This document shows positions 1 to 64,000 of a stretch of DNA of 64,000 bases, in pieces. A program made the position numbers and the translations under genes. The stretch comes from Capillidium heterosporum (taxonomy: Eukaryota > Entomophthoromycota > Entomophthoromycetes > Entomophthorales > Capillidiaceae). The first letter of the stretch is position 1. The number at the start of each line of letters is the position of its first letter. The DNA lies in assembly GCA_016630905.1 (NCBI GenBank), contig WBMQ01000018.1, positions 1 through 64,000 on the forward strand, read 5' to 3'. The notes beneath the pieces are model-generated. The model was not told where the DNA came from. It did not search any database and was given only the letters and a program-made list of their open reading frames with translations.

Positions 1-168
1 TGATGTTAGTTCAGGACTATCATTCAAAAAAGTTCAAGATCAATGACCTTCGAGCTAAATACAACAATATTGCCTTATCAGCTATATTCAGAATAGTAGA
101 TCGAGCTGGAAAACTACAACAAGGCGAGGTTTTGAAGATAATAGAGGTTGAAATAGGGTGTTGACCGA

Positions 169-450
169 CTAAGACATTGGATACTGCTTGTATATATTGG
201 AGATGAAGTCTACTACAAAACTCAAAACTTTGAAGAATATTTTAAGTAAGGTGTAAGGTCCAAGGGGGTGCCGTTGGATCCAACTAATGATGGTGTCATA
301 ATGGGAGCGTATGACATGAGAGGTTGGAATAGTAGAACCAATGCCGACCACTGCATTGGTAATATGAATCACCCAAAGGAGGTAAGTCCAAAGGGAAGCA
401 AAGAAAGTTTGAGCGGAATGAGCTAAGAGGGTATAGAAGTTGAACCACAT
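169..450 (-). CDS. Small membrane ORF running out of LTR1 (short form)
   Basis: This 93-codon frame starts at a true ATG inside the LTR and continues through the LTR end at 252 into flanking DNA. Residues about 8-27 are hydrophobic (start MWFNFYTLLA). They are followed by the family signature ITNAVVGIGS and by SHYDTIISWIQRHPLGPY, which ends at the LTR edge. Everything after GPY is host flank and is not conserved between copies. In an intact element the frame would continue into the internal region, as Ty1 TYA/Gag does from its LTR; that link is inference. It is probably not a working gene in this solo LTR. Confidence 0.4.
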   Translation of the reverse strand: MWFNFYTLLAHSAQTFFASLWTYLLWVIHITNAVVGIGSTIPTSHVIRSHYDTIISWIQRHPLGPYTLLKIFFKVLSFVVDFISNIYKQYPMS

Positions 451-1029
451 ATTCGCACGATCTAATAACTAAAAGGCTGACCAGGAACAATACTTTATTC
501 GTAGACAAAACAGATCAGGCTGTCGTAATAGCTATAGTTGATGGTTGAGATCAAGAGGTGAGTAACAGCTATTTAGAAAATAGCGAGGTGGAACGTTGTC
601 AAGATGCTGGCTTTTGGTAGTCATCGAGGGGTTTAAATATCCCTTTGGCATCTTGGTTGTAGTGATGCTAGCGGGATTGGTTTCCCCTTTGGCAATTCAC
701 TACTCTATAGATTAATTGAGTATTTACCAAGTTTATCTAAAAAAGCCAGTAATTCTATTAACTACTACTGGTGCGTTTCCATGGTTGGAAGGTGTGGATC
801 AGCTAATGTGCTGCTAATCGCTAGAGTTCCCAGGTTATGGTCAAGTTTAAGAAAATATAAAGGTAATCGAAATAATTGATATGTGAGGTGGATTCGTAAC
901 TTAGTTATGAATTGGGGAACAGAAAAAAAGAATTTGAAAATTAGTAAGAAATAGCAAGAGGGAGGGAATCTAAGAAAAGAATAGGTCTATGACCTAATAA
1001 TCGGGATTGTGACGACCAGGGTTGTTACA
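252..1029 (-). mobile_element. LTR1-family solo LTR (short form)
   Basis: In LTR sense (minus) it begins TGTAACAACCCTGG at 1029 and ends GGACCTTACA at 252, giving TG...CA ends. A TTTAAATA promoter-like stretch lies near 636 and an AATAAAG poly(A)-like signal near 496. It contains the short form of the LTR1 reading frame. The flanks (TAAGG and CGATC) are not a matching target duplication, so it was probably rearranged or arose by recombination. It abuts the remnant of an oppositely oriented LTR1 at 1030. Confidence 0.8.
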
Positions 1030-1395
1030 CGATCAACCCTTTCGAGCCAACGTTAACCTACCAGCCCATCCCTACCTTTGACCCTAACACTGTGGCACCG
1101 GCTGTTGCTCAACCATCACTTAATCGGCCCCCTCCAGTTCAGCATCATTCTACACCCAATTCTCAACCCATCTCTTCGGTCTCCTCCTGGAACTGGGACT
1201 TGATTACCATTGTGTGGGCGTTCTTTATGGTATACCTCCTTCACCTAGCTGTCCGGTCTGCCATCCGGAGAACCCAAGCCTTTGTCACAAATGCAGTGAT
1301 GGGCCTTAGTTCCGCTTTCCTCACCCACCACATCATTAGCTCGCAATATGATGCCACCATTAGTTGGATCTAGTGGCACCTCTCTGGACCTTACA
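1030..1395 (+). mobile_element. LTR1 3' remnant (long form)
   Basis: This is plus-sense LTR1 sequence starting inside the long-form reading frame and ending CTCTGGACCTTACA at 1395. The frame 1092-1373 keeps a proline-rich linker, the WNWDL motif and a hydrophobic segment. It stops at a TAG that replaces the Gln codon of the usual IQRH motif. The 5' part of this LTR is missing at the junction with the minus-strand LTR at 252-1029. Confidence 0.75.
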
Positions 1396-1686
1396 ATGAT
1401 AGTATTGACAGTATCAATTAAAAATTAGAGGAGTTGTAGGTGTAGATGAAATTAAAATTTCCATTTAAGCTGTAAAACTTTAGTAATAGTAGGGTTCATT
1501 CAAAGTACATCCAAAACTACAAATTAATTGTATTATCAGGTAGACAACAAAACTAGCTATAGTAAATCTGATTGGGGACTTGTTGAATACACTTGACGAG
1601 CTATATAAAAAGGATTCTAATGTTTATATACTAAAATACAACACCAGTATATGCGACGAAAATTTAATGAGTGTGGACCTGATGCT

Positions 1687-2311
1687 TCAAGCTAGCATTC
1701 TCCTTGATAAGATGTTGGATGAAGCTAATGGGTTGTGGAAGTACTTCACCTTGGAATACTTAATTCTCCTGTCATTGAGTAATACACACTTCAAACTTTC
1801 GAACAAATACATCATCTGTGTACGGCGTTGCCGTTCAGCCAACTTGCGTAACTCTTTCATGACTTTGTCTTGCTTTTGAAAACTTAATTTATTGTTCTTG
1901 AGAGAAAGGTAGGTAGAAAATTGGTCGAGAGAGTTTAGCTTGCTGAGACTTTTGTAATTTACTGAGAGGGAATGATAATAAGGACAGCTTGAATCTCTTA
2001 GGAATTGTGTGGGGGAACTTAGGGCTGAAGAGTACCTATCGATTTTAGATAAAGTCAGTGTAAGTTATTGGTAAGTTAACTTATCTATTGAGTAAATCGG
2101 ATATTGAGTTTTCTAGATCTTCATCAAGGGGTATTATGCTAGCCAATGAAGGTAGCCTTGGCTTCTCCAAATTTTCGGTGTTGAGGACATCGTCTAGGTT
2201 ATTTCCTAGGTTGTCGGCTTCCCTGGCAAAGTTGTAGGTAAAGTTCGCTTTGGTTGAAATTATGTTATCAACAATGGTATCGATGATGAGATTACAGGAT
2301 GCCTTGTATAT
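1687..2311 (-). pseudogene. Decayed copy of the bHLH regulator gene
   Basis: This is a degenerate duplicate of the intact bHLH gene at 43753-44464, in the same orientation. The basic region is recognisable (KLAERQRRTQM). It has three separate lesions. The initiator ATG has become ATA near 2311. The 40-nt intron has lost both splice signals (ATAAGT in place of GTAGCT, and CTAA at the acceptor). A one-base deletion after the KYSK motif near 1755 shifts helix 2 out of frame. The similarity continues downstream and into the LTR4 sequence at 2704, so this was a segmental duplication rather than a retrocopy. Confidence 0.8.
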
Positions 2312-2703
2312 ATTAAATAGTTAAAATCGTTGGGTAGTGATACTATAAATTATAAAACGGTAGCATAAGTTGAAAATATAAAGAAGCTTATTAAATGCTT
2401 GAGAATTTATAGCTTCTTGACTAAAGCAAGTTTAGGTAAGAAATTGATGTAGGTCGGAAATTTAAACTTTTTAAGCAACTGTAGTAAAATTTAGTTTGCA
2501 GATTCCCATTTTAACTTAACTTGCAGATTAGGACATAGAAGTAAGCACTTAGATGTATATCGAGGTTTACCGTTTTTTATATTTAGTCCTTGAAAAGAGA
2601 AAGAAAACGTACACTTGAAATTAATTGTAAGCTGAAACTTGTGTTTTATTAGGAGTTAATGTAAGTTTTTGGAAAACTATTACTAAAGTGAGCAATTCCC
2701 CTA

Positions 2704-3198
2704 TGTTAACTTAGCTCTCCAACTAAGTTGTATATTGAACATTGGATTAGTTGAGTTTTTTGTATATAATCCACATTTGTACTACTATTTGACAATGTGC
2801 TTTGGGTTATATATTTGCATCTTTTACTTATGTTTTTCCAGTACTTTAAATCACTACCCACCTATTTCTCATTATTTAACCACCCACCAGTTTGCTTAGT
2901 TTATCTGAGATCAATTTTCTGTTATATATATAATTGCTGTTCAAACTCGATATCGGATTCTCCGATTGCTGCCCTGCAGACAAAGTGAGTCTTAACCGCT
3001 GTGGTGGACCACCACAACCGGGGCATGAGCCTTCTGTTTTGTAGGAAAGAACCTATTTACAAGCCTCAAAGTTACGCCTTTTTTCTGAGCTACGATATAT
3101 ATGTCGAAGCTCTGGCATAGAGAGAAAAGGAAAAGTATTTTTGAATCAATTTATCAGTATTGTTTTGAGGTTTTTCTTTTTGGATTTCTCAGATCATA
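2704..3198 (+). mobile_element. LTR4-family LTR, 5' part
   Basis: It begins TGTTAACTTAGC at 2704, followed by the LTR4 terminal hairpin (CTTAGCTCTCCAACTAAG). It matches LTR4 at 44877-45599 and is cut at 3198 by foldback-element sequence starting GAATTAAG at 3199. LTR and neighbouring bHLH pseudogene were duplicated together relative to the 43.7-45.6 kb region. Confidence 0.75.
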
Positions 3199-3381
3199 AG
3201 AATTAAGAAATAATTTATCGGTAAATACGTAGTTACTCAGTTTTATATGTAGAACAATACATAATTCGTAAATGAGCTGATAATTACTTAACTAACAGCC
3301 TATTTAATATTTAATAGGAAAATGTGCTATAAATTTAATATTATTTAATTACTCAGTTTAAGTATTTCATCCTGCATCTAA
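3199..3381 (+). repeat. Foldback element X-arm fragment
   Basis: It starts GAATTAAGAAATAATTTATC and matches the X end of the complete foldback elements at 30841-32671 and 8547-10377 (reversed). It is cut by the LTR1 at 3382. Confidence 0.75.
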
Positions 3382-3965
3382 TGTAAGGTCCAAGGGGGTG
3401 CCGTTGGATTCAACTAATGATGGTGTCATAATGAGAGCGTATGACATGAGAGATCGGAACAGTAAAACTAATGCCGACCACTACATTGGTAATATGAATC
3501 ACTCAAAAGAGGTAAGTTTGAAGAGAGGCGAAGAAAGCCAAGAAGTAGTGAGCTGAGAGGGCACAGAATTCGGACTACATAGTAATGTTATGCTGATAAC
3601 TAAGAACAAGACTTTATTCGTAGACTAGGAAACAGAATCAGGCTATCAGGAACAGCTATAGCTAAGGAATAGCGAGGTGGAACACTATCAAGATATAGAC
3701 TTTTGATAGCGATCAAAGGATTTAAATATCCCTGATATTCTGAAATAGCTAATTTAAATGTAGGTTTATCCATCCTCATAGTTAAGCGAAGAAGCAGAAT
3801 TAAAAATTACAATAAAATCTAGAGGCAGAACAGGTTCGTAGCCAAAATAGCTATGAATTAAGTTATCGACAGAGAAAGTTGATAGAGCAAGTGGTATGGG
3901 AGAACAAATAAGCGGAGCAGAGCTATGGTCTAGTAGTAAGAATTGTAAAAATAAAGGCTGTTGCA
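3382..3965 (-). mobile_element. LTR1-family solo LTR, diverged
   Basis: In LTR sense it ends GGACCTTACA at 3382. At the 5' end (about 3965) the usual TGTAACAAC is eroded to TGCAACAGCC. The poly(A)-like AATAAAG lies near 3610. The embedded frame is shorter and disrupted. No target duplication could be read. Confidence 0.65.
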
Positions 3966-4247
3966 ACTAGCATACTTTTTATAGAATTGCATAGCTATTC
4001 CAGAAATGTAACTCTATATACAAAATATTACCAACTATATAATGCACACTTTAAGTAATTTACAAGTTTTTTCAAGTTTGTTTAAGTATCTATTAATGAT
4101 TTAAAATCTACTTAAATATGGAATAAAATATCATTAAGTTTATATTACATTCTTTTATTGAATAATAAATAGGCTTTTAGTGAGTAGTTATCGATTTATT
4201 TATAAATTATGTATTATATAAAACTAAGTAGTTATATATTTATCAAT
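3966..4247 (-). repeat. Foldback-type X arm downstream of secreted-protein copy P1
   Basis: Diverged X-arm sequence is recognised by TTTACAAG...GTTTAAGTATCTA and by ATAAATAGGCTTTTAGTGAGTAGTTATC, compared with 10150-10370. It lies directly 3' of the P1 gene on the same strand; copies P2, P3 and P4 have the same arrangement. Confidence 0.6.
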
Positions 4248-4526
4248 TTATTTCCTAATTTTAGTGATTCGGATGTGCCATGATAACAAAGTGTTGCAGT
4301 TTTCATTGAAGCGGAGCTGGGCAAAGGCACTACCGGGACAGCATTCCATAGCCTTCAAATTTGAACCTGGCACTTTAGTAATCAAACGTGTAAACATTAC
4401 TGCGGGGACTGCTTGGGTCAGGCATTTGGCACTGGCTACCATACTGACGATGGCAGAAATTAGGAAATAAGTTGGAAATGTATCTGGACTGTTTGTTGTA
4501 ATGTTTTTATTGAGAATTCGAGTCAT
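4248..4526 (-). CDS. Small secreted-type protein, copy P1 (internally deleted)
   Basis: This 92-codon frame starts at ATG 4526. A TATAAAAAG box lies only about 10 bases upstream, so the true start is uncertain. It reads a hydrophobic stretch (TYFLISAIVSMVASA) that could be a signal peptide, a first Cys (AKCLTQ), and a C-terminal region with MECCPGSAFAQL and NENCNTLL. Compared with copies P2-P4 it lacks the central part (about 60 residues including YIC, ILC and KGC cysteines) and one C after CLT. The open frame is therefore probably a deletion product. About 380 bp upstream (to 4905) is conserved with the other copies, including GGTTTAAAGCCTATTTGGTC. Function not recognised. Confidence 0.45.
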   Translation of the reverse strand: MTRILNKNITTNSPDTFPTYFLISAIVSMVASAKCLTQAVPAVMFTRLITKVPGSNLKAMECCPGSAFAQLRFNENCNTLLSWHIRITKIRK

Positions 4527-4905
4527 CGATACTCTTTTTATACTGCTTTTCACATTCTTAGGTGGTTACGTACTGCTTACTATTCCTTCCTTCGAGGTGT
4601 CTCGGACCAAGGCTTAGAATGAGTATAGTTCCGCTTCCGTTAATGCTACAGTTCAACCCATTACTTTTAACTACAATTAAGCTACTCAAAGCTAAAGCTT
4701 CGTACTAGACCAAATAGGCTTTAAACCAATATTTAGGATGCAGCTTTTGTCCACCTCTATTCCATATCTAAATTGAAATTTTCAAAGGAATAGACTTAAT
4801 CGATAAGTCCTAGAGTCTTACTTTATAAAGTCCGTTTGGCTCTACCTTGGATTTGAAGGTGGACTATGTCTTGAGATTAAAGTTTGCCTCAGTGTAAACT
4901 TCCAA

Positions 4906-6039
4906 ATACTGGCCTGCCAGTAACCAGTAACTTCATTAGGTTTTTAATTAGCTATAAAAATTTTAGAGGAATACACACTAACATATACATAACAATTATA
5001 AACACCGGTGAGCTATGATTCAAAAGATAGATCTGAGATTGGCAACTTTCTTGCAATGCCTAGCTCTAAAAGGTGTCTGTAGTTTCGAGTCTTGCTATAC
5101 AAAGACATATAGAATTGAAAAACTCCCCAATTCTTTGAATGCAAACGTACATGTATTAAGAATCTTATAGACCAACCCCATCCTAAAATAATCAATCAGT
5201 AGACTCTGTACTCATAAAGGCAAACTACTGTCGATAGCAGTGTCAACTGAGCTTATATTGGCTTTCAGAAGAATCCTTTTTAAATGGGCTTTTTTTGACC
5301 TTTGCATTTATTTTTAGCTTTGAATTCACCTGCTTTATTCTCTGCTTCAAGTTATTTTATGCTACACTTAACATAGAACTTGTGCATCTATATGGATGTT
5401 TATTATTGTCTATTGATTAGAAAATTTTATTTGAAACGATATAGCTTATCAATTTATTATAACATGCTTGTAGGTTTAATATATTTCAAAAAATTGTAAA
5501 GGTCATATTTAGGTTCTATATATTAGCATATTTCAATCGAAATAAAGCTAGGGAAAAGTAAAATATCCATCCTCACAACACAAATTAGTAAAATATATAT
5601 TTAGTGATGCCTATCAAACTCAAAAGGTTTGCAAATCTATTCAGTTGAATTAATATATTTTCCAATTAAACGTTCAGCAACTTAAAAAATGAATAGCTAA
5701 TATAGCTAAATGAGATGTTAAACAACCGCATAATTTTAAAGCAAGTGTTTAGCATTTACTTAGCTACACTAACTATTCATTTTTTAGATTACTGACTATT
5801 TAATTGGAAATGTAACTTTCTTCTAATGCCTTTAGTACTAAGCCATTGTATTTTGTATCCAATGAAATTACAAGTGCTTTTAATCATAGAAAGTATTGGA
5901 GCTTGAAAAATAAAATGATGGAATATTATTCCAGAAACCAGTCATTTAATTTTTAGCTAATTTTAAGCTTTTTATCAAACAAATATAAACTTTAAAATGG
6001 AGCCGATACAGCTGCTGTAAACACTCAGCCTAAACTAAT
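4906..6039. other. Intergenic region, no supported gene
   Basis: Apart from a small inverted-repeat element at 5645-5833, nothing is convincing. A 60-codon minus frame at 5013-5195 has no recognisable domain. Confidence 0.5.
5645..5833. repeat. Small hairpin MITE related to the foldback Y end
   Basis: Two arms are imperfect reverse complements: 5680-5725 (AAAAAATGAATAGCTAATAT...) and about 5750-5800 (...CACTAACTATTCATTTTTTA). The outer ends carry TTTTCCAATTAAA and its complement, resembling the Y end of the 1831-bp foldback element (ACATTTTCCAGCTAAATG). It is a short non-coding DNA transposon derivative. Confidence 0.5.
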
Positions 6040-7539
6040 ATGAGCCAGCTATTAAAACTTCCTAACGAACTCCTTACAGCTGTTTTCTCAGCACTGGATA
6101 GAAAGACCCAATTCACTTTGGCCCAGCAGAACCAACTTGTACCTTTTCTTAGAGATTTGCCAGTAACAGCTTTATACAAATGGAGTTATAGCTTGGATTC
6201 ATCAGTGTATGCAATTGGTAAGTTTAGCAACTATACGAAGCTAGCTACATTGGAGCTTTGGCTTCCTGATGATTTTCATTCCGACTGCTTTTCAAATTCA
6301 AGAAGCCATGATATGATTGGTGTGAGTCAAGTGGCCTTCAATAGAATTATAGGAAGCTTAGTAGTAAGTATAAAAAAGTTGAAGTCTTTTGGCTTACACT
6401 TTGAAGTTTGCCCATTGTCTACCAAAAGCCTCCCTATAGATATATCCACTTTAGGGTCAGCAGTTGCTAATCTCATCAACTTCGAACTGAAGTGCTCTTC
6501 CAGGTACGTAAACTGGAACTGGGTAACTAATTTTCACATGCCCAAACTGACAAGTCTGGTTCTTGAAGTCTCCAACCTTGCTAACGAAAATTTCCTTGCA
6601 CTTCAGAGAGCCTTCCCAAGCCTAGTGAAGCTTTCTATTCTTTGTAAAGGCAGAACCAAGTGGTCCTTCGAATATAAGATGTCCAAGCTGAAGTACTTGA
6701 AGCTTGAGGTTAGAGTACTGCTCTCCCAGCACTTAACATCCATTAGTAAGAACTGTCCAAACCTTGAATATTTGAATTTAGATGTGGATAGCATAAAAGA
6801 ATCAAGAGAGCCGTCATTCCGTTTCGAAAAGCTAACTCAACTCAAAGTTGCAATGCATGAATCTGGTTCCGAAGAGCTTGAATACATGCACAAGGTTTTA
6901 ATTATGCAACACTTTCCAAAGCTCCAACGGCTGGAGTTGGGTAATAACTGGACAGAGCAAGACTTCTCCATCAATTCTGACCTTTGGATAGGTCTCGAGA
7001 CTTTAATTCTGTACCACTTTTCCTCCCAATCTTTAGCTAATCTACAGCTCCTACCCATGCTAAAAGTACTTAAAATCCCTATAAGCACATTTACCAATGA
7101 AGATTGTTTAAGAAAGTTGGTTGAATTTGCACCTAACCTAGAATACCTACATCTTAAAGACTATACTGGCCATACTCAACTTTTCGACTTCAAGCCCAAG
7201 TTAAAGTTAAAGCAACTTTCCTTTGAAAACTTTTCAAAGCTGGACCTCCCACTTGTCAATTTCGTAACCAAATGCAATATGGTACAAAAGTTTGGGCTTT
7301 CTCTCAACACATCAACGTTTCTATACTCCTACCATGGAAATAGCCAAGCGAAGCTAAACTTTGAGCTACCTGACGCCAAGTTCCCCAACCTGCTGTATTT
7401 AGAACTGAAGCTTATACCAGAGGAATTGAAGCTTTGGTTTGTAGGATGCTCTCCATCTCTTTTCAGATTAACCTTTGAGTATTTAAACGGCTATGCATTC
7501 AAGGCTACCAAAACCCAATTTTTTCATTGGGACTCCTAA
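6040..7539 (+). CDS. F-box/LRR-like protein
   Basis: This 499-codon intronless frame starts at the first ATG. Residues about 5-45 (LPNELLTAVFSALDRKTQF) fit an F-box-like N-terminus, which normally binds Skp1 in SCF ubiquitin ligases. The rest is a run of irregular leucine-rich repeats: LKSFGLHFEV, LTSLVLEVSN, LVKLSILCK, LKYLKLEVRV, LEYLNLDV, LQRLELGNN, LKVLKIPI and LEYLHLKD at about 25-residue spacing. These would form the substrate-binding solenoid. F-box/LRR proteins of this size are common in expanded fungal families. No signal peptide or membrane segment is seen. The F-box is divergent, so an LRR-only protein is possible. No target can be inferred. Confidence 0.8.
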   Translation: MSQLLKLPNELLTAVFSALDRKTQFTLAQQNQLVPFLRDLPVTALYKWSYSLDSSVYAIGKFSNYTKLATLELWLPDDFHSDCFSNSRSHDMIGVSQVAFNRIIGSLVVSIKKLKSFGLHFEVCPLSTKSLPIDISTLGSAVANLINFELKCSSRYVNWNWVTNFHMPKLTSLVLEVSNLANENFLALQRAFPSLVKLSILCKGRTKWSFEYKMSKLKYLKLEVRVLLSQHLTSISKNCPNLEYLNLDVDSIKESREPSFRFEKLTQLKVAMHESGSEELEYMHKVLIMQHFPKLQRLELGNNWTEQDFSINSDLWIGLETLILYHFSSQSLANLQLLPMLKVLKIPISTFTNEDCLRKLVEFAPNLEYLHLKDYTGHTQLFDFKPKLKLKQLSFENFSKLDLPLVNFVTKCNMVQKFGLSLNTSTFLYSYHGNSQAKLNFELPDAKFPNLLYLELKLIPEELKLWFVGCSPSLFRLTFEYLNGYAFKATKTQFFHWDS

Positions 7540-7791
7540 TAGAACTCAAGTTCAATGAGTACAGCCTTATATAGTGATACCTAACAAATTAGGAATTACC
7601 AACTGCCTATATATATAGCTCATTAAATTAATGTATACCGTTTTAATGGTATATTTATTTTCATTTAAAATTTTATAAAAGGTTCAAGAAAAGCTCACTT
7701 ATGATATTGCTATGGTAGTATTTGTGTTAAATGTACACGTTTAGGCCTTACAGAGCTGTGGATTATTTAAACGAATTGTAATCTTCAAATC
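7540..7791. other. 3' flank of F-box gene
   Basis: AT-rich sequence with no coding signal. ATATATAG/ATTAAATTAATG-type stretches may hold the poly(A) region of the upstream gene. Confidence 0.4.
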
Positions 7792-8075
7792 TGTAACGAA
7801 ACCTTAGAAGGCTTTCTCAGAGAATCAGCTTGATAATCCTCCTGGCTGACCAAACTCTATCTCCAAGATGGCTTGACTCAGTAATTGGTTAATAGTTTTC
7901 TAAGAATCAACCTTAAAAAGGCGGATTCTTAGCATAGCCACAAAACCTCCAGCCTAGTTGCAATTTGAATCAATCTACCAACCCTTACAATGAGACTTAC
8001 CTATATTGGAGAATGGAAACGCTTTACAAATGGACGATAAGATCGGTTTTCAAAACAGGTTAAATACAAATTGTT
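7792..8075 (+). mobile_element. LTR3-family 5' fragment
   Basis: It starts TGTAACGAAACCTTAG and follows LTR3 at 12947-12167 (reversed) and 22617 onward, including GAGAATCAGCTTGAT and ACAAATGGACGATAAGATCG. Similarity fades after about 8075. Most of the LTR, including its reading frame, is missing. Confidence 0.7.
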
Positions 8076-8096
8076 TCCTTAACCCATAGACGACGG

Positions 8097-8118
8097 CGTG
8101 TATGCATATGCATACACG
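8097..8118. other. Perfect 22-bp palindrome
   Basis: The central 20 bases GTGTATGCATATGCATACAC are self-complementary, and the flanking C and G extend the palindrome to 22 bp with no loop. It lies between the LTR3 fragment and the piggyBac-type relic. Confidence 0.85.
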
Positions 8119-8282
8119 AAATATAACCGGAATTTTCTTGAAATTTAGCATATGTAACAGAAAAAAGTTTGCAGGAGTAATATGTCTGCCTTAGTGCAAA
8201 GTACTTATATCTTATAGCATTCATTATTTAGTGCCCTATATAAAAAGTTATATCAAAAATAAAAATTATAAAAAATATGTGT

Positions 8283-8470
8283 TTATTGACATTGTAGATG
8301 ATATAGCTGAAAGCACTCAAGGCAAAAGGGTTTATCACATCGGCTGCATCGATATTTTACTGTTTTGCTATTATTTCTTGCAAAACCTGTGCCTTTAGCA
8401 ATAGAAGTTCTTGAGTAGCAAGATATGCACCTTTTTTTGGCAATCTGCCTTCCCCTGGGACCTCCTGTAA
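8283..8470 (-). pseudogene. piggyBac-type transposase C-terminal zinc domain, relic
   Basis: An open stretch of about 60 codons ends at TAA 8283-8285. It reads KKRCISCYSRT, then YRCSRCDKPFCLECFQLYH. The CxxC...CxxC...CxxCF..YH pattern is the Cys-rich C-terminal domain of piggyBac-like (DDE_Tnp_1_7) transposases. No catalytic domain was found upstream, where stop codons appear at once, so this is a fossil tail. Family assignment rests on this motif alone. Confidence 0.6.
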
Positions 8471-8546
8471 AATATGCCTAGGACCATTCCGATTAACTGG
8501 CTGTAAACCCAAGATAGACTTTACACTTGATTTCCTGAAGTCAATA

Positions 8547-10377
8547 GAATAAAGTCACATTTTCCAGCTAAATGTGCAGTCATCTATAAAATGAACAGTT
8601 AGTATAGTTACATAATAAGGCATTTAATAATTGTGTATTTTCAAAGTGATTGTGCAGTTAGTATGGTGGCTTAATATTAGACTGTATAACTACTTAATTA
8701 TAAAGAAACTGTACAATAGTATACTAGTTATTTTGTATGTAAACTAATGTGTAGTTTATAGAATAATACAAAGTTTGTTTCTAATTGAATTAATAGAAAG
8801 AGCTTATTTAATTACTAGCTTAATGCGTAATAGCTGCATTTAAATAGATTGGCCAATAAATTCGAAATAACACTGCCAATTTGTATAAATTACTTTACTA
8901 CAAAACTACTTAGTAACTGCATAATAGATTGAATAACCTGTAATCATTTGTTGACTACATAACAGATCAGGGAATTTACTAACTACTTAATAACTGCATA
9001 ATAGATTGAGAAACCTAGTAATTACTATAGCGACTACGTAATTACTAGGTGACTACCTAATTAGCAATCACCAGCTAATACTTTACAAATACCATATATC
9101 TTAATTTCCAACTATTTATATGAGCTATACCAATAAATTCCTCTATTCGATAGCTTTCATATTCTGTATAGAACCTTTCATTTGATTCAGTAAGTCCTGA
9201 GAACCAACTCCTGACATTTTATACAAGCTGAGAATCTATAAACTCAAAGTTGGAGCTTACTGAAGCTGCAGACACTTCGATTTCAAAACTATGGTATGTC
9301 TCGAGATCTAGTGATTCAATTTTGATAAAATGAAGTGTATTTTGCATGGCTTTATATATCTATAATTTTACAAAGTTTTAAGTTTATTGAGACACTTTTT
9401 GTACTTCCGATTTACTATGTCTACTTATACAGTTTCTTAAAATTTTAAACCAAATATTGCCATATAAATTATATATGAATATTCCAATGACATATAGTTT
9501 TCAGAATTGATACTATGCATCTCATATTATAGCTTAGATCTCGAGATATACCCATAGTTTTGAAATCGAAGTGTCTGCAGCTTCAGTAAGCTCCAACTTT
9601 GAGTTTATAGATTCTCAGCTTGTATAAAATGTCAGGAGTTGGTTCTCAGGACTTACTGAATCAAATGAAAGGTTCTATACAGAATATGAAAGCTATCGAA
9701 TAGAGGAATTTATTGGTATAGCTCATATAAATAGTTGGAAATTAAGATATATGGTATTTGTAAAGTATTAGCTGGTGACTATGCTAATTAGGTAGTCATC
9801 CAGTAATTACGTAGTCGCTATAGCAATTAGGTAGTCACCATAGCAATTAGGTAGTCACCTAGTAATTATGTAGTCGCCTAGTAATTATTTAGTTGCTATA
9901 GCAACTACTAGGTTTCTCAATCTATTATGCAGTTACTAGGTAATTAAAAGGTATTCGATTTTTTGTGTAATCAACAAATGATTGCAGACTATTCAACCTA
10001 TTATGCAGTTACTAAGTAATTTTGTAGTAGAATAATTTATGCAAATTAGTATGGTTTTTATGTAATTGTAAAGCTATTCCGCAAATATAGGCTTATATAC
10101 AATAAAGTAGCAACTACGTAGTGTACACTTTTCTAAGTAGTTTACTGAATTTTACAAGTTTGTTTAGGTATCTACTAGTAATCTGGAATCTACTTAGATA
10201 TAAGATGAAATAATATTAAACTGAGTAATTGAGTAGTATTAAATTTATAGCACAGTTTCCTATTAAATATCAAATAGGCTATTAGTTAAGTAATTATCAG
10301 CTCATTTACGAATTATGTATTGTTCTACATATAAAACTGAGTAACTACGTATTTACCGATAAATTATTTCTTAATTC
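8547..10377 (+). mobile_element. Foldback transposable element, copy A (1831 bp)
   Basis: It starts GAATAAAGTCAC (Y end) and ends ...TTTCTTAATTC (X end); GAATAAAG and GAATTAAG form short terminal inverted repeats. The core is a long hairpin with arms at about 9063-9293 and 9551-9785, near-perfect reverse complements around a loop of about 257 bp. Outside the arms are degenerate direct repeats of about 20 bp (TAGTCACCTAGTAATTAnG), best seen at 9780-9905. There is no coding capacity. The element has exactly the same length as copy B at 30841-32671 in reverse orientation. Confidence 0.85.
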
Positions 10378-10815
10378 TGATGGCTGCCCTGTAGATTAAT
10401 TGGGACCTAGCTTTAGTAGTAGACTATTACAATCGAGACATGTGTCCTCTCTTATCATTGAAAAAGCCACTTACATGTCACCAAGGTATGGTTTTCTCCA
10501 GAGCTACGGTATGCACAGAAATAAAAAGAGGATTTTTGGGTTTGAGTTTTCGTTGTTTTTCGAATCTTTCTTTGGGGTCTCATCACAGTTGGCGTTTGAA
10601 TTAGTTTGAAATATTTTAAGATGGTTTTGCAGGGGTTGAGTGTTTTGAATATTTTATTGATTGTAAAAAAGGTATCATGTTTATATTAGCCAGCATATAG
10701 CGTGACAAACATGTCACATCCCATGCTAAAGGACTCTTCAAATTCGGTCAAACCCGCTTGACTAGAACTCCATACCAATAACCAGATATTTGATGAGAAC
10801 AATCAATCACCAACT
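10378..10815 (+). mobile_element. LTR4-family 3' fragment
   Basis: The sequence matches the second half of LTR4 (GATTAATTGGGACCTAGC near 10394, ATTAGCCAGC near 10687) and has lost its 5' half at the foldback X end (10377). The LTR4 reading frame begins ATGGTTTTGCAGGGG at 10621 and is broken by frameshifts and stop codons. The end is eroded near 10815. Confidence 0.7.
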
Positions 10816-10917
10816 TTTATATATTTTAATGTAGATTTCCTCTACAGTTCGTACAGTTAGTTAAAGATGAGTAAAATTGCTAGTTACTGACAAGCCGACA
10901 TTTGAAAGTTTATACCG

Positions 10918-11760
10918 AGAGCAAAATTTAGTCTCAAGTCACAATCCACCTTTAAACCCAAGGTAAAATCAGGTAGGTTTTATAAAGTAAACCTTTAGGA
11001 CCCATCAATCAAGTCTGCCCTCTGCTTGAAGATCTGGATCTAGGTATGAAATAGAGGTGGATAAAAGCTATAACCTAAATATTGGTTTAAAGTCTATTTG
11101 GTCTAGTACGAAGCTTTGGCTTTAAGTAGCTTAATTTTAGTTAAAAACAATGGGTTGAATTGTAGCATTAATGGAAGCGGAGCTACACTCATTCTAAGCC
11201 TTGGTCCGAGACACCTTGAAGGAAAGAAAAGAATAGTAGGTGATATATAATCACCTAGAAACATAAAAAGTAGTATAAAAAGGGAATTGACAACTCGGAC
11301 TACCAACAAAAACATCACAACAAACAGTCCGGATACATTTCCAATCTATTTCCTAACCTCTGCCATCGTCGGTATAATAGCCAGCACCAAGTTCCTGACC
11401 CCAAGCAGCCCCTGCGACAATGTCCATGCGCTCGATTACTAAAGCACTGGGCTTGACATATTTCCCACTCTGAACATGAACTCCTTGACGAAGCCAAGGC
11501 GGCTAGTGTGAAGAGAGCCTACATATGCATCAATGCCACCTTTAACTTCAAAGCCAAGTCCATCTTGAGAAATGACGTTGACTTTATCATCTTGCACAAG
11601 GCTAAGAGTTGCACCGGTTTGATTATTGACAAATCCCTGAGTATTAGAGAATTTGGAAGTATAGAATGCTATCCCGGTAGTATCTTTGCCTAGCTTTGCT
11701 TCAATACTAACTGCAATACTTTGTTCCTATGACACATCTATATGACTAGAGTTAGAAAAT
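10918..11760 (+). pseudogene. Secreted Cys-rich protein family, copy P2 (decayed)
   Basis: A conserved upstream region (10918-11270), with GTATAAAAAGG at about 11273, precedes a broken coding region. Recognisable pieces are a hydrophobic leader (IYFLTSAIVGIIAST), SSPC, then KRAYICINATFNFKAKSIL, ILHKAKSCTGLIIDKS, SIREFGSIECYPGSIFA and CFNTNCNTLF. There is an in-frame TAA after the ALDY motif, at the same place as in P3 and P4, plus further frameshifts and stop codons. The ancestral protein probably had a signal peptide and about eight Cys, suggesting a small secreted protein. Family not recognised. Confidence 0.65.
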
Positions 11761-12034
11761 AAATTGTTGGTAAATGTGTAGCTACTTTCATATATATCAA
11801 ACACACGCTTTATGAATAAATTGCTAACTACTCAACTAGAAATTTAATATTTAATAAAAAATGCAATATAAGTTTAATACTATCTAATTATTCAATATAA
11901 TATGATACATTATATATTTAAATAGGCTTTAAATTACTAATAGGTGCTTAAATGTGGATTCTATTATTGAGGCCTATTGTATATAAGCTTTCATTTATGG
12001 AATAGCTAAGCAATTCTACAAAGACTATGTTAAT
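11761..12034 (+). repeat. Foldback-type X arm downstream of P2
   Basis: It starts just after the P2 coding remnant at TTAGAAAATAAATTG and continues through TTTAATATTTAATAAAAAATG to TATATAAGC...GGAATAGCTAAGCAATTCTAC. This is collinear with the X arm of element B (30841-31165). It is cut by LTR1 at 12035. Confidence 0.6.
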
Positions 12035-12158
12035 TGTGACAGCCTTGATTTTACAATTCTTACTACTAGGCCATGGCTCTATTCCACTTATTTACTCTCT
12101 CGTACCACTGCTCTACCAACCTTCGTTCTGTTATATTCCCAATTCGTAATCATTTTGG

Positions 12159-12365
12159 TTACGAACTGTAGGGAAGTCTACTAAGGGATGCCGGGTTAGG
12201 CTTGAGGTAAGCCAATATAGTGGTGATCACACCAATAAAACTAAAGAAACTCAAAGCCATGGCTTTGACAGCTGATACTTTCGTTGCGATCTGAACCCAA
12301 AGTCGGTTCATAAAAACAAAGGAGGCCACGGTTGTGACAAGGCCGAGGAGGGCGGTAATGTCCAT
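12159..12365 (-). CDS. Two-helix membrane ORF reading out of LTR3
   Basis: The frame starts at ATG 12365 (MDITALLGLVTTVASF) and has two hydrophobic segments, residues about 3-20 and 36-54 (MALSFFSFIGVITTILAY), with a basic linker (RLWVQIATKVSAVKA). It reads LSRLPY at the LTR edge and stops in the target duplication. It aligns with the LTR2 ORF at 57573-57731 (MD-T--L-LV-TV, RLW, F-S--GV--TI-A). In the other LTR3 copy (23204 onward) the Trp codon is TGA. A role as the N-terminus of an element-encoded protein is inference. Confidence 0.5.
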   Translation of the reverse strand: MDITALLGLVTTVASFVFMNRLWVQIATKVSAVKAMALSFFSFIGVITTILAYLKPNPASLSRLPYSS

Positions 12366-12947
12366 CAGAGTTCTTCTAATTCTCAAAGTTATCTAATCGA
12401 TTCTAATCTAATACTAATTCTGCTGATCCTAAGCTAATCGTAATTTAAGGCTAATCTTAAATCTAACTCGAAACTAAACTAATTCTAACTAATATAAGCT
12501 GGCAATATTCTTATTCTAATCCTGGCTAATTCAACGGTTACAGGAAGTAGGCGCTAAAGGTGTTCAGTGATTATAACACAAAGGAATCGAAATATTTATT
12601 ATGGAATAATCACTTGTCCAAAAGTTACATAAGTGAGGGAGGTTTATATAGGGTAAGAAGTAGTGATATGTGGCAAAATGAAGCTACTAATTAGCGGATT
12701 CATTAAGAAAAACAACTTGTATTTATCCTGCCTTGACATTCGATCTTATCGTCCATTTGTGAAGCGTTTCCACTCTCTAATGGCATTAAAACTCGCTATA
12801 GGTCGATAGGTTGAGTTTAGGTGGTAATGCAGAGTTTTTGTGGCTATACTACAGATCTGCTAATCAAATTGGTTTGAAGATAGGATTCGGCCAGTTAGGA
12901 GGAGGATCAAGCTGATTCTCTGCGAAGCCTTTTATGGTTTCGTTACA
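12167..12947 (-). mobile_element. LTR3-family solo LTR with 5-bp target duplication
   Basis: A 781-bp LTR starts (minus sense) TGTAACGAAACC at 12947 and ends TTCCCTACA at 12167. The duplication CGAAC is found at 12162-12166 and 12948-12952. A TATATAAACC box lies near 12648 and AATAAATATTTCG near 12595. It is inserted in LTR1. Confidence 0.9.
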
Positions 12948-13375
12948 CGAACCTGTTCCGCCTCCTAGAGTTTAATTGATTACTTTAAATTCTATCCCTT
13001 CATTTAATTATAAATATGCATAAACTTGCACTTAAATTAGCTATTGTAGAATATCAGAGGTATGTAAATCCTTTGATTGCTACCAAAAGCCTTTACTTTG
13101 ATAACGCTCCACCTCATTATTCCATAGCTGTTACTCACCCTCTATCCCTAGCCATAGCTGTTCCCAACAGTTTGATTTCGTTCCTTAGTCTCTGAGTAAA
13201 ATTTATCCTTTGCTTGTATCTTTGTTTTCAGCATGTTGCTATTATATAGTCTAATCTCCCTGCCCTCCCAGTCCCCACCACCTTTTAACGATCCTTACGA
13301 TCCTTAGATTTCACCTCCTTTTGGTGATTACTATTACTAATACATTCAATCCTTTCGAGCCAGCGTTAACCTACC

Positions 13376-14695
13376 TATAAGGAAACCTTTCTAAACCAGC
13401 TGTAGCTTCGCTTAATAACCATAATTAAGACTATATCTCAAACCTAGACTATTGTTTCGACATCTAATCTATCGATGCTAGAAATTCCCTTTTCCATTAG
13501 CAAGAATTAAGTACTTAACTTTGCATTGCCTGTCCCAGGTCAACCTCTCCATTACTTAAAGTCATTGACACTTGTCCGGAAAAACAATATGGACATTGGT
13601 ACTGGAGGTTGGGTAGAACTCTAACCACTGTTATCCAGAGTACCTACTACTGAATACAAGTAGTCTATATAAGGTATATGGTGAACTTAGTAGTAAGTCA
13701 AGTAATTAGTAAATAAACGTCTTGGATCAGTTGATATTTCCTTCTGTTATCGGCATAGTATAGACTCCCTATATAATATAATTTATGTTGGCTGGTCGCC
13801 CTCGCCGAGTGTCTGGCCACTGGCTCGAACTTCCAGTTGAGTGGGTTCTGCCGAACTTGACAAGTCCTTCGGCATGGGACGTGATGTATGTATCGTATTG
13901 TGGGCTGGCTAATTTAGATGCAATCAAATCTTCTACAGCCAATAAAATATATAAAATTATTAATCCCTGCAGAACCACTGGCTAAGAATCTTTAAACGTT
14001 TATTTAGACTAATTCAACAGAATCCTGACTCTCCTTCTATGCCAAGGCTTCGATATATATATTGTAACTTGGGAGACAGTCATAATTTGGTGACCTGTAA
14101 GTGGATTCTTTTCCAACAAGGAGTAGATATGTGTTTTAATCGCAGTAGTCCACCATCAAAGTTAGGATCCAATGATTCATACTTAAAGGATAGTTAATCC
14201 TAAATGGGATTAAATGGACTGGGGGTTGATTGATGTGATATGAACGGAGTATATAGTGGTTTAAAGTGAATAGTTGGTGAAAGACAATACTTAACCCGAA
14301 GTATTTTATCAAGGTGTAGTACAATTATAAGTTACTTATGAAAAATGACCTAATGTTCAATATAAAACTTAACTGAAGAGCTAAATTGGCAATTTATAAT
14401 TAAAATTTTATATCCCTCCAAGACTGAGAGTTGCACAGACCTGAATCGAACCATAGAACTGAATTGAACCGAATCCTAGAACAATTAAAACCAATGAATT
14501 TGACTACATTCCTTAGTCTCATGACTACTATCAGAATATTCCTATCCACTCAACACCTCTGTATCAGGCTCCAGGCATGAGCTTCTTCCCTATCTAGCCT
14601 TCTTATCAACTTCTTTAGCCTTTATGAAGTACTAGTTACTGTTGCATCCTGACCAATCCCTCCTGGTAAGCGTTCTTGGTAGACGTTTCTCAACG
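13376..14695 (+). mobile_element. LTR2-family solo LTR with 5-bp target duplication
   Basis: It starts TATAAGGAAACC (for TGTAAGGAAA) at 13376 and ends GACGTTTCTCAACG (for TTTCCCAACA) at 14695. It is flanked by CTACC at 13371-13375 and 14696-14700. TCTATATAAGG near 13655 and AATAAACGTC near 13711 are promoter and poly(A) candidates. An LTR4 is inserted at 13786-14391; without it the LTR is about 709 bp. A decayed copy of the LTR2 ORF starts near 14494 (ATGAATTTGACTACATTCC) and is interrupted by stop codons. Confidence 0.85.
13786..14391 (-). mobile_element. LTR4-family solo LTR with 5-bp target duplication
   Basis: A 606-bp LTR has minus-sense start TGCCAATTTAGC at 14391 and end GACCAGCCAACA at 13786. 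The duplication ATTTA is at 13781-13785 and 14392-14396. It is inserted in LTR2, itself inside LTR1. Its 3' reading frame (SPQYDTYITSH, SQWPDTRRGRPAN) stays open to the LTR end but has no ATG in this copy. Confidence 0.9.
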
Positions 14696-14941
14696 CTACC
14701 AGCCAACCCCTACCTTTGATCCTAATATGGTAGCACTAGCTGTTGTCCAATAATCACCTGATAGGCTCTCCTCTATCCAGCCTCAGTCTGTACCCAAGTC
14801 TCAATATGCTCCCTCCATCCCATCCTAGAACTAGGACTTGGCTACTATTATGTGAGCATTCCTCATAGTGTACTTTCTTTACTTGGCTATCTGGCCTATC
14901 ATCTGGAGAATCCAAGCCTTTATCGCAAATGCAGTGGTAGG

Positions 14942-15675
14942 TGTAAGGTCCAAGGAGATGCCGTTGAATCCAGCTAATGATAGTGTCATAATGAGGATGT
15001 ATGACAGGATGGGTCGGTACGGTAGAACCAATGCCGACCATTATATTGATAATATAATCACCTAAAGGAGGTAAGTCTGAAGGGGAATAAAGAAAGTTTG
15101 AACGGAGTGAGCTGAGAGGGCATAGAAGTTGGATCACATAGGTACACTATCCAATAACTAAGAGACTTACTAAGAACAAGGCTTTATTTGTAGAATAGGA
15201 ACAAAATCACACTGTTAAGAAACAGCTATGGCAAGGAATTGGGATCAAGAGGTGAGTAACAGCTATAGATAGCGAGGTGAAGTTTTGTCAAGATACCTGC
15301 TTTGGGTGGCGAAAAAGGGATTTAAATATCCCTTTGGTATCTTGGCAGTAGCTATACCAGGAGAATTATATTTCCATCTATAATTAACTACTCTATAAAT
15401 TACTTAAAGTTTAGCCAAGTTTAGCTAGAAAAAAACATACTACTACTAATTACTACTAGTGAATTTATTATTTAAAAAATTATAGTATCCAGTGCTACGT
15501 GGCTTATAGTTGATAAAAGGGCTTAAAATATTTAGGATGTAGAGCGATCGGTGGCTAGAATAGTTACAAATTAAAGGTTGAGAGATCGAAGTTGGTAAGA
15601 AGGATGATAAAAGAAAACAGAAGGAAATAGATCTATGGCCTAATAATCGGCATTGTAACAACCCTGGTTATTACA
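14942..15675 (-). mobile_element. LTR1-family LTR (short form)
   Basis: It begins TGTAAGGTCC at 14942 and ends GGTTATTACA at 15675 on the plus strand, so the LTR is minus-sense. The short-form frame (SHYDTIISWIQRH-type) is shifted and disrupted. No matching target duplication is present, and it meets the truncated plus-sense LTR1 head-on at 14941. Confidence 0.75.
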
Positions 15676-16746
15676 ATAAGTGAAGTACAAAAAAATTTAA
15701 ATCTAAGGCATCTTCTATATGAACGATTTTTAATCAACTATTTTTAGTTTTGAGTATTCACTAAAATGACCTGAAATATCACATGAATTTGTATACTTAT
15801 GAGTTATATAGCATAGCACTCATAAGTCTAAAAGCGTATATCTGCATTTTCTCAATAGCAAGATGCACTATTTGTTTATATCCGTATATCTGGATAAACG
15901 CTTGCAATGCAGGTAGAGAATTTGCAAATATATAACATATATTTTAAAAGGCTTTGACGAGATCTTCCTATTTAGGTCTAATGCTATAGGTTATTCCCGA
16001 AAAGTACATTTTCATATAGATACTAAATCCACTTTAAAGCGCAGGAAAAAGATAGGTGAAAAATAAAATGTGTAATTCAAAACAAATTGCTAAATAGTAA
16101 TACAATGTGGATTACAAAAATTTAAAATTTAAAATGATCTAATGTCTAATATACGATTTAGCCAGAAAGCTAAGTTGCTAACTGATATTGTATGCCAGGT
16201 ATAGCCAAGTTGAAATAAAAAATCTCTATTACACTGTCACCTTTTCTGGCAGGAGTACACTATCCAATTCCTTAGCCAAGCACCTGTATATAATTAATCC
16301 CCGTTTGTAGATCATCTCTTTACATAAACTTTGAGATATTGCTATTTGAACCAGAAATAATACTAATATGTTAATCATTGTAGATTTTTTTCTCAAATGG
16401 TTGTTGAAGAAAAAGTCCTTTAAATTTAGAACGTAGCAGTGGTTAAATATAAATCCAATTACGTTTAAAATGAGACTTATACCCTCCAACTATATTTTAT
16501 ACTTATAGAAATGATGATTTAAAATTTCAGAGAAGCATTAGTAGTAAAGCCTAAGTAATTTATACAGCGCAGGTATCTGGTTTTTACAAATCTCCAGTTG
16601 GCTTCAAATTTATTAGCTGGAGGCTGCTTTAGGAACTTGTGACGAAGCCGAACTAAAGCCATATTTTGAATTAAAAAGAAATTTAGTATCACCGCAAGTG
16701 AGATAAATGTTTTAGATGCTTAGCACAGTTACCGCTAATTTACTCG
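15676..16746. other. Intergenic region upstream of WOPR gene
   Basis: No supported gene, apart from the doubtful short secreted ORF at 16229-16378. A stretch near 16138-16190 (GATCTAATGTCTAATATACGATTTAGC) resembles the LTR4 5' end in reverse, and 15860-15960 is low-complexity AT sequence. Confidence 0.4.
16229..16378 (-). CDS. Possible short secreted peptide
   Basis: A 49-codon frame starts at an internal ATG (MINILVLFLVQIAISQSLC) with a signal-peptide-like N-terminus. It is followed by a charged tail with Cys residues and ends LLPEKVTV. A longer in-frame start exists at 16489. There is no homology or promoter evidence, so it may be chance in AT-rich DNA. Confidence 0.2.
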   Translation of the reverse strand: MINILVLFLVQIAISQSLCKEMIYKRGLIIYRCLAKELDSVLLPEKVTV

Positions 16747-16754
16747 TATAAAAG
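16747..16754 (+). promoter_or_regulatory. TATA box of WOPR gene
   Basis: TATAAAAG lies 53 bp upstream of the ATG at 16800, a plausible core promoter. Confidence 0.6.
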
Positions 16755-16799
16755 GATAGGTGTAAGCTTAAAAAGTTTGATGAAAAGCATTTTTAAAAG

Positions 16800-17642
16800 A
16801 TGAAATTGATAAAAGAGTCTTACTTTGGATACTTGGATAGTGTGGCCGATGCTCAGCTACTAGTGCTAGCTGGGGAAGCCGGCATAATCCCAATGGTTAA
16901 ACAACAACTCAATAAGAAAGCTCTACGAAAGATTCGATCAGGGTCTATCTACATATGGAGCGAAGATAGTGCCAAGATTCGTAGGTGGAGAGATGGTAAA
17001 CATTGGTCTGGCTCACGCCACTTCAAACCATTTTTAATTTACACTCAGCTTACTAAAGACGAAGTCGACTTTAGCTCCAAGGATATTGACAGCGACAGCA
17101 ACCAAAATCAAAGAAACTTGGATATCATAGTCCCACATATGCCTTTCTCCAGCGATACTAATACTCAAAAGAATTTAAAGTCAAATAAAAGTCGTAGATT
17201 TGAAAGTCCCAACGGTTACCTCATCAAGAAATCAATCAGCCTCTACAAATGTGGGGTCAAGTACCGTATAATAAGCTACTATAGACCAGGGGATCAAGGT
17301 ATACTTATGATACCAACTTCCAACAACTTTTTCCTATCCTTACAGCCCATCAAGCAAACTGACTTTTATGTAGAAAATTGGTTGGATTCCACTTTGAATA
17401 AGGAGAATAATTTGTTCAAAGTCCCTCGTTACTCTATGACACAGAAAGCTAAAATCGCCAAGCATAGGTATGGATCCTATGCGAGATCGAAAAGTGCTCT
17501 AAATAACGTCAAATTCTTCAATAAATTTGGTGAAGATAGCAATTTCAAAGGTTTGACACTACCTAAACCTTTGGATCTCAAATTGGAACGCAGGTTGGAG
17601 GATTCTGATGCTTTGAATCGGATAACCAAGTTGAATAGGTAA
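16800..17642 (+). CDS. Gti1/Pac2 (WOPR) family transcriptional regulator
   Basis: This intronless 280-aa protein starts at the ATG just before the domain. WOPR box A covers about residues 7-85: YFGYLDSVADAQLLV, then RSGSIYIWSE and RRWRDGKHWSGSRHF, the hallmark block (consensus G-hyd-F-hyd-F/W...RWTDG--WSPSR). Box B is at about 140-170 (NGYLIKKSISLYKCG, YRIISYY). Family members such as Wor1, Ryp1 and Pac2 bind DNA and control developmental or morphological switching. The C-terminal tail is Lys/Asn-rich and unconserved. It is a distant paralogue of the twin WOPR genes at 40164 and 54699. The common Thr of the RWTDG motif is Arg here. Confidence 0.9.
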   Translation: MKLIKESYFGYLDSVADAQLLVLAGEAGIIPMVKQQLNKKALRKIRSGSIYIWSEDSAKIRRWRDGKHWSGSRHFKPFLIYTQLTKDEVDFSSKDIDSDSNQNQRNLDIIVPHMPFSSDTNTQKNLKSNKSRRFESPNGYLIKKSISLYKCGVKYRIISYYRPGDQGILMIPTSNNFFLSLQPIKQTDFYVENWLDSTLNKENNLFKVPRYSMTQKAKIAKHRYGSYARSKSALNNVKFFNKFGEDSNFKGLTLPKPLDLKLERRLEDSDALNRITKLNR

Positions 17643-18478
17643 TTGGTTCGAATTTTACACATTAGATTTACTTTGAGTATATGGTTAAATTTATTTATGT
17701 TTAGATAGCGTATTTAGCTATAGAATAAATATAATTCATTCCAGTGATATGTTAGAGTATTGTAAAGTTGATTCTATTAGGGAAGTTTCTCAATATACTA
17801 ATTTAAAATAATTTTATCTATATCTGCAATATTTATTTAAAACCCATTTATATAAGCCACAAACATTTCACTTTAGTATATATAAAATTTGATATGGGCA
17901 TCTAAACCAATCGAACGTATACCTTCAAATAGCAAAAGACAAAGCAGATAAATTTCTCAACAGGAAGTTGTACCTTAAATGTAAAACTTTCAGCTTTCTT
18001 TGAAGACATCTTAAGGATATTTCGAAGGTACACATCTATTCCAGGGATTTCACTCATCAAAATTAGACCTAGAGCAATATATAGTAAAGTATCTTTTAGA
18101 TCTGGTATATTTCGCCTGAAATAAAGTTGGTAGCATAGAGGAAAAGTAGGACCAGAAGTATATTTGAAATTAGAAGTCAAAATCAACCTGTACAGAACAG
18201 GATATCTCCATTATAAAAACATTGCAAAATATCGATCTTAGATCAAACTTGACTATCCAGTAAGCTGTAAAAATATTTGTAGCCTATTCTCAACCTACAA
18301 TAATGCCAATTGCATTTTTCAATAAAGTAGCTCCTACTTATTAAAGGCTTATTTTATAGATATGATTAGTCCTTAAGTCTAGATTGTTTGCAATCGGATA
18401 TTGAATGTAATTCGTTGGAAATTAATAGATAGCCCTATATTTCGAGATGTAGGTCTAGGTTTATAGTGCTGTTAGGTA
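17643..18478. other. Intergenic region
   Basis: AT-rich. A 94-codon minus frame at 17902-18186 has no recognisable domain. No RNA gene was seen. Confidence 0.4.
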
Positions 18479-21400
18479 GGTGTGCTATTGATATTGGTGC
18501 TGATATTATGCAGCTTGAATCCTCTAAAAATCGAAAAATGTAGCTAAATTTGTAGTTTATTTGATATTGTACTGTATAAAAGATACTATAAGTATCATAT
18601 TTTTAGACCAAAATGGCAAACATGCCAGGTTAATAGGCAAACTTAACTAATAAAATTGACCAAGTTGCCAATTTAAACTTTAATTTAATTTTGAATAGCC
18701 AAAAAGTCTTCATTCTGGCAAAACGATTTTCAGCATAGATTTGGAATAAGTTAAATGAGCTTAGAATTCTACCAATCTATTAATAATGACAGACTGCAGA
18801 TATGTGAGTATATTTTTGCAGGTTTACTATATTATTTTATGACAGTTCGATATGCAAGTAATAAATAGAGTAAGGTTTTGACATTCTTATAGTGGATTTT
18901 ATTTAATAGATGCGAGTAAAGAGGGTATCGGAAAAAATATTCACAAAGTAACTATTAACCCTAAATAGCTTCTATTTTAAAGTTAAGGTCTAAATTTTGG
19001 CTTGATAGTATCGTAACAAACATCTATATGTATACATCTTTGTAAATACTATTTTGATTAATAGAGATTAAAATAATTGCTATTGAATCAAAAGTGTAGA
19101 GCAATTAGATGTTGTTATTTTCTATACCGCCACACATATAAACAATAAATTATATATAGTAGCCATCAACTATAATACTAAAAGTTATTAATTCCAATGT
19201 TGAAGTGACAAATCTTATATAAAACAACTATATAAAGTAATGTGAAAACTAATGTATAAGTTGATATATAAAACGAAACATTAAGAAGATACTTAAGCAA
19301 ATCTAGTATAGTTTTAGTTTACTTAGAACTACCTTTGGTCTTATCATTTTTAGCCTTGCCACCTTTGCCTTTATACTCACCTTTAATTTTAGGACGCTTT
19401 ATAGGCTTACTTTGCATAAATTCATTTTGGAAGGCCTCATCAAGCTCCTCTGTAATATTAACATTGGTACGGCGACCTTTAGTGACTGCATAAGGTTCAG
19501 AAATGGGGTTTGTCAAGTATGGGGTATAGGCAATACAGTTCTCCAAATGGACTTCGAAATCACATTCAAGTTCAGCTGCAATATAGGGTCGAATACTTGC
19601 ACTGCAGGTATCAAACTTTTCAATTAATCTACTTAAATGGTTAGTATCCTCACAGATTGATTCGTCGCTTAAGAAATCACCAATCCAGCGAGGTGCAGTA
19701 TCTGTTGGAAGTAGCATTTCTAGATTAACAAAATTTCTGACGGCCATTAGATACGAGCAGGGGAGACCGGTTTGAATTTGGTAGTAGCAGGTACAATCTA
19801 CTTTATCCTCTCTTAAATCAGCAACATACTCTTGGCTATGAGGGTTCGAAGCACCTTGAATACGATATATCTTATCTTCTTGATCGATCTTCCAACGCTT
19901 ATGGGCAGCCTTAAAGTGTTTCAGGATATCCAACTTGATAGGCTTCGAAAGTTTATCCTTCATCTCTTCGTAGAAGGAGACAGATAATTTTTTGACAATG
20001 TTGGTTACACTCTTTCGGCTGATACCATTAAATTTATCTATAATTGTTGGTAACTTGGACTAACTGGTCAATTGAAAGACATCGTCCATTTCCGCTGGTC
20101 TTAGTATGCTTCTTAATAGCGTTGTTGATGGATTTTGAGGCTGAGGATACATTCCACTCATGGCCGAATACAGACTTGGTGTAGCAGGAGGCAAACTTTT
20201 TATTCTCGTCAAATATATTGTTAAAGGTTGATAAATTCTCATCAAAACAGGCAAGTATCTTTTCCTTGGTTTATTCACAAATATCTTTATCCTTAAGGTA
20301 AAAAACCTTTTTGAATAGTTGATATTTTTGGCTAAGCTCACTCATCTTTTTAGCTGCTTTAGACATATTTGAGGTGTTGGATGCAAGGATAGTTTTACCA
20401 ACATTAAGCAAATCACTTAGAGCTAATAATTTTCTACTCTCGCCAGGTTTAATTGACTTGAGACCAGTTTAAACATTGTTGAGTTTGTGCCACATACACA
20501 ATAGGTGATTAATTTCAGGGAAAACATACTCAATTGCAGCACGAAGTTGACGGCCCCATCGGTAAGAATCGTTTGTAATTTGACATTGGTTTTGAGCTCG
20601 GCTATATCTAAAAAGTTTTTTAGTAGCTTAAGCACTGTAATATAAGTCTCCTTCGACTCATCTGACAAGATGGCATGGGCAATAGGTACTATATTTTTAC
20701 CCTTGGTCCTAATAGTCACATAAGAACAGGAAATCGACATTTCAAAATCTGATAGGTGCAGTCAATACAAACTACATCACAGATTCCGCCCAGAGCAAGT
20801 TGTTGCTTGTTTGCCCAAAAAGCAATCGCGACCCTTTCAAATTGAAATCGATATCCTTTGTCACTATTTTGAAGTGCTTTTGGTCATCAAGTAAATTTCT
20901 AAAATGCCATTTATCTCCCCCAATGTTGATATATCCCTTGCTTTTAGCTTTTGCTTATAACAGAGGTTTTCTAACAATGTTCTGTTATATATATTAAAAC
21001 CATATATGTTGAAAATTAACTTTAACGCTTCAGTACTAGTTGCACCACCGATAAATTCATCAACAATACGATCCCAAAAGTGTCCAGGAACAACCGGTAT
21101 GTCTTTGAATTGGCCACCATGCGAATGCTCAAGATATGAATCATATACAACAACATTTTGTAAGTTGCGAGGTCGAATTTAAGTCTAAAGTGTGCTTCAC
21201 ACCTGTTAGCAGGTCTAGTACCAGTGTCACCACGATTGTTGTCAAGATCCTCACTAGATAGCTCCTCCAAATTCATCTCTTGTATCTTTGATACTGGTTG
21301 CATCTAAAATACAAGTATCTAGTTTTCCGTCCAACACTTTTTTAACTGTTTTTTTAGTTGAAAATTCAATCCTCTTGATCATATTCATCAATCTAATTGC

Positions 21401-22616
21401 AATAAAGCATGATCAACAGTCTTAAAAGTAGTGCCATTAGCAAATTTACTATACATTTAAATGATGAGCAAGAATTTATATATTAAAAGTACCTTTCTAT
21501 AACCTCTGCAGTTAAATGATACTTGGCTAAAATATAGGACACTTTAGGTAAGATAATTTTAGTTGGCTTCAAGTAGGCCATCTTCATTCCATCTTCTAAC
21601 AAGCTTGTTTCATCATCTCCTTCAAGTCGCTCAAAAGAAAAAGTTGGTAAAGTTTCAGGTTCATTGTCTAGTTCTACGTCATCCTCTAATAACTAGAGTG
21701 AGTCTTTCAAAGTTACTTCAACTTTCGTTTCAGGGTTCAGCAGCGAATGTTTTATAAAGCGGCATAGCTCTATAGGGAGTAAGAGCTTTGAGTATTCCAA
21801 ATACAAATTGACAAGGGGTAGCGAGTTGGACATAACATTATCATTAGACATCATTGCTTGTTCTAATACCTGTAGGTGCTCAATTAATTTCCCCTCGAGT
21901 ATATTTATTGGAATAAGCATTTTAAATAACTTTCTATATAAGTATAACGCAGTTTTAGTATGTATTTTTGAATTCTATTTTATTTAAACTTTGAAAAGTA
22001 TAGTTTCTTTGTATAGAACCTCTTTCAATTATCTTCGATTCCAAACAATAGCATGATTAAGGCATACTCTAGTTAGTTACAATAGGGTACTATTTCGTAA
22101 ACGAACAGTTTTTTGAATCCTCTTTTCTCTATAGCTAGTAAATAATAAATCGCTATCATATGTAAACGCATCATTTCATTAATTGGCTATTATATTATAA
22201 AATACTAACAATAAATATATCCAACATGCAAAAACCAAGTATCGATTGCAACCTGCTAATTTATTTATAAATCGAGATTAGTTATAACTATATGTAAGTT
22301 ATTCTCAGTGTGCGGAATATTGTTCTGCCAGAATGAACTCTCTAAAAAACCCAGTTTGTGCAAAAAATTGTTCTTAAAAATGAGCACTCAAATTTAAATT
22401 AGCAACTTGGACAATTTTATTAGCTAATTCCTTCATATTAACCTAATATTTTTGCCAATTAACCTGCAATTTTGCTATTTTGGGCCAATATATTAGATTT
22501 GTATTATCTTCCTTTATACAGTACAATATCAAATAAACTACAAATTTAGCTACATCACCCCTATTTTTTAGAAGATTCAAATTACCCAATACCAGTACCA
22601 ATATCAATAGCATACC
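18479..22616 (-). mobile_element. MULE (Mutator-like) transposon with long TIRs
   Basis: The ends are inverted repeats: GGTGTGCTATTGATATTGGT at 18479 and its counterpart GGTATGCTATTGATATTGGT read backwards from 22616. Similarity continues for about 260-290 bp inward (GTAGCTAAATTTGTAGTTTA, then TTGATATTGTACTGTATAAA). It encloses a broken MULE transposase on the minus strand. An LTR3 abuts the right TIR, so the expected 9-bp target duplication cannot be read. Confidence 0.8.
19319..21920 (-). pseudogene. MULE transposase with SWIM-type finger, broken
   Basis: Reading from 21920: an acidic N-terminal part, a FAR1-like region with RCEAHFRLKFD, a linker (DDQKHFKIVTKDIDFNLKG), the MULE core (PIAHAILSDESKETYITVLK, then TILTDGAVNF, giving a catalytic-type Asp), and a C-terminal SWIM segment with CTCYYQIQTGLPCSYLMAV. 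In SWIM fingers (CxC...CxH) the last position should be His; here it is Tyr. The frames at 21022-21303, 20423-20740, 20060-20341 and 19319-19963 are separated by frameshifts and stop codons. A possible intron near 21440-21500 (GTACTT...TTTTAAG) does not rescue the whole. The last 214 codons remain open. Confidence 0.8.
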
Positions 22617-23402
22617 TGTAACGAAACCTCAGATGGCTTCCCTAGAGAATCAGCTTGATAACCCTTCTAGCTGTGTGAACTCTAGTTCTAATACTGTTTC
22701 AACCTTGCAATGGATTAGGTCTCAGTTGGTTAATAATTAATCGTAAAAAGGCGGAGTCTCCGCTTGAACTGAATAATAATTAGTGTAGTAACCCATGATA
22801 TGTCACGAATGGATTTTCCTGGTCCGCTTTCAAAGCGTGATGGATGTAAATCATCTGCCTAATGAAGTACTGGTCATCGGTATCTCCACCGTCTCGTCGT
22901 TTCCATCTCCTGCCCCTATATAAACCCCCTGACTTGTGTAACTTTTGGGAAGTGATTATTTCATAATAAATAATTCGATTTCTCCTTGTTATAATCACTG
23001 CATGTCGTTAGAACCGATTTCTTGTAACCGTTGAATCAGCCAGGAGTCGAACCAGAACATTACCAACTTAGAGTAGCTTAAAAGTTGATATACAGATTAG
23101 CGTTGGATCAAGATTAGCTTAGGATCACCAAAATTAGCATTGGATCGGAATCGCTCAGGATTAGGATTAGAGTCGATTAGACGGGATTAAGTACTAGAAC
23201 TTGATGGATATTACCGCTCTCCTTGGACTCGTCACGACTGTAGCCTCATTTGTCTTTATGAATCGACTTTGAATTCAGATTACAACGAAAGTATCAGCTG
23301 TCAAAGCCATGGCTTTGAGTTTCATTAGTTTTATTGGTGTAATCATCACTGTGTTGGCTTACCTCAAGCCTAGCTCGGCATCCCTTAGTAGATTTCCCTA
23401 CA
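22617..23402 (+). mobile_element. LTR3-family solo LTR
   Basis: A 786-bp LTR begins TGTAACGAAACC and ends TTTCCCTACA. A poly(A)-like AATAAATAATTCG lies near 22965. The ORF starts at ATG 23204 but has TGA at codon 23 in place of the RLW Trp codon. The flanks ATACC and GGATT do not match, so the element probably recombined; its left end abuts the MULE TIR exactly. Confidence 0.8.
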
Positions 23403-23903
23403 GGATTAATCAAACCTAAACTTAATTCTACAATCCAAGAAGCCAAAGAAAAGCCTCAAAACAGCTCTGGTAAACGGCCTTTTTGTCTTTCTATGCAAAA
23501 ACTTCAATATATGTATCGTAGCTCAGAAGAAACTTATAACTTAGCAGCATGTAGGTGGGTTCTTTTCAACAAAAAGGAGGACTTATGTCCTGGTTGTGGT
23601 GGTCTATCACAGCGGTTAGGACTTACTTAATCTGCAAAGCAACAATCGAAGAGTCCAAAGGTAAATCTGGGCAAAGACTACATCTATAGCGGGAAATCAA
23701 TCTCAGATAAATTAAGCAAACTGGTGGTTGTGTAGAATAATGAGAAATGGGTGGGCAGTAATTTAAAGCGCAGGAAAAATATAAAAATATGTAACTCAAA
23801 GCACATCATCGGATAGTAGTATAAATGTATATTATGAAAAATAAAAATAGCACAGTATTCAATATATGACTTAGCTCAAAGCTAGGTTGGCAGATTGAAT
23901 AAA
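23403..23903 (-). mobile_element. LTR4-family fragment
   Basis: It matches the 5' and middle parts of LTR4 in reverse: GATTAATCAAACCTAAACTT near 23404, CTATCACAGCGGTTAGGAC near 23613, and a terminal hairpin CTTAGCTCAAAGCTAGG near 23880. The 3' part with the reading frame has been replaced by LTR3. Confidence 0.65.
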
Positions 23904-24124
23904 ATTAAACTATCAAATGACATTAAAGCTATCTCGAAGCATTGGTCTATTTTGTAAATTTGGTCGTCTAAATCATAAATGTAATTATTGAATATGGAGG
24001 TGGATTTCAAAGCAAATTTTAATATAGGCTAGTATTCTAACTCATAAGTTTAACAATGCTTCTAAAAATTCAAGTATAAGAGGTTAGCATTGTTTGAGTA
24101 ATTAAATTTTGAATAGTTGCTACC

Positions 24125-25996
24125 ATGGAAAGAAATAACCTCTCATCGATTCCCTGCAATAGATGCAGGCATCAAAGAACATATTGCAACAAGGAGCTTC
24201 CTACCTGCGGAAAATGCCAACGCAAATCTATAACATGCTCATATACCTTTGTCACTAAAAGAAATCCGACAAACAAGCCAAAGAAATGTATAGATGCCCC
24301 ATCACATAAAAAAGCAGGCAAGGAAAAATGCAAAAGCTTAACTTGTACCAACTTCAAAAGTTTGGAGACAACTACTACAAGCAGATATGAGGTAGAGCAA
24401 AAACAAAAAGATATGCCGACAAGAAAGAAAGCAGAGATAAAGTTAGATGATAGATCACTAAAGATATGGAAGCCTAAGGACAATAGATGCCTTGAAAGAG
24501 GTAAAAATATACATTCCAAGTTACCCCTAGAGTACGTGAATGCCAAGTTTGGTCTAGTCCATGTGTTGCTCCGAAATTCCATAGTCGATACCAGAAAAAA
24601 GGTGTTTGTTCTTACCACTGGGACTTTGGACTACTATGGGAAAAGCCCCATAGGAAAGTTATTGACGATGTATATCGCTCACTATTCAAAACCTAAAATT
24701 TTGGACAAGTTGGTTGAATGTGATAGGGAGCCACCATCTACCATACTCCTTCCCATTAGTAAATTAATCGATGCTCAAAGTTTACAAGATAAGTTCAGTT
24801 CAGCTACTATAGTAAATCGATGCATCAAGGCCTACTTCCAGTACTTCCATCCTCAGGTACCAATTGTCAACAAACGCTCTATAATTGAAAACCTCGAAAG
24901 TCACCCTCCAGCTCTACAGAACATCATATGCTCCATCGGATCTAACTACATACCAGAGATGTCCAAGGATATAAGGGACCACTTCAGTGATACTGCAGTT
25001 AGGTTACTTGGAGATACATACCTGGACTGCACACTTGATACTATCAGTATACTTCTACTAATGTCTATGTTTCAACATGACTCAAAAGACTTTTCCAAAG
25101 GGTTCTTCAGACTTGGCCATGCCATCCGAATAAGTTACATGTTAGGGCTGGATCGGAACCCATTACCTGGAACTGATCCAGAAACTATGGAGCTTAGAAA
25201 TCGGATATGGTGGTGGTTACATATAATAGACAAGCTCTGCGGGTTCGCCATAAATAAGACATTTGCTCACGACTTCCGATATGGTTCTAGGCCACCACCA
25301 AAGCTCAGTACGATGGATGGTTCAAAAGGTGATGCTAAGGAGTACCGGCTCGCCATGGTATGTTCCTGCCTTTCCACCAGGTTGTTAGGAGAACTTTGCT
25401 GTACCATGTACACTATGATCCACCGATTCGAATTCACTATTCGGAACCCCAACCTCAAAATGGAATATGTCAATGGATTAGTCCGTACTACTGAGCAGGA
25501 AATAGACCTGTGGGTGCAAAAGGTAAATACTCAGTTCCAACAGCTTGATAGCTACACTAGTGATCAAACTAGGAACGTAGCTCCCCCCTTCATCTTTATG
25601 TTGAAGTTGACTATGAACTCAGCCTTGCTCCAGCTTTACCAGATATTTGCAAAGGTGATCGATCAAGCAATCGCCATTTACTTTACGAAGAAAGCTAGTG
25701 AAGTAGCTGTCAATGTTATAGAGTTTTCGATACAGATGGGCAATGCATTTTTCCTCTCCGGGTTCTCCTACAAATTCCACACCCTTTGTATAGCCACTCT
25801 CTATCAGATTAGGAATGCCTGCTCAAAAGACAAAGCGTTGGTTGAAAAATCTGTAGCCAACTTGAAATTGTCTTTACAGATCCTTCAGGTAGGTAAAATT
25901 TATAGTAGCCTTGCGAAAGAGTATCTAAAACTAGTTCTGCTCTTGGTCAAGGCCGAGAACTTGGATTTGGGGAATGGGTTTTACAATATTAGTTAA
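24125..25996 (+). CDS. Zn2Cys6 fungal transcription factor
   Basis: This intronless protein has 623 aa. A Zn2Cys6 binuclear cluster lies at residues 11-38 (Cys 11, 14, 21, 28, 31, 38), followed by a basic linker rich in Lys (about 45-110). The fungal-specific middle region begins near FQYFHPQVPIVNKRSIIENL (about 238-257). It continues through LLLMSMFQ, a GFFRLGHAIRISYMLGLDR block and a RIWWWLHIIDKL block, typical of Fungal_trans domains. Such proteins bind CGG-type sites and activate pathway or developmental genes. It is closely paralogous to the gene at 62427: both share the cluster spacing, an LTTG/STTG-DYYG motif, LLTMYI/FLTMYI and NIICS. The target is unknown. Confidence 0.93.
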   Translation: MERNNLSSIPCNRCRHQRTYCNKELPTCGKCQRKSITCSYTFVTKRNPTNKPKKCIDAPSHKKAGKEKCKSLTCTNFKSLETTTTSRYEVEQKQKDMPTRKKAEIKLDDRSLKIWKPKDNRCLERGKNIHSKLPLEYVNAKFGLVHVLLRNSIVDTRKKVFVLTTGTLDYYGKSPIGKLLTMYIAHYSKPKILDKLVECDREPPSTILLPISKLIDAQSLQDKFSSATIVNRCIKAYFQYFHPQVPIVNKRSIIENLESHPPALQNIICSIGSNYIPEMSKDIRDHFSDTAVRLLGDTYLDCTLDTISILLLMSMFQHDSKDFSKGFFRLGHAIRISYMLGLDRNPLPGTDPETMELRNRIWWWLHIIDKLCGFAINKTFAHDFRYGSRPPPKLSTMDGSKGDAKEYRLAMVCSCLSTRLLGELCCTMYTMIHRFEFTIRNPNLKMEYVNGLVRTTEQEIDLWVQKVNTQFQQLDSYTSDQTRNVAPPFIFMLKLTMNSALLQLYQIFAKVIDQAIAIYFTKKASEVAVNVIEFSIQMGNAFFLSGFSYKFHTLCIATLYQIRNACSKDKALVEKSVANLKLSLQILQVGKIYSSLAKEYLKLVLLLVKAENLDLGNGFYNIS

Positions 25997-26253
25997 GCAG
26001 CTTCGTTAATTTTTCATTCATTCTAAACTAAAACTTTACGATTGTTAGACGATCTTAGCTATAAAATTTAAACATGGTAGAGAAAAAATTAACTATACGT
26101 ATGGAGGCTAAAGCTTATTTGAAATGAACACTCAGCATCCAAAGTCATAGGTCCATTTATGAATCCAGTATCCATTGAAGCTAACCATCTTCTTATATGA
26201 TAGGCTGTTGTAACTTTTGGGCTTGGAGTCATAACCACGGTTGGATAATTCGT

Positions 26254-26412
26254 TTAAGAACTGGTCACTGTGGTGGAAGCCTGAAAATGACAGGCATTGT
26301 CAGTACAGACATAATAGCAGCGTTCATTACGATCACTGGCGGCTGAACAAGCCGAATTACAAACCAAGGTAGCGACAACGAGGGTGACGATGATGATAAG
26401 ATTCTTAAACAT
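26254..26412 (-). CDS. Small secreted cysteine-rich peptide
   Basis: A 52-aa frame starts at ATG 26412. Residues 1-22 form a classical signal peptide (MFKNLIIIVTLVVATLVCNS), with likely cleavage near ACSA-A. The mature part of about 26 residues carries three Cys (ERCYYVCTDNACHF). A TATATAAA box lies at about 26461-26468, 50 bp upstream. On the opposite DNA frame only a shadow ORF exists. It sits tail-to-tail with the Zn2Cys6 gene. It could be an effector-like or toxin-like peptide, but no family is recognised, and it could be exon 1 of a longer gene. Confidence 0.6.
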   Translation of the reverse strand: MFKNLIIIVTLVVATLVCNSACSAASDRNERCYYVCTDNACHFQASTTVTSS

Positions 26413-26695
26413 TTGGGTTTTGATTTGGTTTTATTATAAAATTCTCTAGTCTTTTTAGGGTTTATATATCCTTTCACCTATAGATATATTTTCCATTGTT
26501 ACTTAAATTTGAAGGCTGATTTAGGCTCATTAAAATAGTCACTAGCTAAATTTGTTAATATTAGTGGCTTTATTATATAGCCCGGATACACTTTTCCTTA
26601 TTTTACTACATATATAAATATACATATAAATTTAAAAGTTACGAAATATGAGTGATTCGAATTTATTTAGATACTCCTAAACATTATATAATATC

Positions 26696-27399
26696 TGTAA
26701 GGTCCAAGGAGGTGCTGTTAGATCCAATTAATGTTGGTGTCATAGTGGGGGCGTATGACAAGATAGGTCGGGACAATAGAACCAATGCTGACCACTGTAT
26801 TGATAATATGAACCATCCAAAGGAAGTAAGTTTGAAGGGAAGCAAAGAAAGTCAGAAGGTAGTAAATGAAAAGGGCAGAGAAATCGGATCACATAGTCAC
26901 GCTATCTAATGGCTAAAAGACTTACTAGGAACAAGACTTTATTCGTAGATTAAGAAGCAGAATCAAGCTGTCACAACAGCTATGGCTAAGGGTTGGGATC
27001 AGGAAGTGAGTAACAGCTATAAATAGTAAAGTGGAGCGTTGTCAAGATGAGTGGTTTCAGTAGCAATCATCGAGTTTAAATACCTCTGCTGTTTGGTAAT
27101 GGTTAGATTTGGCATAAATTGCCCCTCCTCATCGAACGATTGGTAACGTGATACTATTAGAATTCCGAGATCAGGCACTATGCTGCTGATCGTTTGAGCT
27201 CTGAAGTAGCGATCGAACTAAGGGAATGTATCAAGGTAATCAGCTAAAATCTAAGGGAGTGGAATAGGTTCATAACCAAAACGGTTACGAATTGGGATAT
27301 GACAGAACAAAAGTTGGTAGAACAAGTAGTACAAAGAATAAATAAGCGGGATTGGTCTATGACCTATTAGTAAGAATTGTAATAACCAGAGTTGTTACA
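26696..27399 (-). mobile_element. LTR1-family LTR in IR2 left arm
   Basis: A 704-bp LTR has plus-strand ends TGTAAGGTCC (26696) and GTTGTTACA (27399). The twin copy is 51321-52024. The flanks ATATC and TTAAT do not match. The short-form ORF is disrupted. Confidence 0.85.
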
Positions 27400-27518
27400 T
27401 TAATTGTACAATTACTTTGAAAATATACAATTATTAAACACCTTATTATTTAACTATACTAACTGTTCATTTTATAGATGATTGAGTATTTAGCTGGAGA
27501 ATATGACTTTATTCTATT
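27400..27518 (-). repeat. Foldback Y-end fragment
   Basis: The sequence reading TGTACAATTACTTTGAAAAT through to GACTTTATTCTAT matches the Y end of elements A and B. The twin is at 51202-51320. Confidence 0.75.
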
Positions 27519-27618
27519 GATAGGAAGTTGCCAAACTAATAGTCTATGCATCCGGGATATAAACTTGAATTTTGGCTATTAAGCGAAGCTGCTGCTGATT
27601 TAGAAAGATTTCCTTACA
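27519..27618 (-). mobile_element. LTR2-family 5' fragment
   Basis: In reverse it begins TGTAAGGAAATCTTTCTAAA at 27618 and is cut by the foldback Y end. The twin starts at 51102. Confidence 0.7.
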
Positions 27619-28366
27619 GATAAGTTCGAATGGGCTTTATAAAGACTCTAGGACCTATCGATTAAATCTATCCCTTTACTTGAAGATCTGGATTTGGATA
27701 TGAAATAGGGGTGGATAAAAGCTACATCCTAAATATTGGTTTAAAGCCTATTTGGTCTAGTACGAAGCCTTAGCTTTGAGTAGCTTAATTCTAGCTAAAA
27801 GTAATGGGTTGAGCTGTAGTATTAGCGGAAGCGAAGCTGCATGCATTCAAAGCCTTGGCCTGAGACGCTTTGAACGAAGGAAAGAATAGTAAGTGTACGT
27901 AACCACCTAAAGATATGAAAGGCAGTATAAAAAGGGCATTGGTAGCTTGAATCCTCAACAAAAACGTCACAACAAACAGTCCAGATACATTTCCAATTTA
28001 TTTCTTAGCTCCCACCATCGTCAGTATGGTAGTCGGCGCCAAGTGCCTGACCCCAAGCAGTCCCTGCAACAGCGTCCGCGCGCTCGATTACTAAAGCACT
28101 GGCCTTGCTGTATTCTTTCACTCTGAAAATGAACTCCTTGACGAAGCCAAGGCGGCTAATGTGAAGAGAACCTACATATGCATCGATGCCATCCCCGACT
28201 TCAAAGCCAAATCTATCTTGAGTAATGACATCAACTTCATCATCTTATGCAAGGCTAAGGGTTGCACCAGTTCAGTCATCAACAAGCCCCCCGAGTATTA
28301 GAGAATTTGGAGGCTACAGAATGCTGTCCTGGTAGTATCTTTGTCTAGCTCTGCTTCAATGCAAAC
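27619..28366 (+). pseudogene. Secreted Cys-rich protein family, copy P3 (decayed)
   Basis: Conserved upstream sequence contains TATAAAAAGGGC near 27932. The coding remnant runs from about 27955: IYFLAPTIVSMVVGAKCLT, SSPCNSVRALDY, stop TAA, ENELLDEAKAANVKRTYICI, DAIPDFKAKSILSNDINFII and LCKAKGCTSSVINK. An extra C then frameshifts it before the FG--ECYPGS-type end. The 3' end (NTNCNTLF equivalent) continues after the LTR1 insertion at 29408. It is the best preserved central region of the family. P4 in the other IR2 arm is essentially the same sequence. Confidence 0.7.
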
Positions 28367-28832
28367 TGTAAGGTCCAGGGAGGTATCGCTGGATCCAGTC
28401 AATGATGGCATCATATTGGGAACTCATGACGTGGTAGGTCAGGAAAACGGAACTAAGGCCCACTACTGCATTGGTGACAAAGGCTTGAATTCTTCGGAGA
28501 GCAGGCCGGACAGCTAGGTGAAGGAGATATAACATAAGGAGCGCCCATACAATGGTAGTCAAGTCCCAGTTCCAGGAGGGAACTAAAGAGACGGGTTGGG
28601 ACTGGGAAGTGGAGTGGTGCTGAACTAAAGGGGACCGGCTAGGTAGTGGTTGAGCAACAGCCGGTGCCACAGTGTTAGGGTCAAAAGTAGGGGTTGGTTG
28701 ATAGGTCAACGTTGGTTCAAAGGGGTAGACGGTGTTAGTAACATTAATTGCCCAAAGAAAATGAGATCCGAGGGTAGCGAGGATCGTCAAAAGGTAATAG
28801 GAGGCTGGAAGGACAGGGAGACTAGACCACAT
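28356..28832 (-). CDS. LTR1 long-form membrane ORF
   Basis: The frame starts at ATG 28832 (MWSSLPVLPASYYLLTILAT), 158 codons. Hydrophobic segment 1 is at residues about 8-30. A Pro/Gln/Ser-rich linker follows (about 35-85, with Asn-x-Thr sites at INVTNT). Segment 2 follows WNWDL (TTIVWALLMLYLLHLAV). Then come AFVTNAVVG and YDAIIDWIQRYLPGPY, which ends exactly at the LTR boundary. The copy at 42205-42675 is nearly identical. It could be a short membrane protein or the N-terminal module of an element polyprotein. No known domain is recognised. It is the most intact member of the LTR-encoded ORF set. Confidence 0.5.
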   Translation of the reverse strand: MWSSLPVLPASYYLLTILATLGSHFLWAINVTNTVYPFEPTLTYQPTPTFDPNTVAPAVAQPLPSRSPLVQHHSTSQSQPVSLVPSWNWDLTTIVWALLMLYLLHLAVRPALRRIQAFVTNAVVGLSSVFLTYHVMSSQYDAIIDWIQRYLPGPYSLH

Positions 28833-29407
28833 AGTATTACTATGCTGAAAGTAAAAGTACGGGTAAAGGATAAGTTTATTTAGGGACAAAGGACGAGATC
28901 AGGCTGCTGGGAACAGCTATGGCTAGGGACAGGGGGTGAGTAACAGCTATTTAGAAAATAGCGAGGTGGAACGTTGTCAAGATGCTGGCTTTTGGTAGTC
29001 GTCGAGGGGTTTAAATATCCCTTTGGCATCTTGGTTGTAGTGATGCTAGCGGGATTGGTTTCCCCTTTGGCAATCCACTACTCTATAGATTAAGTGAGTG
29101 TTTACCAAGTTTATCCAAAAGAGCCAGTAATTCTATTAACTACTACTGGTGCGTTTCCATGGTTGGAAGGTGTGGATCAGCTAATGTGCTGCTAATCGCT
29201 AGAGTTCCCAGGTTATGGTCAAGTTTAAGAAAATAATAAAGGTAATCGAAATAATTGATATGTGGGGTGGATTCATAACTAAGATAGTTATGAATTGGAG
29301 AACAAAAAAAGAATTTGAAAATTAGTAAGTAGAAAGAGGAAGGGAATCTAAGAAAGGAATAGGTCTATGACCTAATAATCGGGGTTGTGACAACCAGGGT
29401 TGTTACA
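28367..29407 (-). mobile_element. LTR1 long-form solo LTR with CAAAC target duplication
   Basis: A 1041-bp LTR inserted in P3. CAAAC occurs at 28362-28366 and 29408-29412, and only once in the unoccupied twin arm near 50355. A TTTAAATA promoter-like box lies near 29010 and AATAAAC near 28876. It carries the long-form ORF. Confidence 0.95.
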
Positions 29408-29675
29408 CAAACTGCAAGACTTTGTTACCATGACACATCCAGACCACTAGAATTAGGAAATAAATTGCTGATAAATATACAGCTACTTATCAATTTATTT
29501 ATAGTGTGCATTTTTTACATATAAGACCAAATACTCAACTAGCAGCATATTTAATATTCAATAAAAGAATGTACTACAAGTTTAATGCTACCTAATTCAA
29601 TTTAATAATTTTTTATTCTATACTTAAATGGGTTTTAAATCATCAATGGATACTTGTAAAATTTTGTAAATTAAA
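29408..29675 (+). repeat. P3 3' end and foldback-type X arm
   Basis: P3 sequence resumes after the LTR (CTGCAAGACTTTGTTACCAT), followed by X-arm-like DNA from about 29455 (TTAGGAAATAAATTGCTGATA). This is the same gene-then-X-arm order as in P1, P2 and P4. Confidence 0.6.
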
Positions 29676-30065
29676 TGTAAGGTCGAAGGAGATGCTACTA
29701 GATCCAACTAATGATAATGTCGTAATGGGAGCTTATGGCAGGGTAGGTTGGGAAAGTAGAACCAATGCCAGTCACTGCATTGGTAATATGAATCGCTCAA
29801 AGAAAATAAATCCGAAGAGAAGCAAAAATGGCCAGGAAGTAGTGGGCTGGGAGAGCAGAGAATTAGAATCACATAGTAATGGATGCTGATAAACTAAGAG
29901 ACTTGCTAAGAACAAGGTTTTATTCATAGACTAAAACAGAATCAGGCTGTCACAACAGCTATGGCTAAAGGTTGGGATCAAGAGGTGAGTAACAGCTACG
30001 AATAGCGAGGTAGAATGTTGTCCAGATCCGAGCTGTTGGCAGCAATCAAAGGCTTAAATATATTT
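29676..30065 (-). mobile_element. LTR1-family LTR, truncated
   Basis: It begins TGTAAGGTCGAAGG and matches LTR1 up to the TTTAAATA promoter-like region (about 30053). The U3 part is missing where LTR4 begins at 30066. Confidence 0.7.
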
Positions 30066-30840
30066 TGTTTGCTGGTCGCTCTCTCTGAGTGTTTGACCAT
30101 TGGCTTGGACTTCCAGTCGAGTGGGTTCGGCCGGATTTGGTGAGTCCTTCGGCATGGGACGTGACATGTGTATCGTGTTGTGGGCTGACTAATATAGATG
30201 CGGCAATTGCCCTACAATTAAATATAATATAAAAGCTCTATTCCAGTAACACTTCTGGCTAGGAATCCTTGAAACGTTTAATCAAACTAACCCAAACTTA
30301 ATCTACGATTAGGGCGAACTCAAAAGAAAGGTCTCAAACAATTCTGATAAACCGATTCAGAAACTCTTTTCCTCTATTGATGAAAGCGATCCAGAAACCC
30401 TTTTTCCTTCTCTCTTGTTCTTCCTTTGTCTTTTTTATTTTCCTATTCGTTTCTTCTCGTTTTTGGTATGTTTCTTTTTCCGTCTTCTTTCTTTCTTTTT
30501 CCTCTCTTCTTTTTCCTTTTTGCTGCTATATATACTGTAGATTCGAAATAAGGCATGTTTTGGAGGCTTGTAAGTAAGTCCTTTTCTTAATGAACCGGAG
30601 AGTCCATATCTTAATTGCTGTTGTCTGCCTCTGCATTTTGGACTTATTTTCTCTGCAGGACAACAATCGGAGAATCCGACATTAAGTCTGAAAACCAAAC
30701 TTAGATCCTTAATAGAAAATCGATCTTAGGTAATTCAAGCAACTTTGCCATTGATTAGAATATAGACTAATTAATGGTAGGCATTTTAACGCGCAGGAAC
30801 GAATAAGTAACTGTATAACCCCAAAATACTCTGTCCAGTA
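30066..30840 (-). mobile_element. LTR4-family LTR, 5' end missing
   Basis: The plus-strand start TGTTTGCTGGTCGC is the LTR4 3' end in reverse. It continues through GTCCTTCGGCATGGGACGTG and is cut by foldback copy B at 30841. A pyrimidine-rich tract at 30370-30530 is peculiar to this copy. Confidence 0.75.
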
Positions 30841-32671
30841 GAATTAAGAAATAATTTATCGGTAAATACGTAGTTACTCAGTTTTATATGTAGAACAATA
30901 CATAATTCGTAAATGAGCTGATAATTACTTAACTAATAGCCTATTTGATATTTAATAGGAAACTGTGCTATAAATTTAATACTACTCAATTACTCAGTTT
31001 AATATTATTTCATCTTATATCTAAGTAGATTCCAGATTACTAGTAGATACCTAAACAAACTTGTAAAATTCAGTAAACTACTTAGAAAAGTGTACACTAC
31101 GTAGTTGCTACTTTATTGTATATAAGCCTATATTTGCGGAATAGCTTTACAATTACATAAAAACCATACTAATTTGCATAAATTATTCTACTACAAAATT
31201 ACTTAGTAACTGCATAATAGGTTGAATAGTCTGCAATCATTTGTTGATTACACAAAAAATCGAATACCTTTTAATTACCTAGTAACTGCATAATAGATTG
31301 AGAAACCTAGTAGTTGCTATAGCAACTAAATAATTACTAGGCGACTACATAATTACTAGGTGACTACCTAATTGCTATGGTGACTACCTAATTGCTATAG
31401 CGACTACGTAATTACTGGATGACTACCTAATTAGCATAGTCACCAGCTAATACTTTACAAATACCATATATCTTAATTTCCAACTATTTATATGAGCTAT
31501 ACCAATAAATTCCTCTATTCGATAGCTTTCATATTCTGTATAGAACCTTTCATTTGATTCAGTAAGTCCTGAGAACCAACTCCTGACATTTTATACAAGC
31601 TGAGAATCTATAAACTCAAAGTTGGAGCTTACTGAAGCTGCAGACACTTCGATTTCAAAACTATGGGTATATCTCGAGATCTAAGCTATAATATGAGATG
31701 CATAGTATCAATTCTGAAAACTATATGTCATTGGAATATTCATATATAATTTATATGGCAATATTTGGTTTAAAATTTTAAGAAACTGTATAAGTAGACA
31801 TAGTAAATCGGAAGTACAAAAAGTGTCTCAATAAACTTAAAACTTTGTAAAATTATAGATATATAAAGCCATGCAAAATACACTTCATTTTATCAAAATT
31901 GAATCACTAGATCTCGAGACATACCATAGTTTTGAAATCGAAGTGTCTGCAGCTTCAGTAAGCTCCAACTTTGAGTTTATAGATTCTCAGCTTGTATAAA
32001 ATGTCAGGAGTTGGTTCTCAGGACTTACTGAATCAAATGAAAGGTTCTATACAGAATATGAAAGCTATCGAATAGAGGAATTTATTGGTATAGCTCATAT
32101 AAATAGTTGGAAATTAAGATATATGGTATTTGTAAAGTATTAGCTGGTGATTGCTAATTAGGTAGTCACCTAGTAATTACGTAGTCGCTATAGTAATTAC
32201 TAGGTTTCTCAATCTATTATGCAGTTATTAAGTAGTTAGTAAATTCCCTGATCTGTTATGTAGTCAACAAATGATTACAGGTTATTCAATCTATTATGCA
32301 GTTACTAAGTAGTTTTGTAGTAAAGTAATTTATACAAATTGGCAGTGTTATTTCGAATTTATTGGCCAATCTATTTAAATGCAGCTATTACGCATTAAGC
32401 TAGTAATTAAATAAGCTCTTTCTATTAATTCAATTAGAAACAAACTTTGTATTATTCTATAAACTACACATTAGTTTACATACAAAATAACTAGTATACT
32501 ATTGTACAGTTTCTTTATAATTAAGTAGTTATACAGTCTAATATTAAGCCACCATACTAACTGCACAATCACTTTGAAAATACACAATTATTAAATGCCT
32601 TATTATGTAACTATACTAACTGTTCATTTTATAGATGACTGCACATTTAGCTGGAAAATGTGACTTTATTC
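30841..32671 (-). mobile_element. Foldback transposable element, copy B (1831 bp)
   Basis: It is the reverse complement of copy A with identical length: X end GAATTAAG at 30841, Y end CTTTATTC at 32671. Inner arms lie at about 31433-31667 and 31925-32155. The flanking dinucleotide TA occurs at both ends (30839-30840 and 32672-32673), which would suit a TA target duplication. There is no coding sequence. Confidence 0.85.
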
Positions 32672-32689
32672 TATAGCTACAAACATTTG

Positions 32690-33430
32690 TCTACTATACT
32701 TACAATCCGGCTTCTCCAACAACTTTTCAATAAACTCAGCAAACAAAATCCATTTGTATTTTTAATATCTCAACGCCTTTTGAGTTAATAGCAGCAACAA
32801 TGGAGATATTTTAGCACGTTTAGTTTTAGTTAAAATGTGTGCCTTTTTCCCTTTCTTGGACCTTGCTCTACCTGGGACCATATAAGCGTGGAAATCAGAT
32901 CCATCTATAAAAATGCAATTATCTACACAGTTGATTCCATTGGATTGTAAATCTTCACAGTATTTTAATCGGTCATGTTGCGCTTTACTAGATTTTTAGT
33001 CTATTTCAACTGGTGAAGCTCACTTTAGGGTTAAGCATAGCTTATTATTGACATAGCTGCATATTACTGATAAGCTAATAGAGTTCTCTTGTAGAAAGTC
33101 GTCAGCAAATTCCGACAATAGCTTATCCTTCAAGTCTTCTAAAGTTAAAATACTTCATCTTTGTTGTCGATAGCATCCCTTGGAAATTCGCCATTATGAT
33201 CCTTGATCTTTACTCTTCGTGCCCCCCCTCTAGGCTTATACTGTACTGTTTGGTACTCGTCAAATAATCCAATATGTTCCTAACAATTTAATCAGCTAGT
33301 CTATATTCTGAGCTAATCTTCTTAACACTTTAAACCTTAAAATATGATCGTCAGCTATCTGCTTTCTAAATTTTTCAGTTGTTTTGGTTCTAAGATCACA
33401 AAGTTTATGTATAGTAATCATTTATATTCA
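32690..33430 (-). pseudogene. Tc1/mariner-like transposase relic
   Basis: On the minus strand a DDE-type block reads CVDNCIFIDGSDFHAYMVPG, RARSKKGKKAHI and LTKTKRAKISIVAAINSKG, the pattern around the second catalytic Asp of Tc1/mariner (DDE_3) transposases. Upstream, an N-terminal piece (MITIHKLCDLRTKTTEKFRK) starts near 33424. Many frameshifts and stop codons interrupt it. It lies next to foldback copy B; whether they are related is unknown. Confidence 0.6.
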
Positions 33431-33599
33431 AGTGTAGAAATCTAAAATAGGTATAAAGTTTGAAAGAGTTCAAATCGTCCTTCTATAGAATACTATACAC
33501 TATTGTAATTATTAAGATATATGTTATAAAGTTCAAGCTGTTGTATTACTACATACTCATTTTAATAAGTGATATAAAGTTGACTTTAGATCGGCTTTT

Positions 33600-33716
33600 T
33601 GTTTTATCAAAATTATAATTTTACAGATCTGATCTACCATTTTCGTTATAATGACTTGGCATTTTGGCTATATTGGCCTAGTATTTTTGCCAGCTTAATC
33701 TAAAAATATGATAAAC
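33600..33716. repeat. MULE TIR-like relic and spacer
   Basis: GACTTGGCATTTTGGC...CCAGCTTAATCTAAAAATATGATAA resembles the MULE TIR near 18600-18735 in reverse and the sequence at 61445-61535. Confidence 0.45.
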
Positions 33717-33724
33717 ATAATACA

Positions 33725-33822
33725 TCCCATGCCAAAGAACCCCCAAATTCGGCCAAACCTACCCAGCTGGAAGTCCAAGCCAGTAGCCAGATACTCGGCG
33801 AGGACGACCAGCAAATAATATA
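33725..33822 (+). mobile_element. LTR4-family 3' terminal fragment
   Basis: CATCCCATGCCAAAG through CTCGGCGAGGACGACCAGC matches the last 100 bp of LTR4, including its coding tail. Confidence 0.6.
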
Positions 33823-33884
33823 TATTGTGCTTTGTCAATTATAACAACAATCTTTGACTTTAGGTGCAAAGTAGCTTTACTTCA

Positions 33885-34325
33885 CCTATAGCTAGATTGA
33901 TCCATATTCACCCATATGCTCAACCTCGGGCAGCACTACCACCATCCTAAATTGATTGCTTTTTTCTATCCAAATCAAATTACCAAATTTGTAACGGACG
34001 CAAAATAGATTATTACCATAAATGCCTTTTAATTTGATTTATTTCTTTGATATACTTTCTTAGTGCAATGCCAATTATACTTTCAAAGGCACCATCCGTA
34101 CGTTATTGAAAGTATTTTAAAAGCAACCTAAGGTATTTAAACGCAGCTGGATTGATCCATATTCATCCATAGGCTCAACTTCAGGTAACACTGCCACTGC
34201 CTAGATCAATTATGTTTTTTTCTAAATTGAATTACCAAATTTGCAATGGATGCATAATAAACTATTCTTACCATATATATATTTAATAATTAAACTTTAT
34301 TTCTTTAATATATGCATTGAACTAT
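33885..34325. repeat. Diverged tandem duplication, about 255-bp unit
   Basis: The segments 33885-34075 and 34140-34325 align: TAGATTGATCCATATTCACCC / TGGATTGATCCATATTCATCC, then TTACCAAATTTGTAACGGAC / TTACCAAATTTGCAATGGAT, then TTTATTTCTTTGATATA / TTTATTTCTTTAATATA. The minus strand of the second unit reads a short acidic frame (VEPMDEYGSIQL), with a similar one in the first. Confidence 0.6.
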
Positions 34326-34798
34326 AATATATTTTGAAACCGGCGGTTTCATTCACAATTAACTGATGGTACGTATATAAACTTTATCTACAAACCTATA
34401 TAGATTTTCGTATAGGATTGGTTGGCTTATGAACAGATAGCAACTTCAGGAAACCCAATTAATGTTAGTTTTTTATTTTTAATATAAGGCGACCATACTT
34501 CTATTCTTGTAAATCAGCAAAACACTATCGAATCCAGCAATTGCTTTTCAAACTGAGACGGGTTTTGGATCTGACCGCAAAAAGGCTGGCTTATCCTATT
34601 TGGTGCTGCTTTTTAGCTTTATTTCATACATTTCTAGATTAATATTAAGAGTTCTAGTCAATCAAAATAGGCTACTTGGCTAACCATAGGTCAAATTTGG
34701 ACCAGGTGTCCTTAGGCATTAATCGGTATGTAGTAAAAATAAGGAAGGAAAGGTACATGTAGCATAATTGAAGGTTGGTGGATGGTGCTTTGAGATAG
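34326..34798. other. Upstream region of C2H2 gene
   Basis: No gene or known repeat was recognised; it is probable promoter territory. Confidence 0.35.
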
Positions 34799-34806
34799 TA
34801 TAAATA
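34799..34806 (+). promoter_or_regulatory. TATA box of C2H2 gene
   Basis: TATAAATA lies 67 bp upstream of the ATG at 34866. Confidence 0.6.
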
Positions 34807-34865
34807 CGACCAGTGAGAACCACTTTATCAAGTTAAACTTTATTTACCACCATTGAAATAGCATC

Positions 34866-35636
34866 ATGAACATCGACTACAACAGTATAAATTACTATCA
34901 ACAGCAGTTGAATAACTACCAATCCAACCTAATGTTTCTCAGTACTCTGGACGTAAAGGTGGAACAAGGTTCTTTAATTCACGACAATGCCTCATCGGAC
35001 CAAAATCTACCCCTAATGACCTCCTCGTTCAACGACAGTTTTAGTCCCAAAGGCTACTCCAGCAAAGATTTCATGAACTACAACTGCCAGCTCCAGAACC
35101 TCAACTACATGTACGCCAACATGAACCAGGAGTCGATGCCCTACAACTTCAGTAGTAGTGAGATATCTCCTCTTTCCATGTCCAATATGAACATATCACC
35201 GGTTGTCATGTCCAATGTAGTAGCCCAAAGCCCAGTTCGAATTGAAATAAACCTCCAACCACTCCACAACATCTGTTCTGAATTCAACCCTACTAAAGTA
35301 AAGAATAAGCATCCCCTCATCTATAAGTGTGATATTTGTGAAAAAGCCTTCAACAACAAGTATGTACTCAAGCGACATAAGGTAACCCACTCCCAGCAAA
35401 GGGAGCACCACTGTTTGCCATGTAAGATGAGCTTCTACCGCAAAGATATTTACAACCGTCATTTGACTACCAAGAAGTGTGTAAGGACCCACCAAGTCGT
35501 CTACGGCCCTAGCTACACAGGACCCCGCATCGTTTCAAAGCGTATCGCTAGGAGTAATTCTTTGTATTACATAATTAATGACTACTCTTGCAACCAAACT
35601 TCCTATATCACCGACTCGATGCCATATAAAATATGA
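34866..35636 (+). CDS. C2H2 zinc-finger protein
   Basis: This 256-aa protein starts at ATG 34866. A long Asn/Ser/Met-rich, probably disordered N-terminus (1-145) contains a VKVEQ motif near residue 31. Two adjacent fingers follow: finger 1 YKCDICEKAFNNKYVLKRHK with VTH (classical C2H2, about 152-176), and finger 2 beginning HHCLPCKMSFYRKDIYNRH and ending TTKKC (about 180-206), a C2HC form. The Tyr/Ser-rich C-terminus has no domain. It is probably a nuclear DNA-binding regulator. The paralogue at 37470 lies 1.8 kb downstream in the same orientation, a tandem duplication with an LTR4 between. Confidence 0.88.
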   Translation: MNIDYNSINYYQQQLNNYQSNLMFLSTLDVKVEQGSLIHDNASSDQNLPLMTSSFNDSFSPKGYSSKDFMNYNCQLQNLNYMYANMNQESMPYNFSSSEISPLSMSNMNISPVVMSNVVAQSPVRIEINLQPLHNICSEFNPTKVKNKHPLIYKCDICEKAFNNKYVLKRHKVTHSQQREHHCLPCKMSFYRKDIYNRHLTTKKCVRTHQVVYGPSYTGPRIVSKRIARSNSLYYIINDYSCNQTSYITDSMPYKI

Positions 35637-36401
35637 TTCCTACCAATCTCATGAGCGCCGATTACGGCTACTGCTAACCCCATCTTAATATTCTTATAAA
35701 CACTAATATATGTAGTTTCACAGTTTAAAATTCATTAAAATCATCGTTTTCATCTCTATGTTACTTTTTCGTTTAAACGTGATACCAACTGATAGGTGTT
35801 CAAGGTTTAAATACTCCTATAGAAGATATCATCTTAGCTGACTATATTTAAATCCACTATTATCCTAAGCAGTATATATAGCTCTATACCTTTCCCATAC
35901 ACACTGCGCTATAATGTTGGCTTACTCAGACATAATATTTTATCTTTGAAAATACCAGTAAAGGACATATCGTTGCTTTAAATATCTTTCTGAATATACG
36001 TATTCCATTCAAGCTACAGCCTCATTGAGTTTACCGTTAAGAAATAAAGCAAGTAAATTGGAAACTATACAAACATGAGCGATTCATGCACAAAATAGAG
36101 TTTATTCCTCGATGAATCAAGTATACTATATCTTAGTAGTAAATATAAGAGTAGATGAAGGTTTACTATATATTGAATAGTTTTCGAAGGTCATCTATCA
36201 CTTTCCAAATAATTTCTGATTTAGAATTAAGCCGTTAGCCTTTTCATCTAAGTTGCTCTGTTTCGAATTACTTGTCTAAAATTTTTGGTTTAAAGTTGAA
36301 GTTTTGAGCAGATAATCGGTATGGCTTTGAAATAACCTATTGGTCTTAAGACATAATCCATTCAATGTTTCGAATTTCTATAGCATACTTTTTACTATAT
36401 A
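35637..36401. other. Spacer between C2H2 paralogues
   Basis: Non-coding AT-rich sequence; no repeat family recognised before LTR4 at 36402. Confidence 0.4.
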
Positions 36402-37010
36402 TGTCAACTTAGCTGGAGAGCTAAGTCGTGTATCGAACATTGAGTTGTTTTTATAGATAACCCACAATTGTGCTACTGTCTAACAATGTGCTTTGAGTAC
36501 GTATTTTTATCCTTCACCTATCCTTTTCTCACGCTTTAAATTACTATCCATCCTGGATTTCGGACTCTCCAATTGCCACCTCGCAGATTAATTGGGACCT
36601 AGCTTCAGTGGTAAACTACAGTGATCAGGACACGTGCTCTACCTTCTCGTTGGAAAAGAATCCACTTACATGTCGTCAAGATATGCCTTTCTTCAGAGCT
36701 ACGACATATATATCAAAACTCTTGCCCAGAAAGAGAAAATAAATATTAAGATTTGGATTTTCGAGATTGTAATTTAAGTTGAATTGGTTTAACTAAACGT
36801 TTTAAAAGATTTCTAGGTGATAGTTTTGTAAGGGTTGAGTTTTAAATATTTTTATTGGCTGTAAAGTAACTGCTCCATCTATATTAGCCAGCCCACAATA
36901 CAATACACATATCACATCCCATATTGAAGGACTTACCAAGTTCGGCCAGATTCACCTGACTGGAAGTCCAAGCCAGTGGCCAAACACTCAGCGAGGACGA
37001 CCAATCAATA
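36402..37010 (+). mobile_element. LTR4-family solo LTR
   Basis: It begins TGTCAACTTAGCTGGAGAGC, a terminal hairpin, and ends GACGACCAATCAATA (for GACCAGCCAACA). The 3' frame retains SPQYNTHITSH and SQWPNTQRGRP. Promoter- and poly(A)-like signals include AATAAATATT near 36739. No target duplication was read. Confidence 0.8.
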
Positions 37011-37469
37011 TGTTATTACAACGGTCCCAATATATTAGAATGAATCACATTTAGTCTTATTGTCATATAAGAAAAGCAGTATACCCATCCTTCATGTATC
37101 AACAAAATTGTATTTTGCATTCTATCTTAGCATTTCATTAAATTACATATCATCGTAACTATTTTATTTCCAGTATTTTGAAAATATCAACCTAGTTATT
37201 TTACTATATTATTTAGCTTCATCTCATTATCTTCATTCCCATCACCCACTCTTTATTAAAAATATATTAAGTTCTGCAGTTTATCTTACAAATAGCTTTG
37301 CATGCTAAAATAAAGACTGAAGTTAAATGGCATAATATATTTTTTAGCTTAATCCGATCCAAAATTTTAAACTACTTTAGCTACAGTCTCATTGTATTTA
37401 AAATTCTAGCGCTATATATAATGGATTAAACACAGAAGATCTTCAAATGAATAATGAAAGCACTTGAAG

Positions 37470-38207
37470 ATGGAGAAAATTACAAAAGAAGACTATTTAA
37501 CCTGTCAAGTGAGTACTTTGAACTTCTGGAGCGACTCATTTTCGCAGGCTCATAAAGATCCAACCAGTTACAATAGCCCCCCATTCGCAAATGGAATAGA
37601 TACCTGCTTGATGGGATTATATCTGCCTCCAACTGACTTCTTGCCAATAAAATCGGAGTTTGGCCACATAGGAGACTATGCTGGCCAAAGTTATACCAGT
37701 TCCAACAAATTATCCACCTCATGGCCGATATTAAACAGTTTACAATTTAATTGGGCTAGTTTTGACCACCATTTTAACAAAAGCTACCCCCAGATACCAC
37801 CTTGTTCCCGAGAATCCTCTGTCGTACTTTCTAATACTGATGACGTACCTCTTAATAGCAGTGCAACCCACAATTCCAACTCGAGTTTTAACTTCTCTAA
37901 CTACCGAGGCAAAGGTAAAAAAAGTAAGCTGCCCTTGATTTTCAAATGCGATGTATGCCACAAGCTTTTTGACCGCAAGTATATCCTCAAGTGACACCAA
38001 GGAATCCATTCCATAGTTAAGGCCTATTACTGCCAACCTTGCAAGACAGGGTTCTATAGGAAGGATATATTCAATAGGCATCTGGCTACAAAGAAATGTA
38101 TCAAAGCTCACAAGTTGATGTATGGTCCTAACTACTTAGAGGATTTGCTTCACAACAAAAGCAACGTCAAGGAGGGTACACGAAAATTGAAGGCTACCTC
38201 AATATAG
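37470..38207 (+). pseudogene. C2H2 zinc-finger paralogue with a single nonsense codon
   Basis: The frame starts at ATG 37470 (MEKITKEDYLTCQVSTLNFW); a TATATATAA box lies near 37413-37420. An IKSEF motif resembles the VKVEQ of the paralogue. Finger 1 reads FKCDVCHKLFDRKYILK, then TGA at 37992-37994 where the paralogue has CGA (Arg). The frame then continues intact through HQGIHS, finger 2 (YYCQPCKTGFYRKDIFNRHL, TKKC) and a basic tail to TAG at 38205-38207. One C-to-T transition thus splits an otherwise open 245-codon gene. It may be a recent pseudogene, a read-through gene, or a sequencing error. Confidence 0.75.
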
Positions 38208-38438
38208 CATGTACTAGATGTACACAGGTTTAGAATTTTATCAATGCTTTTTAAGTAGTGCTCTGCAAAACAAATCGTGACTCTTCAAGTTAACCAACTA
38301 TTTAACACAAAGTTTTAATTTTTTAGAAAATAGAGGGAAGCATGATTCGTTTTGTAGAACACTGCCTGTAAGTTGTAATCGGAAACCCATATTTATTAAA
38401 ATATTTGCATATACTTTCAAATTCATTTTAAGGAATGA

Positions 38439-38717
38439 ATGTGGCTAGATCTTAATATTTTATACAAAACTTTGTCAACATTTACTTTACATCCTACTTT
38501 CAAAATGCCAAACTACTCGAATGAATTGCTCCGCTTTTCCAAAGTCTCTTTAAACGATTTAGTCAAACTATATCTTTCAAACCATTTTATTGGTCAACAT
38601 AAGGTAATATCATCATTTGAAAATATTGTGCAGAGAGTGATACAAAATATATGCTATCAGGTGTTGGGAATCGCATTGGTTTTCCGGGATATAACAACAG
38701 TTAGGTTTGCCCAATAA
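38439..38717 (+). CDS. Hypothetical protein
   Basis: A 92-codon frame; the internal Met at about residue 23 (MPNYSNELLRFSKVSLNDLV) may be the real start. It has no recognisable domain and no promoter support. It could be chance or a gene remnant. Confidence 0.2.
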   Translation: MWLDLNILYKTLSTFTLHPTFKMPNYSNELLRFSKVSLNDLVKLYLSNHFIGQHKVISSFENIVQRVIQNICYQVLGIALVFRDITTVRFAQ

Positions 38718-38938
38718 TCATTATGAGTGTTTTCTGATAGTGAAATAATATAATAGATTCTTGGTGATATAAGAGGTCATATCCCCTATGAAAACACTAA
38801 ACCATAGATATCAGAAGCTAATTGAAAATACACAAAGGTTAAATATATCCATTAGTATATAAGGCTTTGGTTGTATATCTTTGTTTTTAGATAGAAGAGC
38901 ACCACCTACCTTAATATCCCCGAATCTTTGTGAACTGC

Positions 38939-39058
38939 ATGACCTTATCATTCATTCTTCTTGTCTTCGTCTTTAGCTATTTACTCATCGCTGTTTTTAA
39001 TACCTCTTTTATAGCATATATTATAAGTCCTTTGATACTAAAATTTCAATATATTTGA
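38939..39058 (+). CDS. Possible 39-aa hydrophobic peptide
   Basis: The frame MTLSFILLVFVFSYLLIAVF continues hydrophobic and ends LILKFQYI. A TATATAAGG box is at about 38855. It could be a small membrane peptide or a signal-peptide exon. Weak evidence. Confidence 0.2.
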   Translation: MTLSFILLVFVFSYLLIAVFNTSFIAYIISPLILKFQYI

Positions 39059-39127
39059 ATTTGCTATTTTGGAATTAATGGCTTTGCAAAGTAACATTTT
39101 CCAAAACTAGCTCAATAATACTATCTG

Positions 39128-39897
39128 TGTAAAAACCCTGATTGTTACAATCCCTATTATGAGGTCATAGACCTACTCCCTCATTCGCTTCCTTACCATT
39201 TTCTTTTCATCAACTTTTAATTTCCAACCTGCAACCCATAGCTATGTTTAGTTCCGAATCTGCCCTACACCAGACATTTTTTCACCTTTATTCTTTTTCT
39301 TAGTTCTGATGACTATCTAGGAATCTCCACTATTAACAGCAGAGCATTGGATATTAAAGCTTTGGCAATAATAAACTCACCAGTAGTAGTTTAGATTAGT
39401 ACGGACTTTTCTGGCGAAATTTGACAAAATCTTAATCTATAGAATAGTTAATTGCAGATGGAAACCTAATCACTCTGTTATAACTACTGCCAAAGTATCA
39501 AAGGGGTATTTAAATCCCTTTCTGTCATTACCCAAAGAATTCATCTTGACAATGTTCCACCTCGTTACTTTCTAAATAGCTGTTACTCACCTCTTGATCC
39601 CAACCACCAACCATAGCTGTCTCTGACAGCCTGATCTATTTTGCCTACGAATAAAGTCCTATTCCTAGTAAGTCTTTTAGTGATTAGATCATGCGAATAT
39701 GTGATTCGACTTCTATACCCTCTCAGCTCACTCCGTTCAAACTTTCTTCACTTCTCTTTGGATTTACCTCCTTTGGGTGATTCATATTACCAATGCAGTG
39801 GTCAGTATTAGTTCTACTGTCCTGATCTATCCTGTCATATGCCTCCATTATGATACCATCATTATTTGGATCCAACGGCACCTCATTGGACTTTATA
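39128..39897 (+). mobile_element. LTR1-family LTR (short form)
   Basis: It begins TGTAAAAACCCTGATTG and ends TTGGACTTTATA (for GGACCTTACA). It carries GTATTTAAATCCC near 39507 and AATAAAGTCC near 39650. It ends six bases from the IR1 left-arm boundary. The short-form ORF is disrupted. Confidence 0.8.
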
Positions 39898-39902
39898 GAA
39901 AG

Positions 39903-41325
39903 GCTTAATTTTGACTTAAAATATCGTTTAGTTCCAAATTAGATGTTCAATCAATCCAAACTTCCATAAAACTAAGGTGTTTAATTCAGAACGTATACTA
40001 CACCATTCTATACCAACCAGTTTGAAATAAAAACTGTCTAAATGAAAATAAGTGGAAATGAATGCCATACTTGTATAGAGTTGCTGGATGAAATTTTATT
40101 GAGGCATAAAAATAAGTTATACAAAAGCTATAAAGGAATGTGCTAATAACGAAAGGAACAGCGTTAGGTATCGGCTTGGAACTGGTAGATGCTAGAATTG
40201 AACAAAATATCATCTATAGGTTGGAACCCATATACAAAATTATACCCACTATCTATTTCCTGAGTACTTTGGTTGGGATAAATGCCAGGGATGACTTGAT
40301 TACTAGTTGAAAACTCTACCGGTTCTTGCTTGATATCTTGACATAGGTTGGTTGGTAGATAGCTTAACGATGGGATGGTGAAGGGGTTATAGTTTTGGAA
40401 CTGGTTGGTGGGGGCGAGTATGTTATTCAAGGAATACATCGGCTCGTAGAGGTCTAAGCAGTTGGTGGTGTAGGGTGTAAAGCTGGAGGTAGAATCTGTA
40501 GCCGATATACTTTCCAATAAGCATACACTGCTATTTTTTCGGCTGAACGACGTAGGTACTTTCTGTTTAGGTTTCAAACTGGACAGTGAGTTACTAGTTC
40601 TAAAGTAGTAGTCAACAGGGACAGGAATCATACTGAGTATAGGACATTCATTTACTTTGGGGATGGCCAAGTTGCTATCGGAGCAATTGCTGATGTAGTT
40701 GACAAGCTGGAACTTACGCCCATCTACAGTGGACATGCTAGTTGTCCGCTTGATGAGTCCATTAGGTTTGTAATTCAAAGCTTTAGTTTTTTCATGGTGG
40801 GAGTAGATGTTGGTGGGAGAGTTAGAATAGCCTTTGTAGGGGATACTATTACACTTATGATTGAAATCGTTGATCTCGTAATAGGTAAAGAAGTGGTTGT
40901 AGTATCTAGATGACGACCAACTGTGCCCATCGGTCCACCTACACATACTGGTACTAGTAGGTTCCCAAATAAAGATAGAACCGGGTCGGATGATTTTTCT
41001 AGAATTTCCGATCAGTCTGGTAGTTATCATGGGGATCAACTTTTGACGAGCTGCCTCAAAGAGAACCAAGGCATCGTTTATGTCATTTACAATTCTAAAG
41101 TAGCTTTCAATCATACTTTGTAGTTTATCTATTAAATTGTTAGATTTAGGAGGAATGGTAATCAAAATTTTGGAAGAGGTTGCAATCACTTTGAGAAAGT
41201 CTAATTTAGGTTTTAAGCTTAGCTTTGTGCATTTTACTCTTGTATACTGTCAAGCTCAATTCCATTCTAGATACTATTAGTGAAACAGCGAACTCCACTG
41301 ACCCAGATGCATTTGTAAATGTCAC
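39903..41325. repeat. Inverted duplication IR1, left arm
   Basis: It is the reverse complement of 54486-55910 (positions sum to 95813). The arm holds one WOPR gene with about 210 bp upstream and about 260 bp downstream. It is bounded by LTR1 at 39897 and LTR2 at 41326. Confidence 0.95.
40164..41114 (-). CDS. Gti1/Pac2 (WOPR) family regulator, copy 1
   Basis: The first ATG in frame is 41114, giving 316 aa; the frame is open further upstream but contains no ATG. WOPR box A starts at once (MIESYFRIVNDINDALVLFE) and includes RPGSIFIWEP and CRWTDGHSWSSSRYYNHFF. Box B (KPNGLIKRTTSMSTVDGRKF, QLVNYIS) follows. The Ser/Asn/Gln-rich C-terminus contains IKQEPVEFS. It is near-identical to the copy at 54699. 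One visible difference is Arg for Gly in the opening SYFG motif, a normally conserved position in this family. Its role is expected to be DNA binding in morphological or developmental control. Copy 2 carries the more usual residue, so copy 1 may be the derivative. Confidence 0.88.
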   Translation of the reverse strand: MIESYFRIVNDINDALVLFEAARQKLIPMITTRLIGNSRKIIRPGSIFIWEPTSTSMCRWTDGHSWSSSRYYNHFFTYYEINDFNHKCNSIPYKGYSNSPTNIYSHHEKTKALNYKPNGLIKRTTSMSTVDGRKFQLVNYISNCSDSNLAIPKVNECPILSMIPVPVDYYFRTSNSLSSLKPKQKVPTSFSRKNSSVCLLESISATDSTSSFTPYTTNCLDLYEPMYSLNNILAPTNQFQNYNPFTIPSLSYLPTNLCQDIKQEPVEFSTSNQVIPGIYPNQSTQEIDSGYNFVYGFQPIDDILFNSSIYQFQADT

Positions 41326-41849
41326 TGTAAGGAAACCCTCCTAAATCAGCAGCAGTTTCGCTTAATAGCCAAAATTCAAGTTTATATCCCGGATGCATAG
41401 ACTATCAGTTTGGCATCTTTCTATTGATGCTAAAAACTCTCTTTCCTATTAGCAGGAATTAGGCGCTTAATTTGTCATTGACTATTCCCGATCAACCTCT
41501 GTATTACCTAAAGTTATTGATGCTTGTCCAGAAGAACAATATGGACATTGGTACTAGTGGTTAGGCAAGCATAATCACCAGTATCCAAAGTACCGACTAC
41601 TAAAGACGAGTCACCTATAAGGCACACGGTGAATTTAGTAGTAGGTCAAGCAATTATTAAATAAACGTCTTGGATCATTTGATACTTTCTTCTGCTATTG
41701 GCATGGTATAGACACACTGTAATAGTATAATTTAGAATTGAGAATCAGTGTTTCTCTAAGTCAAAGAGTAACACTGATCTGAACTTAACTATAGAACCAA
41801 CCTAAACTGAATCCTAACCTCTATTGAACCAATAGAATAAAGCCACATT
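41326..41849 (+). mobile_element. LTR2-family LTR, 3' end missing
   Basis: It begins TGTAAGGAAACCC and carries CACCTATAAGGCACACGG near 41610 and AATAAACGTCTTGGATCA near 41659. It is cut at about 41850 by a short foldback Y-end piece (ATAGAATAAAGCC, 41850-41871), so the ORF region is missing. Confidence 0.75.
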
Positions 41850-42204
41850 TTCCAGCTAAACGTGCAGTCATTGTAACAACTCTGATTGCTACAATTCCTA
41901 TTATGAGGTCATCGACCCATTTCTTTGTATCATCATCACACCACTTCCTTGTTCCAACTTTCGATCTTTGTATTTCCCATTTATAACTAATTTCGTTCAG
42001 AAATCTGTTCTATTTATTAGATATTCTTGATTATTTTCTTGGCTTCGACCAGAACCCAGGAACTCCATCGATTAGCAGCACATTATCTGATCCACACCAA
42101 TCAACCAATGGTGTCAAGATACCAAAAGGATATTTAAACCCCTTGGTGACTACCAAAAGCCAGCATCTTGACAACGTTCCATCTCGCTATTTTCTAAATA
42201 GCTG

Positions 42205-42675
42205 TTATTTGTAAGGTGCAGGGAGGTATCGCTGGATCCAGTCAATGATGGCATCATATTGGGAACTCATGACGTGGTAGGTCAGGAAAACGGAACTAAG
42301 GCCCACTACTGCATTGGTGACAAAGGCTTGAATTCTCCGGAGAGCAGGCCGGACAGCCAGGTGAAGGAGGTACAACATAAGGAGTGCCCATACAATGGTA
42401 GTCAAGTCCCAGTTCCAGGAGGGAACTAAAGAGACGGGTTGGGACTGGGAAGTGGAGTGGTGCTGAACTAGAGGGGGCCGGCTAGGTAGTGGTTGAGCAA
42501 CCACTGGTGCCACAGTGTTAGGGTCAAAAGTAGGGGTTGGTTGATAGGTCAACGTTGGTTCAAAGGGATAGACAGTGTTAGTAACATTAATTGCCCAAAG
42601 AAGATGAGATCCGAGGGTAGCGAGGATCGTCAAAAGGTAATAGGAGGCTGGAAGGACAGGGAGACTAGACCACAT
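42205..42675 (-). CDS. LTR1 long-form membrane ORF, second copy
   Basis: A 156-codon frame starts at ATG 42675 with the same architecture as 28356-28832: hydrophobic segment, Pro-rich linker, WNWDL, second hydrophobic segment, YDAIIDWIQRYLPAPY at the LTR edge. Only a few residues differ, including P-A-P for P-G-P at the end. Its persistence open in two independent insertions suggests recent activity or constraint. Confidence 0.5.
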   Translation of the reverse strand: MWSSLPVLPASYYLLTILATLGSHLLWAINVTNTVYPFEPTLTYQPTPTFDPNTVAPVVAQPLPSRPPLVQHHSTSQSQPVSLVPSWNWDLTTIVWALLMLYLLHLAVRPALRRIQAFVTNAVVGLSSVFLTYHVMSSQYDAIIDWIQRYLPAPYK

Positions 42676-43222
42676 AGTATTACTATGCTGAAAGTAAAAG
42701 TACGGGTAAAGGATAAGTTTATTTAGGGACAAAGGACGAGATCAGGCTGCTGGGAACAGCTATGGCTAGGGACAGGGGGTGAGTAACAGCTATTAAAAAT
42801 AGCGAGGTGGAACGTTGCCAAGATGCTGGCTTTTGATAGTCACAAAGGGGTTTAAATATCCTTTTGGCACCTTGGTTGTAGTGATGTTAGCGAGATTGGA
42901 TTCCCCTTCGGCAATCCACTACTCTATAGATTAATTGAGTATTTACCAAGCTTATCCAAAAGAGCCAGTAATTCTATTAACTACTACTGGTGCGTTTCCA
43001 TGGTTGGAAGGTGTGGATCAGCTAATGTGCTGCTAATCGCTAGAGTTCCCAAGTTATGGTCAAGTTTACGAAAATAATCAAGGTAATCGAAATAATTGAT
43101 ATGTGAAGTGGATTCGTAACAAAAAAATTTGAAAATTGATAAGGTATAGCAAGAGAAAGGGAATTAGAAAAGAATATGTTTATGACCTAATAATCGGGAT
43201 TATGACGACCAGGGTTGTTACA
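42210..43222 (-). mobile_element. LTR1 long-form LTR nested in LTR1
   Basis: A 1013-bp LTR runs TGTAAGGTGC...GTTGTTACA on the plus strand. Flanks TTATT (42205-42209) and TTACT (43223-43227) are a 5-bp target duplication with one mismatch. It is nearly identical to 28367-29407 over the ORF. Confidence 0.88.
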
Positions 43223-43752
43223 TTACTCACCTCTTGATCCTAACCATCAACCATAACTGTTGCGACAGCCTGATCCTGTTTCCCTTGCCATAGCTGTCTC
43301 TGACAACCTGATCTGTTTTGTCTACAAATAAAGTATTGTTCCTGGTCAGCCTTTTAGCTATTAGATCGTGCAAATATATTTTTCGACTTCTATACCCTCT
43401 TAGCTCACCCTGTTCAAACTTTCTTCGCTTCCTTTTGGACTTGCCTCCTTCGGGTGATTCATATTACCAATGCTGTGGTCGGCATTGGTTCTATTGTCCC
43501 AATCTATCTTATCATACGCCTCTATTATGATACCATCATTAGTTGGATCCGGAAGCACCCACCTGGAGCTTATATTAATTGTAGTATCAGATATATAATA
43601 GAGCTAGCTATAGTACATTTGATTGGGAATTTATTTAATACACCTTGAAACAAACTACATGAAAGGTATTGTAATATCGATACATTAAAACATAGCACCA
43701 GTATATGCGATGAAGATTTAATAAAACTGAACAAACTACTTATCTAAAAATT

Positions 43753-44464
43753 TTAATCACTCCTTTGGTTCTGTCTCAGGACCAGGCTATGGACCTGATG
43801 CCTCAAGCTAGTATTCTCTTTGATGAGGTGTTGGATAAAACTAATGGATTGTGAAAGTACTTCACGCTTGGAATATTTAATTTTCCTATCGTTTGGTAAT
43901 ATGCACTTCAAACTTTCAAGCAAATTATTCATTTGTCTACGGCGTTGCCGTTCAGCCAGCTTGTGCAATCCTTTAATAACTTTTCTCTGATTCTGGGAAC
44001 TTAGTTCTTTACTGTTTTTGAGAGAAAGGTGAGTAGAGAACCGGTTGGGGGTGTTTAATTCGCTGAAGCCTTTGTGATTTATTGGAAAGTAATAGTTTGC
44101 GTACTTATGAGAGTGGTAGTAAGGATAGCTTGGATCTCTTAGAAGCTGTGTGGAGGAGTTTAGAGCTGAAGAGTACTTACCGATTCTAGATGAAGTTAGT
44201 ATAAGTTATCGGTAAGCTAAGCTACCTATTAGGTAAATCGGATCTTGAACTTTCTAGATCTTCATCAAGAGGTATTATGTTTGTCAATGAAGGTAACCTT
44301 GGCTTTTCCAAATTGGCGGTGTTGAAGATATGGTCTAGGTTGTCAACTAGGTTGTCAGCTAGATTGTCGGCTTCTCTAGTAAAGTTGTAGGTAAAGTTCA
44401 CTTCAGTTGAAATTTTGTTGTCAGCAATGGCATCGATGATGGGGTTATAGGATGCTTTGTGCAT
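43753..44464 (-). CDS. bHLH transcription factor (two exons)
   Basis: Exon 1 is 44464-44226, the intron 44225-44186 (40 nt, GTAGCT...TACTAAC...TCTAG), and exon 2 44185-43753; the spliced product has 223 aa. Splicing converts a stop (AGG TAG) into an Arg codon across the junction and gives an uninterrupted frame into the bHLH. The basic region HKLAERQRRRQM carries the His/Glu/Arg triad of E-box (CANNTG) binders. Helix 1 is NNLLESLKCILP, the loop NDRKIKYSKR, and helix 2 EVLSQSISFIQHLIKEN. The N-terminus is acidic (DNLADNLVDNLDHIF), possibly an activation region. A TTG codon two codons upstream is not used as start. A decayed copy lies at 1687-2311. Confidence 0.85.
44186..44225 (-). other. 40-nt intron of the bHLH gene
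   Basis: The donor is GTAGCT, the branch site TACTAAC lies 9 nt before the acceptor TAG, and the length is 40 nt. It is supported by frame restoration and by loss of exactly these signals in the pseudogene copy. Confidence 0.8.
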
Positions 44465-44876
44465 ATTCAATAGCTGTTAAAGTTGCTGAGTAGTGGTATC
44501 TCTAAATTAGAAGATGATAGTATAAGTTGAAAATATAAAGAAATTTGCTAAAATGCTTAGGAGTTTGCAGCTTGATAAAGCAAGTTTAGGTAAAAATTGA
44601 TGCAGGTTGGAAAATTTAAGCTTTTTAAGCAACTGTAGTAAAATTTAGCTCATGAGCCTCCCAATTTAATCTACTTTGCAAACTAAGACAAAAAATAGAA
44701 ATGAATGCTTGGATATATATCGAGATTTACTATTCTCTTTGTATTTAGTCCTTCAAAAGATAATGAAAATGTATGCTTAAAATTGGTTGTAAGTTAGAAA
44801 CTTGCACTTTATCAGGAGTTAATGTAAGTTTTTTGGAAGCTATTACTAAAGTGAGTAATTCCCTTATATCAACTTA

Positions 44877-45599
44877 GCTCTCCGACTAAGCTGTATATTG
44901 AGCATTGGATTAGTTTTGATTTTATATATATAATCCACATTTGTACTACTATTCGAGATATGCTTTGAGTTACATATTTATATCTTTCACTTATCTTTTT
45001 CCTGTGCTTTAAATTGCTACCTGCCCATTTCTCATTATTCTAATCACCCACTAGTTCGCATAGTTTACCTGGGACTGATTTTCTGTTATGGATACAGTTT
45101 TTTCAAACTGGATTTCGGATTCTCCGATTGCCGCCCTGCAGATAAAGTGAGTTTTAACCGCTGTGGTGGACCACCACAATCGAGACACGGGCCCTCTATT
45201 TCGTTGGAAGAACCTACTTACAAGCCTCCAAGTTGTGCCTTTCTTCTGAACTGCGATATATTTATCGAGGTTCTGGAATAAAAATAAAGAGAAGAAAAGT
45301 ATGTTTTTAAGTTGGTTTATCAGTGTTGTTTTGAGGTTTTTCTTTTGGGTTTTCTTGGGTCGTAGATTTAAGTCTAGGTTAGTTTGATTAGTCATTTTAA
45401 GATTCCTAGCCGATAGTTTTGCAGGAAGGGTTTGAAGTATTTTATTGGTTACAAAGAAATTACTATTTATATTAGCCAGTCTATAGCACGAATAAACATG
45501 CTATGTCTCATATCGAAGAACTCACCAAGTTTAGCCGAACCTACTCGATTGGAAGTCCGAGCTAGTGACCAGACACTCGGTAGGATTGATCAGCTAATA
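44877..45599 (+). mobile_element. LTR4-family solo LTR
   Basis: It begins TATCAACTTAGC (for TGTCAACTTAGC) and ends TGATCAGCTAATA (for GACCAGCCAACA). It was duplicated together with the bHLH gene (compare 2704-3198). The coding tail is disrupted. Confidence 0.75.
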
Positions 45600-45775
45600 T
45601 TTTTTACAATCTGCATATATTTTTATTAAACCAAGTTTCTTCACAAATGTATGGCGATTCTTTTGATATAGGTTATAAATATTTCACTAATAAATAAATT
45701 TAATATAGTATCATAAAATATGTAAGTTTTGAAAGCATATTAAGAGAATAATTTAAAACTGTATATGTGCACATC

Positions 45776-46801
45776 TTATTGTTTATTGGAAATAAACCTC
45801 ACTATATTTTCCTTTGAAGAACATACAATCAATTTAAGTTGGTTAGCTATACCTGTATGTAGAGTAAGCAAATATAAAGGGTTTAGGACTGAAATTAAAA
45901 GGATGAAGACAATGGGGAGTGATGAAACAGTCCTATTCATCTTATACTCCCCATCAGTTATATAGAACATTGCTGGATCGTATATAAAGATGACAATAGT
46001 TGGTATAGCTAAAGCTAGGTACACAGCTATCAATACTAAAGCATGTGCTAAATAGCCACCAGTTGATGAAGAAAATATGCCGCTGCTGTCATCCACGCTT
46101 GATCTGACCATCCTAGTACTGGAGTTGGAAGGACTTTCGATATTGTTGTTGGTAGTTGATAAGGGAATATCCAAGCTAGCCGGTTTGACTTTCCTTCGGA
46201 TCAATGTAAGTCTCCTATGCAGTAGAAATATATTGATGTAACAATAGACCATTAAAGCGGCATGAGCTATAAGCATGCCTACCAAAACAAAGTACCATAG
46301 CATCCCAAAGATGCTGATCTCATAACTGACCATACACATAACGTTGTTTGGTGCAATATGGAAACTCATGTTTACGGCAGCTAAAGTTGCAAAGATGAAT
46401 CCGACTACAAAATCAACCGCGATGATTGTATAAAACACTCTATCATCCCATCGCATATCAAAAACTTTGATGTATCTCTCCAACGCTAATATGGCTACTA
46501 TACCAGTTGTCAAGTGGGGTGCCATGGTCTGAATGAATCCAAAGATCTGGCAGTTGGGGTAGATTTTATCGAGGATTCGTAGATTAAAGCTTCGGTAGGC
46601 GATGTTCTGAATTAGTGCCTCTAAAGGCCCTATCAAATCGTAAGCAGCTGCCAAGAATACTATAATTATACTTAGGGACATACCGTTCCTCATCTTCAAG
46701 CTCAAGATTGTAATTAAAACTATTATGTTGAGTAGTATACTGGCTACGGCAATAATGGTTGAAAAGATCTCTATGGGGATGTTGATATCACTATCAGGCA
46801 T
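45776..46801 (-). CDS. Class A (rhodopsin-like) G-protein-coupled receptor
   Basis: This 341-aa protein starts at ATG 46801 and has seven hydrophobic segments: about 11-34, 44-66, 85-107, 122-144, 163-190, 250-274 and 294-315. It carries the class A landmarks: Asn25 in TM1, Asp55 in TM2, Cys84 and Cys156 as the likely extracellular disulphide, Glu-Arg-Tyr 108-110 at the TM3 end, Pro267 in TM6 and NPLY 307-310 as the NPxxY equivalent. The third intracellular loop (about 195-248) is basic, then Ser-rich. This type is rare in Dikarya but present in some early-diverging fungi. It probably senses an external ligand at the plasma membrane; the ligand is unknown. Confidence 0.9.
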   Translation of the reverse strand: MPDSDINIPIEIFSTIIAVASILLNIIVLITILSLKMRNGMSLSIIIVFLAAAYDLIGPLEALIQNIAYRSFNLRILDKIYPNCQIFGFIQTMAPHLTTGIVAILALERYIKVFDMRWDDRVFYTIIAVDFVVGFIFATLAAVNMSFHIAPNNVMCMVSYEISIFGMLWYFVLVGMLIAHAALMVYCYINIFLLHRRLTLIRRKVKPASLDIPLSTTNNNIESPSNSSTRMVRSSVDDSSGIFSSSTGGYLAHALVLIAVYLALAIPTIVIFIYDPAMFYITDGEYKMNRTVSSLPIVFILLISVLNPLYLLTLHTGIANQLKLIVCSSKENIVRFISNKQ

Positions 46802-47744
46802 TATAAAAGTGTTTAGGAATAAAACAAACTTTGTAAATATCTAAAACTTGTATTATTTAATATAACAGCTATTTGATCCCCTAGTTCCCGTCACCTAAAT
46901 TCTATTTAAAGGGAGTGGGATTTTGTGAAGCTCTATCCGATCTTAAAAAAAGCTAAATGAATATTGTGAGTCGAAAAACAACCCTTTTAGAAAATTTTTC
47001 CACTATGTTAAATTGATATTACAAATTAGATATTTCTATAAATATTAAAAATTGGACATAAAAGGCAATTTTTAAAGGTATATCACTGCATCGATAATAT
47101 GAATCAGCCAAAGGAGGTAAATTCGAAGGGAAGTGAAGGAAATCAAGAGACTTACTAAGGAGTATTTGTTTTCTCGCTAAATTTCATTTCAACTTTATCA
47201 ATTTCGAGAATAACTTAGGTTCCAAGTTGATGCAATGTAATACTTTTCATTAGCTATTTTGGGTTAGAGATTGGCGGAGAATGGTGATTCTGCAAAATCA
47301 CCAGCTTTCTATCTAATTTTTGATGCTGCAACTTTTTCAGATAACTTCAGCTAAAGTATAGTTTTGACAATACCTATAAGTATATTCTATTATTACATTT
47401 CATTTTTAGCCTATTTTCAGAATATAGGTTTGTTTTTACAAATATAGATGAAATATTGAGCTTCATCTTAATGCCCATCATTGCTACCCTACCCAACACT
47501 ACTAATCTCCAACCGCTTCCCTATTAATAACACAATACAAACCACAGCCTACATTATTACGTAAGGTATTTTATATTCAAACTTTATCATCTATTTGTTT
47601 ATTTTTAATTTAATAATAGCCAACTATAAGCTACATTTAAAAATAAATGTAGCGCTGTATTATAATGAGTATATTTTCAGTAAAAGAACCTCACTTTTAC
47701 TAAGATACAATACATAATTTAGTATACGTCTATAAACGTCAAGG
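46802..47744. other. Intergenic region with LTR1 scrap
   Basis: No gene is supported. 47090-47155 (GATAATATGAATCAGCCAAA...GACTTACTAAGGA) is a small LTR1 fragment in minus sense. Confidence 0.45.
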
Positions 47745-49430
47745 CTAGACTTTCTTTTGCTTGTTAGGGCAAGCTGAAGAAATATAGCCAGTACCTTTGC
47801 AATTCTTACAAAATTTGCTGAGATCTGCATTATACTTGGCAGTTATTTCAAATTCAGAAGTAATTCGTTTAAACATCTTGTCGGAGGTTCTCCCACGAGG
47901 CTTGGTAAAGGGCTCGGCGGTTTTACCAGTAAATTGTTGATCAAGTCCTTGCATAGTGGTGATATGGCGCTCAAGGTCAAGAAGAAGGGCGGAAGCATAA
48001 AAGGGCTTGTTGTTGCTGGAGCAGGAGTTGAAGGTTTCGATCAAGGGTGCAAAATAGTTTCCAACAACTGTTTCAACAGAGTTTGCATTGAAATTTCCTT
48101 TCCAACGGTCAACATCTTGTTCCACTACCAACGAAGCTTTCGAATCGAGGAAATACCGGACTGCCATTATATGCTCACAAGGCAAACCATTCTGAAAAGG
48201 AAAGTAGCAATGTCAGAAAGTTTTATCACCAGCATACAAAGCAACAGTTGCATTCTTGGACGAATCACTCTTTTCGGTAACTATGAATGTATCAGCAGCT
48301 ATTTGATGGTATAAAACTCAATCCAATGCAAGCATGGCGAAGTTTAACTTTATATGTTATTAATCAAGCCAAATAAATAAAATTTACCTTGAAGTTTAAC
48401 TAGAATTGTTTTGGAGAGCCTGCAGTCCATTTCTTTTAGAAATTTAATGAGCAAAAGATCAACTCCATTTTTAATGCTAAGGGAGTCAAGGCGGAGGTGT
48501 TGAATCTTCTTTGTATCGAAGTACTCATCGGTGACCTTAATAAGCTCTGCAATGGTAAGCTTCTGTTGTAACTTTTTGCGATCTAGGAACAATTTCAATG
48601 AAGCATTCGTTGATTCAGAGGCAGAGGAGGAGTTCCAAGAATGGGTAAATAACTTTTTGGTATAGCAGACAGCAAATTGTTCATCTAAAAAATTCACATG
48701 TACTTTTTAGTAGCATCATTCTTAAGGGCACTTTCAAACTGCTTCTTGAAGTGCTTATATTTGTCTTCAGTGAGGGTATAAAGGAGATCGTGAAGGTAGG
48801 TGTGTAATTTCGCAGTGTTGGTTTGCACTTTGGTTGCTGCATCAATCTTCTTTTGTCATTGCTAGAATTGGCCTTGGCTTCTTCGTCATTTACCAACGTT
48901 CTGACTAGTTTAGCTCAATCAGATTCCTTCAAATCTTTAATAAAGGTCGTAAGATTGTTAAACTTGTGCCATATGCATAGTAAATGGGTAGTTTTTGGGA
49001 ATATTGTTTGAATATCAATTGCAGGCTGGCCGTTTGAATCTGAAAAAATCATTTTAATGTTGATCGTAGAGTCGCACTCAGTTAAAAAATTGCTGATGTA
49101 CCCCGTCTTGTTTTCGCGTGCAAGTACCAAGTGGCAAATAGGTAGTATTCTACAATGTTTATTCACAACTGTTATATTTAATATTGCAAAATTTGAAGCC
49201 AATATGCTGTAAATGCAATCGACAGAAAGGACATCAGTGATACCAGACCTGACCTATTGCATTTGCTCAGAGTTGATCCAAATAGCTGCCTGCAACCCCT
49301 GTGTCTCAGCATCTAAAGTTTGGTAGATCATGCGAATATAGTAGTTTTCATCCTCCAAGATCTTGTATAGCTGCTGAATTTCAGTAAGCTTTGGAACTAA
49401 ATCCATCTTTATAACAAATGTCAATTTAGC
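47745..49430 (-). pseudogene. Second MULE transposase, broken
   Basis: Minus-strand pieces in order: CHLVLARENKTGY and IKMIFSDSNGQPAIDIQTIF, then HLLCIWHKFNNLTTF (48915-49202), the typical MULE catalytic Asp and C-x-W-H block. Next come NSSSASESTNASLKLFL (48350-48697, around the catalytic Glu), then a SWIM end with MPCEHIMAVRYF (47745-48185, His retained) and a terminal zinc-knuckle-like CKNCKGTGYISSACP. Frameshifts separate the pieces. It is a different MULE lineage from that at 19319-21920. No TIRs were found. Confidence 0.75.
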
Positions 49431-49460
49431 TCTCTAGCTAAGTCGTAAATCGAACGATCA
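49424..49460 (+). mobile_element. LTR4-family 5' scrap
   Basis: TGTCAATTTAGCTCTCTAGC... continues to AAATCGAAC, the first 37 bp of an LTR4. Confidence 0.55.
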
Positions 49461-49482
49461 GATAATATTTCTTTTTCACAAG

Positions 49483-50211
49483 TGTTAGTTGGTCATCCTC
49501 GCCGAATGTCTGGTCACTGACTTGAACTTCCAGTCGAGTGAGTTCAATCGAACTTGGTGAGTCTTTCGGCATGAAACATGTCATGTTTATCGTGTTATGG
49601 GTTTGCTAATATAGGCGTAGTGATTCCTTTTACAGCCAATAAAAATACTCAAAACCCCTAATTTCTGCAAAACTACTGGCTAGGAATCTTTAAATATTTA
49701 ATTAAACTAATCCAGCTTAAATCCATGATCTTAAAAAACAAACAGCCTTTAAAAATATACGATCTTAAAATCTAAAGCCTCAACAAAACGAAAAACCCAA
49801 AATCCAAAAGATGGAAGTGAAGACCCAAATCCCAAAAGTTTTCTTCTCTTTCTATAAAAGAGTTTCGATATATATATTGTAGCTTGGGAGAAAGCCATAA
49901 CTTGGCAACATGCAAATGGATTCTTTTCCAACAAGGAGGTAGACATATTTTCTAGTTGTAGTCCACCATCAAAATTAGGATCCAATGATTCGTACCTAGA
50001 AAGGATAATAATCCCAGATAGAATTAAGTGGACTGGGGGCTAACTAAGGTGCTGGGAACTGGATATATAGTGATTTAAAATAAATGGCGGTGAAAGATAA
50101 AAATACGTAGCCCGAGGCACATTGTTGGGGCGTAGCACAACTATAAGCTACTTATGAAAATGAAATAGTCTGATATTCGATATACGATTTAGCTGAAGAG
50201 CTAAGTTGACA
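49483..50211 (-). mobile_element. LTR4-family solo LTR
   Basis: A 729-bp LTR runs from plus-strand start TGTTAGTTGGTC to end CTAAGTTGACA, with a terminal hairpin. No target duplication is seen (ACAAG / TTAAA). It defines the inner limit of the IR2 right arm. The 3' frame is interrupted by stop codons. Confidence 0.82.
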
Positions 50212-50289
50212 TTAAATATGCTATTAGTTGAGTAGTTGGTCTTATATGTAAAAAATGCACACTATAAATAAATTGATAAGTAGCTGTAT

Positions 50290-51101
50290 ATTTATCAGCA
50301 ATTTATTTCCTAATTCTAGTGGTCTGGATGTGTCATGGTAACAAAGTCTTGCAGTTTGCATTGAAGCAGAGCTAGACAAAGATACTACCAGGACAGCATT
50401 CTGTAACCTCCAAATTCTCTAATACTCGGGGGGCTTGTTGATGACTGAACTGGTGCAACCCTTAGCCTTGCATAAGATGATGAAGTTGATGTCATTACTC
50501 AAGATAGATTTGGCTTTGAAGTCGGGGATGGCATCGATGCATATGTAGGTTCTCTTCACATTAGCCGCCTTGGCTTCGTCAAGGAGTTCATTTTCAGAGT
50601 GAAAGAATACAGCAAGGCCAGTGCTTTAGTAATCGAGCGCGCGGACGCTGTTGCAGGGACTGCTTGGGGTCAGGCACTTGGCGCCGACTACCATACTGAC
50701 GATGGTGGGAGCTAAGAAATAAATTGGAAATGTATCTGGACTGTTTGTTGTGACGTTTTTGTTGAGGATTCAAGCTACCAATGCCCTTTTTATACTGCCT
50801 TTCATATCTTTAGGTGGTTACGTACACTTACTATTCTTTCCTTCGTTCAAAGCGTCTCAGGCCAAGGCTTTGAATGCATGCAGCTTCGCTTCCGCTAATA
50901 CTACAGCTCAACCCATTACTTTTAGCTAGAATTAAGCTACTCAAAGCTAAGGCTTCGTACTAGACCAAATAGGCTTTAAACCAATATTTAGGATGTAGCT
51001 TTTATCCACCCCTATTTCATATCCAAATCCAGATCTTCAAGTAAAGGGATAGATTTAATCGATAGGTCCTAGAGTCTTTATAAAGCCCATTCGAACTTAT
51101 C
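50290..51101 (-). pseudogene. Secreted Cys-rich protein family, copy P4 (decayed)
   Basis: It is the IR2 twin of P3, with the same remnants, the same in-frame TAA after the ALDY motif and the same extra C before the C-terminal part. The coding end (50340-50370) is uninterrupted here and shows the pre-insertion sequence of the LTR1 site. The conserved upstream region is 50800-51100. Confidence 0.7.
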
Positions 51102-51320
51102 TGTAAGGAAATCTTTCTAAATCAGCAGCAGCTTCGCTTAATAGCCAAAATTCAAGTTTATATCCCGGATGCATAGACTATTAGTTTGGCAACTTCCTAT
51201 CAATAGAATAAAGTCATATTCTCCAGCTAAATACTCAATCATCTATAAAATGAACAGTTAGTATAGTTAAATAATAAGGTGTTTAATAATTGTATATTTT
51301 CAAAGTAATTGTACAATTAA

Positions 51321-52024
51321 TGTAACAACTCTGGTTATTACAATTCTTACTAATAGGTCATAGACCAATCCCGCTTATTTATTCTTTGTACTACTTGTTC
51401 TACCAACTTTTGTTCTGTCATATCCCAATTCGTAACCGTTTTGGTTATGAACCTATTCCACTCCCTTAGATTTTAGCTGATTACCTTGATACATTCCCTT
51501 AGTTCGATCGCTACTTCAGAGCTCAAACGATCAGCAGCATAGTGCCTGATCTCGGAATTCTAATAGTATCACGTTACCAATCGTTCGATGAGGAGGGGCA
51601 ATTTATGCCAAATCTAACCATTACCAAACAGCAGAGGTATTTAAACTCGATGATTGCTACTGAAACCACTCATCTTGACAACGCTCCACTTTACTATTTA
51701 TAGCTGTTACTCACTTCCTGATCCCAACCCTTAGCCATAGCTGTTGTGACAGCTTGATTCTGCTTCTTAATCTACGAATAAAGTCTTGTTCCTAGTAAGT
51801 CTTTTAGCCATTAGATAGCGTGACTATGTGATCCGATTTCTCTGCCCTTTTCATTTACTACCTTCTGACTTTCTTTGCTTCCCTTCAAACTTACTTCCTT
51901 TGGATGGTTCATATTATCAATACAGTGGTCAGCATTGGTTCTATTGTCCCGACCTATCTTGTCATACGCCCCCACTATGACACCAACATTAATTGGATCT
52001 AACAGCACCTCCTTGGACCTTACA
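51321..52024 (+). mobile_element. LTR1-family LTR in IR2 right arm
   Basis: It begins TGTAACAACTCTGG and ends CTTGGACCTTACA; it is the twin of 26696-27399. It carries GGTATTTAAAC near 51636 and AATAAAGTC near 51777. The short-form ORF is disrupted. Confidence 0.85.
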
Positions 52025-54485
52025 ATCTGCAAAACTTTCTTGCGTTGTTTGGTCAGAAGCCATCATTTAGTCTAGGATAAAATGAAATAAAGTAAACTTT
52101 GAATGATGATAAGATACTTTTCTGTATCGATTTATAAGTTAGTTGAATTAGAGTGTGTAAAGTATAAGTTTTTCACTTGCAAGATATATATTTGCCATTC
52201 CTTGGTATAAGTATTGGGCCTTCAACTATATGCTTTATTCATCTTGTGCCCTACTTTTAAATTTAATATAAAGCTTATACCTAGTATATATAAATCCAGT
52301 GATACATGAACTCATCTAGATATATTTGAGACAAGCACGATTCAATACAAGTGCCAGAGCTTTGTGATTAAATTGCTGGGCCAAAGTCGCTATGCAGGGA
52401 GGCTCGATTTAAAGCTAATAGCTATGAACCAAAATTTATCACCATTATAGCTAAAGAATATGCACTTAGATTTAGGCATATTCTTTTTAATTAATAGATT
52501 AAACTACATAGCCAAAAGTATTGGATATTGAGCTTCATTAATTGAATCTGATCTAAATTTTTAGCTAAGGCTTCGTTCGAAATTATAGGAGAATGGTGTG
52601 TAAAATTTTTACGAAAATTATAAATGATTCCTATACATGACTCACCTTATTTCAGATTGATTGGCATATGATTATGTAGAATTATGCGAGCAGAAGCCGC
52701 CTTATGTTTTAAATTAATAGGGTTTAATTCGCAAGCTTCTATAAGCTATGATTTACAGATACATTGCATGATAGACGCTTGTTCCAAACAAACTGCCGCT
52801 TGGCTCTAAAATATCAAAAACGCCCATCTTATCAATAGGATAAAAGTGGATTGAAATGTATGTAAAGCTCAGTACAATTCTTGTTTAATATTACCCTTTT
52901 GATATTGTTACCTATTCAATTCTAGAAGTATATGTTTTAAATTGGTAGTGCACGCTTCATAGATATATTGCGTCAAAATGAAGGTACCTGAGTCAAACAT
53001 TTTTTAGATGGTATTCTACTACTATTTGTATGATCAATCGATCATATGTTGAAATAAGTACCTATTTACACGTTATATATTTAGAATAATTATATTTGCT
53101 ATCTATTTTGTATGTATAGATCATCTTGAAGCTAGTATACGCAAAAGTAAAGATAGCCTTTCTTTATCTTGAGGAACATCTCAAAACCCCAACTATTGAA
53201 ATGCTTGCATTTCCGAACTACAATTGAGTGTTATGCAAATTTTATTCCAACCTCTAACTATAGCATAATTATATATTTCCGAAATTTCTTGGTTGAAACA
53301 CCATTGAATTTTAAGGCTATTGTCGTTGGAATTACCCACGCTGAACTTGGTAGTGACCATCAGCTTCAACCCAACTTTACTCTGTTTCGAAAATGTAGGT
53401 GTCATTCGACAAGTTCCATTGCAAAAATATATTTATTTTATCGGAGCAAAGCAGTAGTGAGCTTTTTAATTTGATCAACTGCGTTTCATACCTAGCCTGA
53501 ATTTCGAATTAATACTTCAAACTTATAGACTGAGGTAGACCTTGATATTAGAACAGATGTAAGTAGTTTAAAATGCCAGCGCAGGCTTCTATATTTAGTA
53601 GGAAGGTCGGCGGATATACCAAGTTTAGATTGGCATACTGGAGAAATATTCAGCTCAGTGAATATTTATGGTTTCACCTATGTGTTGATTGCATTTTAGC
53701 GCTTGAAATATCAAAATATTCTCAGGCGGCTATTATTTCTATATAAAGCATCGCCCAATAACTACGATTGAGATTGGGATGTCGATATCTGTAATTGAAA
53801 CCGGGAAATAAAAACTATAATGGAAATCATTCAGATTGCAGACCGTTACTGATTTTTAATTAAGCTTTAGGTGGTTCGTTAAATAGTTTGCTAATATACG
53901 GCTAGATGCTACTTTGTGAAATGTTTTAGCAGGAATCGCTTCCAAAGACAAGCGAAGCTACACACCGAACAATACAAAGTAAAAGATCCCAACTTTCCTT
54001 ATAAAAAACTAATTTAGAAAGATCATAGACCAAGTACTTTACGTTTCGAATTACTCTAGTTACTTTATTTTTCAGTGAAGGTTCAATTAGGTATGTGTAT
54101 ATAGTGACAACATCTCTATCTCAAAATCTTCAAAATGAATGGTTAAGTTCGAACGCTCGTTCATGGAAGACAAACAATCTTTGATAAGAGTAACTAATTA
54201 CAAAACCAGTTACTTTGGATATTTTGCGTCCTATGCATACAAACGCATCATACCTACAATTTATTCCAAACAATAAAACCTAGTTTGGATTGGATTGCTA
54301 TACTTACTTTACGCTCCTTTTTTGCATAGATAATAAATTAAAAGTTGACATTAAAAATAAACAACAGTAATACAACCTTCATTAATTTGCGAAATGAAAT
54401 AAGCATACACGCCTACCTCTAATCTAGCGTATTATATATCCAATGCATGACTATTGCTCTTTGTAGTAGTCTCTTCACCTATAGC
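52025..54485. other. Unique intergenic region
   Basis: This is the largest stretch without recognised repeats. Only the weak ORF at 53193-53405 stands out. No RNA gene was seen. Confidence 0.45.
53193..53405 (-). CDS. Hypothetical 70-aa protein
   Basis: An ATG-started frame (MTPTFSKQSKVGLKLMVTTK) has a plausible globular composition and ends WNKICITLNCSSEMQAFQ. It has no signal peptide or known domain. It could be the last exon of a gene whose upstream exons were not found. Confidence 0.25.
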   Translation of the reverse strand: MTPTFSKQSKVGLKLMVTTKFSVGNSNDNSLKIQWCFNQEISEIYNYAIVRGWNKICITLNCSSEMQAFQ

Positions 54486-55910
54486 CAGTGATATTTACAA
54501 ATGCATCTGGGTCAGTGGAGTTCGCTGTTTCACTAATAGTATCTAGAATGGAATTGAGCTTGACAGTATACAAGAGTAAAATGCACAAAGCTAAGCTTAA
54601 AACCTAAATTAGACTTTCTCAAAGTGATTGCAACCTCTTCCAAAATTTTGATTACCATTCCTCCTAAATCTAACAATTTAATAGATAAACTACAAAGTAT
54701 GATTGAAAGCTACTTTGGAATTGTAAATGACATAAACGATGCCTTGGTTCTCTTTGAGGCAGCTCGTCAAAAGTTGATCCCCATGATAACTACCAGACTG
54801 ATCGGAAATTCTAGAAAAATCATCCGACCCGGTTCTATCTTTATTTGGGAACCTACTAGTACCAGTATGTGTAGGTGGACCGATGGGCACAGTTGGTCGT
54901 CATCTAGATACTACAACCACTTCTTTACCTATTACGAGATCAACGATTTCAATCATAAGTGTAATAGTATCCCCTACAAAGGCTATTCTAACTCTCCCAC
55001 CAACATCTACTCCCACCATGAAAAAACTAAAGCTTTGAATTACAAACCTAATGGACTCATCAAGCGGACAACTAGCATGTCCACTGTAGATGGGCGTAAG
55101 TTCCAGCTTGTCAACTACATCAGCAATTGCTCCGATAGCAACTTGGCCATCCCCAAAGTAAATGAATGTCCTATACTCAGTATGATTCCTGTCCCTGTTG
55201 ACTACTACTTTAGAACTAGTAACTCACTGTCCAGTTTGAAACCTAAACAGAAAGTACCTACGTCGTTCAGCCGAAAAAATAGCAGTGTATGCTTATTGGA
55301 AAGTATATCGGCTACAGATTCTACCTCCAGCTTTACACCCTACACCACCAACTGCTTAGACCTCTACGAGCCGATGTATTCCTTGAATAACATACTCGCC
55401 CCCACCAACCAGTTCCAAAACTATAACCCCTTCACCATCCCATCGTTAAGCTATCTACCAACCAACCTATGTCAAGATATCAAGCAAGAACCGGTAGAGT
55501 TTTCAACTAGTAATCAAGTCATCCCTGGCATTTATCCCAACCAAAGTACTCAGGAAATAGATAGTGGGTATAATTTTGTATATGGGTTCCAACCTATAGA
55601 TGATATTTTGTTCAATTCTAGCATCTACCAGTTCCAAGCCGATACCTAACGCTGTTCCTTTCGTTATTAGCACATTCCTTTATAGCTTTTGTATAACTTA
55701 TTTTTATGCCTCAATAAAATTTCATCCAGCAACTCTATACAAGTATGGCATTCATTTCCACTTATTTTCATTTAGACAGTTTTTATTTCAAACTGGTTGG
55801 TATAGAATGGTGTAGTATACGTTCTGAATTAAACACCTTAGTTTTATGGAAGTTTGGATTGATTGAACATCTAATTTGGAACTAAACGATATTTTAAGTC
55901 AAAATTAAGC
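54486..55910. repeat. Inverted duplication IR1, right arm
   Basis: It is the reverse complement of 39903-41325 (sum 95813). It sits in unique sequence with no LTR at either edge, suggesting this is the original locus. Confidence 0.95.
54699..55649 (+). CDS. Gti1/Pac2 (WOPR) family regulator, copy 2
   Basis: The first in-frame ATG is 54699 (316 aa); upstream codons are open back to a TGA at 54561 but lack ATG. The domain layout is as in copy 1: MIESYFGIVNDINDALVLFE, RPGSIFIWEP, RWTDGHSWSSSRYY, box B NGLIKRTTSM, and a low-complexity C-terminus with IKQEPVEF. Copy 2 keeps Gly in the SYFG motif. Starting exactly at the domain is unusual but matches the gene at 16800, whose WOPR box also begins within ten residues of the start. 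It is expected to be a DNA-binding developmental regulator. Confidence 0.9.
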   Translation: MIESYFGIVNDINDALVLFEAARQKLIPMITTRLIGNSRKIIRPGSIFIWEPTSTSMCRWTDGHSWSSSRYYNHFFTYYEINDFNHKCNSIPYKGYSNSPTNIYSHHEKTKALNYKPNGLIKRTTSMSTVDGRKFQLVNYISNCSDSNLAIPKVNECPILSMIPVPVDYYFRTSNSLSSLKPKQKVPTSFSRKNSSVCLLESISATDSTSSFTPYTTNCLDLYEPMYSLNNILAPTNQFQNYNPFTIPSLSYLPTNLCQDIKQEPVEFSTSNQVIPGIYPNQSTQEIDSGYNFVYGFQPIDDILFNSSIYQFQADT

Positions 55911-57085
55911 TTTCCCAGCTTTCTATAGTAAAGTTGAGTTTTGATCCTTGTAAATTCTTCGATATTGGATTTTTACTTTACCAAACTCCTATATCTAATC
56001 GACGTTTATGTAAAAGCCTAGTTGTGCCTTCATTATATCAAAACTTTCAATTGTCCTATTTTACTTATAACCATATGAATTTGGAATGGGAAAGGTATTG
56101 AAATCTATGAGATAAGTTAGAAAGTTTTAAATAATGGTTGTCATTATCCAAATGTTGGGAAATTCTAGTTATGATGTTGGTTTTACAACATTATTTTAAA
56201 AAGTACAAACCCATAAATTTTCATTGTGATAGAACGAATTTTGGATGGTTGAGGTGAGCTCGCATACATGATGCAATATTTTACGCCAATGCTTGGGAAT
56301 TGATTCTAGTAAATTCAAATAGGATTAATCTTGAATTCAATGAGCTATATCAAATATATAAATTTTATTTTAAAAGCAAATTATTTTAGCTTGAAATAGT
56401 TTCTAGCTAAATAATTTAGATTTAAGACAGTAGACTGGAAATATACATTTATTTAATACTGATCGAATCCAAACTAGTTGCATCGCAAAGACTCCTGCTC
56501 CGAAACCCAGCATATAATTAGGTCTATTTAGAATGGCAGTTAAACTAACTACATATACTCCATGTCTACTTTTAAACTTGCACACCTAGATTGCCTACCA
56601 ACTGGTTCATATAAGGCCTACATCTGAAAATATACATAAATTTACCAAATCTAGTAAATTAACATATATGAAAAAATTCAATTTAAATAAGTATACTGTT
56701 GGTAAATTTGTTTCAGTGTAATAGCGGACCTCTCATTACTATCCATATGAAAAACATATTTTTCGAGAATAGCTTATAAGACTATACCTAAATATAGTCA
56801 ATTCCAAAAAGATAAAACCCACGAAAATAAGTTTATATATTTTAATGTAAAAAGGTTTGAAGCTAATTTAAATCGGTTTATAACTATTGAAAAAATGATT
56901 ACTTATTATGAAAAAGCAATTACCCATCCAAAATATGATGGCAGGAGTTTGACATCATCTAGGATAAAAGAGGAAAGTTTCCGAGGCTCAATTCTTTGGT
57001 GAAAATAATAGTTGCTAGCCGCAAAATAATAGGTAATTTCAAACTAACGAACTTAATCCAGAAGCCAAAGGTAAACTTAAGTCAA
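55911..57085. other. Intergenic region
   Basis: A 60-codon minus frame (56403-56585) is not convincing. No repeat family was recognised. Confidence 0.4.
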
Positions 57086-57529
57086 TGTAGCAACCCTAGT
57101 TGTTATAATATCAGTTCTTCGGTTATAGACCGATTCTCCTCTGCTTTTCTTTCACTACCTTCCTTATCAATTTCGACCACTCAATACTTCACTTATAACT
57201 ATCCTAGTCACCAGCCCGTCCTATATCCTAGATACTTGAGCTCCTTTTACTAATGATTAGCCGTGTAGTACTGGATATTATAGCTTTGGTGATGGTAAAT
57301 TCATCAGTAGTATTTAGTACAAGTACAGATTCTTTTCAGCTAAACTTGATTAAAGTTTAAGCAATCTATAAAGTAGTTAACTACAGATAAAAACCTGATC
57401 TTTCTAGTAAAACTACTGCCAAGGCACCAAAAGGGTATTTAAACCTCCCTTTGTTGCTATTCAAAAGAGGTATCTTGACAGAGTTCCACCTTGCTATTTG
57501 TAGCTATTACTAACCTCTTGATCCCAATC
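57086..57529 (+). mobile_element. LTR1-family 5' part
   Basis: It begins TGTAGCAACCCTAG and runs through GGGTATTTAAACC (about 57434) to GATCCCAATC, where LTR2 starts. The remainder is absent: the LTR1 piece at 58184 overlaps this one in content, so it belongs to another copy. Confidence 0.7.
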
Positions 57530-58183
57530 TGTTGGGAAACGTCCACCAAGAACGCTTACCAGCAGGAGTTAATCAAGCAGTAATGGTAGCCAGTACTCCA
57601 TAAAGGCTAAGGAAGTTGACACAAAGGTTATACAGGGAGGATAATCGTGCCTGGAGTCGGATCCAGAGGCGGTGAGCAGACAGGACTACTCCAACCGTAG
57701 CCACGAGACTAAGGAATGTGGTCAAATCCATTGTTTAGCTTAAGTTTTCAGATTCAGTTCAGTTCAGGTTGTTGATTCAGGTCAGGTCAATGCAACTCTC
57801 GGTCTTGGAGGGATGCAAATTATCAGTTCTCAATTATACTACGCAGGGAGTCTATACTATGCCGATAGCAGAAGAAAATATCAAATGTTCAATACGTTTA
57901 TTTAATAATTACTTGACCTGCTACTAAGTTCACCGTGGGCCTTATATAGGTGACTTGTATTTAGTAGTAAATGTTCCAGATACTGATGATTAGTATTTAT
58001 CTAAACTCCAGTATCAAAATTCATTTGGTTCTTCTAGGAGATAATCGTGATCTTTAGGGAGTGCAAGGATTGAGACACAGTTAATGTGGGGTTGATCACT
58101 TGATTCCTGTTACAAGGGCATTTCTAAACTTGAATTCGATTTATGGGGTGAAACTACGGCTGATCTAGGAATATTTCCTTACA
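57530..58183 (-). mobile_element. LTR2-family solo LTR
   Basis: A 654-bp LTR has plus-strand start TGTTGGGAAACGTCC and end ATTTCCTTACA. In LTR sense it carries CCTATATAAGGCCC (about 57945) and AATAAACGTATTG (about 57896). The flanks CAATC and GGGGT do not match. Both neighbours are LTR1 pieces. Confidence 0.82.
57573..57731 (-). CDS. Two-helix membrane ORF of LTR2
   Basis: A 52-aa frame from ATG 57731 (MDLTTFLSLVATVGVVLSAH) has hydrophobic segments at about 4-19 and 33-51, with a basic linker (RLWIRLQARLSS). It ends at a TGA; beyond it the same frame reads GKRSWWTFPN to the LTR edge, so one mutated codon may separate it from the read-out form. It is homologous to the LTR3 ORF at 12159-12365. 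Confidence 0.45.
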   Translation of the reverse strand: MDLTTFLSLVATVGVVLSAHRLWIRLQARLSSLYNLCVNFLSLYGVLATITA

Positions 58184-58652
58184 GGGGTATTTAAATCCCT
58201 TTCTGTCATTACCCAAAGAATTCATCTTGACAACGTTCCACCTCGCTATTTTCTAAATAGCTGTTACTCACCTCTTGATCTCAACCATCAACTATAGCTG
58301 TTGCGACAGCCTGATCTGTTTCCCTTGCCATAGCTGTCTCTGACAGCCTGATCTGTTTCCCCTGCCATAGCTGTCTCTGACAGCCTGATTCTGTTTCGTC
58401 TACGAATAAAGTATTGTTCCTGGTCAGCCTTTTAGTTATTAGATTGTGCGAATATGTGGTTCAACTTCTATACCCTCTTAGCTCACTCCGTTCAAACTTT
58501 CTTCGCTTCCCTTTGGACTTACCTCCTTTGGGTGATTCATATTACCAATGCTGTGGTCGGCATTGGTTCTACTGTCCCGACCTCTCATGTCATACGCTCC
58601 CATTATGACACCATCATTAGTTGGATTCAACGGCACCCCCTTGGACCTTACA
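58184..58652 (+). mobile_element. LTR1-family 3' part with internal tandem repeat
   Basis: It starts at GGGGTATTTAAATCCC and ends CTTGGACCTTACA. A unit of about 43 bp (CATAGCTGTCTCTGACAGCC followed by TGATCTGTTTCC) is repeated about three times at 58290-58400. AATAAAG lies near 58405. The short-form ORF starts at ATG 58454 and runs past the LTR end to 58720 in a frame different from the downstream transposase. Confidence 0.8.
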
Positions 58653-59778
58653 TATTGCACCTACTCATCCTGATTCAGATGAAGATATTGAAGACCCTAC
58701 TCCTTATCTACATGCCATAATTCAAGCTAATGGTAATAAATCAGTTGAGGAGCTTTCTAATTTTACATGGTATGAATTCGATATACTCTGGGCTAGCTGT
58801 TCAAACCACATTATCTCAAATTGGAATATTGGTAGAGGGAACAAGACTCGAGTTACTGCAAAGGATGTTTTCTTCATGGCCTTGTGCTTTGTAAAAGCAG
58901 GATTAGGATGGGACAATGTAAGTATTACTTTTGGGATTAAACCAGAAACTTTTCAAAGATTGGTTTGGAACTTTATTGTAATACTAACTCCTTATTTATA
59001 CGATAAATATGTTAGTAAGTTTAATATTAAATTTACTATGAAGTATTTAAAAGAGAACAAAGCAACTTTTGAGAACTATCCATTTTGCCGCTATGCTACT
59101 GATGTTACCTTTCAACATGCAAATCGGCCTTCAGGTGATAAGTCATATAGTAGCGATTATTACAGTTCTAAGCACAAGCGCCATGGCTTTAAAACTGAAG
59201 TATCTGTCTTACCAAATGGATTTGCAATTGGATGTACAGCTAGTGATATAGGAAAGCAGTCTGATTTAGTTATATCCAACAATAACATCGATTTCCATCT
59301 TGCAAATTCCCTTAAGCATGAAGATGAGCATGATATTGAAGATTTCGATTCAAGTACTATGGAGTTTCCAACTAAATGGGGAATTTTACTTGACAAAGGC
59401 TATATTGGTGTTCATAACGTTAGAGCAGTTATTCCAACAAAAAAACCACCACTTCGTAGGCTAACAAAGAATCAAGCTACAACCAATGTCAAGATCTCAA
59501 CTGATAGGATTATTGTAGAGAAGTACTTTGGACGATTAAAGAAATTGTGGTCTATTCTTGCACATCCTTATAAATTCGATCGAAATAGATATGATACATA
59601 CTTTCGATTGGGATTAGCCTTAACCAACTTTCATATTACCAAGTATCCACTTAGGAATAATGATGGAGAGTATCATATTCAATATAAAAACTTGGTATAT
59701 GCTGAAGGTGAAGCTGAGGAAGCAAAACTATTGGTACAAAGGGAAGCATATAAGAAAAGAAAGGCTTTAAAAACATAG
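58653..59778 (+). pseudogene. DDE_4 (PIF/Harbinger-type) transposase, 5' truncated
   Basis: The frame is open for about 375 codons from the LTR edge to the TAG at 59776-59778, but its own start is missing; the first Met is deep inside (VFFMALC). Catalytic positions are Asp in YATDVTFQ (codon at 59101), Asp in LLDKGYIGV (59392) and Glu in IVEKYFGRLKKLW (59518). The acidic triad and the DKGY-G and F-RLK contexts are typical of DDE superfamily 4 nucleases (HARBI1-like). A second, Myb-like Harbinger protein is not present. Foldback copy C starts about 210 bp downstream. The open frame suggests recent activity before the LTR replaced the 5' end. Confidence 0.85.
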
Positions 59779-59989
59779 TACAGTTCCTTGGAATACGCAT
59801 GTAGAAGATAGTGATGGTTTAGCATAGGAATAATAATATATATTTATATATATGTGGTGCTTTTTGTATTATTCGCATTAGGTTAGAATTTTTGATATAT
59901 AGATATTTCAGCCTTTAATTAGGCTTGAAACAATATGGACTTTGGTAGTAAAAAGCCTTTAATATACTTTTTCAAAAGCTACTAAATAC

Positions 59990-61021
59990 AGCAGCAAAGT
60001 ATCTAGGCCACGACATAAGATATATATTATCAATTCTGAAAGCTACAGATTAGTAGAGCACATATAAAGTTTTGAAAAATTGTATATATAGAAATAGTAA
60101 ATCGGAAGCACAAAAAGTGCCTCAATCAACTTAAAACTTTCTAGAATTATAGATATATAAAAGTTATGTGAAATACACTTTATTTTATAAAATTAGATAA
60201 CTGGATCGAGACATACCCATAGTTTTGAAATCGAAGTGTCTGCAGCTTCAGTAAGCTCCAACTTTGAGTTTATAGATTCCCAGCCTGTATAAAATACCAG
60301 GAGTCGGTTCTCAGGATCTACTGAACCAAATGAAAAGTTCTATACAGAATATGAAGGCTATCGAATAGGGGAATTTATTAGTATAGTTCATATAAATAAT
60401 TGGAAATTAAGATATATGGTATCTGCAAAGTATTAGCTGGAGACTATGTTAATTAGGTAGTCATCCAGTAATTACGTAGTCACCTAGTAATTATGTAGTC
60501 ACCTAGTAATTATGTAGTCACCTAGTAATTATTTAGTTGCTATAGTAATTACTAGGTTTCTCAATCTATTATGCAGTTATTAAATAATTAATAAATTCCC
60601 TGATCTGTTATGTAGTCAACAAATGATTGCAGACTATTCAACCTATTATGCAGTTACTAAGTAATTTGTAGCAGAATAATTTATGCAAATTAGTATGGTT
60701 TTTATGTAATTGTAAAGCTATTCCGCAAATATAGGCTTATAAACAATAAAGTAGCAACTACGTAGTGTACACTTTTCTAAGTAGTTTACTGAATTTTACA
60801 AGTTTGTTTAGGTATCTACTAGTAATCTGGAATCTACTTAGATATAGGATGAATTACTATTAAACCGAGTAATTAAGTAGTATTAAACTTATAGCACAGT
60901 TTCCTATTAAATATCAAATAGGCTGTTAGTTAAGTAATTATCAGCTCATTTACGAATTATGTATTGTTCTACATATAAAACTGAGTAACTACGTATTTAC
61001 CGATAAATTATTTCTTAATTC
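59990..61021 (+). mobile_element. Foldback element, half copy C
   Basis: It contains loop sequence (about 59998-60220), the right arm, the 20-bp direct-repeat zone (about 60450-60555) and a complete X end (...TTTCTTAATTC, 61021). The Y half is absent and the transposase lies in its place. The loop runs in the opposite direction relative to the X arm compared with copies A and B. Confidence 0.75.
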
Positions 61022-61444
61022 TTATGATCAATGCTAAATTCTACCATAAAGAAAATGTTCAAAAGCTTTTTAGCAGTTCAATTCATATCTGACGTTTTTT
61101 ATCAGCATGCTCTTTAATGTTTAACCCAGTTGAAATAATATTTAGTAAACTTAAAAGCTTTGTTAAAAGTCTACGAAGGAATAAAGAAGATATCCCAATT
61201 TAACTATAGAAGCACAGGATACGATCAAACCTAAGGATTATAAAGGTTGGGTAAAGCATCGCACCAAAAACATCGCCAATTGTTTAAAGGGAGAAAGTAT
61301 CACTTTTTATAAATAAATAAACACTTATACCTATAGTATTCTTTTTATTTTGATACACTTGGCTAGTCTAACGCATTTATATAATATCTATTCTCAATAT
61401 ATATTTTGAATTTCTCATAATTTTATTTGCTTAAAATCAAAATT
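61022..61444. other. Intergenic region
   Basis: No gene or repeat recognised. Confidence 0.35.
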
Positions 61445-61535
61445 TAATTGTAAATTGGCAACTTGGCCAATTTATTAGCTAATTTTGCCACATTGACCCA
61501 GCATTTTTGCCAATTTGGTCTAAAAATGCGATACC
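61445..61535. repeat. MULE TIR relic
   Basis: GTAAATTGGCAACTTGGCCA through TTTGGTCTAAAAATGCGATA matches the inner part of the MULE TIR at about 18605-18735 in reverse orientation. Confidence 0.55.
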
Positions 61536-62426
61536 CTAGCATATATCACTATAAAATTAGATAAGCCCATAAATTCGATCGAGATTTGAAATACTGGATG
61601 AGTTTCTATAGTTTAGTCCGTAAAAATTATTTCGATTTCCTGAACGTTTATTAGGTGTTGAAATTGGACCTGTGGGTCTAACCACTACTAAATTACTGGC
61701 ATTCCTTCTCATCAGAATATTTTGAGTCACTGGTGAAATTATCTTGAACTTCGACCTACTTACTACTCAGTTCAGCCTAAGTGTAGCTACACAACTTTGC
61801 TGAACCAATTAACACTTTATTAAAGCCTTACAAAAGCATATTTAAAACATAACTTGCTTTAGCAAACAAATATAATGCAGTGACTGAGAAGCTAAAAGCT
61901 TATTATGTAAGACCAATACATACCAAAATTTTAAGCTTCGGAGCTGGCCTAGATTTGCCGATATCGGACCAAGGGCTTTTACAATAAAGGGATTTTTTTT
62001 CATTTGGTAACGATACCTTACAAGGCTAAGTTTTGGAAGTTTATTTAAAGTGGTATGGCTGGGAGGGTTGATCAATACTCATTTAAACAGGCAAATTCCC
62101 AAATACTGATTTAAATATAGCAGTTACTTGAGTGTAGTGGTACTATACAAAATCAATCAGAATCCCACTATAGCCAATAGAAGTTCAGTATTTCAAAATT
62201 TAAAGGTCTAGTGCAATCTAAGAAATTCTCAAACAAACAGATTTATGAAAATTACTGGCTATGTTAAGAAAGCGCCATTTTCCAAATACAGCACGCTTTA
62301 TCAATTAAGTTTCAGCCTATATAAGTTTTAAATACTATAAATAGTGAACTCTACCATATTAAATTGGAAGTTTTTTTGCTAAATAATACTAAGGTTTGCT
62401 TTATACTTCAGTTATAGATATTCAAG
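61536..62426. other. Upstream region of Zn2Cys6 gene
   Basis: A 77-codon minus frame at 61842-62075 lacks support. No other feature was seen. Confidence 0.35.
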
Positions 62427-64000
62427 ATGAGCAACGTCAAAATTTCAAAGTACGCCTGTGATACTTGTAGGAGAAGAAAGATCAGCTGTGACCGTATTGT
62501 ACCTTTATGTATTCAATGTGCTGACTTTGGTTATGGATGTACTTACACTTTCATGCCAAAAGAAAGAAGCAAGAAGCCCAAGATTAAGCCTATTATTTTC
62601 AATTCCAAAGGAGTTGGTGACTATACCAACCAAGTACAAACATTAGATGTGAAATCAGGTTCCAAATTCACCAAACCAAGTAGCTCAGATCACAAAGTTC
62701 ATCTGGATCAAAACAAAATTTTGATATACAAGCCTAAAGGCATCCAAAAGATAGGTGTGGGAACTAGCTTCGCATCGGAATACTTCAACACCAAGTTCGA
62801 CATGCTGATGACATTATTTAACAATACAACCTTCGAAAAGAGCCAAAAAGTATATATATCTACTACCGGTAGCATGGACTATTACGGCATAACTCCAGTA
62901 GCCAAATTTCTAACCATGTACATTGTTCACTTTTCCAAACCAGACAACCTCAACCACATGTTTCTGAACCGTAAACCTCCTAAACTAGCCTGCTTACCGC
63001 CTTTAATCACATTGATTGATGTACAGAATTTGCAAGACAGATTGGTGGCAGCTTCAGTGACCAACATGTGTGTCAAAGCCTACTTCCAGTTCTCCCACCC
63101 CTACGTCCCTGTCGTCAACATGAGGTCCATAATCCAAAATTTTGAAAACCACTCCCCCATTCTAACCAACATTATATGCTCAGTAGGTTGTGGATACCTA
63201 CCCCATATTTCCGATAGGATACGGGATTACTTTTCCGATCGATCGACCAAGTTACTTGAATTGTCGTATACCAAATGTAATTTGGATACAATTAGTGCTC
63301 TTCTCATCATGTCCAATTTCCAACACAACCCCAAAAATTTTGATAAAGGTTTCTTCAACTTAGGTTTGGTCGTACGTATGGGTTATTTCCTAGGTTTGAA
63401 CAATAAGCCCAGATCTGGTACCAGTCAAGAAACTGAAGAGTTGCGACTTCGTCTGTGGTGGTTGTGCCACATTACCGACAAGCTATACGCGTTCTCTATA
63501 AATGGCATCTTGATCCACGACTTTCGGCTTGCCAATAGACCTTACCCCAAATTAAAATCTCTGGATATGTCTGAGGGTGAAATGGGTGAGACTTACCAGT
63601 TCACTATGGAATGCAGTTGCCTCTATATCAAACTACTTTCCCAACTCTGCAAACTGCTGGATCTCATATCGCGTAGGATCAATTTTACTGAAATCATCCC
63701 TGACGACAAAGTGGAGGAGATGCATCGTATAACTATGGCTTCGGCTCAACACCTCGAGTTATGGGAGGCCCAAGTCACCCTCCAATTCCAATCGATGAAT
63801 TCTACCAAGCCTAAATATATTCAAGCTATAGCTAAGCCCTTTATTCTAAACTTACGGCTTATATGCCATTCGACGTTGCTGTGCCTCTACCAGATTTTCA
63901 ACAAGGTCAAGCAGGCTGGCTTAAAATCCTACTTTGAGATGAAAGCGACCTTTGTCTCCGACAGTATGATGGAAGTTATCTTGGCGTTGGGAAACGATAT
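62427..64000 (+). CDS. Zn2Cys6 fungal transcription factor, 3' end outside window
   Basis: It opens at ATG 62427 and stays open for 524 codons to the window edge. The Zn2Cys6 cluster is at residues 11-38 (Cys 11, 14, 21, 28, 31, 38; core CDTCRRRKISC). A Lys-rich linker follows, then a STTGSMDYYGITPVAKFLTM motif and a fungal middle region from FQFSHPYVPVVNMRSIIQNF. The later blocks GFFNLGLVVRMGYFLGLNN and LWWLCHITDKLY are also present. The whole architecture parallels the gene at 24125, so the two are paralogues. It probably activates transcription at CGG-type sites; targets unknown. By comparison with the paralogue, about 80-100 codons are missing at the right. Confidence 0.92.
   Translation, partial: MSNVKISKYACDTCRRRKISCDRIVPLCIQCADFGYGCTYTFMPKERSKKPKIKPIIFNSKGVGDYTNQVQTLDVKSGSKFTKPSSSDHKVHLDQNKILIYKPKGIQKIGVGTSFASEYFNTKFDMLMTLFNNTTFEKSQKVYISTTGSMDYYGITPVAKFLTMYIVHFSKPDNLNHMFLNRKPPKLACLPPLITLIDVQNLQDRLVAASVTNMCVKAYFQFSHPYVPVVNMRSIIQNFENHSPILTNIICSVGCGYLPHISDRIRDYFSDRSTKLLELSYTKCNLDTISALLIMSNFQHNPKNFDKGFFNLGLVVRMGYFLGLNNKPRSGTSQETEELRLRLWWLCHITDKLYAFSINGILIHDFRLANRPYPKLKSLDMSEGEMGETYQFTMECSCLYIKLLSQLCKLLDLISRRINFTEIIPDDKVEEMHRITMASAQHLELWEAQVTLQFQSMNSTKPKYIQAIAKPFILNLRLICHSTLLCLYQIFNKVKQAGLKSYFEMKATFVSDSMMEVILALGND

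What the first reader, a model, noticed from the sequence alone, without database searches (positions are those of the whole stretch)
28356..28832. Four LTR families each carry a short reading frame that runs out of the LTR's 3' end
LTR1 (28356-28832, 42205-42675, 169-450), LTR2 (57573-57731), LTR3 (12159-12365) and LTR4 (reverse of 13786-13978) differ in sequence, yet each has a frame beginning downstream of the AATAAA signal. LTR1-3 frames contain two (long form) or one (short form) membrane-like segments; LTR4 has one short hydrophobic stretch. The conserved part reaches the exact LTR boundary. Ty1 Gag is known to start inside its LTR, so these may be the N-termini of element polyproteins with a membrane leader, or independent membrane micro-proteins. 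I know of no described fungal LTR group with such leaders in several families.
Basis: partly seen in the sequence, partly recalled or inferred. Interest (0 to 1): 0.8.

Follow-up and report, generated by a model that had tools for sequence, protein, structure and literature searches.

The report
Retrotransposon capsid protein with membrane leader
In this fungal genome several related jumping genes encode the start of their capsid protein inside their repeated ends, and that start is a chain of membrane-like segments kept by selection, which suggests that these elements build their particles on a cell membrane.

Summary
The finding holds for three of the four LTR families and fails for LTR4. 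The window copy is a solo LTR (28367-29407, TSD CAAAC). Elsewhere in the same genome this LTR bounds a 6.7-kb Ty3/gypsy chromovirus with identical LTRs. There the LTR frame crosses the edge and becomes Gag (Ty3_capsid); pol follows in the -1 frame and its stop codon abuts the 3' LTR, so there is no env. Gag thus begins with about 155 LTR-encoded residues with up to three hydrophobic stretches, and another follows past the edge. Between two diverged elements the leader has dN/dS 0.14. LTR2 and LTR3 carry a second leader type, in phase with gag but seen only in damaged copies. The leader ATG is the first after a TATA-placed start in the five (sub)families tested, and the start region complements the primer-binding site, suggesting Tf1-type self-priming. 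LTR4's hydrophobic frame is not conserved. Of 120 listed pol relatives, none of the 24 with long upstream sequence has such a segment; two Gag searches found no homologue. Membrane insertion is predicted, not shown.

The parts
28367..29407 (-). LTR1, solo LTR, TG...CA, 1041 bp
   Evidence: Alignment to the 1047-bp LTRs of L021; TSD on both sides
28362..28366 (.). 5-bp target-site duplication CAAAC (partner 29408-29412)
28367..28832 (-). LTR1-encoded N-terminus of Gag (membrane leader, 155 codons up to the LTR edge)
   Evidence: Same frame runs into Gag in L021, L002, L089, L092; dN/dS 0.139 between L021 and L089
28974..28983 (-). ATCTTGACAA, putative 5' end region of the RNA, complementary to the primer-binding site of full-length copies
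29010..29017 (-). TATA box (TATTTAAA on the minus strand)
28875..28880 (-). AATAAA signal
42210..43222 (-). LTR1 second copy; leader up to 42675
252..450 (-). LTR1c (short form) leader; LTR edge at 252
58454..58651 (+). LTR1c leader, open copy (97% aa)
12168..12365 (-). LTR3-encoded leader (66 codons); LTR about 12166-12947
23204..23403 (+). LTR3 leader, second copy with one stop
57530..57731 (-). LTR2-encoded leader; in this copy a stop at 57573-57575; LTR about 57530-57987
13786..13978 (-).
13786..13875 (-). LTR4: frame in phase with Gag of the C18 element (hydrophilic, no membrane segment); Gag there may start here or at an ATG directly at the LTR edge; copies show no codon-position bias in this stretch

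Best explanation
LTR1, LTR1c, LTR2 and LTR3 belong to a group of Ty3/gypsy elements in this genome (LTR1 a chromovirus) whose Gag starts inside the 5' LTR, downstream of the RNA start and polyA signal. The LTR-encoded part is an N-terminal domain with one (LTR1c) to three (LTR1) hydrophobic stretches; one more follows a few tens of codons past the LTR edge, then in full elements capsid and zinc knuckle. Shown by sequence: element structure, the LTR-to-gag fusion for LTR1, and purifying selection on the leader. Inferred: the nascent leader is taken up by the ER insertion machinery, so Gag is made as a membrane-anchored protein, most likely with its capsid part in the cytosol, and particles assemble on a membrane, the leader doing the job that myristoylated matrix does in retroviruses. 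Reverse transcription is probably self-primed by the RNA 5' end, as in Tf1.
For: Element with identical 1047-bp LTRs, TSD ATAAC, purine tract, Gag 539 aa from the LTR ATG, pol 1168 codons with PR, RT, RNase H, IN, SH3_Tf2-1 and chromodomain. Open leader-to-gag junction in 4 of 5 LTR1-type 5' junctions examined (C2, C32, C23 twice; one of these, L092, starts inside the leader; in the fifth, L090 on C12, the leader's first part is gone and the rest is open into gag), and in the short element L080 up to its zinc knuckle. dN/dS 0.139 over the LTR-encoded part, first segment 0.057; three-way comparison 0.03-0.29 in the hydrophobic parts. LTR3 leader stop-free in 14 of 15 distinct copies, codon-position differences 478, 680, 1483. 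No ATG between putative RNA start and leader ATG in one copy each of 5 (sub)families; of 5000 Markov controls none had all five empty. Complements to the PBS 34-35 nt after a TATA box in LTR1, 1b, 1c, 2, 3. Hydropathy: Gag 1-200 has 2 segments at KD 1.6, rest of Gag 0; the window's GPCR-like protein 6, four other window proteins 0.
Against: No membrane experiment exists. Two of LTR1's three leader segments are marginal (1.51, 1.39), and at a cut-off of 1.3 two of the four control proteins also score (1 and 2 segments) and LTR1 pol has 2, one of them at 1.77. A second hydrophobicity scale gave positive (unfavourable) values for 15 of the 16 segments of LTR1, 1b, 1c, 2 and 3. Charges do not settle topology: the LTR3 loop that would be lumenal has 4 basic residues. 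Single-sequence AlphaFold gave long unbroken helices, not hairpins. Both LTR2 5' junctions examined are damaged (L028 one stop past the edge, L091 a frame break in the leader). In LTR3 the 5' LTR beside gag is rearranged in both copies seen, one of which also has a stop after the junction. Self-priming in LTR2 is seen only between separate copies: L028's own LTR gave 6 nt (843 of 1000 shuffles) and L091's own 6 nt. Missing upstream ATGs alone are unremarkable for LTR1 and 1b (29% and 32% of controls). LTR1 and LTR2/3 leaders are not detectably homologous.
Confidence: 0.75

Rival explanations
1. The LTR-encoded N-terminus is real Gag but its hydrophobic helices are for Gag-Gag packing or are an amphipathic membrane-touching domain, not membrane-spanning segments.
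For: Marginal hydropathy of two LTR1 segments; 1.3-level segments also in control proteins; AlphaFold single-sequence models show long continuous helices.
Against: Hydrophobic layout is present in two leader types without detectable sequence homology; segments up to KD 2.37; none of 24 pol relatives with long upstream sequence has a segment of 1.6 in its first 300 residues.
Confidence: 0.2
2. Independent membrane micro-proteins encoded by the LTR, with gag starting separately.
For: One LTR2 element has a stop 25 codons into the internal region, separating leader and gag.
Against: Four LTR1-type elements, one short element and the junction of a second LTR2 copy are open there.
Confidence: 0.04
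3. The LTR frames are chance open frames in non-coding DNA.
For: Many decayed copies contain stops: LTR2 16 of 24, LTR1c 9 of 19, LTR1 6 of 22 distinct copies. This reading is the right one for the LTR4 frame.
Against: Codon-position pattern for LTR1 and LTR3, dN/dS and continuation into Gag for LTR1.
Confidence: 0.01

Closest known systems
Tf1/sushi-type self-priming chromoviruses (Tf1, Tj1)
   Same: Ty3/gypsy pol with chromodomain and Tf2-1-like SH3 domain, PBS complementary to the putative RNA 5' end; self-priming described in PMC4600332 (passages seen)
   Different: Gag starts inside the LTR with a hydrophobic leader; gag and pol are separate overlapping frames. Tf1 has one frame (recalled).
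Ty1 of Saccharomyces (copia type)
   Same: Gag start inside the LTR (recalled; a term search of PMC4974528 gave no passage); Gag reaches the ER through SRP (PMC3945221, passages seen)
   Different: [quoted passage not shown] different pol order (recalled).
Mouse intracisternal A particle
   Same: Env-less and without the myristoylation signal (PMC9412291, passages seen); ER-directed Gag with a hydrophobic N-terminus (recalled; two papers not held)
   Different: Betaretrovirus-derived, tRNA-primed (recalled); the leader here has several segments and lies in the LTR.
Extra ORFs with a transmembrane domain in plant Athila elements
   Same: A gypsy-type element coding for a membrane segment (PMC11728184, passages seen)
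   Different: A separate env-like ORF at the 3' end, not the start of Gag.
ASPRV1, a human retroviral-like protease gene
   Same: Capsid-like and protease parts with a hydrophobic N-terminal stretch (PMC11402058, passages seen)
   Different: One short stretch that the review calls hydrophobic rather than transmembrane; a host gene, not an element.

Membership tests
Ty3/gypsy (Metaviridae) LTR retrotransposon | Direct LTRs TG...CA with short TSD | tested here: met
   1047-bp identical LTRs, TSD ATAAC. Of 17 LTR1 copies with both ends found, 10 have identical 5-bp flanks (L005/L006 and L017/L020 share theirs and may be duplicated regions); of the 7 others, 3 are single LTRs of full elements
Ty3/gypsy (Metaviridae) LTR retrotransposon | Pol order PR-RT-RNaseH-IN | tested here: met
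   Pfam order; Ty3 Gag-Pol is the best PDB hit, E 2.6e-144; LTR1 only
Ty3/gypsy (Metaviridae) LTR retrotransposon | Ty3-type capsid in Gag | tested here: met
   Ty3_capsid above cut-off for LTR1, LTR2 and LTR3 gags (33.4, 29.8, 33.2 bits; cut-off 29.1)
Ty3/gypsy (Metaviridae) LTR retrotransposon | CCHC zinc knuckle | tested here: inconclusive
   Pattern C-X2-C-X4-H-X4-C seen by eye in LTR1 Gag; Pfam zf-CCHC not reported for LTR1 and just below cut-off for LTR3 (20.3 against 20.8)
Chromovirus | Chromodomain at the end of integrase | tested here: met
   PF00385, E 1.4e-10, residues 1101-1148 of LTR1 pol; not tested for LTR2 and LTR3
Tf1-type self-priming elements | PBS complementary to the 5' end of the element RNA | tested here: met
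   Met within one element for LTR1, 1b, 1c; for LTR2 and LTR3 only between separate copies. 10-11 nt, 34-35 nt after TATA, shuffles reaching it 2-5 of 1000. L028's and L091's own LTRs gave only 6 nt. RNA start not mapped
Tf1-type self-priming elements | Cleavage of the RNA to give the primer | not testable with these tools
   needs RNA work
Tf1-type self-priming elements | RT tree position within the group | not tested
   no tree was built
Endogenous retrovirus with env | env gene after pol | tested here: not met
   the pol stop codon abuts the 3' LTR
Integral-membrane Gag | Membrane insertion of the leader | tested here: inconclusive
   hydropathy only; AlphaFold long helices

The most novel reading that the evidence does not exclude
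A lineage of fungal Ty3/gypsy elements has turned Gag into a multi-pass membrane protein by extending it into the LTR, so that its particles assemble on or bud into an internal membrane, possibly leaving in vesicles, without any env gene. The leader's sequence turns over fast while its layout is kept, including the LTR edge and primer-binding site falling in a loop between two membrane segments.
Probability: 0.4. Interest if true: 0.82.

Novelty: new variant of a known kind. Interest (0 to 1): 0.62.

Why it matters
Retroviral Gag reaches membranes by a lipid anchor (recalled), and Ty1 Gag passes through the ER without a recognisable signal (PMC3945221, passages seen). A Ty3-type Gag that carries its own membrane-spanning start would be a third way. 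It would make it testable whether membrane assembly arose in env-less elements. It also shows that solo LTRs can scatter many membrane-protein start frames through a genome.

Tried and rejected
LTR4 as a member: rejected; its element's Gag is hydrophilic, and its PBS region (A|TGGAGCC) gave no complement of 6 nt or more in the LTR. Relation between LTR1 and LTR2/3 leaders: profile comparisons between the two groups gave probabilities of at most 1.6%, and shuffles reached the LTR1 score in 261 of 500 and 493 of 500. Homologues of Gag in public proteins: none at E 0.001 for LTR1 Gag (7997 candidates scored) or LTR3 Gag (1571); the tool finds only relatives that share short words. Gag against solved structures: one hit, Ty3, E 0.25, a 21-residue stretch near the C-terminus. 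AlphaFold did not settle the topology. Ten paper searches were answered; I saw listings, and passages of some papers, and none pointed to a Gag with several N-terminal membrane segments in an LTR retrotransposon; the library holds open-licence papers only. The host species was not identified.

Full report
What is in the window. The ORF at 28356-28832 (-) is real. It lies in a solo LTR, 28367-29407, TG...CA, flanked by the perfect 5-bp duplication CAAAC. A search of the window's own genome (29.5 Mb, 44 contigs) with the ORF listed 42 matches from 40 scored of 180 candidates: 40 near full length at 90-100% identity and 2 of 101 nt at 77%. The window holds further leader copies of LTR1, LTR1c, LTR2 and LTR3.

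Full-length element. Two of the fetched copies are the two LTRs of one element on contig C2 (L021). The LTRs are 1047 bp and identical, and the TSD is ATAAC. The LTR frame continues across the LTR edge without a stop into Gag (539 aa from the first ATG). Pol (1168 codons) overlaps gag by 19 nt in the -1 frame, and its stop codon abuts the 3' LTR. Pfam gives Ty3_capsid for Gag and PR, RT, RNase H, integrase, SH3_Tf2-1 and chromodomain for pol; the CCHC pattern in Gag was seen by eye. The best solved relative of pol is the Ty3 Gag-Pol protein. There is no room for env.

Other LTR1-type elements. Copy L002 (C32) has the same 561-codon frame. L089 (C23) holds the 5' part of a diverged element with a 552-codon leader-gag frame; its pol frame is 1169 aa, and its LTR start and 3' LTR were not located. 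L092 (C23) is open over its whole 366 codons, from inside the leader into capsid. L090 (C12) lacks the first part of the leader but is open from there into gag. That makes 4 of 5 LTR1-type 5' junctions examined open as far as sequence was held. Further members (C35, C6) were not examined at their 5' ends; one search lists a 541-aa open frame at C35 and 431 aa at C6.

Selection. L021 against L089 (dS about 0.9): dN/dS is 0.139 in the LTR-encoded leader (first 45 codons 0.057, linker 0.227, second and third segments 0.126), 0.206 in the part just past the LTR, 0.052 in capsid and 0.072 in the protease region. Adding L092 gives 0.03-0.29 for the hydrophobic parts, 0.10-0.21 for the linker and 0.18-0.47 for the spacer before capsid; these are short stretches, and L092 looks mosaic. 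Across copies LTR3 is the clearest: 14 of 15 distinct copies have no stop in the leader frame, none is stop-free in either other frame, there are no indels, and differences by codon position are 478, 680 and 1483. LTR1: 16 of 22 stop-free, positions 3938, 3030, 6246. LTR2: 8 of 24 (3528, 2823, 4146), and LTR1c: 10 of 19 (1608, 1635, 1832), a weaker bias. Net frame-shifting indels were seen in 5, 4 and 2 copies of LTR1, LTR2 and LTR1c. Only the window and fetched loci were counted; matches covering less than 80% of the query were dropped, and pairwise sums count shared ancestry many times.

LTR2 and LTR3. In L028 (LTR2, C44) the leader is in phase with gag, with one stop 25 codons past the LTR edge. 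A second LTR2-type copy, L091 on C12, is open at that junction but has a frame break inside its leader. In LTR3 the internal region L086 starts in phase with the leader and is open, but its 5' LTR is rearranged; L048 is rearranged too and has a stop after the junction. LTR2 and LTR3 leaders are homologous to each other (probability 96.9%), and LTR1 to LTR1c (97.7%); the two groups are not detectably related. All three gags carry the Ty3-type capsid, and one more hydrophobic stretch follows the LTR edge in each.

LTR4. Gag lies in another frame, has an ATG directly at the LTR edge and one inside the LTR, and is hydrophilic. The window's own LTR4 frame has no ATG. Over 23 distinct copies, 13 carry a net frame-shifting indel in the proposed frame. 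The Gag-phase stretch of LTR4 shows no codon-position bias either (2134, 2022, 2146), so that Gag may simply start at the LTR edge. LTR4 serves as an internal negative control.

Start of the RNA and priming. In LTR1, 1b, 1c, 2 and 3 a 10-11-nt sequence 34-35 nt after a TATA box is complementary to the first bases after the 5' LTR; shuffles reached the length in 2-5 of 1000. The LTR1-type and LTR2/3-type sequences differ, each fitting its own primer-binding site. LTR1, 1b and 1c were tested within one element. For LTR3 the LTR and the internal region come from different copies. For LTR2 four solo LTRs were tested against the PBS of L028; L028's own LTR lacks that part and gave 6 nt (843 of 1000 shuffles), and the decayed L091 gave 6 nt. 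The layout is that described for Tf1 and Tj1 self-priming (PMC4600332, passages seen). Between that point and the leader there is no ATG in one copy each of 5 (sub)families, 150-272 nt. Markov chains with the same dinucleotide steps had on average 1.1-5.4 ATGs; singly, 29%, 32%, 1.5%, 0.3% and 5% of them were empty for LTR1, 1b, 1c, 2 and 3, and none of 5000 was empty in all five. The five are partly related, so they are not independent.

Membrane prediction. Kyte-Doolittle 19-residue windows: LTR1 1.51, 1.86, 1.39 in the LTR and 2.18 after it; LTR1c 1.46 and 2.11; LTR3 2.37, 1.58, then 2.04; LTR2 1.59, 1.69, then 1.81. The rest of LTR1 Gag reaches 0.46. At 1.6 the window's GPCR-like protein has 6 segments, four other window proteins none, LTR1 pol one (1.77). 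At 1.3 the counts are 7 for the GPCR, 1, 2, 0 and 0 for the four, and 2 for pol, so the weaker LTR1 segments are not distinguished by this scale. The loop between the two LTR segments holds 3 basic and no acidic residues in LTR2 and LTR3 and 2 and 0 in the matching LTR1 loop; but the next loop of LTR3 has 4 basic and 1 acidic, so the positive-inside rule (recalled) only leans towards a cytosolic capsid. Single-sequence AlphaFold models gave long helices rather than hairpins, pLDDT 69.6 and 83.4.

Novelty. The pol search gave 6288 of 7978 scored candidates at E 0.001 or better; the 120 listed have 34-50% identity. Of these 120, 24 have a reverse-transcriptase motif beyond residue 600, and none of the 24 has a window of 1.6 in its first 300 residues; some of the 24 do not begin with gag. 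Of all 120, 8 have one somewhere in their first 300 residues; I did not look at which part of the protein that is. Gag searches found nothing. Ten paper searches brought up no such Gag. Ty1 Gag is said to lack a discernible signal or transmembrane domain although it enters the ER (PMC3945221, passages seen). Foamy virus Gag lacks membrane-targeting signals (PMC7828637, passages seen). Some plant Athila elements have a separate env-like ORF with one transmembrane helix (PMC11728184, passages seen). A fungal chromovirus survey says that Gags differ greatly between families, and the word transmembrane does not occur in its text (PMC2864245, passages seen).

Verdict. The coding and the fusion to Gag are well shown for LTR1; for LTR3 the coding is well shown and the fusion supported by phase; for LTR2 both are supported by damaged copies. 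Membrane anchoring is the best reading and is not proven. I class it as a new variant of a known kind.

Noticed in passing
L080 1513-3081 (C23:2183380 region); L074: A short LTR1c element, about 2.1 kb between LTR starts, with one open 523-codon frame joining leader, zinc knuckle, protease-like part and scraps of pol, lacking capsid and RT. One search lists four such LTR pairs. The one independent copy compared (L074 on C2) is 98.8% identical but has a 1-nt gap in this frame; L079 is the same element's other end. A non-autonomous element that keeps the membrane leader.
   Followed up: partly
L086 around 1880-1940; L048 minus strand: In two LTR3-type gag regions the LTR piece upstream of gag is in inverted orientation, as if formed by self-integration or rearrangement.
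   Followed up: no
8544-10383 with 30835-32674; 26696-28372 with 50348-52024; 39900-41327 with 54486-55913: Long inverted duplications (1840, 1677, 1428 nt) reported as 100% complementary; the last pair carries a duplicated 316-aa ORF that looks like a Gti1/Pac2 regulator (recalled, not searched).
   Followed up: no
169-480, and contig C13 169-480: Contigs C10 and C13 share an identical 312-bp stretch with an LTR1c end at the same coordinates, suggesting duplicated repeat-rich contig ends.
   Followed up: no
L021 reverse strand 3563-3581; L089 reverse strand 2291-2312: gag and pol overlap in the -1 frame with a shared AAGTTTTCAATAAGCCC stretch in both elements; the shift site was not identified.
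   Followed up: partly
45776-46801 (-): A GPCR-like protein (6 hydropathy segments at 1.6, 7 at 1.3) with a LERY motif; the host may be an early-diverging fungal lineage (recalled, not tested).
   Followed up: no
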